From Saccoglossus kowalevskii (lineage: Eukaryota > Hemichordata > Enteropneusta > Harrimaniidae), in contig NW_003109096.1 in NCBI RefSeq assembly GCF_000003605.2, positions 129,070 through 175,417 of the forward strand: 46,348 nt of DNA, read 5' to 3'. Each line of letters opens with the position of its first letter. Position 1 is the first letter of the stretch. The notes beneath the pieces were generated by a model. The model did not search any database. It saw nothing but the letters and a program-made list of their open reading frames with translations, and was not told where the DNA came from. Both the position numbers and the translations under genes were made by a program. Below are positions 1 to 46,348 of the stretch, piece after piece.

Positions 1-347
1 CCTATTTTAGAACCAAAATAAGGCCTTTCACTCTTCCCCGACGCCTATTCAAGAGATTGTACGGTGTATTGTTTGTTTTGTGCATGTGTTGTGGACAAAA
101 AATGACCACGCCCATTTAGTGATTGCAATATGTACGTAATAGAAACCGCACCCCGAACTTGAGCTTTTGATCCCAATTTTTAAATTGATACATTGTAATA
201 TAAACCGCGGTTTATAATAGGACTTTAACGGTAGTATGATCACAAGTAGGTCTGCAATTATATGAACAAAATTCTCTCTTATTTTATCATTCACGGTCAT
301 TTGTAATTTGCCAAAATTAATGACAAATTTTGCATGAAATCGCTTCA

Positions 348-505
348 CTGATTGGCTGTCTTGCATAAAATCTCATTGCTGATTGGCTAATTTGTATACA
401 TTCTCAACACTAATTGGCTGATTCAAATCAACTCAATTTAATTCATTCTGTAAACTTCATTCTGATTGGTAGTCTAGCTCTTGTACTCATTGTTGATTGG
501 TTAAG
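348..505. repeat. Tandem units of about 31 bp carrying CCAAT boxes
   Basis: Five ATTGG cores (reverse CCAAT) lie near 351, 382, 413, 464 and 496, mostly 31 bp apart, inside related units of the form TCAxTGxTGATTGGCT. Another GATTGG occurs near 811. This is seen directly. It may be a plain minisatellite; CCAAT clusters also bind NF-Y in animal promoters, but no TATA box or gene was found beside it. Confidence 0.6.
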
Positions 506-3500
506 ATTGAATTGTTGCTAGCAAGTAGGATGCATGTAATGAACATCTAATTGAGGACCATTTGCATGAAAGGGGTTGTGAGACCCACCTGGTTTTCTAA
601 CATTACCGGGTAATCTCAAATAGGCTTGGTGCATGATTTCATTGCAGTAAGTCGTTACCTAAACAACAAAACAAAGATAATAATCAATCCAGTTACTTTT
701 CATTGAGACGTACATGTAGTTCTAAATTAGCAGCACAACAGCCTTAATAATCAAACACAGTCACAGGTAAGAACAGTTGGGTTATCACCACATTAGTTAT
801 ACAGCACTCTGATTGGTTCAATGCACATTAATATTCATGATACTAACTATGGCCCAGCCAATGGGTACTTGTATTTTGTATTTCCATCTTATTATTATCC
901 TGTTATTAACCAATAAAAATGGTGTTTTTAAACACAATGTGGAAGTGAAGTAAAATATGATCTGTTAGCAACTGTTGGTAAAAACTGTTGATTCACAATT
1001 TTTGATAGGAAAACTTAGTGTGGAAGAAGTATTTAGAACATTTCACGGTCACCAACAGGTCACACCGAAGCATAGTTTACCCGTTCACGTACACATTCAC
1101 GATAGTCTGAATGAACACTGTGATTATTCGGGAAAGTGAAGCATTTCATGACTTGACAGTCATATTTTCAGTGTTTCGAAAGTAACCATATGATGAGTTA
1201 TGGATATACTTAAGTATTACAACATTGGGTTCATTGCAAGTAATAACAGAACAGAAAAAGTGTGAATCATGTTGTACGGTGAAATTTATATTAGTTTTAG
1301 TACCAGGGCAAAACATAATGGTTCGAATGTCGTCTTTAACAGCACTGTCAAAGTAGTACATGTGTAACAATTTTATTTTTTCCATATTTTCATTCATCTT
1401 TTTTTTCTTTTTTATTTCAGTACATAATATAGGAATATGTATTATATGAAGGACAAATCAATGGAAGACCATCGTCATGGTTATTGAAGTGGCAGCTAAT
1501 TTTTCCAATTTGAATCATAACCATATTGATAAACCTCTTTAGGAGGGGCACATTCTGTAACTTTGAGATTTTTTTTTTCTTTTTTTCCCATTTCAATTTC
1601 GTTACTCAAAATATTCTGAAACGTACTAAATCTTTGTAAGCTTTTAGCAGATCTATCATCTATGCTTTTTTTTAGATTCGCTATATAAAGGATGAAATAA
1701 GATATTCTGGGTACTGGACCAGAAAATCTGTGAACTTAGCCGATAAGATGTAATTTAATAACTGTTTCTTTAACTGCCTTAACTTCTGACAAAAAATAGT
1801 GAAATATTGTGATAGTGAACACATTTCAATTAACCATTTGACTTTTGACCACGAAAGTCGTCTTCTTTCAGCTTTCATGAATTAAAACTCACAATTTTTT
1901 AATTATTTTTTCCCAAATTTTGATCAAGATCTATAGCCAATAGGAAATTATACCCGTTTAGTCCAAAATTATTAGCAAAAAAAAAATTATCACAAAATAC
2001 ATAAAAATGTTTAAATTTTGGCAGGAAAAGATGATAGAGGTTACGCTGGCTTTGACAAAATGTCTTCAACATTTCTTGTTGCACAAATGTATATGTAAAT
2101 ACTTATAGATGGTTAGCACACACAACTTTGAGCCTTCAACTTTTGTCACTTTGTCAAAAAAGAGGTTTTGATATTGGCAATGAGAAATTATGTTCATTTA
2201 GTTCATGATTAACTCGTTGTCTGCTGAAACTGAAAGCTTCTATGGACATACCAAACCAATAGGAAAATCAGATGTCCAGCACGGATGTGTTGAATATAGA
2301 AAAAAAGTGGTTAAAGGTTAAAGGGTCGTGGGCGTCCTGTTCGATATGGGACTCATCGCGACGTGTACAACGCGTATAAAATACATTGTTTATTTACATG
2401 AAATTCGAACACAGGCTGTGCGACGACCATCGCGCTTTAAAGGCAGAGATTACACAATACTCAATAGTGTGGTCATTATTACACCCGATATGATGCATCA
2501 CTGATGCGCTGAGATTTGATGTGATGCAACTAGTTCCCTGGGCACCTATGATGCAACTGAAAAATCAAACATTGTTATAGTAATGTTTGCGAAACTTCTT
2601 CTGATAGTTGCAGGGTTTGTAATTTGGAAAAATGAAATTCACATTTTATAAACAAAATAAGTTTACAATCAAAGAAAATTTGTCTGTGCCTTCAGAAACG
2701 CTCTCGCTTAATTTTAATTTTTTCTAGAATACCAGCATCAATTTGTGATCTAACAGATTTTTGCAATTCCATCTTGACTCCAGATCCCTACAAAATCAGA
2801 CCTGTAGAGGGAGCACTGGTGCTCACTGTAAGACTAACGTTTCTTCACACAAGTATCTGCACTAGAATCAGTCATAAATATTATCAGCCAAATCAGAAAG
2901 TTACTCTATGTGTCCCTTTAAGAAGACAAATCTTCATTGAAGTTGTGAACGAAATTTATGGAAAATCAAATCCTGGTAATGTAAACTGGGAATTAAAAAT
3001 TCAAATGTACGAGAAGGAGTTGCATTTCATACAAAATATTGAATATAACTTTAAAAAAAATCTATTTATGACGAAAATTCAGATGTACTTATTTCCAGGT
3101 TTTTCGTTCCTCCGGCTTTTTAACATTTTCACAACTGTGGTTCTTATCGCTCAGAGGGTTATTTCTGATTGGTTGCTCAGAAATATTAAGTTGGATTATA
3201 TCGTTCGTTTTTTTTGATATCATACTGTATGTATTTTAATTTAGACATTAGGTGAAAGTGAAAAACTGTCATTTGGTTCAAACATTTGACAAAGTAAAAA
3301 AGTTGTCACTCATTCAAGTATAATATGCATTGGTTTTTGTGTAATGAAAATTATAGAACAAGTTTCAAATAAAAACATGCATTGCTTAGTAGTACAGACC
3401 AGTCATGCCATTTTATTAGCAAATAACTTATTTTTTGAGCTTTTTTGATTTTTTTTTTTTGATTATAAAAATGTACCGGGATTGTTGTATATTATTCTAC

Positions 3501-4060
3501 TCCTGTTACCATAGTTAAATTAGTAAGAATTGTGCCAAATTTAGCTTTAAAAATATTTAATCAAAATGTGGTAAACAATGTATAAATTATAGTTGATATT
3601 GTACATGGATACAAGAAGCTGATTTTTGACTGTTTGATGCATGTAACCAGTTCTGACTGGTTATTACAGGATGTTGAAATCAATTACAATCCCATTTTCA
3701 TTATACTATTTTTTTTCAACTAATTCAACTCAGTATGTGCTTTGTTTTTCTGTACAGGATTACTATAGCTAATATAGTTACAAAAAATATAATTTACATT
3801 TTTTGGGGAATGGGTGATTTTTTTTTCTGTTTTTGCATGAATTTTTGTTGATACGTTATTCAAAGTTCACAAATAAATTCAATATATCAACCTTAAATAC
3901 TAGTATGTATTGTGCAGTTTTGTGTGTGTATGTACCTACAGAAAATGCATTTGTCACTAGGCGTCTGGATTGTGTTAAAAGAAAGTTTGAAAACGGGGAT
4001 GTGCGGCCATGTCCATGCCTGGACTGATTACATTCAAACTTCTCACATACGCAGGTCAAT
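506..4060. other. AT-rich non-coding stretch
   Basis: No open frame here shows a recognisable domain or a chain of exons with splice sites. The longest, a plus-strand frame of 147 codons at 2774-3217, resembles nothing I know and has ordinary AT-rich composition. The stretch holds T and A homopolymers and simple AT-rich sequence. Confidence 0.5.
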
Positions 4061-4370
4061 TTGTTTCACAATCTGATTCAAGATGGTCGAATGGTAGCCA
4101 TTTTTGTACTGCAAAATCAACCATTTCTTGGCTGTTTACAGATGGATATTGTTGAAACTTGGTACATACATTGGACCTTGACATATGTCATTTTATTTTT
4201 TCAGATCGGATTCAAAATGGCAGACTGCAGACATTTTGTTTTAACGGATGTGGTTTTAGTGCCATATCTCTCTGACATGTTTGACTGATGTTCAAGTTAT
4301 ACATATTCATTATATATCTAGTCATTATATACAGATTCAAACGGGCCGACCGGTGGCCATTTTGTTCTAT
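4061..4370 (+). repeat. Dispersed tandem repeat array, units about 130 bp
   Basis: Three related units begin near 4070, 4203 and 4332. Each has a core reading roughly GATTCAAxATGGxxGxxxG followed by CATTTTG-like sequence, then a tail such as TTGTTGAAACTTGGTACATA. The same unit in the opposite orientation forms the array at 5300-5640, and single copies occur near 22055 and 35925. It looks like a low-complexity satellite family and shows no coding signal. Confidence 0.65.
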
Positions 4371-5299
4371 TGTACTGGAAGAACAATATCTCCCAACATG
4401 GACAAGTACCAGTACTATATTAACTATAAACAAATCTATATCACTTAGATTGGATAACTAACAAGGACTTTTCCATTCATGGCTTGTTTTAATTGTTTTT
4501 GTGCCAGGCAAGTTCCCGACACACTCGTCCATGGTAGAGGTCGACCCTTTTCGGTATCAATCGAAGGTAAGATTTTAACTTTGATCTACTGATCAAACCT
4601 ATTTGAATTGAAATAACTTGCTGTCTACAAATACCGCAGTGTTTGTAGGATTTAATAATTCATCCTTTTTAATTTAATTAGTTTACTCAATTTGATTTAA
4701 TTTTAAATGCAAATCCATAAATTTTATTTGAAAAAGTTTGTGCTTCAAGCATTAGCTTGTTGGGATTGAAAGTCCACAAATCAAAATGAACACCTGACAA
4801 TGTTCCTATGAATATTGCAATGTGAGAGATTAATAGTGCGATAACTGTTTTTCCCTCAACATTTTCGTCATCCTGTATGAGGTGTATCAGCTTGGCCAAA
4901 GGAATCTATTCAGATTAACACTTCCCGCAATAGATATAAATTTGAAAAAAATGCATACCATAGTCACCATTTTGTGACCAGGAACACATGCACCATAGAA
5001 TTTGTCTCTAATGTTGACGGTGTATTGTCAAGACAACATAGAAAGTGGTAGTTCCCTCTCATTTAAAAAAAAAATATTTAGGTTTCTTTTCAATACCCAC
5101 AAAAGCACATGACTTCTGAAGAGTTTAAAATAAAATTAACAAGTCATTGAAAATGACAAAGTACCTGTTAAATTTTTGAAAGTTCTCTTTGTGCTCGTCA
5201 TATTAAAGCAGAGGGGTTGTCGTGAATGTGTCCTTGAAAATTGAGTTCCAAGTGGCATATACAACAGATTGTTTATTTACATCAAAACACGTGTTTCGT

Positions 5300-5640
5300 G
5301 TAGTAGTAATATGGCCAAAAATCAAAACAGCCGTTATTCGGCCATCTTTGATCTGATTATGAAACACACTGATATGTATGTGCCAAATATGAATGAAAAT
5401 GGTACATAAAGTGTGGAAATATAGTAGTAAAGCCAAAAAGTCAGATGGCTGTCAATCGGCCATCCTTGACAAGATTTTGAAACAAATTGTCATGGACATG
5501 CATCCTAACATGTATAAAGTACATGTATGTGCCAGATTTGAATGAAAACTGACAGAGCACATCCAAAATACATTTTCAAAAAACAAGGTGGCTGCCAGTC
5601 GGCCATTTTGAATAAAATTGCTAAACCATTGCATGTGCAT
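5300..5640 (-). repeat. Second array of the same repeat, opposite orientation
   Basis: Three units of about 120-135 bp each contain a GGCTGxCxxTCGGCCAT core (near 5327, 5443 and 5589), followed by GATTTTGAAACA-like and GTGCCAxATxTGAATGAAAA-like segments. Read on the minus strand they match the units at 4061-4370. The two arrays form a head-to-head pair about 1 kb apart. Confidence 0.65.
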
Positions 5641-6700
5641 ATATCCCACATAAAGTACTCGGAACATTCAAAGAATGAACAGAATCGGTTCAAGGGATTT
5701 TGAGATATGAATCCGGACGGAGGGAGACCGAATTATAAGTCCCCGTTTTCGTCCGAACAGGGACTAAAAAGACTGAAAAGACATGGACATGCATTGATTT
5801 TCAATAAAAAACAAATTAACAAACTTTTTCTGTTGCATCAAGGTCTTAGTTACTATGACAAAATATTCAGGTCATTTTACTCTGCTTGAGTAAATATGCA
5901 TGTCCTAAACGTAGACAATCTTATTGTATCTCTTTACCATAAGACTTGTCAAACGATGTTATTTATTTAGACGCAGACGTCCAACAAAATACATTTCTAT
6001 AGATTGTGGGGTAACAGAAACACAAATACCTATAGTTCATGGTAACAATGCCGCGGAATGCTGGCTATGCAGTGATCTCTAGCGTCAGACAAAAGATCAA
6101 AGACGGAAATAGCCACCGATGATGTCAAGAATCCTTAATCTTATATATACACTGCCGGAGGAGTCAAACAGACAACAGACAGTCTATTTCATGATGTTTT
6201 TAGTGAATCTACAATTATACAATTGTTTATTATTTATTTCTAGTCAAATGTTTTGCCGTATTAACCCTTTGAGTCAACTTTCGTCTTAATAACAAACTTT
6301 AAATCAAATTATTTTTTTTATAATTTTTGCGAAATGTAGCCAATAGGAAATTATGTTTTGAAGGGATTAACTTTTTCACCACCAGATATCTCTTTTCATC
6401 ACAAATTCACGAAATAGTCCCGTTTATAGTCTGCACTTTCTTTCAGTAGAAAAAATAACCAAATTTTTCGAGTAAAAACTGAAAATTTACTTAAATTTTG
6501 TATGTAGGCTTTAAAATTCTGGTTTATTTCCTGAAATATTGAAGAATAAGAGAAAAAAAGTGCAGAAAGATTTGGGCGAAATTCTGATAGTGAAACAGTT
6601 TTTAATAGGTTATCACCACCATTTCATCGCATACATCATAAAAAGACGATAATTGTTTGTAATTCACACCATGGAAGGTACGTTTGTTTGTTTTTTACAA
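5641..6700. other. Non-coding, with a weak promoter-like patch
   Basis: No gene is supported. Near 6110-6160 a TGATGTCA (CRE-like) is followed by TATATATAC and a GAGTCAAACAGAC stretch, a possible but unsupported plus-strand core promoter. The 60-codon frame at 5707-5889 has no recognisable content. Confidence 0.35.
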
Positions 6701-6710
6701 AACAACTGTT

Positions 6711-7040
6711 TTCAAATTTAGAATTTATTTCAAAATATTTATTTCATTCTACACACTTCGAATAATACTGTTATATTATCAGTTACATAACAAAATTTCA
6801 AAATTCATTAAAACAACAAAATGTTTCCCTAAAATGTGAAAATCAGTGAATATAGATAGGAATTTGTATTTTCAACTCTGCTGCTAGCATTCTCCCAGCC
6901 ATTACTTACAGAGCGTGAAACGCCAATCCATGTCCCATAGAGTAGCCAGACATATAGGTGATTGTCTATTGTTGTCCGTCCGTCGTCCGTTCGTCAACAA
7001 TTTATTTTAAAACACTACTAGCTCAATTGCTTTGACACAC
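6711..7040 (+). repeat. Direct repeat R1, first copy (about 320 bp)
   Basis: This segment is nearly repeated at 8006-8323 in the same orientation. Shared landmarks are TCTACACACTTC, the run ATGTTTCCCTAAAATGTG, the segment ACAGAGCGTGAAACGCCAAT and a TCCGTC-rich stretch. The spacing of about 1.3 kb with an inverted repeat between and beside the copies suggests a duplicated mobile or recombining segment. No ORF is associated. Confidence 0.8.
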
Positions 7041-7389
7041 GGTACCTAGGTACCTTGAGTGGATTCTGTCAGATGTTAGTAATGTGAAGCAGAGTAGCAA
7101 GTTTCAGTTTTGCCTAACTCCATCCAAACTTTTAGGGATTTTTGTAAATAAATGTGCAATAATAAAACATTTACGATATTCATGGCTGATCGAAACAAAC
7201 TATTTTTCGATAAAAACTGGACGTGTTTGCTAACATTGTGCTAGTGTCTTCTACTATTGATGCCGGTTATAAGTTTTTGCAATCATTTAATTTATTTTGT
7301 TCTCAATTATTTGAGCAATGATGCACGTATTTGATGGACCTTGTTAGTATCCCACAATTCCACACTGGAATAGAAGTATCCACCACTGC

Positions 7390-7570
7390 ATGATTAGTGT
7401 ACGTAGCAATGTAGGCATGGCAGTAAGATGCACGTATACAATCGACTTTTGGAACCAATTGTTCAATCTCGCCCGACTGGAGTGGCTACCCATAAAGTAA
7501 ATCGTGTCTACCTAACTATTTATAGAAGTAGAGTTCATCACCTTGATAAGATTGAGCATGTTTTCCGACT
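7390..7570 (-). repeat. Inverted copy of a dispersed module (arm 1)
   Basis: Read on the minus strand this matches 8585-8725 and also 22790-22970. Shared landmarks include GTCGATTGTATACGTGC, the CTATTTATAG core and AGTAAATCxTGTCTAxCTAA. Arms 1 and 2 could fold into a long hairpin with a loop of about 1 kb. A 65-codon frame across it (7428-7625) is best explained as repeat sequence. Confidence 0.75.
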
Positions 7571-8005
7571 TTTCAGCATGAAAATACATATTTTTCAATT
7601 ATTTCGGAGTATGTTTACAACTTAAACAAATATAGGGAAAACTACATATTTTCAGTTAAGGCAAGATAATTGCTTCATAGAATTGAAGTGAAATAGAGAA
7701 ATAATACTATGAGATAAGTGTGTGTTGCTTTGGTAGCTAGTAAGCCACCCCTTTGCACGTGTAAGCTTTATTTTGGGAATATGTATAAACAAATACGACG
7801 ATCACTATTCCCCACAGTGAACCTCGACTAATTACTGAAGCCTAAAGACTAATCCTATGCCCAATGCCGTGCTGTCGTACTTTAGCCTAGGTTACACAAT
7901 CAGCACAGCCAGATGGGTTCTATAAATTGTGCATTATATATCATTTATTTATTGGTCTCGGCTAAGTGCGATCTCAAATTATGAATTTACGAGTTTTTTT
8001 AAGGG

Positions 8006-8323
8006 TTTTCAAATTTATTTATTTAATTCTACACACTTCAAATAATACTGTTAAATTATCAGTTACATAACAAAATTTCAAAATTCATTAAAACAACAAA
8101 ATGTTTCCCTAAAATGTGAAAATCAGTGAATATAGATAGGAATTTGTATTTTAAACTCTGATGCCACCTAGCATTCTCCCAGTCATTACTTACAGAGCGT
8201 GAAACGCCAATCCATGCCCCATAGAGTAGCCAAACATATAGGTGATTGTCTGTCGTTGTCCATCCGTCGTACGTCCGTCAACAATTTATCTTTAAGAAAA
8301 CTACTAGCTCAATTTCTTTGATA
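8006..8323 (+). repeat. Direct repeat R1, second copy
   Basis: This matches 6711-7040, with small indels around 8150 (an extra CCACC-like insert) and scattered substitutions. The divergence looks modest. The copy lies immediately upstream of the module family that continues to 9990. Confidence 0.8.
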
Positions 8324-8479
8324 CTTTGTATGTAAGTTAGTATCTTGCGTGATCCCTGTCAAATTTCTTTATTTCGTGGCGATGTTATTAATTTTCTGTT
8401 TTCAGTGAATATTTTGTCATTTTTGTCTCCTTTTTACCAGCTCAATAGCAATAACTCAATAGCTCAATCTCCTTCATTG

Positions 8480-9990
8480 TGTAGTTGCTTCTTATCAATT
8501 CTGTGAAGCATTGTGTTTTTTTCAAAAGAAATATCTTAAACTGAATGTATTCCATACCACTTTATCTAAAACAAAAAGATCGTCAATTGACTCAGTCTTA
8601 TCAACGTAATAAACGCTACACCTATAAATAGTTAGTTAGACATGATTTACTTCATGGGTCGTGACTCCAGCCAGGCGAGATTAAACAATAGGTGCCAAAG
8701 GTCGATTGTATACGTGCTTCTAGCTGTGACTGATTTTCAACTTCAGCAATGGTTGTCCAAACAAATTGTCTAAAGTAATAACATTACCATTTGAAACAAG
8801 TTAATTTTATAATTGAATTTCACACCAAAATATGTTCATATATTTGATAGACTGGTTGGCGCCGGGATAGCAATTATCATAACGCCATTGTGCTCGAAAG
8901 CCCTGTCTCGCTGTCCCAATATGGTTTATGTGGTAAAATACACTGTATCTACAGTTAGCACGCACACTCAAAATTGGGACAACTGATGGAAGGAACAACG
9001 ATGGCTGTAAATATTGAGACATGTTTTTTTACAACTAGAAAATATGTATATATATGTAAATAACAAAAGTAGGTAGGACGTGTTTTCCGCCAAATCGTTC
9101 CATACAGATTAAGGATTTGAGACACCGGTAGTACAGGGTGCGTCTAGATGACTACGTAACCTTATCTAGACGATATCCTTGATTATATCGTGTAAACAAA
9201 TATGTCGACGGTGTGTGCAAGTCCGTGATGTGCTCAATTATTCAAAAATGGTTATTAAAACGTTACTTTTCACATCATTTACAGCAATGAATTAACATAA
9301 TAAACACGTATAATATTATTAGTTGAATAAATAATTTGCACAATCAAGACTCGGTTATAGAAGCATTCAGCAGCCTTTACCAAGCACCGGACATTGCATT
9401 ACCAATTAAATAAACGAAGTACGACAAGCCAATAATACAGTTTGGATTATCGGCATTTATAATTGTATTGTTTGAACCGTGGATTTGCAAGTAAAGTACA
9501 CACTTATCTTCTTTGCAGCTACGTGCAATAGAGCAACAAATGGACGCATGGCGGCCATACATTTTCATACTTCCTCTGATGAGTTGCTGTCCTGGGCTGA
9601 GTTACAGGGCAAAATGCCAAAGTATAAATACGATAACATAGCGAAAAATGGCGGCCTAGTTAATGATTTGCTGATGCCTAACATCAATCTCTACGTTGCC
9701 ATGGCATGCTTTTGGTGGGGGTATGATACACGCTAGCATGCATTATATTTCATCAGAGATATGATATGGTTGAGACAACAATGCTCTCATCGTGTCGACA
9801 AATATGTATATCGACCTTGGCCCGGGTCAATATTTCGATAGTATATCAGCCTGTACGATGGTTTCCTCCTTAATTATTGACACACACATTCAAGGCATAT
9901 AATACAGAAACGTACAATTTTGCATTTTTAATTCATTAGAACTTTTATATGTGACTTCATCAGTGTATAATTCAGATTTTTAAAAAACTT
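8480..9990 (+). repeat. Duplicated module X, 5' part, copy A
   Basis: This non-coding stretch aligns in the same order with about 22640-23990. Common blocks include AAGAAATATCTTAAACTGAAT, the CTATAAATAGTTAG block, CATGAATTAACATAATAAACA-like and ATAATTTGCACAAT. Copy A and copy C therefore share both this non-coding part and the DED exon that follows. Short frames inside (for example 9479-9736) are not conserved as frames between copies. Confidence 0.75.
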
Positions 9991-10845
9991 TGATCCATGT
10001 AAAAACTTTAAGAATTTCCAATAATCTTCTTGCTGATTCCAATTTATTCATAAATTAGCCAGAATCCTCTGCAATTCTGATGTCACACGTGGCACTCTGC
10101 AACAAAAAAGTTAATAAAGAAATTAACTCGCATACGGAAATGCTTGTAAATAGTTGAAGAAACCAAAATTTGGTTATCAACTGTTTTAACTATAGTATTA
10201 ACAAATTGATTTTATATTAGAAACCAAATTAACTTTCCCGCATAAATACCTCATGAAATGCAGACATGGGGGAATCGATTTAGTTTTCAAGTTATTTTCA
10301 AAGGGTCAGATATTAATTGAAATGTGACACCCACAAAGGTGGCATAATTAAGATGACTGAGCTCATCCATGCAAGTTGTGTGAATATAAACAACACTATT
10401 ATTTTTGACAAACCCTCCTGTACAAGGATAAATATACATTTTCATCTCAAAGGTAACGAAAAAGTATTCGACATAGATATAGCAGTAACTGTCCTCGGGA
10501 TTGGCCCGAAGGAATCATGTGACAATACAGTTTAGTAAACTTGTTTGAGTAAACTTGTTCTCAATGTAATTGCGATATGTAACACATTTTGGTGTATGTT
10601 TGCTATACGTTCCATAATTTTAGATCCGCATCTATATTTATATATCTTAGAAATAATTCAGATGGTTAAGACCCATTTGAGAAATCAGGTTGGCTATTAG
10701 GTATACACGGCCCATACAGAATGGGTAAGCTTACAGTTGATCACAGCGTCCCTGATTTGAAATAAACTCATTATACAGTAACTGTCTATAAACTGTAAAT
10801 AAAATAAGTTTTTTTGAAACCATAAAATGTCTGTAATATACATAC

Positions 10846-11073
10846 CAATATCTCATTTTATGTTCATTTTTTTCTTTAATTCCTCAATCAAGTCTGTACG
10901 CTTAATTTCGTCCAACAGATTCTGTAGCAAACTAATTTTGTATTGTGATAATAAGCCTTGTTCTTGAAGTTTAATAAAAAGGTCCATCGCTGTTTTAATT
11001 TTCTCCAATTCCGCTTTAGCTATTTTATCAGGACCGATACCACGACATAAACCTTTCATTTGCTTCAATTCAT
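10846..11073 (-). CDS. DED exon, copy A (C-terminal part of a death effector domain)
   Basis: A minus-strand exon lies between a CTTGTAG acceptor and a GTATGT donor. After two bases that complete a split codon it reads ELKQMKGLCRG, then ELEKIKTAMDLFIKLQEQG, then LLxNLLxEIKRTDLIEEL, and stops at TGA (10853-10855), seven bases before the donor. The pattern (helix 2 to helix 6, KIKxxxxLFxxLxEQGLLS, and an RxDL motif as RTDL) is that of death effector domains, which pair with other DEDs in apoptotic and inflammatory signalling. Helix 1 should come from an upstream exon not identified. It may be an exon of a DED-only protein or a decayed copy of a receptor exon. Copies B and C share the borders. 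Confidence 0.7.
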
Positions 11074-11317
11074 CTACAAGATTATTATAGTATTATGAGA
11101 ATAGACATCACATTTTTGTATATTTTCGACATCAGTATATTATACAAAGTTATGCAAATGCGATGTTTAGTGCGGCTGTATAATTGTAGTAACAAGTGTG
11201 TAATTGAGCGTGTCTGCTTTGCCATATATGACTAACAGTTATTGTAGTTTATATATGTTGAATCAAAATATGATCATTTGTCCCATGCACCGTCGCCAGA
11301 AACCTGTCACAATGTTG

Positions 11318-11702
11318 NNNNNNNNNNNNNNNNNNNNNNNNNNNNNNNNNNNNNNNNNNNNNNNNNNNNNNNNNNNNNNNNNNNNNNNNNNNNNNNNNNN
11401 NNNNNNNNNNNNNNNNNNNNNNNNNNNNNNNNNNNNNNNNNNNNNNNNNNNNNNNNNNNNNNNNNNNNNNNNNNNNNNNNNNNNNNNNNNNNNNNNNNNN
11501 NNNNNNNNNNNNNNNNNNNNNNNNNNNNNNNNNNNNNNNNNNNNNNNNNNNNNNNNNNNNNNNNNNNNNNNNNNNNNNNNNNNNNNNNNNNNNNNNNNNN
11601 NNNNNNNNNNNNNNNNNNNNNNNNNNNNNNNNNNNNNNNNNNNNNNNNNNNNNNNNNNNNNNNNNNNNNNNNNNNNNNNNNNNNNNNNNNNNNNNNNNNN
11701 NN
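11318..11702. other. Assembly gap
   Basis: A run of N. The flanks match copy B on both sides: CAATGTTG before the gap equals 14400-14407 and CATTTATCG after it aligns near 14577. Copy B has only about 170 bp between those points, so the stated gap length may be nominal or copy A may carry an insertion. Open frames across the gap are artefacts. Confidence 0.95.
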
Positions 11703-11839
11703 CATTTATCGTCAGCGATAACCAACAAAATTATTCAATTGTTTCATTTCATTGTATGTGAGTATTTGAAACGAGCACTCTATATAGAAATATTCTGTTC
11801 TCAAATAAAGCGAGCCATATGTTGCTTTTATTCTCGGGC

Positions 11840-12172
11840 GGACATCGGGGCATTTTTCACCGCCTGGCAACCATCACGGTGAAAACAAAGGCCGAAAACT
11901 CTCAGAAAACGGTACTTTGGGATGGTTGTTGAGACTCCCCTGAATCGTGAAACAAGATAACCCCTGGGTGTGTAACATATATAAATTTGAATGTTCAGGA
12001 TTACTTCAAAGTTGAGTTCCTGTTGTTTTCTCTAATTTTCACCGGCTCTTCGCTCTGTGTTCCGCGTTCCTGGCAGCGCGCGCAGAGCCCATAGAAAACG
12101 TGGTACAGTGGTGTACGTCTTAGCAACGTGGAACGTCTTGGACGTAGCTCCGCCCACGGGGATATGTAAAAA
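11840..12172. other. Copy-A-specific GC-richer block
   Basis: This block is absent from the matching point of copy B, where TTTTATATGATTAAACTGCC continues directly into CCGTCGGCAAAGAATGG. It contains the GC-rich patch GCAGCGCGCGCAGAGCCC and the palindrome-like ACGTGGAACGTCTTGGACGT, unlike the AT-rich surroundings. It could be a small inserted element. No terminal repeats or ORF were recognised. Confidence 0.45.
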
Positions 12173-12424
12173 TGACCCCGATGGTAAAGAATTGTTGTTT
12201 TCAAAGCCGTTATATTCGTCGTGAAAAATAAAAACGATCGCGTTCGATAACCAATAGGTCCGGCCTGGTGTTGAACGTTAGTAAATAGTCTATCGGTACG
12301 TTGAGTGAGTATGCCACAAACAGAGAGGTTAGTTTAACTTGTAAGCAAGTGAGTGAATTGTATTCAATAACATTCCGCAATTGCGTACGTACGGGAAGAC
12401 ATGTTTTCCAGGAATTGCCCCACA

Positions 12425-12932
12425 CAAATTAAGGTATCACAATGCAAGTAGTACGTTGTGTGTCTACATAACTACATACCCTTATCAATATTCCTGGCAA
12501 TCGTATGTAAACAACTTTTAAATGGGTCGACAGTTGGTTCGAATTCGGCCATCGTTTACACGGTGAATAAGTCGGGAGATGAGACGTATCTACGCTGTAA
12601 TGAATATGGTTGTGGAATATCCCCACTGCAGGTTAATATTTGAAATTTCACACATGACAACAACATTTGTTATTGTTACCCGTGATACGCAAATAAATCA
12701 GGGACATTGCGTTGTTGTAAACTGTACACCGCGCATATAACGCGCGCCCCCTAGCGACGAATCCCTTCTATGATGTAAAAGGGGCGAGGTATGCTGTTCA
12801 TAGTATTGATACTGCGGTCGATAAAAAATACTGTACCTTAGAAATGTATAATATACTAAATGTCAATGGCCTACCAATTAAACAAGGATGCAAAACGTAG
12901 AGACGACAAAGAAATGGCGGTAAAATCTTCGG
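12425..12932 (+). repeat. Duplicated module Y, copy 1
   Basis: It matches 26100-26635 in the same orientation. Landmarks are AAGGTATCACAA, GGTCATCGTTTACACG-like, TATCTACGCTG, GTTGTAAACTGTACACCGCG, CTAGCGAC and AAAAAATACTGTACCTTAG. Diverged inverted relatives lie at 28440-28765 and 28925-29115. Module Y here is separated from module Z by module X copy B, whereas at 26 kb the two are contiguous. Confidence 0.8.
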
Positions 12933-13094
12933 ACGAACCCCCCACACGGGCTCGAAGGTTCCTTTTCAATGCACAATATTTTTAAAAGGCGGATAATTTT
13001 TATCACCTGTGGTGCTGGAAGTCCTCACAAAATTTCTCTGATTTTTCCAATGAAATCTACTCAAAAACGCAGGAAATGCCATTTCAGAAAGTTA

Positions 13095-13200
13095 AATTTT
13101 CAAATTTTCTGTTTGGTAGGCGTATTCAAAGTCAATTCCCAGGTCAGACAATGTCACTGACAGTACTCTTCCCTCTTCTGCTGCAAGCGCGGACGACTCT
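13095..13200 (+). repeat. Truncated start of module Z
   Basis: The stretch with CTGTTTGGTAGGCGTATTC, TCAATTCCCAGG and CACTGACAGTACTC matches 14870-14945 and 26680-26750. It stops abruptly where module X copy B begins near 13222, so the exon module seems to have landed in, or been joined by unequal exchange to, a Z module. Confidence 0.7.
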
Positions 13201-13221
13201 GACTTCGAAACGTTTCACCAA

Positions 13222-14790
13222 GACTTTGAGAATTTCCAATAATCTTCTTGCTGATTCAAATTTATTCATAAATTAGCCAGAATCCTCTGCAATTTTGATG
13301 ACACACGTGGCACTCTGTAACAAAAAAGTTAATAAAGAAATTAACTCGCGTACGGAAATGCTTGTAAATAGTTGAAGAAACCAAAATTTGGTTATCAACT
13401 GTTTTAACTATAGTATTAACAAATTGATTTTATATTATAAACCAAATTAACTCTCCCGCATAAATACCCCATGAATTGCAGACATAGGGGAGCCGATTTA
13501 GTTTTCAAGTTATTTTCAAAGGGTCAGATATTGATTGAAAAGTGACACCCACAAAGGTGCCATAATTAAGATGACTGAGCTCATCCATGCAGGTTGTGTG
13601 AATATAAACAACACTTTTATTTTTGACAAACCCTCCTGTACAAGGATAAATATACATTAACATCGCAAAAGTAACGAACAAGTATTCGACATAGATATAG
13701 CAGTAACTGTCCACGGGATTGGCCCGATGGAATCATGTGACAATACAGTTTAGTAAACTTGTTTGAGTAAACTTGTTCTCAATGTAATTGGGATATGTCA
13801 CACATTTTGGTGTATGTTTGCTATACGTTCCATAATTTTAGATCCGCATCTATATTCATATATCTTAGAAATAATTCAGATGGTTAAGACCCATTTGAGA
13901 AATCAGATTGGCTATTAAGTATACGCGGCCCTTACAGAATGGGTAAGCTTATAGTTGATCACAACGTCCCTGATTTGAAATAAACTCATTGTACAGTAAC
14001 TGTCTATAAACTGTGAGTTTTTCGGAAATCATTAAATGTCTATACTATACATACCATTGTCTCATTATATCTTAATTACCCGTTAACACTGGAACCAATT
14101 TTTGTCGATCAATTTTTAGTAACAGATTTACTAGAAAACCAGTATTGTCTTCTGATATCAAGCCTTGTTCTTGAAATTTAATAAAAAGCTTCATCGGTGT
14201 TTTAATTTTCTCCAGTTCAGGACCGATACCACGACATAAATCTTTCATTTGGTTCAGTTCATCTACATGATTAATATATTATTATGAGAATATGCGTATT
14301 ATGGCAGCTTTGCCATATATGGCTAACAGTTATTGTAGTTTATATACGTTGAATCATATTATGATCATTAGTATCATGCACCGTCGCAAGAAACCTGTCC
14401 CAATGTTGGCGCGCGTTTAATAACCCTTATAAGAAGGATCACGATGTTTTATATTCTAATTACCCGGTATTAGTAGAATCAGAATCGAATTATGCTGGCG
14501 AATTCAAAGGTTATTTGATCGCATTCCGTTTGCACACAGAAATGCGTTACTTAGGCATACATATTTTTAAAATCCATTTACCATCGTCGGGGATAACCCA
14601 AAAAGTTATTGTTTCATTTGAATATTTCATATTTGAAACAATATATATAAATATCCTTCACTCTAATAAAGCGAGTCGTATTTTGTTTTTATATGATTAA
14701 ACTGCCCCCGTCGGCAAAGAATGGTTATTTTTAAAACCGTTATATTCGGCGTGAAAAATAAACAAAAACGATTGCGTTCGATTACCACAA
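13222..14790 (+). repeat. Duplicated module X, exon-bearing part, copy B
   Basis: The block parallels 10003-12240 with the same order of landmarks and high apparent identity in non-coding sequence. It lacks the gap and the GC-rich block of copy A. It contains the shortest DED exon. It is flanked by related stretches of about 30 bp near 12893-12930 and 14790-14822 (both AGACGACxAAxAAATGxCG-like). Confidence 0.85.
14055..14262 (-). CDS. DED exon, copy B
   Basis: The minus-strand exon has an ATGTAG acceptor and a GTATGT donor. The frame is open from the acceptor to TAA at 14072-14074, through ELNQMKDLCRGIGP, ELEKIKTPMKLFIKFQEQG and NLLLKIDRQKLVPVL. Compared with copy A, six codons (DKIAKA) are missing in frame and the helix 4-6 part differs at about half its residues. 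The RxDL motif is changed to RQKL. The exon border phase is the same as in copies A and C and in the receptor exon at 19346-19518. Low sequence identity in the exon contrasts with very similar flanks. It is too short to be a whole protein; an upstream exon is required. Confidence 0.6.
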
Positions 14791-15665
14791 AACGCATAGA
14801 CGACTAAAAAATGACGCTAAAATTGTAGCAGCAACATTTCGTCATGACATCGGATCGTGACAGATAAAATTGTCTGTTTGGAAGACGTATTCAAATTCAA
14901 TTACCAGGCTTGACGACGTCACTGACAGTACTCCCCCTCCTCCAGCCAGCGCGTGACGGCGCCGTATAATAAGCGGATATTGACTATGCTTGGCTACCAA
15001 CATATGAAGCTAATCTACGATTGTTGAGTTCCCAAACTCGGTAGAAACCCTGACCACTTATCCACTAATTTCAAATACGCTGTTCCGAGCACGATTTGGC
15101 GTCATTAATCATCTTGGAATACCATAATTATATGTATGAATGATTTTGTATCTGCTATTAAACAATTAATAATCGCTTAGGTTCGAGAATAATCGATATT
15201 ACAAATCTTCAGCCATTTGAGTGTTTATCAACACAACACGTAAACGTGAATACGATCATTTGTTTCTTCTGACAAATATTATTCAAATCATCCTGAGTCA
15301 TGGACACATATGGCTAAGCAGTAGCAGGCGTGACGAATATCGACCACGAACCATGAATATTCGATATTACGTATCACGTGTCAGCCTTTACCACTTTGAA
15401 CACGTTGATGTTCGCAATGCATAGTTAGGCGCGGCGATATCTAATCTATAAGCGATTTAGCATTAGAAATCGGAGGGTATTTTATTTAACGGGGAAAATT
15501 TTATTTAACAAATGTATCATTTTAAAAAAAGTATACATATTTCGTAAAAGACAAGCAATATCATTCTGGAAGAAAATCTAAATAAAAACTGAAGAACAAA
15601 ATAGTTTCCAATTTTTACCAACTTGCCGTCCAAACATTCCGTTGGTCAAACCCATATTTTTTTAA
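14785..15665 (+). repeat. Duplicated module Z, copy 1 (about 880 bp)
   Basis: Near-identical to 26610-27510 over CTAAAATTxTAGCAGCAAC, GACGACGTCACTGACAGTAC, the segment ATCTACGATTGTTGAGTTCC and ACCAACTTGCCGTCCAAAC. Copy 2 has an extra block of about 33 bp at 26981-27013, and other small indels follow near 27065. A palindromic GACGACGTCA lies in both copies. No frame longer than 67 codons is shared, so it is taken as non-coding. Confidence 0.85.
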
Positions 15666-16700
15666 TTTACCTTCTAAATAGTGTCTATCATTTGTTGTAT
15701 TAGGGGCTGAATATTCCAAATGTTCCAAATGGTGACTTGAAAATAACAATCTAAAATTGTTAGTTGATGATCAAGATCGTAACTATTTTTTTCGAAAGCG
15801 AAACAATACTGTGTTTTTTTCATTTTGTTTAGCCACTAGTTTTAAAGAAAAGTGGTGTGGTCTTAAATTTCAATACAAAACGTAATACGTCAAAAATTTA
15901 AGGAAATTTTTAGTGAAAGAAGAATTTATTGAGAAACAATTGCTTTGTGATTAGGAAAATTGGAAGCTAGCCATTGAAAAGCAGATTGTGGTGAGTGGAA
16001 AGACCAATATAGTTTCAGAAATATTTGAAAATGAATCTGATCATTAGCTAAGATACAAGGTATTTAGATTTGATCTCATTATTTTGATGGGCACGATATC
16101 CTTTCTATTGAATATTGGTCTTAGCTTGTACTTGGGTAACATATAAACCTAAGTCCAGTCTGTCATACGTTGGGATAAACTTTTTCTGGTTGACAGCTCA
16201 TTATAATTAGTCACTCAAGTTCAAGTTTTACAAATCTAGTTTTGCTCCTAACCAGACTGATGATGACAATATATTTCTCAGTAATGCCACAATACAGCTA
16301 AACACAACATATGAAAATCGAGGTTCACCCTGACATTTAAAACAGTTTAAATTATTTGAATTCAGCGACTTGTTTTTAGAACTTTTATTTTGCAATTTAC
16401 AGGAAAATGGAGAAAAGTTAAATAAAAGGTAAGCTAAAACTGAAAAAAAATTACAGATTTCATAAGATAAGATTATATAATCAGTGATATATAATGACAT
16501 ATTTATATTTTTAGGTGGAAGCCTATTCAAAACTCTACGTCTAAAGTTAGATATTGTATATATGTATTACGGAGTTGACATTGTTCAGCATAGAATCACA
16601 ATAGAATTTATCGAAAATAGCTACAGGTTTCGCTCTCAAGTTATTGCTTAAAATAGAGTGACTTATACAGTGACATCAATATATGTTGATATGTTATCTT
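15666..16700. other. Non-coding spacer downstream of the NLR relic
   Basis: AT-rich DNA beyond the 3' end of the minus-strand receptor relic. The 100-codon minus frame at 16228-16530 shows no known domain, compositional bias or splice context and is treated as chance. Confidence 0.45.
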
Positions 16701-16703
16701 TCA

Positions 16704-16733
16704 TTTATTCCTTGGAAAGGAAATTAATTTATT
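16704..16733 (-). terminator. Candidate polyadenylation signals of the NLR relic
   Basis: On the minus strand AATAAA occurs at 16728-16733, overlapping the stop codon of the last open segment, and again at 16704-16709. This fits a 3' end for the receptor transcript. Confidence 0.45.
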
Positions 16734-18777
16734 AGAGTATAGCGCCAAGTGAGTACTTTTGTACCTCACCTTCAGTCATTTTTACAGATGTCTTAATTTT
16801 TAGTCTGGGTTTCTCTTCAGGTCCAACATTAGGATCTGTTGTAATATTCAATGTAGCTGAATCTAGTTGGTGTGCAGTAGTCTTACATAAAACCTTTCGA
16901 ATCGCAACAACAACTTCTTTGTCATTCGCATAGCTAAAAAGACTTTTGAAATTGCTAACATGCAGACAAAGTTGATCAACATTTTTCGTTTGGGTGAATT
17001 TTCCTATGAATTCCATCAGTTTCACTGATTTTATTTCAATCCTAGCTAGGTGTGTTTCCTTGCCTTTATGCATAGAGGCCAAATTCTGTATGGACTTTTC
17101 CATATTGCCAAAGTCGATTTCACTGTCTAATACATTTACAACATAAAACATAGGAACCAAATCTTGTATCTGTTTATTTTTCAGAATACTCATGACCAAC
17201 TTCACCAGCTGGGATAAATCAAACTGATCGAATGTGATATCTAAAGGAACTGGAAACATGGTGCATATTAGATAAGGTTTCCAATCATTGATGTATTTTC
17301 CAAAATATTGCATATTGTTTAAAGGGCTGACATTAATTGTTAAAACTCTTAACTTAATTTCGTTCTCTCCAATTTGTCTAATCAACTGAATTTAGTTGGT
17401 GCGATATAGAACAAAAAATCCCACAGTTTTTGATATACCGAGATTCTGCATTCCTATGACTGTTTTCATATTCCAAAAGTTTTAACACTTCTTGAAAAGT
17501 CTGTGTATTACAAAAAAGTAGGCCAACTGAATAGTCAAGCCTATCATCAGGGTTTGTTTCACTTTCAGTAAGTTCGATATCTACTGAAATTGGTTCTAAT
17601 GATATACCTGGCGGTTTGAAAAACAGTGAGAGGTTATACGTCTGGTGGAACATCAATCACACTGTAAACCAACTTCTCTTGTTTGAGGAAGGGATATGCA
17701 AATTCAGTCAACTTGCTTAGAGAAACCAACATCTCGTCTGGAACATTACCCTTATCAGTGAGAGATATGCCTCACAAGATTTTTTCAAAATACACTCTAA
17801 CATTTCTTGATATAATTCTGATAGACAATTAGGTAGATGTCGCTTGTTATCATAGTCTGTCCAGAGGACACAGAGAAAGGAGACATGTAATGGACTGATT
17901 ATCATTTCATCCAAGCTTTCATTCATCTCAGCCAATGGAAGCTTATATTGTTTGAAGTATTTCGTAACATAGTCGTAGGAATCCCATTTGTTAAATCCCG
18001 GAATTTGGTAATGATCATCAATTCCATCTATGTTGCTTTCCATTGGCCTGGTTGTTTCAAGAACCATTGAATTTGGAAACTTCTTTCGTGATATTATTTC
18101 TGGCTAATCTTTGTATTGAACTCACCAAATCCATCAACGAGTAACAGAAAAGAATGCTGATTTCTATTAATGATTTGTTTTAGATCGTCCCTGTTGATTT
18201 TATCATCATCAGGGAGCTCATTGTAGATATCATCTATCAAATCAGCGTTCACATGTCTCATTTCAACTAAATACACTAAATTGAACTGACTCAAAGAACC
18301 ACGAGCCCAGTCATAAGCCAACTTTTTACAGAAAGTGTATTTCCCTATAGCTGGAGCACCTTTAATTTCAAAACGATTAACCACAATGTCCTTAAATACA
18401 TCATGCTCATGACTGAGTGTATTGCTTGTGAAAACACTCAAGGAACCTGTTGACTCGATAACTTCCAGTCTTGTGTAGACCTCTTCTATTGGAAATGTCA
18501 AGGTATCATTCCAAGGAAGTGGATAGAACTGTGCAAACCTTCTACTGTATTTATCTTTCAGAAACTCTATCAAATGTTGTTGGGCTGAAGTATATAAAAT
18601 ATATAAGAACCCCGTTGTCACACGCAACGTAATATTACCGTAATCGGTATAGTACAGGTGTGATGGTTCAAATACCAAAATGGCAACAGTAACAGAAAGA
18701 CTTCCCTGGCGGCGATGATAAAATACGAACACGGAGCCAACAGATGAGGTTTCAATTGGTACTGGTATTATTATACT
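16732..18777 (-). pseudogene. NACHT-domain NOD-like receptor relic
   Basis: The exon follows a TTTGCAG acceptor (a second candidate, TACTTCAG, lies near 18590). It encodes a linker HLIEFLKDKYSRRFAQFYPL then PWND..FPIEEVYTRLEVIE, which precedes NACHT in many invertebrate NLRs. Next come a P-loop read as EIKGAPAIGKYTFCKKLAYD, a Walker B-like FLLLVDGFGEF, a sensor-like VLETTRP, then LHVSFLCVLW and ELYQEMLECIL. A winged-helix-like segment follows (VPDEMLVSLSKL, KLVYSV). NACHT NTPases oligomerise to start innate immune signalling. The frame changes near 18100, 17769, 17620 and 17390, with stops, so no complete protein is possible as assembled. The last 217 codons (16732-17385) are open, perhaps leucine-rich-repeat-like. 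The breaks argue for a pseudogene; assembly errors at all sites are less likely. Confidence 0.8.
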
Positions 18778-18859
18778 CTGCAAACATCAAGTACAACAAC
18801 GTGGTAAAACTCCACTACTCCAATGACTAGATACTTAACCTCCAATACAATTCAACGAG

Positions 18860-19083
18860 ATCTCCGATCTGATCTCAGTGCTGAATAACTCCCCTATATA
18901 TACCCCACTGTCTGTAAATAGACCATTACATCAGCATACATAATGAGTCAGGAACTTACTACAAATTTCTAGAATGTTCCATTACCTTCTATTGCCTCCT
19001 ACAGTGTTCTATTACCTATTCAACCAGTTTCTTAAAAAAATCTAGAATATTCCACCCAGACACAGTACGGTTCTAGAATATTC
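18860..19083 (-). promoter_or_regulatory. Heat-shock-element cluster, TATA box and initiator-like site
   Basis: Two perfect three-unit heat-shock elements (TTC-N2-GAA-N2-TTC) lie at 19071-19083 and 18967-18979, and a near-perfect one at 19040-19052. On the minus strand they are followed by GGGGTATATATAGGGG (TATA at 18895-18902) and a TCAGAT initiator-like site whose A is at 18870, 32 bases after the TATA start. Order and spacing fit an HSF-driven core promoter firing toward the NACHT exon, inside the intron that follows the DED-like exon. The NACHT frame lacks an early ATG, so the product of such a transcript is unclear. Confidence 0.6.
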
Positions 19084-19345
19084 TCAGTGACACAGAAGTG
19101 GTAAATAAGTCGTATGCGACACCCGTTAGTAATAAAACCATGTTATAACTTGTAATTTTGAAATAAAACATATTATAAATGGCTGCCATAGTAATTTATA
19201 CTAAAATAGTATAATAACATACTTGGTCTAAATATGACATGATGGACCCAGAGGAGGGGGAGTATATCCCTATTTGAAAGACAATGTGGGTAGTTATTAA
19301 AGTGCATTGGATTACCCCTAAATACACAATAAGAACACAGCTCAC

Positions 19346-19518
19346 CATTTGTTGAACTTTGTATTCTAAATTATCCTGTCTAAGTCTCACCAGCTTATCA
19401 TGCAAGTACCTCGTGTTTACTACTGTGAGATCGCCACCATGTTGCAACTGCTCAAGTAATTTAAATTGTGTCTCACAATCCTCAAGTTCACACTTAGCTT
19501 TCAAATTCTGAAACGTTT
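19346..19518 (-). CDS. DED-like exon of the NLR relic
   Basis: The exon sits between a strong acceptor (TATTTTTACAG) and donor (GTGAGC). It is 173 nt: two bases plus 57 codons, ending on a codon border (ATG|GTGAGC). It reads TFQNLKAKCELEDCE, then QFKLLEQLQHGGDL, then YLHDKLVRLRQDNLEYKVQQ, with spacing like helices 2-6 of a DED. It starts in phase 1 within helix 2, exactly as do the three DED exons elsewhere in the window, and its end phase matches the NACHT exon start at 18777. The RxDL motif is imperfect (RQDN). It could also be classed as another death-fold member. Helix 1 must be upstream; it was not found before the mariner. Confidence 0.6.
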
Positions 19519-19585
19519 CTGTAAAAATATTTAATTCTTGGTAAAATGATGTATGATTGATATAGAGAGATAATGCAGTTAACAT

Positions 19586-19846
19586 GAGTCAATTTAAAAA
19601 CAGCAACGTGTTTTCAAATGCCATATAATTTAAGATACCAGAATATTAGTCACATCATCGCATTCTAAATTTGAATATAGGTCTAAAGGTTTATTGTCAA
19701 TATGTAATAAGCTAGGCAGTTACACCTCGCATAGAACAAAATGAACATTGGTGATAACCTGTACAGTACAAGCCCATAGGCTGATTGGCGTTCCGCTTAA
19801 AGAACATGTTTTCGGCTGTTCCCGTGGTAGGACATGCACATAAAAC
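19586..19846. other. Spacer between the NLR exon and mariner
   Basis: Nothing coding was recognised. It should contain part of the intron upstream of the DED-like exon on the minus strand. Confidence 0.4.
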
Positions 19847-20880
19847 TACGAGGGGCGTTAAATAAGTAAAGTCCCTGACCCACTTCCAGTTGTCTGATCT
19901 AGAGGAAATTTTGCATGTGTAATGATTTACATCTCCATGGGTTATGTTGCAAAAAAAGCTCTGAACTAATTATGGTTTCTGATTTACAGGTGTTTGAACT
20001 GAGTCAGGTGTGAAATGGAGCCAGTTGAGTGTCGCGCAGCAATCTGGGTTTTGTATTTGAAAGGACGCACACCAAGGGAGACTTTTGATGAAATGAAAGA
20101 AACTTATGGTGATGATGCCCCATCATATGACCTTGTAAAACGCTGGCATCGTGAATTCAAACATGGCCGGAAGTCTGTGGAAACAGCTCCCAGACCTGGT
20201 CATTCCTCTTCTGCCATTGATGAGGCATTTGTCCGTCAAGTTGAGGCAAGATCGACGCATTACTGTTCGCCAAATAGTCCGGGGGGTCAAGATTAGTACA
20301 GGATCTGTGGAAACTATCATTCATGACCATTTGCATATGCATAAGGTGTCTGCCAGATGGGTTCCCAGGTTGCTCACACCTTTCCAGAAGCAAGAATACG
20401 TTGAGTGCTTGAGAATGAATTTGGGGATGTGCCAAGAAGATGAGTCAAAGTTTTTCAATTACATAGGATGAAAGTTGGGTCCATCACTATAATCCAGAGA
20501 CTCACCACCTCCAAAGACTGCAAGGGTGCAGCCCTCCACTGGCAAGGTCATGTCTTCTGGGACCAGGACGGAGTAGTATGACAGATTTACTGGCAGATTT
20601 ACGACCACAATTACAGGAACCTATTACGCTTCACTTTTGATGAAATTAAGAGAAGCTATCAAAGCAAAGTTATCCTTCTCCTGCAGGACAACGCTCCGGT
20701 CAACTCGCATGTCGCCAGATCAGAAGCACGGGTGTGTGGCTATGAAATCTTCCCCAATCCCTCTTACTCTCCTGACCTTGCACCTTGTCTTTGAAAGGAA
20801 AGCGTTTCCCAGATGATGCAGCCTTGATTTCTGAAGTTACGACGTTGTAGGTTTTATAACTAAAACTGGGGCCCCATATA
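19847..20880 (+). mobile_element. Degenerate mariner/Tc1-type transposon
   Basis: The left end begins at a TA with CGAGGGGCGTTAAATAAGTA, a typical mariner terminal sequence, and a transposase frame follows. No matching inverted right end was found. Instead, part of the left end (AGTAAAGTCCxTGACCC) recurs in the same orientation at about 21130, so the right side seems rearranged or deleted. It lies within or next to the NLR relic's upstream intron. Confidence 0.8.
20015..20800 (+). pseudogene. Mariner transposase, frameshifted
   Basis: The ATG at 20015 opens MEPVECRAAIWVLYLKGRTP, a helix-turn-helix DNA-binding start of mariner transposases, through DLVKRWHREFKHGR. The frame breaks near 20245, continues as RRITVRQIVRGVKIS and WVPRLLTPFQK, and breaks again before DESWVHHYNPET (first catalytic Asp near 20467). 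The second Asp is in LQDNAPVNSH (20687-20689). SPDLAPC follows at about 20770, where the usual third catalytic Asp just after LAP is lost and the frame ends. Mariner transposases use a DDD triad to cut and paste the element; this copy must be inactive. Confidence 0.85.
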
Positions 20881-22600
20881 CGTTCCCAAAGAGCACTCAG
20901 TCAAAGTTACAATGGGACTTACGTTGGTACAGTGTAACAATGTCGGCGCCGGAGGTCTCGCTGTCGGAGCGCAACTTCACCAAAATAAAAAGCATGTTCA
21001 TTTGAACACTGCTATTATAAGATTGGTAGGAGGTGATGCATTTGGTGCGAAAGTATTCAAAAATCAGTTTTTGGTCGTTGCCATGGCAACAGTGGTCCAA
21101 TAATCTTTTCAAATGTTACCACCCAACTAGAGTAAAGTCCTGACCCGCCTACCAAATATAATATGTTCTGTGATACATCAAGCAGCATATCTTTGAATGC
21201 TTGTGTTTCACGCACTGGGTTTGGATTCCCTGCATTCTCTCAGTCTGCTGTCGGTTCCATGATGTACAACAACCGAATGTTATCGATCATGTGAGCAGAC
21301 TATCTACTGCATGGTGCGTATAACCCATAAGTCTTTGTGATGAATATTCATGAACGAAATATGAATACAATGGTTAATAAGTAACTGTGTTTCGAAAATC
21401 TACGCCAATCAAAATACCAGGTTGGCTCAAAAGTAAATTATACAAAGCCTACTACAGGTTTAACTTGTAAATTTAACTATTCCAGTTCAAATAAATGTGC
21501 CCCATTACTGTTTTCCAAAATTTTTATTTTTATTTTTGGTATTTTTAAATTTTGGTGTAACGCCTCATTTCAACAGATTTTAAGTTGTTTTATGTAACTG
21601 AAAATCTTATGATACGGAATGTTCCCTCTAAAACAAATCATTATTTGTAGAATTTTAAATTTGTTTTTATTATCATTTGACCCATCACCAATAGTCTTTT
21701 AGAATGTCTCATATATTAAAACCCATTATTTTATATTTGGAATCGTATCAATAATACTTGATTCTCAAGTATAAGAATAACCTATTCAATTTAATTTGCG
21801 TACTGTACCATTCTGTAAACAGGTATACACATGATTTATAATTAAACAACAAGTTTCAAAAGTCAAGTGTTTTGACCTTTCATGGTTGACACTATTCTAT
21901 ATTTGTACATTAACCAATCATTCTATTGAGGACCTCAATACCACAGTCAGCTGGCGTGCACGTGATAATACAATAAATGCGATCAATTTACAGATATTCA
22001 CTATATGGAACCTGCGTTTCTCAACTTGTCTTTTTATTTAGTTTCAAGCTGTATTCAAGATGGCTGGCCCAGTAAATACGGTAAATTTCTCGTGTTATAG
22101 ATGAAATCATTTTCTCAATTTCTGACAACAGTCTCTATGATGTCATACTTGTATGTATTGTATTATAACTATACGAACTTCCATTAATCATTCAGAATGG
22201 ATGGTTCGAAATGAACTAAGACCTATTTACCAACATATTTAAATTAGTCGAATCAGTCTGTCAAAATATATTATCACACATTCTGTTAAGTTTCATTGAA
22301 ATTGTTGTGGTTTAGGTTTCACTGTACTTGTATGGTGTCATATATTGAAATTCGTGAAGTATGAATATTAGACAATAAACATCCAAACTGGCTGACTGCT
22401 TTATGTGATTAAAGATATACACGCTATATGGTACATAAGTATCACACGCCGCCATTGCTGATATTCAGATTCTCATGCTCATCAGGTTCAAAATTAAGAT
22501 AAGATACTTGTCTATGATGATAGAAGACAAAGACACAAATACATTGGTTTCACCGGAATAATGTACACATACACCATACTCCATATTATAGAATCAATAC
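20881..22600. other. Non-coding spacer
   Basis: No gene is supported. The GC-richer patch at 20930-21110 gives overlapping short frames on both strands with no recognisable domain. A single copy of the repeat core (ATTCAAGATGGCTGGCC) lies near 22053. Confidence 0.4.
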
Positions 22601-22639
22601 TGGATGCAAATATCTACTGGAAGTATTTAATAATCAGAA

Positions 22640-25030
22640 CCATCAGTCTCCTTTTGTGAAGCAATGTTTGTTTTTTCTGAAAAGAAATATCTTAAACTGA
22701 ATTTATTCTGGCATTCCCTAAATTGTGTTGAATGTATAGATATCTAAATACAGCAAACAAGTGAAGATCCTGTTTTTTATTGGAAGGTCGGAAAACTCAA
22801 TCCTATCGGTGTAATGAACGCTGCTTCTATAAATAGTTAGCTAGACTCAATTTACCTCATGGGTCGCGACTTTAGTCAGGCGAGACTAGATAATTGGTTC
22901 CAAAAGTCAATTGTATACATGCTTTTTACTGCCATGCCCACATTATTGCTACGTAAAATAGTCGTGCTTTGGATAATTCTATTCCATCGGGGAATTGTAG
23001 GATTCTAGCTATAAAGACAACAGTTCTGAACATTGTCAGTCATTGTGTTTTCTTCTAACAATATTAGGTAAGTAGGACTAAGATCAAGGTTTTGCGATAC
23101 CTGTAGTATAAGGTGCGCCTAAATGACTACATAATCTTATCTATATCCTTGACATGTAACATGTAAACAGCTCACAAATGGGTCAACAGTGTTTGTAAAT
23201 CCGGTGGTCATTGGTTACGCAGTGAATAGGTCAGAAGATACAATTTTACCCAACGAGAAAGATGTGACCAATTATTCCAAAATCGTTATTGAAAAATTAT
23301 TTTGCAAAATATTTACTGCCATGAATTAACATAATAAACATGACTAAAATATTATTAGTTTCATAAATAATTTGCACAATTTAGACTCGGCCATAGAAGC
23401 ATTCAGTAGCCTTTACCAGGCGTCGGACATTGCACAATCCCAATTACATAAACGAGATACAACATGCAAATAATGCAGTTTGGATTATCGGCATTTATAA
23501 TTGCAGTGTTAGAAACGTGAATTAAAGAGAAAATTACACACTTATCTCATTTAGCAGCCATACAATTTCTGTTTTGAGTTGCTATCCTGGTCTGAGTTAC
23601 AGGACAAAATGCCAAAGTATAAATAAATATACCGAAATATGGCGGCCTAGTTAATGATTTTTTGGTGCCTAACATCAATCTCTATGTTTTCGTGGCATGC
23701 TATTGGTTGGGTTATGATACACGCTAGCATGCATATTTCACCAGAAATATGGTTGAGAAAACAATGCTCTCATCGGGTCGACAAATATGTATATCGACCC
23801 TGTCCCGAGTCAATATTTGTATAGTTATATCAGCTTATGGCGGTGGTTTCTTCCTTAAATATTGACACACACATTCAAGGCACAAGGCGTATAACATAAC
23901 AACAATGCATTTTTAATACATTTGAACTTTTATATGGGACTTCATCAGCGTATATATATTCCGAAATGTAAGAATGTAAAAACTTTAAGTACTTCTTGTT
24001 GATTCCAATTTATTCATAAATTAGCAAAAATCCTCTGCAATTCTGATGTCGCACGTGGTACTCTGCAACAAAAAAGTTGATGAAGTAATTAAAACGTGTA
24101 CGGAAAAGCTTGTAAATAGTTGAAGAAATCAAAATGAGATCACCAGCGGTTTTAACTATAGTATTAACAACTTTTATATAAGAAACAAAATCAACTCTCC
24201 CGCACAAATGCCTCACGAAATATAGACATGCGGGAACCGATTTAGTTTTCAAGTTATTTTCAAAGGGTCAAATATTGATTGAAAAGTGACAGCCACAAGG
24301 GTGCCATAAGATGACTGAGCTCATCCACGGACGCTGTGAGAATATAAACAACAATATTATTTTGGCAAACTCTCCTGTACAAGAATAAATATGAGTACAT
24401 TATGTATACATCGTAAAGGTAAAAAAAAAATATCCGATATACATAAATCAGCGACTGTCCAAGGGATTGGTCCAATAGAATCATGTGATAATATAGTTTA
24501 GTAAACTTGTTTTCGTTCTCAATTGGGTTACACATTTTGGTGTGTGTTTACTGTGCTTTACACAATGTTAGATCCACGTTTATTTTGACAAATCAGATTG
24601 GCTATTGAATATACGCAAACCTTAAATAATTCTGTACGTTTATCACAGAAACTGTAAATAAAATCGGAGCACAGTTTTGTGGAAGGCATGAGATGTCTGT
24701 AATATACATACCATTGTCTCATTATTCCTTATCGTGTAACAGTTTAACCAAGTCCTTTCGCCTAATTTTATTAAGCAGATATTCAAGTAAACGAGTATCG
24801 TCTTTTGATATTGAGCCTTGTTCTTTAAGTTTAAGAAAGAGCCCCATTGGACTTTCAATTTTCTCCAGACCAGCTTTAGGTATACTCACAGGACTGTCGG
24901 CGTCACCACGACACAAATATTTCATATCTTTTAGTTCACCTACCAAATTAATATATTTATTTTCATATATTTGTAAGCATGAATCTAAATTGATATATTA
25001 TACACAGTAATACATGCTAGCTACATGCTA
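22640..25030 (+). repeat. Duplicated module X, copy C
   Basis: It parallels 8480-11280 in order and orientation but is more diverged than copies A and B are from each other. Both the non-coding left part and the DED exon part are present, which shows that the left part and the exon belonged to one ancestral unit. Confidence 0.75.
24712..24939 (-). CDS. DED exon, copy C
   Basis: The minus-strand exon has a TTGGTAG acceptor and a GTATGT donor. It is open from the acceptor to TAA (24722-24724), followed at once by TGA. It reads ELKDMKYLCRG, then GLEKIESPMGLFLKLKEQG, then LLEYLLNKIRRKDLVKLL. The RxDL motif characteristic of DEDs is intact (RKDL). The TGA after its TAA lines up with the single TGA of copy A, so that stop predates the duplication. 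The 16-codon candidate start exon at 25372-25419 is upstream on the same strand, though its end phase (0) does not fit this exon's start phase (1), so another exon would be needed. Confidence 0.7.
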
Positions 25031-25371
25031 AGATTGTAGTACAATTATAGCTTGTATTCATTTCGTCAATGGAACTAGAATTCCGTGTCCTTGAATACAC
25101 TTTCCTATAAGTTGCAAAAAACACGGCTAGACATGTACTATCTACATCGTCATAGCTCCGGCTATCTAAATATGTGGTTGATTGCCGAAGACCTGTCCAG
25201 CAGAAGTTATACGGGGGAAACGAGGGTGGCTGCTACGATTGACGCAATGTTTGTCAGTAGATCTTAGTAACTGCAAATCTTAAATTTCTTCGAAAGAATT
25301 TATTTTGAATGCAACAATATAACCATAAAAATCGTAGATGATGTTCGTTGCATTTAACAATGGTAACTTAC

Positions 25372-25419
25372 CATGTTTTCCCAATTGTTTTCCTTACTAA
25401 CATTGACAGAATCCGCCAT
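25372..25419 (-). CDS. Candidate first coding exon for a DED gene
   Basis: On the minus strand AAAATGG starts MADSVNVSKENNWENM, followed directly by a consensus GTAAGT donor. Start context and donor are both good. It lies 430 bp upstream of DED exon copy C on the same strand, consistent with a start exon of that gene. No homologue is known to me and the sequence is short, so chance cannot be excluded. Its phase requires an intermediate exon, which I could not find. Confidence 0.35.
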
Positions 25420-25439
25420 TTTATGCGTGTTTAATTTGT

Positions 25440-26095
25440 GACCAGCGACGTCACCTGGCGAACTATAGAAGGGGTCAGAGGGGATCTCGTTGAAATCTCG
25501 TTAAATATGCGTTGGTTCAGATGTATGTGGTGATATTTATAATGCAAAATAAGATGCACGCAAATACAATAAAAACAACTACAAAATAATATAATAAAAT
25601 ATATAGTGAAAATAAATAAAGTATATAAAATTAAATTCACGCCGTAATTTACATCATATTTTAATCAGATTGAGTAACCTTTCAGTTTGTACTCGTTTGA
25701 CTGAGCAACAGTCAAAGTCGCCATCTTTGTTTATATGAGACCTATAAAATACATTCCTGAAGTTGGTCCATGTTAAATATTGTCAGCTCCAACACAGAGC
25801 CGGCTTGTCTTATGATAGGTTGTTCATACCTGCACTCTAGTTAGGTAAAAAGAATTTGGGATTAAACGTATTTCTGTCCTGCTATTACCATGGCAACACC
25901 CGGGAAAATGATTTGTTTTAGCGGAGTGGACCACCAATCAATCAACTATACCTATCGACAGTATGCACACTCGCAATTGCCACAACATTCATTAGAGACA
26001 ACTGTGATATTAAATGGTAGGAACCTCTGCCTTGTACACAAACGATACATAATGAAAATAACAAAAGAGAAGAAGTGTTTCCAAGAATTACTCGT
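25440..26095. other. Non-coding spacer between modules
   Basis: No gene is supported. On the minus strand AAAGATGGCGACTTTGAC at about 25720 gives a short start-like frame of 19 codons without a donor. Confidence 0.35.
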
Positions 26096-26099
26096 GCAC

Positions 26100-26635
26100 A
26101 TATTAAGGTATCACAACACCGTTAGTACGTTGTGCGCCTACACGAATACATACCCATATCTATCTCCTTGGCAACATCATGCAAACGCTCCATAAATGAG
26201 CGTTTGTTTAATGGGGGTCCGGTCATCGTTTACACGACAAATAAGTTGGGAGGTGGGACTTGATGTATCGACAAGTACGTATCTACGCTGCAATGAAATT
26301 GGTTGTGGGATTTCCCCACTGCAAGTTAATAATTGATGCCAAAATACATACATGACAACAATATTGAGTTATTGTTACCCGAGATACGCATAGTAAACAA
26401 CGACATTGCGTTGTTGTAAACTGTACACCGCGCATATAACACGCCCTCTAGCGACAAATCACTTCTATGATGTAAAAGAGTGCTAGGTATGCTGTTTATA
26501 GTATTGATACTGCGGTCGTTGGGTCGATAAAAAATACTGTACCTTAGAAATGTATAATATATTGAATAACAACGGCAACACAACTAAAGGTCACACAACG
26601 CAGAGACGACAAAGAAATAGCGCTAAAATTTTAGC
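26100..26635 (+). repeat. Duplicated module Y, copy 2
   Basis: It matches 12425-12932. It also contains a perfect short hairpin absent from copy 1 (AAACGCTC, loop CATAAAT, GAGCGTTT at about 26182-26204). Module Z follows directly at about 26610. Confidence 0.8.
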
Positions 26636-27510
26636 AGCAACATTTCGTCATGACCCTCGGATCGTGACGGATAAAATTGTCTGTTTGGTAGACGTATTCA
26701 AAGTCAATTCCCAGGTTTGACGACGTCACTGACAGTACTCCCCCTCCTCCAGCCAGCGCGTGACGGCGCCATATAATAAGCGGATATTGACTATGCTTGG
26801 CTACCAACATATGAAGCTAATCTACGATTGTTGAGTTCCCAAACTCGGTAGAAACCCTGACCACTTATCCACTAATTTCAAATACGCTGTTCCGAGCACG
26901 ATTTGGCGTCATTAATCATCTTGGAATACCATAAGTATATGTATGAATGATTTTGTATCTGCTATTAAACAATTAATAATAAAATTTAACAATCCGTGAC
27001 CAATCGCGGCCATCGCTTAGGCTCGAGAATAATCGATATTAGAAATCTTCAGCATTTTGCGTGTTGGAGGTTTTATCAACACAACGCGTAAACGCGAATA
27101 TTCTCATTTTGTTCCTTTTGACATATAAACGATTACTATTCAAATCATCTCGAGTTATGGACGCATGTAGCTTAGCAGTAGCAGGCGTGACGAATATCGA
27201 CCACGAACCATGTATATTCGATATTACGTATCACGTGTCAGCTTTTACCCCTTTGAACACTCTGATGTTCGCAATGCATAGTTAGGCGCGGCGATATCTA
27301 ATCAATAAGCGATTTAGCATTAAAAGTCAAAAGGTATTTTTTTCGCAAAAATACTGCGGGGAAAATTTCATTTAACAAATGTATAATTTTAAAAAATAAT
27401 ACACATTTCATAAAGGACAAGCAATATTCTGGAAGAAAATCTATATCAAAACAAAATAGTTTTCAATTTTTACCAACTTGCCGTCCAAACCTTCCGTTGG
27501 TGAAACCCAT
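26610..27510 (+). repeat. Duplicated module Z, copy 2
   Basis: Near-identical to 14785-15665, with an additional stretch around 26981-27013. High similarity over about 900 bp of apparently non-coding DNA points to recent duplication or gene conversion over 12 kb. Confidence 0.85.
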
Positions 27511-28435
27511 ATTTGTCTTTAAAAACGTCAGTCTCCAACACACGCGTGTATGCATGACAACATTTCTGCACATATATGTAACAATGTTTGAACTTTCTGT
27601 CATATCCATGTTTAAGTGAGAGATGAAATAGATGAGGGGTATATTTCCAACTCCACCATAATATGGCGGACTTTTTAATTTGTTTACGTTTTATGGAAAA
27701 TGTAATATTAAACTTTAAAACAATCTTCCCAAAATGTTGTTTCAAATCCCCTGCAAAAAATGTTGGTCGCCCCAATACGTATGATTCTCATAATTTAATA
27801 CCGCGTGGTGTCGTACTTTTTGAAATTTTCGGGAAGTTGTCATTGAAACATAAATCAAACAATTAGATCTTACCATGTGAACAACAGTGTTATATAAATC
27901 ATAACAAAAAATGATCTAATTATACTTGTTTGAAAGGAGATGTGATCCAAATCACATGAGAACAAAAATCAAGTAAACACATAATTATTGATATTGACAA
28001 CATTATATCACTACATAATTACGTTATACCAGCATGCATCTGAGAAGAATATTATGCATTCGTAAATCAGTACAATCACGTGATCAAATCAAGTGATGAA
28101 ATCAAAGATGGCCACTACTCGACTGTTTGTTTTTACATTTTATGTGATATAGGCACCTTTGTATATTCAATTGTGTCTATAACAATATTTCGATGATAAT
28201 GCTCTGATAATGCATATAGTTATCGTTTTATGAAGTTGTGTAGTAATTCACTCAGTCTAATCAAAGACACTATTGTCTTTGGTCTAATTAACAATCCACT
28301 TTATTCTCACAATTTTAACCATGCTCTCTCTGAATAAATTGCGCCATCTTTCGACGAACCGCTCACCCGAAGTCAAATTTGCATAGACCGGTGGAGGGAA
28401 TGTCATTCAATTTGATTGTGTTGTCGTCAACACAC
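27511..28435. other. Non-coding spacer
   Basis: No gene is supported; minus frame 27470-27775 and plus frame 27663-27866 have no recognisable domains. Several ATCACATGA/CACGTGATC-like palindromes lie at 27940-28085. Confidence 0.35.
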
Positions 28436-28439
28436 GACC

Positions 28440-29260
28440 ACAGATAACAATATCGACGCTGTTGAATCCCCAACACCCATTTACGTAAAACAAGTTCTCC
28501 GTCGCTAGAAGGCGCGCCTTATAAGGATATTTCGACATCAATTATTAACCTGCATTGGGAAAATTCCACAGCTAATTTTATAACAGCGTAGATACGTCCT
28601 TGTTGCCAATACTTACTCACCGAGTAACCGATGGCCACCGGACCCCAGCAACTGTCGACTCCTCTTCGAGACAATTACATGCGATTGCCAAGGATATAGA
28701 TACGGGTATGTAGTTTTGTAGGTGCACACCTTACTACCGGTGGTATTGTACCTTAATTTGTGAGGGACAAATTCCTCTTTTTGTTTATCGGCTTTATGTT
28801 GGTTTCAATTATTTGTGATAGTTTTTACCAAAAATAAAAAAACATCACACAAAGCTAGATTTACTGCTGAATTATTTAAAATTTTCAACAAACTTTAACG
28901 TCGGAACGCTAGGAATGTTATTCAATTAGACGATTGTATTAGATTGTGTTGTCATCAACACACGGTTACATATCACACACTGAGGCCAGGATCTCTCACA
29001 CCCATTTATAAGTCATACAAGAGCGTTGTCGCTAGAGGGCGCGCCTAATATGCGCGGTGTATTCCTTAACAGCAACGCAATGCCGTTGTTTACTCATACG
29101 TATTCACAGTTAGATACTTTCCAAGCCTCTGTTTGTGGAATACTCACAGGGCAAAGGATTTGTTAATTATCGAACGCACTTGTGATAGTTTTTACCAAAC
29201 TCCATAAAACACCACGTGAAGGTATATTTATTGCTGGATCATTTACCATTTACCATTACC
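28440..29260 (-). repeat. Inverted, diverged copies of module Y
   Basis: Read on the minus strand, 28440-28765 contains AATTAAGGTA, CTACATACCCGTATCTATAT, CTTGGCAATCGCATGTAA and GACGTATCTACGCTG, as in module Y. A second partial copy at 28925-29115 holds the CACCGCGCATAT and CTCTAGCGACAA blocks. Both are followed by a direct repeat (GTGATAGTTTTTACCAAA at about 28817 and 29182). Confidence 0.75.
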
Positions 29261-29505
29261 AAGAATTGTTTTAAATATATATTTAAAATATATTATTTTA
29301 ATATAAATATTGTTCCCACTATCAAAGTGTAACTCCAATAATATTGTAATGGGGATATTGAAAAAATCCAAAAAACTTCTGGGAAAAACTGAAATTAGAT
29401 CGCTTTCAAATGTGAGTTCAATTAACAATTTTGATTTGTCTACCTTAAATGCTACATTATATATTAAATACGTGATTTGCATAATTACAGTTTTCAGTTT
29501 TTTAA

Positions 29506-29592
29506 TCAATATCTCGAGTACAAGTAATTTTGAATTAATTTTGAATGTTTCTTCAATACTCTCAACACGGGAGTTCTTTCTAAACTTTCTTT
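29506..29592 (+). repeat. Direct repeat R2, first copy
   Basis: The segment with AAGTAATTTTGAATTAATTT and GGGAGTTCTTTCTAA recurs at 32723-32808 at the far end of the minisatellite region. It looks like an end sequence of the same repeat family. Confidence 0.75.
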
Positions 29593-30162
29593 AATTTCAA
29601 ATTACGTCACTTAGTTACGTGCCTTTGGACCGGAATCCCGGCAAAGTGGAACCATATGGCGATTACTAGTTACCTGCGTTCTACTTGTCATTCGCAAGGG
29701 ACGCCGGGAATCAGTGAATATGCAATCAAGTGTTAGTTTGATAAAATGCGTTCTAAAACGCATATATACAGATTGTTATGGCTGCAATAATAACAATCAC
29801 CACTCATTGCCATTAGTGTTTTTTTCATTGAACAAAAACTCTTGACAATACTGCATAAGCAATATATTTATTGATCGATAAATCATAAAGCAGTTTTATA
29901 ATCTACATGCAAAAAAACACTATTAAAAAAATTACATGTTTTTGGCCATATTGCATCTGAAAAAAAACAATATTTTTTAACTTATTGTGTCTGAGTCATT
30001 AAATATGCAATGAATCTATCTTCTGAAAAAAGGATGGTTTTATTATTAAGAAATGTTATATTTACTCGATTGTATAGGTCATTGATATCAAGAAACAGGA
30101 AACTGTTACTTAAATGTTGAAACAGCTTAACATGGTTGAAAACCAAAATCATCATTGTATAA

Positions 30163-30342
<180 letters not shown>

Positions 30343-30760
30343 TAAGTATCTTGAAAAGTAGAATACAGATACCTTGGTCAATATATTTGATTGTGATACT
30401 ACATATGCTTTAAAAACAGGTCGGGTAAGTCGGATTTTATTTTCCTTCATCAGACATTGACTACTAAAAAAAATAGTAACAGTAATACAGTTACAGTAAT
30501 AACTTATCAATTTAGCCAAAATTTTGAATAATAAATTTAGTTTCAATCGCAGGTCCTTATATTCTTGCTTGAATTTTCATGTTCACCTTGCCTAGTGTAA
30601 TAGTACTATGACCACTTTTTTGGGGATGCCTGTTTTATTAAAAAAATTAAAAAAAAAGGATTGATAGTTACAGCTATTGTCGCTTTATGTAAACAAATAA
30701 TCTTGTAAAGGAGTCCATCACCATTATGATGTAAGTTTATTAATTCTTTCTTTTTTTCAG

Positions 30761-30837
30761 TGATTTGGCCTTGAATGAACTTCAGATGAAGGAGTTGCAG
30801 GATCAGTTCGAGGCTCGAGGCTGAGCAGTATTTATTA
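30761..30837 (+). pseudogene. ROCK-like exon 2 (coiled coil), frameshifted by a 7-bp duplication
   Basis: After a TTTTTTTCAG acceptor the exon reads DLALNELQMKELQDQFEA, matching the ROCK stretch that includes ELQDQLEAEQYFS. The word CGAGGCT is tandemly repeated (30809-30815, 30816-30822), which shifts the frame into TGA at 30822-30824. The AEQY continuation is visible in another frame just before the GTGAGT donor. Its phase fits exon 1, yet in ROCK proteins several hundred coiled-coil residues separate the two, so the intervening exons are missing. Confidence 0.8.
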
Positions 30838-30843
30838 GTGAGT

Positions 30844-31670
30844 ATTTTTTTACCAGTGATTGAATGTATGGCTTTGCATTGATGTAGAAGGTTTTATAAT
30901 GACAGATGTATTAAAGATATTTTTTTATTAGAATCTGGAGCAACAATGTGTGTTTCTAATTTAATGTGTAAAAAAATGTTTGGCCTTGAGTGGCCCAACT
31001 TTTGTCAGGCAACGTCAGATAACCTCTACACAATGAAAACATGCGATAATGATAGAAATAATGTGAAAGCATTCATTCAATGAACGATATTTCGCTCACT
31101 GCATCTTACGTAAAAGTCATGCCACACAAATTGAACAATTTTGATTTGATTTTGAACTTGAATTTCTTCTATTTCTTTTTTAGTTCAATGTTTAGATATG
31201 GTGTTGAGATAGCTTGACCTCATTAAAATTAACCCTCACAAATGTTTATAGCACATCATTAAGCATTTGTCAAACTCAATGATATCACTACAATGATATG
31301 ACCTTTGTTTGTTTGTTCGTTTTTTTTCATTTGATTTTATTCAAACACAGACTCTCAAAGTGAACCGAAAGTGGTCTATTTCACTAGTTTGATATTTTAG
31401 CACATTAGATTTTTGATTCCTGTTTTTTAATTTCACATGATAACACAGAGTATATTCCTAAGCGATAACACTGAATAATAAATGCTTTTGTTTTTAACAA
31501 CAAATCTGGCTTTCCCTCAATTTTTATGATACTGAAAATATCTGGGTTCTAAATAGTAGCATCCATTTTAAATGAAAAAAACATTTCAATGATTTTACAA
31601 ACACACAAAAAGAATAGTGTTTGTTTGTGTTGTTTTCTCACCTCTATAGATATTATACAAAAAACAAGTT
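30844..31670. other. Intron-like AT-rich DNA
   Basis: No exon is recognised. The ROCK segment expected between exon 2 and exon 3 (the STLYKTQ to QEL... region) was not found here or up to 35170. Confidence 0.4.
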
Positions 31671-31674
31671 CGCG

Positions 31675-32808
31675 AACTCTAATTTGCATGATAATTAGCT
31701 GATTTTTAGCTGTTCCAAGACTGTTCCACTGATATCTGAAGAACCATTAATTGGATTTTGATGAAATTTGGCACATGGATGCTCTGAACTAGTGCGCAGA
31801 TGTGATTAGTTTTGGGTAAAAATCTATGAATATTAATTACCTAATTTGCATGATAATTAACTGATTTTAAGCTGTTCCACTGATTTTTGAAGAACCACTC
31901 ATTGGATTTCAATGAAACTTGGCACATGGATGCTCTGAACTAATGCGCAGATTTGATTAGTTTTGGGTAAAAATCTGCTAATATTATTAATTACCTAATT
32001 TACATAATGATTAATCAATTTTCGGTTTTTCCACTGATANNNNNNNNNNNNNNNNNNNNNNNNNNNNNNNNNNNNNNNNNNNNNNNNNNNNNNNNNNNNN
32101 NNNNNNNNNNNNNNNNNNNNNNNNNNNNNNNNNNNNNNNNNNNNNNNNNNNNNNNNNNNNNNNNNNNNNNNNNNNNNNNNNNNNNNNNNNNNNNNNNNNN
32201 NNNNNNNNNNNNNNNNNNNNNNNNNNNNNNNNNNNNNNNNNNNNNNNNAATTTGCATAATTAGTTAATTTTTTGCTGTTCTATGGCTGTTGCACTGATGT
32301 CTAAAAACCAACCACTCATTGGATTTCAATGAAACTTTTAAAGAGTACCCATCACATTTCAATGAACCTCAGACCATGCACCATATTAGTTTTTGGTAAA
32401 TATTTATGCTTCTTAATCACCTAATTAACATAATTAATTAATACTGATATCTCAAGTATTGATCATCGCATTTGAATAAAACTTGGTACATAAATGCTCT
32501 AGGACAATAGACAGCCTGATTAATTTTAGGTTAAAATCTGTTCATATTAATTCTCTAATTAGCATAATAATTAATAATTATTATATAAATATAATTATTT
32601 TTTTGGTTCTAATCACATTTCAATGAAACTTGGTACATTGTGCAGACCTTTAGTTTTACACTTAAATCTGTTCATATTAGTTACCTTATTTGCATAATTA
32701 GTTTTCAGCTATTCCATCAATATCTCAAGTATAAGTAATTTTGAATTAATTTTTAATGTGTCTCCAAAACTCTCAGCACACGGGAGTTCTTTCTAAGCTT
32801 TCTTTGAT
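31675..32808 (+). repeat. Minisatellite with units of about 135-162 bp
   Basis: Units start at about 31681, 31843, 31997, 32249, 32421, 32555 and 32686, each with CTAATTTGCATAATTA, CTGTTCCACTGAT, GGATTTCAATGAAACTTGG and GCTCTGAACTA-like blocks. Units become more diverged to the right. The assembly gap 32040-32248 falls in the array, as expected for a collapsed tandem repeat. The right edge (32723-32808) matches 29506-29592. Confidence 0.85.
32040..32248. other. Assembly gap inside the minisatellite
   Basis: A run of N of 209 bases, about one and a third repeat units; the true copy number may differ. Confidence 0.95.
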
Positions 32809-33341
32809 TACTTCATAGTTCAACATATGTTAGTTCTTGCTTGAAAAAATACACATATGTTCGCACTTCCTAGCTTACCTTGACTTTGCAAGATAATTCC
32901 AGAGTCTGCACCCTGCTTACTAGTTGTTTGTTCTATTTGTCAAAATTCCTGGGCTTACGCTCCCTAGCTTATTTGTTGTTTGCTCTTGTTTAAAACATAC
33001 TAGATTCGTAGCTTGCAAGATAAAATTGTTATCTCTGCTCAACGTAATCCGTGGACTGTCCTCATTAGCTATAGACCACCGAGGTAAATATTGCCTTGCT
33101 TTTCAAAGTCTTAGTGATGTCTGGCATCCAAGTTAAGATGACCTTTCCTGTATTTATTCAACTGATTTTATTCCGTAAACTTATGCAAATATTGGCATAC
33201 CAAATTTACAATAAAATCGTGTACCACCTAACTCAGCCATAATTACTATCAGACTGTTGGGGTATTTGACCTATTGACCGCCATTTGTTTGCTTCCAAAA
33301 TTTTAGTGAAACATTTATCACATTTTTTTGTATTATTTTTA

Positions 33342-33487
33342 AATTATTCATTTGCATACTTTTCATTTGCATAAGCTTCGTTCGTTTGTTTCATTTATCC
33401 ACTGCGCATGTTTATTGCAGCCCATTTGCTTCATTCTGTTTACATACACTGTTTACACCGCACGCTGTTCATGCCCAGTCATTCAAT
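33342..33487 (+). repeat. Solo copy of a DIRS-flanking repeat
   Basis: About 145 bp match 44216-44361 in the same orientation (TTTGCATAAGCTTCGTTCGT, CACTGCGCATG, CACCGCACGCTGTTC-like). It may be a terminal repeat left by another copy of the element, or one half of a split direct repeat. The DIRS coding region itself starts only at 39.9 kb. Confidence 0.7.
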
Positions 33488-33577
33488 TAGGGATATAATG
33501 CATGACATAACAAATACATGGTTGTTCAGTGGAAAACTGGTTATTCACATGAATATTTTAGGATGAACAAATTCACA

Positions 33578-34257
33578 TAAAATATAAATTACTGGTCTGC
33601 TACATGTCCATGTGTCTAGAAGTAAATATCAACTGAAGTTTTTTTCCCCCAGTGAAATGACATTACTGAGCTGGGCTATAATTACTACTAATTTTGAATT
33701 CTGTAACAGACAGAATTTCCATAGGCTACAGATTCATATGACAATTTTTGAGAGATTTATTTAGATTCAGATTTATTTTTTGGAAGGCGAACAAAGTTGA
33801 CTTTCAACATTCAAAAGGTTAACTGAGCGGATCTTGTCCTATTCCTACATGGCAGCTAAACATGCCACATGAACATGTTGGGAGGAAGTAATATATACAA
33901 TATATAAATTTCTGGTCTGCTACATGTACATGTGTCTAGAAGTAAATAGCAGTGTTTAAAACTGAAGTTTTTTCCCGTGAAATGATATTACTGCGCTGGA
34001 CTATAATTATTGCATACTACAAATTATGATTTCTAAAAAATATTATTTCAATGCTTTGCTTGTCACATGGCAAAACGGCAAAATTCTGCAATGGACATAA
34101 TTTTCCTTAGACTACAGGTTATTATGACAATTTTTGAGAGATTTTGAAAAAATGTAATCAGATTTATATTTTGAAAGGCCAAAAAAAGTAGACTTTCAAC
34201 ATTAAAAAAATTAACTGATTGGATCTTGTACTCGTACATGGCAATTAAACATGGCTG
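33578..34257 (+). repeat. Tandem duplication, two units of about 300-350 bp
   Basis: Unit 1 (33578-33876) and unit 2 (33900-34257) share CTGGTCTGCTACATGT, GTGTCTAGAAGTAAATA, GACAATTTTTGAGAGATTT and GACTTTCAACATT. Unit 2 carries an extra stretch of about 60 bp around 34030-34090. It lies in the intron of the ROCK-like fragment. Confidence 0.8.
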
Positions 34258-34589
34258 TATGACATCATTATCATTATCATATTAGATCATCCCTTGGCTT
34301 TATCTCATTTTGAACCAAATCAATGGATTGTGTGTGAACAAAAAAAAGGTAAATTCAACTTTATAGAAAATTGCTTAACCTTATTTAGTAAACTTTTTTT
34401 ATGATTGTAATTGATAAAAATTTTCTACATTCTAATTTCATTTCTCTCTGCCAAAATTCAAGCTTGCAATTTTATTTTTATTTTCTCCTTATCACTAAAG
34501 TTGGAACAAGAAAAAAATCTTCACTCTTTTGTTATCTTCCTTCCTCATTTGTTTCTCTCATTCTGCTTTGTGAGGACGATCCCACCTTC

Positions 34590-34700
34590 AATTGGCTATT
34601 CTAACACTGAGGGCGATTTCATTATTCTGATCAGTGGAGAAGTGTTTCTAACACTGAGGGCGCTCCTGCATTTGATTGGCTATCCTAACACCGAGGGCGC
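34590..34700 (+). repeat. Three short repeats with CTAACACTGAGGGCG
   Basis: The word TAACACxGAGGGCG occurs near 34602, 34649 and 34686, twice preceded by ATTGGCTAT. It makes a spurious 155-codon frame (34411-34878) look repetitive. Confidence 0.6.
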
Positions 34701-35175
34701 TTTATTTATTGGTCATTGGGCACTCTATCTTGATCGGTATTTTATTATTTTATTAAAACCTCTCTCTTATTTGTTTAACTTTGACATGCTGGAAAATACT
34801 TTTGAAGATGCTCATTGCATCGTTCCATTGTTTGTTTTTTCGTATCTGACCGACGAGCAATTTTCAGTTGCTGAATGAGTTTTGCCTCACTGTTTCATTA
34901 ACCACTCGCTGTCCTACAACTATGTAACATTTCAATCGCTACATGCCACTGCTCTAATGCCTAGGTACGACAGTAGTTTCAGGAGACCAATTCTGTTATT
35001 GAGATATTATAACAATCGTGGCTAGGTGTGCGTTAGTGGGTTTCTTGTGAGTAGAATGATTTCAGGCATTGGTTATGACATATGGAGAGGAACACCACAT
35101 GTTATGAAAGCGAGGGTCAATGCACTTATTGTCTGCAATGAACAACGTTTTAAGTTTTGTTTTGTTTTTTCAAAG

Positions 35176-35259
35176 GAAAGGGAGCATCATTTGTCGAATA
35201 CAATGGAAAACTTGGTTAGCGAGAAGACTGAACTGAACAAAAAACTCAAGAAAGCAATA
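35176..35259 (+). pseudogene. ROCK-like exon 3 (coiled coil)
   Basis: The exon is 84 nt, in phase 0 at both ends, with acceptor TTTTTTCAAAG and donor GTAGGT. It encodes 28 residues, including LSNTMENLVSEKTELNKKLK, corresponding to the ROCK coiled coil around NLANEKEELNNKLKD. The frame is intact. On its own it could be functional; its neighbours are damaged. Confidence 0.7.
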
Positions 35260-35746
35260 GTAGGTTTTGATTTAGTTTGAATCATTAAAAAACAGTTTAT
35301 TAGTGTTAATTGAAGATGGTCATAGCTTTCGACAAAAATATTTCCTTATATTCCCTGTGCTATCCGAAACAACTGGCAGAATATTGTTTAACAGCTTGGG
35401 GATATTACATAGTCAGTGATTTCATTGAAACCCCCTCTTGATCTATTTGATCTGTCATTCAATGTATGCTTTCATTCAGCAAATTATATATTTGATTTGA
35501 AGTGCTTTTTACAGTTCAGGAATTGTTGGTAGGGTTGGTTAATGGGCATTTTATCCTATCATAATTTGTTATGGTCTGTTATATCAAAATTCTGGAATAA
35601 ATTCAACTCCGCATTTTCTTGGGGTTGAACCTTGTGACTCAAGTCTCTGCTATTTCGGTGATGGGATTTGTAATATGTTCACTAGCTGAAAATTCAGCAG
35701 TGATCCCAATGGTAATAATTCTTTGAAAAATTAAACTAAAACAATA

Positions 35747-35806
35747 GAATTAATTAAGAAAGATTATGAAGAAAAATTACAAAAGGAAAAGACCTTAAAA
35801 ATTCAG
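35747..35806 (+). pseudogene. ROCK-like exon 4 (coiled coil, left border uncertain)
   Basis: The open stretch ELIKKDYEEKLQKEKTLKIQ ends at a GTTTGT donor in phase 0 and corresponds to the ROCK segment ending TERTLKTQ. A TAA at 35732-35734 and the lack of a clear pyrimidine-rich acceptor make the left border uncertain; AACAATAG is the nearest candidate but in the wrong phase. Confidence 0.65.
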
Positions 35807-36333
35807 GTTTGTATATAAGCATATATATATATGACACTTGTTTGCTCTTGCAAATGTATTCTGTCATTTTGGATTTTGTTACATGCACATTTTGGCTTAT
35901 AGAGGGTGCATTTGCAAAACAATATGCAGCCATCTTGGATTCTGTTCGTGTATCACTGCATTACATCAACTAGCCTATAAAATGTAAAAGAGTTTTCTTA
36001 TTTCAAATTTCGCTCAAGTATCATTCAAGACTCTATCTATTTAATTTCACTGTTTTGATGTTTTGAGCAAATTCACTGGGTTTTCAGTTCTCAAACTTGC
36101 CAGGAAAACAATGAGTTTTATTGTTTATTATCCACATGTTCACATGGATTTAATTTAGCAAATTTCTCTTAATAAAAGAAAATTAAATTAAAAGCCAGCG
36201 AACAATTAATGCATTTGTAGTATAACGTGTTGAAATTTAAGTCTGACCTACCTTATCTTGTTTTAGTTTGTTTGTTCTAAAAGTGATTTCAAATGTCAGG
36301 AAACACAAACAAATCTTTATCATTCTGTGCCAG

Positions 36334-36500
36334 GCAATCAATAAACTCGCTGAGGTTATGAACCGGAAGGACCTTTCTGGTAAGAAAAAACAAGATCAGC
36401 CAGTCTGAATTCTAAAAGATTGAGAAACAGAATAACAAAATTCAACAACCTTGAAGAGATGACCTTGAAGTATCAGCGAGAATTGTCAGAGTTGCAAAAT
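36334..36500 (+). pseudogene. ROCK-like exons 5/6, several frame changes
   Basis: After a GTGCCAG acceptor, AINKLAEVMNRKDLS matches the well conserved ROCK motif QAVNKLAEIMNRKD. The reading then shifts at an A6 run near 36390 to TRSAS, shifts again so that KIEKQNNKIQQ (like KKEKENRKLQ) is read after a TAA, and returns to LEEMTLKYQRELSELQN before the GTAAGT donor. A GTAAGA at 36380 could be a donor, but the remaining intron would be only about 40 bp. Frameshifts fit a decaying copy; a homopolymer assembly error could explain one of them. Confidence 0.75.
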
Positions 36501-37432
36501 GTAAGTTTGGATTTATAATAAATTAAGTATTAACCCTTTTAGTGTCATTGTCAACGTTTTGCGCCATATTGTCAGCTTCCTTTATTCTGTGTTTTTTATA
36601 TTAACTTCAACCTTGCAAATAGAAGTGTGCATAGAATTGTGGGAAGAAACGGTGTGCATTGTCGTGTGATAACTGTCATAAAGGCGATTCACAGGTAATA
36701 CTTGTTTACAACTCTGGAAGGACAATCTGAATCTACCAGGTGTGCTTGTGATTTACATAACAAAGAATGTTTACGATCTACTGACTTTCCTACACGAGTT
36801 CTTGCATGTCATCATGAGCTGCTAGCAAAACCACATTCTGATTGGCTTCTGTGGAAACCCAGATGGTGTACCTGAAACTGGGCCATTTATGCTCTATGAA
36901 TAAGCTAGATTGAGAACAGTTGTTGTTCACCATTTCAATTAAGTACCATGTGTGTTGCTGCTACGATATTGTGATACAAGCTTCAATCATCATTCTGCCA
37001 GACTTGTATGAACTACTGCGATCTCCTGCTTTCAGACTCTTGTATCTCTTCGTTGATGTGTAGCAAGAAGCAGATTTCATTGACTGTCATCAAATTTCAC
37101 ATCCTGGCAATCCCCATTTTAGTGAATTTATTGATTGAAGTATTAAAGCCAGCAGCTTTAACTTGATATTTTGGTGTGTGTGTATTTCATTTCCAGTGCT
37201 ATTGTCCTGTCTAGCAGTGAAAGAATCCCCTGTTCAGTGTGAGTTATGTGGTTGTCCCTCTCAATATCGATAAGCAGGCCTTACACTGTGACACATGTAC
37301 AAAATAATTTTCTACAGTCCTCTCACACATAAAATATTTATAAAAATTGACAAACTTTCATTTCATTCAGTCTGTATGGTCAGAAATAGTGATGAAAGTT
37401 AGTTACAGTTTTACAAAATGTGAAAATATTAG

Positions 37433-37582
37433 AAGAGTACCAGAAGCAAATGCAACTGCAGATGAAACTAGATAGTAAAGACAGTGAAATAGAACAGATT
37501 GCATTTAAACTGCAATCCCTGAATAGCGACACTGCCAGCATTAATAGTGGTATGGACTTGGACTCTGAAGAAGGCATCCCAG
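37433..37582 (+). pseudogene. ROCK-like exon 7 (end of coiled coil before the PH domain)
   Basis: It reads EEYQKQMQLQMKLDSKDSEI then EQIAFKLQSLNSDTASI and ends EEGIP in phase 1 before GTAAAT. This matches ROCK (ELQM.LDSKDSDIEQL..., then ..FPES..EGW) including the exon border phase. The acceptor is unclear: ATATTAG at 37432 and ATTCAG at 37370 both give a phase mismatch with exon 6. The next exon (PH domain, EGWLS...) was not found in the remaining 8.7 kb. Confidence 0.75.
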
Positions 37583-38340
37583 GTAAATACATCACAAAGT
37601 AATAATATGTGTGCACGCTGAATGTCTGTCGTTGATGATAATTTAGCCAAGGGACTTTGTTATGGTCCCAAAAATGGTTTCTTCCTGTCCTCAAGATCGT
37701 ATTATTTTGAATAGAAATGATATGTACTGTAAATACATTAATTGTTCACTGGGTTTTAATTTAGATATTTTCGCTGATAAGTAAAATCCACGAAATTAAA
37801 TATATATGAACATGTAAAATAACAATAAAACTCATGTTTTCGTGACATATTCGTGAAATTAAAACACAGTGAATACGCTAAAAACATTAAATAGTGAAAA
37901 TAAAAGGTTTTACAGTGTTTAGTCTAAACAATATTCTTGGGTAATTTACCAAACATTTTGATAATTAATTCAAATTATCTCATTAAATAAGTAGACAGTT
38001 TTCAACCCGTTTAATAAATAAACTCATAAAATCTATATGAATTTAATTGTCCACTGTGGATGTGCATCATTTTATTTGTGCTTGGCACAAACATTAATCC
38101 CTGAAGATCAAATAATGACATTAGTCAGGTTTCGCCAGTTAGTAAAACTATCGGATGTACTGTTACATGATACAGAATAACTAACGAAACAAGATTTAAC
38201 ATCCATCATATTCCACGGCATTCAAGGCCAATCTGATCAGTTGATCAATAAGTCTATTTTTAATCCATACATATGGGTATTGGTAGTGTGATTGTTTTGC
38301 CTACCACTGATATTGTAAGAGTAAAATTAGTCAAACCAGT
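37583..38340. other. Non-coding, intron-like
   Basis: AT-rich with nothing recognised. Repeated CGTGAAATTAAA-like words occur at 37790-37870. Confidence 0.35.
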
Positions 38341-38344
38341 CAGT

Positions 38345-38560
38345 CACTCACTCAGTGGCACCCAAATAAATGAGTAGCCCAGTCTATTCAGTTCATAGCC
38401 AGCCACGCATGAGAATGGGTGAACCCTGTTGAGTCGAGTTTTGGGTAATGGGTAAACCCAGTCAATCCATAGTAAGCCACCCATAATAATGAGTAAACTA
38501 AGTCTAGTCAGTCTGTAGAAAATCACCCATAATAATGGGCAAACCTTCCACCCATGACAA
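38345..38560 (+). repeat. Short tandem repeat, units of about 58 bp
   Basis: Units share CAGTCxxTxxxTAGxxAxCCACCCATxATAATGxGTxAAC. Copies start near 38378, 38457 and 38500, with a partial one at 38540. No coding sense. Confidence 0.55.
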
Positions 38561-39545
38561 TGGGTTTCCTTCAGCACATCAACCTCTTCAGAAAAACCAT
38601 GATGATCATCCAATGAATAAGCGCCACAGGGCTGTTCGAAAGGAGAAGAGCTTACCGTAGGGGTATCGGCCAATCATATTTTTTGAAGAGCGGATTCATT
38701 TGTCTCAAGTAGGTTTGTGCTATATACTAATTTTCTCCAAACTCCAATAGACCACACTGCTCATCCAATGAATATCTTCTCCCACCTCGCTTTCTTACTC
38801 AATGCTTGGGATTGCAATGTGGAAATTGCGAAGGTGATCTTCCTCACCAGATTGTTAGACTTCTCCCAAAGTGCATATGGAATGCGGTTCTTAAAACAAT
38901 GCACTTTGACAGCTTGTGCCCAGACGCCACATCCAAGTAATGGGCATGGAGAAGTCATTCCCAAAGTAATCTCCGGCTGTGTATGTGCAGGGGATTCTCC
39001 CACACATTTTGGGCCCGACTTTGATTCCCGCTCACCTGTCACTTTGTGCATTGGTGGTGATGCTGTCTTGAGTTCTGAGTCCTGAGTGGCTTCATTCGCT
39101 GGTAGTGATGGCGAATTATCATCTCACACACTCTCAACCATTTTGATATTGCTGCCCAGCAAATGTGCTCTTACTCTCTTCTCAATGTTGGCTTCCTCTT
39201 CTTTCCCAAACTCCCAATTTCGTGGGAAATTCTTCTTTTCTCTTTCCTTGTACACCCAATCTCTTGGGAAGTTCGTCTCCCTCCCTGTTTTACCTTGGAT
39301 TTCTTCCACAGGGATTTAGACGTAGAGGGACTCCCAATTGCTTGGGATATCCCTCTCTCTTTCGGCTGGGCACCAGTCATCCCTTTCTTCTGACGTGTGG
39401 CCATGCATTGGCTGCATTCTCCCTTCTGACTTCTAGGTTGTTTGAATGTTTTTACGCAAACCAGCCGGGGTTTCCACACACCCAATGGTGTCTTTGCCTT
39501 TGTTACTCGTGTGACTCCAATGTAAACAAACTGAAAAACCTCTAG
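38560..39545. other. GC-richer block with overlapping frames, origin unknown
   Basis: Frames of 96-126 codons exist on both strands (plus 38717-39085 and 39165-39545; minus 38761-39051 and 39171-39485). The minus frames are the more protein-like: one holds CPLLGCGVWAQAVKVHCFKN, a possible zinc-binding pattern, the other is very basic and repeats a motif of the type (I/T)SxEIGS three times. They may be remnants of a mobile-element gene. Composition changes sharply from the neighbours. Not assigned. Confidence 0.35.
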
Positions 39546-39898
39546 AACGAGAAATATTCAACAAAATGTTGCCGGACAAAAAATTAACAATACCGGACAA
39601 ACTGAAGAAATAAAATATCTTAGCTACTAGATGACAGTAGAGATAATAATAACAATATAAAAACTTCGAAAATAGTAAATCAAAGTCAAATGAAAATGGC
39701 GTCGATATATGAACAACGATATATAAACATTGTACATTGATTAAACTAACTCTCGCCGTTTAAAAAGTATGTGAAACCAATAAATTGGTGCAAAAACAAT
39801 GATTAAACACTAACAATGTTTTAAATAACTTTCCCTAATCAAAGTTTTGTATAGTATGCCAATATATGTGAAGGCACAACTTATCAATCACATGACGA

Positions 39899-40866
39899 TT
39901 GACTGCTTGTGTCGATCAGATGGTATATTTAATACAGATATTAAATGGTATGATATTTTTACGAGTTTTCAGACGGGATGAAGACGACCAAGCTGAGTTA
40001 GCTATTTTGCAGCACCGAAAACAATTCTTGTTGGCTAGAATGGGAAATCTCTTAGCTAGAAATGGAATTCAAAAATTGTTCCTTGAACGCACATCCACCA
40101 ACCAACAGGGCACATCGCCTTCTGATCACCAAATCTCTGACATTTCACTAGCAGAACTGCGCAAAATGACGAATCTCCGATCGCAGGTTGATCACGAATT
40201 GTCACCATACTTCAACGCCATTGGAGCGAACAAAGGACATGAGGCTGAGAACAAAGGACCAGCCGGTGAGTACATTATTCGCGACAGTCTCATAAATTCC
40301 TCCGGGCGTCACGCAGAAAGAAAGTTGCCCGGTTTGAAATCTCCAGAACATGATCTGAAATACAACGACTTATCACTCGAACAATTTCTACAGGGTTACA
40401 CGCTCTTACTGCAGGACCCATCCATGCCCAAAGCAGAACAATAAGGCCGGTTATGTCTCCTGCACGATTTGTTTGTTAAACTACCATTGTACAAATGGCC
40501 CATTGTCCGGAGCTATTACGCAGCAATGGCTCGTTTAATCGATGATAACAGACGTACATGGGACAGCGATTACTCAGACGTGAAAGTACTTTTTTTTTAT
40601 TTCTCAGCCAACAAGTTGAAATCAGTCACTCAGAAACAGACGACAAGCAACGGCAACAGAAATACCTCCAACACGGACGGTTCGCCTGTATTAGTGTGTA
40701 CAATGAAAAAGGTTCTTGCTCATTTGATCCATGCAAATTTAAACACATTTGCAATCATTGCTATGTTACCCGCAATCATTTTAATCATCACAGCGAAAAA
40801 GACTGCAAACAGAAGTTAGGCACGTCCATGTCACCTCTGCACCGCGATAAACCAATCTCCTCGTGA
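39899..40866 (+). pseudogene. gag: DIRS gag, broken
   Basis: Three consecutive frames together make one protein. The first includes LAELRKMTNLRSQVDHEL and ends at TAA near 40444. The second carries LPLYKWPIVRSYYAAMARLI and IDDNRRTWDSDYSDVKVLFF, typical of DIRS gag. A T9 run near 40590 shifts into the third, with CSFDPCKFKHICNHC, a cysteine-histidine zinc finger. Gag packages the element RNA. The two frame changes mean no intact product. Confidence 0.75.
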
Positions 40867-41407
40867 CTCCATGTGCAGCCCTCAGACACCACATCAACGA
40901 CTTGTGACCTCCCTGTTCGATCTACGCCTGTACATGTATCTCTGGATGATAGTGTTATCTCGCTCGATTCGGTTAGCAATAACATCACCGGGTCTGACCC
41001 AACACTTTCAGTCATCACAAGTGTGTCAGGGGGCTCCACACCTACGCCACCAGCAGCTACATCACCGTTTTCACTTACGGACACAGCATTACCCAAGCTC
41101 AGTCTTCATCGATAATAACAAGTTTGAATCCCTCGCTCTCGGCAGTTAGTCAACAACCACACTGACATGAAGCATGATCAAAGCGTCAACATGGCAGGCG
41201 GTCCGCAGTGACATGAACTTCGACCACACACTTCATCACAACACAAGCAGGTCGAGGGTTACACCTCATCATTGACAACATCATCATCAACTACAAAAAC
41301 AACAACTTCTCCATCATCAGCTGATCATTCGTCATCGTCGCCCAGTCCGAACTCTGCGCTGCCAGATCACATTATTTTTTAACAGCATTACATTGATTTA
41401 CATCACA

Positions 41408-42556
41408 GAATCTCCACTTCAGGCCTTTATAACTTTCAAGGTTGTTGCATCCCGGTCTATTCCGGTCTGAACATTCAGTTTTGGCGCCATTTTCTACACG
41501 ATTATGACAACGACATCTGCGACTTCTTAGAATTTGGTTGGCCCATCAGCTACTCGCGTGATATTCTCCCTACTTCGCACGTGACGAATCACACCTCGGC
41601 TATACATTTCACTGAGCACGTGGACAGTTTTTTTTTAATCGGAGCTATCGCTTGGTGCATCCATTGGACCGTTCGGCACTCCTCCATTGTCTCGCCCGCT
41701 CATTACCTCACCATTAATGACTGTGGCTAAGAAGGGCTCATCTTTCCGTCGCGTGGTCGTGGACTTAAGTTTTCCAGAAGGCTACTCGGTCAACGACGGC
41801 ATCCCAGAGGACAGTTACATCAGGGATGATTACAAGCTGAGATATCCTACAGTTGACTCCATGTTGGATCGCATCCATACACTTGGTTCCGGTTGCCTCC
41901 TCTACAAACAGGACCTCAGCAGGGCATACCGACAACTTCGCGTGGATCTGGGAGACTACCACCTTCTCGACTATTCTTGGAAAGGGAAATACTACTTTGA
42001 CGTTTCCCCACCTTTCGGGTTATGCACAACGGCCTTAATGGATCAACAGTCAACCAATGCAGTGCCTCACATCCTATGCAACCAAGGGCACAAGGTGATC
42101 AATTATATCGATTTTGGTGGAGCCGAGTTACCAATCAATGCTACTGCAGCTTTTGAGAGTCTAGGAAATCTGCTAAACGACCTCGGCCTTCAAGAATTCG
42201 TGGCTAAAGCATGTGCTCCTGCTACTAGTATGACTTTTCTCGGTTCTGAATTTGACACAGTCAACATGACCATTGCCAAACTCACTCAAATTCATGAAGA
42301 GCTATCCAACTGGGACAATCGCTCCTCTTGTTCCCGCACAGAATTACAAAGTCTCATTGGTATCTTGTCCTATATCTCGAATTGCGTTCGCTCGAGTCGC
42401 TTGTTTATTTCCTGCATGCTGTCCACGCTTCGCACATTCACTGCAAAACATTCCCGCACCCGTATTGATGCAGAGTTTCGCAAGACGGAAGGTGAAAGAC
42501 GTTTTTACAGGACTATAACGATGTTTCTATCACACACACCCAACCTTGGTCTCCGC
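41408..42556 (+). pseudogene. DIRS reverse transcriptase with an altered catalytic box
   Basis: The N-terminal part (IPVYSGLN, CDFLEFGWPISY, TNHTSAIHFTEHVDSFF) is in one frame up to a T9 run at about 41630, and the rest (LITSPLMTVAKKGSSFRRVV, KQDLSRAYRQL as motif A, FGLCTTALMDQ as motif B) in another. Motif C reads NYIDFGGAE (42101-42126) where the family has two aspartates, so one catalytic Asp is missing by a 3-bp loss. A further frameshift near 42500, at a T5 run, leads into RNase H. RT copies the element RNA to DNA; this one is probably dead. Confidence 0.85.
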
Positions 42557-43086
42557 TAGACACTGTTGTGTGTACAGATGCATGCCTTTCAGGCTGCGGC
42601 GGCATCTATGTTACTCAGTTCTTCCGCTCACCTTTCCCACAACACATCATCAACATGGGTTTGTCTATCAATGCATTGGAATTGCTTGCAGTGGTGGTCG
42701 CACTCAAGCTCTGGTCCCATACTTGGCGCGCGCTTCGCTTGCAAATAACCTCTGACAACATGACAACGGTTGCATTGATCAACTCTCATTGTACTCATTC
42801 AGATTTCGAACTCAGCTGTTTGCGGGAAATCGCATACTTCCAAGCACGTTTCGAATTCAATCTCTGGGCTGTACACATCCCTGGTTGGAGCCGTGTCGCA
42901 GATGCATCAAGCCATTCACATTTATCTGGCATTTACGAGTCTTGTGTGGAAGAGTTACAGTCAATCTTTGGCATCTCAGAAGTCGTTGTACCTCAGGAAA
43001 CGTTCCAGTTTATTCATCCTTTGGTAACTTGTAGTATTTTTCCTTTTTCGTTTCCGCAGGTAGTCAAGCTCTGCTCGCCACTCTGA
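42509..43086 (+). pseudogene. DIRS RNase H domain
   Basis: The domain reads VCTDACLSGCGGIYV, then NALELLAVVVALKLW, then ITSDNMTTVALINS and HIPGWSRVADASS, giving the Asp-Glu-Asp-Asp set of retroelement RNases H. The DIRS-typical linker LQDYNDVSITHTQPWSPLD precedes it in the same frame. It is continuous with RT only across a 1-bp frameshift. It degrades the RNA strand during replication. The frame runs on to TGA at 43084, past a further frame change to the recombinase. Confidence 0.8.
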
Positions 43087-44030
43087 ACCATCAAGCGTCC
43101 CACTCACTCCACTCAGCATTTGCTTCCATTTCATTGCGCAAAATTACAACTCAATGGCGTGCATTCTTCCTTTTCTGCCATTTCTTTTGCATCCGGCCAG
43201 TTCTGGCCACAACACGAACGATTATTCGCTACACACAGTTCATCACCAGCTCGTTTTCAAGCACAGCATCTATCCACAACTACCTCAACGGTGTTCGGCT
43301 GCTGCATCTTTTTGTCACCGAGACCCCACCTTCACTCGACTCATTCAAACTGCGCCTTGTTCTCCGGGGAATACAGTGGATAACTGCGCACCAGCCTCGT
43401 CGCAAGTTGTCTATCACACCGGATATCCTACTTCGAATCCATTGTTTCTTGGACTTTACACACCCGCTGCACGTTATGCTGTGGTCTGCCTTTCTCATCG
43501 CATTTTTTTCGTTCCTGCGTAAGTCCAACCTGGTGCCCCCTTCAGATACAGCTTATGACGCCCGCATTCATCTCTCATGGTGCAGCGTTGGATACAACAC
43601 CATAGGTTTGATCATCCGTATCACATGGTCCAAAACCATACAGTTCGGCGAACGGGTACTGCACATTCCTATCAGCCTACAAGCAGTGGTGGACATGTTG
43701 CCAGCACCTTTAGAAGCTCCACTGTTTCTCGCACTGTCATCTACCAGCAGCCTGCATCCTTTGACCTACCAGACTTTTGTTCGACATCTGCGATCATTGC
43801 TCAGCTCCACAGGGCTGGACCAAAACAGCTACTCCGGTCACAGATTTTGTCGTGGAGGTGCCTCCTTCACATTTCAGTCAGGAGCAGACCCTGAAGCAAT
43901 CAAAGCGCAAGGTGACTGGCGTTCACAAGCTTACCTGCTCTACATGGAATCCTCATTTGGTTGTCGCCTCAGGACGGCATCATGCATTCGCGCTGCTATC
44001 AAGTCTGGCCAAGTCGATCTGACACTTTGA
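43053..44030 (+). CDS. DIRS tyrosine recombinase
   Basis: An open frame from the GGTAGTCAAG region to TGA at 44028-44030; it starts after sequence in another frame, so the exact start is unclear (a TTG at 43134 is not convincing). Features: an N-terminal core-binding part ending HNYLNGVRLLHLF, then AFFSFLRKSNLVP with the first catalytic Arg, then GHRFCRGGASF (H-x-x-R), then GDWRSQAYLLYM with the Trp and the nucleophile Tyr candidates. The catalytic set appears complete over about 320 residues. The enzyme inserts circular element DNA. It is the only intact reading frame in this copy. Confidence 0.85.
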   Translation, partial: SAGSQALLATLNHQASHSLHSAFASISLRKITTQWRAFFLFCHFFCIRPVLATTRTIIRYTQFITSSFSSTASIHNYLNGVRLLHLFVTETPPSLDSFKLRLVLRGIQWITAHQPRRKLSITPDILLRIHCFLDFTHPLHVMLWSAFLIAFFSFLRKSNLVPPSDTAYDARIHLSWCSVGYNTIGLIIRITWSKTIQFGERVLHIPISLQAVVDMLPAPLEAPLFLALSSTSSLHPLTYQTFVRHLRSLLSSTGLDQNSYSGHRFCRGGASFTFQSGADPEAIKAQGDWRSQAYLLYMESSFGCRLRTASCIRAAIKSGQVDLTL

Positions 44031-44215
44031 ACATTCGCTTTTGGCAGCTTTCATTTTTGGCCTTTTAGTGCTGTATTTTGCTGTATGCCAGAAATGTAAT
44101 TTTAGATTCAACAAAATAAAACTAACTTTTTATTTTCTTTTGCCGCCAATTCGCTTGAGTCGGGTTCATTCTTTGCCATTGAATAATTGTTGTATTTTGT
44201 AAGCAGTTCAAAATT

Positions 44216-44361
44216 GTTAATTATTCATTTGCATACTTTTCATTTGCATAAGCTTCGTTCGTTTGTTTCATTCCTCCACTGCGCATGATTATCGTAGCCC
44301 ATTTGCTTCGTTCTGTTTACATGCACTGTTTACATCGCACGCTGTTCGTGCCCAGCCATTT
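44216..44361 (+). repeat. DIRS-flanking 145-bp repeat
   Basis: It matches 33342-33487 in direct orientation and lies 190 bp after the recombinase stop. Likely part of the element's 3' terminal region. An inverted partner at the 5' side was not seen. Confidence 0.65.
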
Positions 44362-44529
44362 CTGTTCGGGTTATTTTCACCCACCCACCCTTTTTTTTTT
44401 CTCGCGGTCATGTCGTCTCGCTTTTCTATTGTTTAGTACTAGTACCAGGGCTGAAACGACTACCTTGTTTAGATCACAATGCCCAAAGCCTGGGCTGGAA
44501 TGTCTTATAATAACCTTTTCATACCAGTT

Positions 44530-44720
44530 CCCTCTTTTCATCACAAATTCACAAAAGAGTCTGCTTTGGACAAACTACCTCTGTGGCCCTTCTTCATTTA
44601 TATACACTCGGTCCTACGCTTCGTTCTTCTAATAAGACCACAATCATGCCTTTTCACATGCTGCTCCTCAACTATGGAACACCCTTCCATGTGCCAAGTC
44701 ACTGCTGTCTACTTATTTAT
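44530..44720 (+). pseudogene. Possible LINE reverse-transcriptase tail, broken
   Basis: Shifting between frames gives YTRSYA, then HAFSHAAPQLWNTLP, which resembles the conserved C-terminal end of many non-LTR retrotransposon RTs (RS..., F..AAP.LWN.LP). Two stops and a frame change interrupt it. The match is short and made from memory of the pattern, so this is tentative. Confidence 0.35.
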
Positions 44721-44759
44721 AAGAACACTGGGAACGTATTAATACAACTAAAGTGGAAT

Positions 44760-45600
44760 AACTTCCCCAGGGCCTTTGAGCAGAACGTAATTTTGGATTC
44801 AAGTATTTTATAAATGTGTATGATTGACTGATTGATAGACTGATACATCCGTCATTGACGGGATTTCAATTAGGTTTCGGCAAAACATTTTGAAAAACAG
44901 TTCTGCTGTTGTGGTGTGAAAGAATGTCGTAAATGACGGACCATTACACAACGAATGGAATACTTGGAAATGTATGTACGAACGCCAGGTATATATACCA
45001 AGACATAATACCCAAGACATTCATATGTTGTATATACTCCGAGACCAAAGCTTTAAAAAAAAACAGAATAATGTTGTAATTCTGTGAAAAATGGCAAAGC
45101 AGTGCAGTTTTTTGTTGAACTGAGAATATATGCACTGATTATCTAGTACGGGTGACGATTCTAGCAGCTGTGTTTTGTTTTGCCTTTGATTAATGCTATT
45201 TCTAAGTGCAAATAAATGTGTTTCTCAAAATTTGACTGAAAGTCTTGCATGAATTAAAATGAGGAAAATGTTGCTTACGTATTCCTTAATGCCAATGCAA
45301 CGAAGATGGTAGTGAATGGCTTTGCATGTATTCTTGATATGGATATCGAACATGTGTTTGTTGTCAAAAGTTAGATACGTGCAGTAAGTAAGTAACAGGT
45401 GCAACAGATCTAGATCAAAGTAATATAAGGTGTATGTCGGCAATTCACGAAGCAATATAAGTTAACGTCATTATTAGCATAGTGTGAATCTCACAAAATC
45501 ATTAATTACAATGTCCCGCCCTCATCCACTTGTCGCCAGGCAACCAAACACAAACGGGCTATCGGACCAATATTTCGGACCCGAAGTGAACGAAGGGGGA
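44760..45600. other. Non-coding spacer
   Basis: No gene is supported; short minus frames at 44808-45135 and 45225-45455 have no recognisable content. Confidence 0.4.
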
Positions 45601-45614
45601 GCATAAATTGTTCC

Positions 45615-45670
45615 TCACTGTATAAAAGGGGGCCAGCACACACAGTCCCCAGAGAACGGTCCTCTCAATC
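45615..45670 (+). promoter_or_regulatory. Strong TATA-type core promoter
   Basis: TATAAAAGGGGGCC begins near 45620, with CACACAGTCCCC about 30 bases on as a candidate initiation region. The first ATG downstream opens only MDKYCVEPALTVPTNTLAQI and a few more residues before a stop. The transcript could be a spliced leader exon or come from a repeat. Confidence 0.5.
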
Positions 45671-46032
45671 CAAATCAAGGGCAATGGATAAGTATTGTGT
45701 CGAACCAGCGCTAACCGTACCCACAAACACGCTAGCACAAATAATGAGACCTTAATAATTCCAAACAACAAACGGTATATTATCAAACAACTAGCAGTCA
45801 TGCAATGCAAGATCAGTAAACTGCAATACATCAGCAGCAACATTAATCATAAATCACAGCTACTATTACACAGTTGTGGCTGAAACAACAATCAATGCAC
45901 AAAAAAGTATCTCTACAGTTCAGTGAAAACAAGTAATCAAATGTCTCTTTACAAATGTCACAGTACAAACTATCAGCCAGTACCATGCTCTGCACCAGTA
46001 CAGTCTCGATCAGCCACCAAGTGCGTGCAACT

Positions 46033-46062
46033 CCTTATATGGCAATAGTCTTAATGACGTCA
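46033..46062. promoter_or_regulatory. CArG box next to a palindromic CRE
   Basis: CCTTATATGG (46033-46042) is a perfect SRF-binding CArG box and TGACGTCA (46055-46062) a perfect CREB site, 12 bases apart. The pair is the regulatory combination of immediate-early genes such as fos. Which gene it would serve is not visible in the window. Confidence 0.55.
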
Positions 46063-46069
46063 CAATATT

Positions 46070-46348
46070 TACTAATCGCAATAACACATGCCACAAAACT
46101 CGCACAGAAAAATAACAAGTCACAAGTTCAACAAAAGTCAATAAATGTGAAAGCTCATACACATTAAACTAAATCAGTGGAAACCAGCAACCATGTTGTT
46201 GACATATTTTCCGTTCAACTTGAGCAAGTGTCCAAAATTCGCGCGCTGGCGAATACAATTTTGGCGGCAAACAAACCACAAATCCAAAATGTAATGCTTG
46301 CAACTCAGATCCGACACGGACAATATCTCAGCACAACAACATTGAAAC
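46070..46348. other. Window end, no gene seen
   Basis: No exon was recognised. A GC-richer patch GCGCGCTGGCGAATAC and TTTTGGCGGCAAAC (E2F-like GGCGG core) lies at 46238-46270, possibly more promoter DNA. Confidence 0.35.

Follow-up and report, generated by a model that had tools for sequence, protein, structure and literature searches.

PEA-15 consists of a single DED followed by a C-terminal phosphorylated tail, and its chains in the PDB reach 130–133 residues, while FADD joins its DED to a C-terminal death domain, and cellular and viral FLIPs carry tandem DEDs and regulate DED assemblies. In other death-fold subfamilies, pyrin-only (POP) and CARD-only (COP) proteins are stand-alone domains born by duplication and are described as restricted to higher primates (plus viral POPs); COP/Pseudo-ICE has 97 aa, and COPs have been called decoys (PMC3775265; PMC identifiers here and below refer to excerpts of the respective papers). 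Among invertebrates, a DED adjoins NACHT in NLRs of amphioxus, sea urchin, and Nematostella (PMC2575513), and DED-TRADD-N families of oysters and Branchiostoma have undergone lineage-specific enlargement by duplication (PMC8195603). Our literature searches on invertebrate DED and DED-only genes, which mostly covered papers outside subscription journals, listed no description of an invertebrate cluster of single-DED genes, and the excerpts of PMC2246300, PMC7831173, PMC12909245, and PMC6321704, which cover domain counts or definitions, did not mention DED-only genes.

Here, we analyzed a stretch of 46,348 nucleotides from Saccoglossus kowalevskii (hereafter the window), for which a preliminary description had proposed an array of three DED “half-exons” with a common acceptor phase and GTATGT donors. 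The three minus-strand exons are indeed present; an AG acceptor and a GTATGT donor flank each of them, and, judging from the reading frames, all three acceptors are phase 1 (Table 1). In A and C, however, they are not half-exons but the second exons of complete gene models, in which an upstream first exon provides the ATG, encodes helix 1 of the DED, and ends at a GTATGT donor whose phase (1) agrees with that of the exon 2 acceptor. The models of gene A (12552-10853, minus strand) and gene C (26226-24722, minus strand) would give proteins of 97 and 96 aa, respectively, each closed at both ends and comprising one DED, in line with the small DED-only proteins suggested earlier. Among 302 candidates in the window, exon 1 of C ranked first and that of A second as DED helix 1 (scores of 23.0 and 18.7, next 7.7), and both genes display an in-frame TAA two codons 5′ of the ATG (TAA, ACG, ATG). 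Readings with two DEDs or with a DED and a death domain were rejected because the A and C frames are closed at both ends, as was read-through of the DED exons into NACHT, since stops intervene. We consider it likely, with a probability of roughly 0.6, that the cluster is a birth-and-death family of small three-exon genes, each with one stand-alone DED, of which A and C are complete and the rest are dead. In this scheme, translation would start in exon 1, which encodes helix 1; helices 2–6 and the stop codon would lie in exon 2, and a short third exon would probably consist only of 3′UTR with a poly(A) signal. The open frames, DED match, closed ends, and duplications can be read directly from the sequence; splicing and expression we infer. 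Searches of Rfam (at gathering score) and for tRNAs gave no match, and a scan against viral contigs gave 59 pattern matches with no relative by tblastn.

Table 1 Coordinates of DED-related features, numbered from the first letter of the window
Feature	Position	Strand	Description
Gene A, exon 1 (coding part)	12480..12552	-	ATG, DED helix 1 (MAEFEPTVDPFKSCLHTIARNIDK), phase-1 donor GTATGT
Gene A, exon 2	10846..11073	-	DED helices 2–6, TGA 10855-10853, then 7 nt, donor GTATGT
Gene A, candidate exon 3 (3′UTR)	10043..10096	-	acceptor TTTTTTGTTGCAG ending 10097; AATAAA 10048-10043
Gene A, shared 5′ flank	12575..12840	-	83–98% identity to C in five 60-column windows
Gene A flank, kB-type motif	12623-12614	-	GGGATATTCC
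Copy B, exon 2	14055..14262	-	DED helices 2–6; RxDL changed to RQKL; TAA 14074-14072
Copy B, counterpart of candidate exon 3	13261..13314	-	acceptor ending 13315; AATAAA 13266-13261
Gene C, exon 1 (coding part)	26154..26226	-	ATG, DED helix 1 (MTGPPLNKRSFMERLHDVAKEIDM), phase-1 donor GTATGT
Gene C, exon 2	24712..24939	-	DED helices 2–6, TAA TGA 24724-24719, then 7 nt, donor GTATGT
Gene C, candidate exon 3 (3′UTR)	24009..24062	-	acceptor as in A, ending 24063; AATAAA 24014-24009
Gene C, kB-type motif	26307..26316	-	GGGAAATCCC; 80 nt 5′ of ATG, place homologous to that in A
Copy D, remnant exon 1 (opposite strand)	28631..28705	+	ATG and donor GTATGT present; helix-1 frame differs from ATG frame
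Copy E, remnant exon 1	23135..23211	-	ATG present; frameshift within helix 1; donor GT lost
Copy F, remnant exon 1	9160..9228 (start approximate)	-	without ATG, frame broken, donor altered
Probable decayed DED-NACHT gene	16732..19520	-	DED exon and NACHT split over different frames

The domain assignment was evaluated with the Pfam DED profile (PF01335, gathering cut-off 35.9 bits). Consistent with the earlier assignment to helices 2–6, the exon 2 peptides alone matched the profile beginning at its position 15 or 16 (E = 7.5e-15 in A, 5e-13 in B, and 1.7e-14 in C). Adding exon 1 lifted the score from 55.4 to 69.8 bits in A (E = 2.5e-19, residues 11–92 covering profile positions 1–78 of 82) and from 54.2 to 62.6 bits in C (E = 4.2e-17, residues 11–93 covering 1–77 of 82). 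The Pfam scan detected no other domain in A or C, and none of the 16 sequences submitted to it matched a death-domain family. Among solved structures, FADD DEDs were closest in sequence (A, 1.3e-10; C, 7.7e-9), with caspase-8 nearly as close for A only, rather than PEA-15 or viral FLIP; the preliminary description had compared the possible action of these proteins with that of PEA15-like or FLIP-like ones. An AlphaFold model of exon 2 alone, i.e., lacking the helix-1 exon, displayed five helices (pLDDT 76, pTM 0.66), and a PDB fold search with this model returned four matches (best E 6.4), none of them a fold match.

The residues at the places of FADD His9, Glu19, and Lys33 are unchanged in A and C, as is the RxDL motif; Glu19 of FADD also has a role among the DED residues compared. 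For the roles of the other FADD residues we follow PMC4558505 and PMC7054686. The E/D-RxDL charge triad (defined in PMC4558505) reads E and RTDL in A and E and RKDL in C, while in B a Lys replaces the Asp; within this motif, FADD D74A was wild-type-like in cells but failed in lysate (PMC11074299). At the places of the FADD hydrophobic patch F25, L28, and K33 (PMC4558505), the alignments show Gly, Arg, and Lys in A and Tyr, Arg, and Lys in C. The top-scoring FADD chains themselves have Gly or Tyr at position 25, and the FADD chain in the Phe25 form (9l5w) still matched both A (2.6e-9) and C (2.9e-8). C carries Tyr at this place, and FADD F25Y failed to bring about caspase-8 activation when assayed in lysate (PMC11074299), so that C, too, may depart from normal adaptor behavior; for F25G, our literature search retrieved nothing. 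Unlike FADD, A and C lack a C-terminal death domain, and their frame stops directly after helix 6. They resemble PEA-15 in having one DED and no other recognized domain, but match it weakly (E 0.038–0.12) and end 3–5 residues past the Pfam DED match, without a PEA-15-like tail. As for FLIPs, a role in regulating DED assemblies would be shared, but A and C have one DED rather than two, bounded by the upstream TAA and the stop after helix 6, and the multidomain DED-TRADD-N and DED-NACHT proteins differ likewise, DED being the only domain found in A and C, with no NACHT.

The position of the stop raises the question of where these genes end. As noted before, all three exons stop shortly before the donor, the first stop lying 7 (A), 10 (C), and 17 nt (B) upstream of it. 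Under the usual rule for nonsense-mediated decay, 50–55 nt, this donor is too close to the stop, supporting the earlier view that the mRNA is not an obvious decay target. We rejected a phase-compatible coding continuation into exon 3, since the DED frame is closed by then and, in A, another stop follows shortly behind the acceptor. Downstream of exon 2, an acceptor and an AATAAA are conserved in 3/3 copies, so that the donor beside the stop may be the genuine donor of a 3′UTR intron, although this conservation is weak evidence because the duplicated block is similar throughout. The candidate acceptor is the only one between 10846 and 9600 to pass a crude filter in A, three other sites also passed this filter in C, and the exon 2 acceptors are themselves pyrimidine-poor. 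A competing reading, which we deem possible but rather doubtful, makes exon 2 terminal, with a transcript extending to a poly(A) signal further downstream; the protein would be unchanged and the 3′UTR would have no intron. The GTATGT, which occurs 33 times on the two strands of the window, would then be incidental, and the distance from the stop to the first AATAAA is 805 nt in A, 451 nt in B, and 135 nt in C. The hexamer is, however, identical in all three copies, each of which also has a strong conserved acceptor ~50 nt 5′ of the common AATAAA.

The other copies of the family seen appear broken, and the earlier notion of three working copies is not supported in the case of B. Its exon 2 is 18 nt shorter than that of A and 24 nt shorter than that of C in the helix 2–3 region, no exon 1 was found upstream, and the sequence before it resembles C as far as 14786 and A intron 1 from 14787, a switch indicating that the exon 1 segment is missing. 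With its altered RxDL and dN/dS near 1 against both A and C, B is probably a pseudogene. Three further exon 1 remnants were detected (D, E, and F), with no exon 2 seen for D. The adjacent DED-NACHT receptor invoked in the preliminary description falls into three or more separate open frames in the present assembly and looks like a pseudogene too; it recalls the NLRs in which DED adjoins NACHT, and its DED exon has a phase-1 acceptor near 19520, at the DED position equal to that of the A–C acceptors. All copies might be pseudogenes or relics of a longer DED-containing gene, e.g., DED-NACHT, in which an inactivating stop became fixed ahead of the duplication and the open frames merely persist. 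This we regard as unlikely, despite the shared acceptor position and phase, the donor still present after the stop, the decayed neighbor, the breakage of 4/6 copies seen (B, D, E, and F), and the dN/dS of B. At a dS of ~0.8, A and C retain the ATG, both splice sites, frame, RxDL, and DED match, and the stop falls after helix 6 rather than within the domain. Their dN/dS, resting on 93 codons with dS near 0.8, was 0.39 for exon 2 (bootstrap dN-dS −1.78 to −0.11), 0.55 for both exons (−0.97 to −0.01), and 1.39 with a wide interval for exon 1 alone. When random substitutions were simulated on the A coding sequence (3000 runs), 21.9%, 7.5%, and only 2.4% of copies stayed stop-free at 10%, 20%, and 30% change, respectively. 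The coding gaps between A and C are both 6 nt long; among flank indels, 3/12 are multiples of three. The constraint may partly have been exerted on other paralogs.

A single simple history does not fit both exons and flanks, as A–C flanks are ~82% identical against a coding dS of 0.77. Sharing between B and C is clustered in 10951-10797 (21/35 informative sites, with 0/300 shuffles as extreme), and together with a raised silent divergence this fits conversion from a divergent paralog; gene conversion would best explain this mosaic part of exon 2, stop included. The stop may therefore have spread by conversion, so that its proposed origin before the duplication is likely but not secure. The TGAs of A and C do align, as described previously, but the first stop of C is a TAA, with the aligned TGA the next codon; B has the TGA letters too, but a 2-nt change has put them out of frame, and its actual stop is an earlier TAA. 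Diversifying selection on the DED, instead of recombination, is improbable and not favored as the cause of the exon 2 divergence: one 60-column window in the 3′ part does show an A–B identity of only 57%, against differences at only 34/777 sites in the downstream flank, and dN/dS reaches 1.59 (B–C 3′ half), 1.18 (A–B 3′ half), and 1.39 (A–C exon 1), but all three dN-dS intervals include zero, A–B silent sites are also raised (~7/19 vs 4.4% in the flank, Fisher 1.8e-5), and the B–C sharing is clustered.

As for function, DED-only proteins of this kind could dock onto complexes of cell-death or immune signaling and modulate them, and A and C may serve as decoys or adaptors, as proposed earlier. 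They would act by homotypic DED–DED contacts, a step further from the sequence than splicing and expression, and would either join DED assemblies, whether FADD/caspase-8-like or DED-NACHT, or cap them, much as CARD-only and pyrin-only proteins do with other death-fold assemblies. More of the usual contact residues are retained in C than in A; lacking the aromatic residue of helix 2, A might bind via one face only. A more speculative scenario, and a long shot at present, is an invertebrate counterpart of the primate pyrin-only and CARD-only proteins, i.e., a cluster of fast-turnover DED-only regulators, perhaps NF-kB-inducible and remodeled by gene conversion, with C a chain extender and A, without an aromatic of the FADD Phe25 type, a one-sided cap. 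If expressed, A and C would be minimal natural DEDs clustered with a DED-NACHT relic, would show a repeated origin of death-fold-only regulators, and would offer small proteins for testing which DED faces extend or cap a chain.

A kB-type motif occurs in the 5′ DNA of both genes and, as a regulatory sign, is only a hint. Across the window it gave six strand matches at four places (mean expected 1.42, with 1/100 shuffles having as many), the two gene-linked motifs being homologous.

Exon 2, present as three minus-strand copies (A, B and C), encodes helices 2-6 of a DED. The peptides matched the Pfam DED profile at 7.5e-15 (A), 5e-13 (B) and 1.7e-14 (C), entering it at position 15 or 16, i.e., without helix 1, and all three acceptors are in phase 1. 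These matches, along with the splice sites, bear out the preliminary description of three DED exons here with a common acceptor phase and GTATGT donors. The sole structure predicted, that of exon 2 alone, gave no fold match. For genes A and C, the missing helix is supplied by a predicted exon 1 comprising an in-frame TAA, ACG, ATG, ~10 residues, DED helix 1, and a phase-1 GG/GTATGT donor. With this exon added, the predicted spliced proteins (97 aa for A, 96 aa for C) matched the Pfam DED over nearly its full length, and scores rose to 69.8 and 62.6 bits, respectively. As a control, we took every distinct stretch, on either strand of the window, that runs for 15-59 codons from an ATG to a phase-1 donor (302 in all) and ranked them by their score against the first helix from FADD and from the two caspase-8 DEDs, the window's own DEDs not being used in the score: although already found before this ranking, the first exons of C and A came first (23.0) and second (18.7), with the third candidate at 7.7. 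An assembly gap (run of N, 11318-11702) lies within intron 1 of gene A.

Coordinates of DED exon copies and exon-1 remnants in the window
Feature	Position	Strand	Context
Exon 1 of gene A	12552-12480	-	upstream of exon 2 A
Exon 2 of A	11073-10846	-	flanked by AG acceptor and GTATGT donor
Exon 2 of B	14262-14055	-	flanked by AG acceptor and GTATGT donor
Exon 1 of gene C	26226-26154	-	upstream of exon 2 C
Exon 2 of C	24939-24712	-	flanked by AG acceptor and GTATGT donor
Exon-1 remnant D, broken	28631-28705	+	helix-1 frame differs from ATG frame
Exon-1 remnant E, broken	23211-23135	-	frame shifted in helix 1, donor GT lost
Exon-1 remnant F, broken	about 9228-9160	-	ATG absent, frame broken, donor changed

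A kB-type motif lies at a homologous place upstream of the ATG, 61 nt away in A and 80 nt in C; the bases differ between the two while fitting the same consensus, and this gives no more than a hint of immune control. A lone copy of the 5' flank of these genes occurs at 29013-29103 (+), and no DED exon was seen to follow it.

The first stop precedes the exon-2 donor by 7 nt in A, 17 nt in B, and 10 nt in C. The earlier proposal of a TGA shared by A and C holds in that the two align in frame, but the first stop of C is a TAA one codon ahead, and the corresponding TGA of B, following a 2-nt change, does not lie in the reading frame. Downstream, ~650-750 nt from the donor, all three copies carry an acceptor, AACTTTTTTGTT(G/A)CAG, followed after ~50 nt by AATAAA (10048 in A, 13266 in B, 24014 in C), which together mark a probable 3'UTR exon. 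In a crude acceptor filter this site was the sole pass in A and B, while C had three further passes. By the usual rule, nonsense-mediated decay calls for a stop >50-55 nt before the last junction; since the stop lies so close to the predicted one, ordinary decay would not be expected to target this transcript, in agreement with the preliminary description. Given AATAAA motifs ahead of the conserved one in B (451 nt after the stop) and C (135 nt after it), the mRNA may instead end with exon 2, with no 3'UTR intron and an unchanged protein. The donor could have been an accident, but acceptor and AATAAA recur downstream in all three copies.

Only 2 of the 6 copies seen in the window, A and C, are intact. 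Between them, dN/dS was 0.39 for exon 2 (dN-dS interval -1.78 to -0.11) and 0.55 for both exons (-0.97 to -0.01); for exon 1 alone it was 1.39 with an interval spanning zero, from which helix-1 constraint does not follow. The two coding gaps are of 6 nt each, vs 3 of 12 downstream-flank indels in multiples of three. In comparisons with B, dN/dS was 0.96 (A-B) and 0.98 (B-C). B has RQKL in place of the DED charge motif RxDL and no exon 1 in its upstream DNA, which is C-like down to 14786 and resembles intron 1 of A from 14787. The A-C downstream flanks (9580-10546 vs 23575-24512) are ~82% identical, exon-2 windows lower (59-73%), and dS in the coding sequence is 0.77. This is at odds with a simple history: the exons have a different past from that of the flanks, presumably through conversion, so that part of the A-C constraint may stem from other paralogues.

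Downstream, A-B differences affect 34 of 777 flank sites, yet the identity of the two drops to 57% in a single window within the 3' portion of exon 2. Sites that B shares with C but not with A are concentrated at 10951-10797 (21 of the 35 informative sites there, vs 43 of 180 overall), a tract picked as the best one, with none of 300 likewise treated shuffles as extreme. Selection on the protein alone fits this divergence less well, because silent A-B sites are raised too (~7/19, Fisher 1.8e-5); a conversion tract would be the better explanation. Since the stop lies within this mosaic tract, the earlier proposal that it predates the duplication is likely but not secure.

For both proteins, the best PDB matches were FADD DEDs (1.3e-10 for A, 7.7e-9 for C), the two top chains having Gly (A's match) and Tyr (C's match) as residue 25, just as A and C do; FADD with Phe25 (9l5w) scored 2.6e-9 and 2.9e-8. 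Caspase-8 followed closely for A (3e-10) and reached only 0.001 for C, whereas PEA-15 was a weak match for both (0.038-0.12). In the alignment, A and C retain the His9 and Lys33 of FADD, while Phe25 is replaced by Gly in A and Tyr in C, and Leu28 by Arg in both. FADD has two faces, one marked by His9 (helix 1) and the other by Phe25 (helix 2), and changing either residue weakens binding to the caspase-8 DEDs, F25A leaving FLIP binding unaffected (PMC7054686); F25R hardly restores caspase-8 activation in cells, and F25Y fails in a lysate assay (PMC11074299). From this alignment, C is proposed as a possible, perhaps weak, participant in DED chains, and A as a possible cap. Pyrin-only and CARD-only proteins offer parallels (PMC3775265).

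DED-NACHT genes are described from amphioxus, sea urchin, and Nematostella (PMC2575513), and expanded multidomain DED families from oysters and Branchiostoma (PMC8195603). The DED-NACHT gene between B and C (16732-19520, -) has a DED exon acceptor near 19520 that matches those of the exon-2 copies both in phase and in its place within the DED. Its DED match is weak (0.024), its NACHT domain is broken across two frames (profile 5-99 and 113-166), no single frame stays open over 18786-16732, and a candidate helix-1 exon (21259-21150, FKDMLLDVSQNI) has an in-frame TGA stop and an ill-fitting donor phase. Judged from its reading frames, this gene is probably a pseudogene, unless the breaks reflect an assembly fault.

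Elsewhere in the window, plus-strand ORFs at 39896-44030 appear by eye retroelement-like, with reverse transcriptase and tyrosine-recombinase-like parts, and are presumably DIRS or Ngaro-like; Pfam returned for 42499-43083 a weak RVT_3 match alone, below cut-off. The ORF at 20139-20471 resembles by eye a mariner transposase N-terminus, with no Pfam match at 0.01. A ~310-bp direct repeat (6728-7035 and 8007-8321) is 93% identical, and a tandem repeat at 31721-32039 (151-bp unit, 2.1 copies) abuts an assembly gap at its end.
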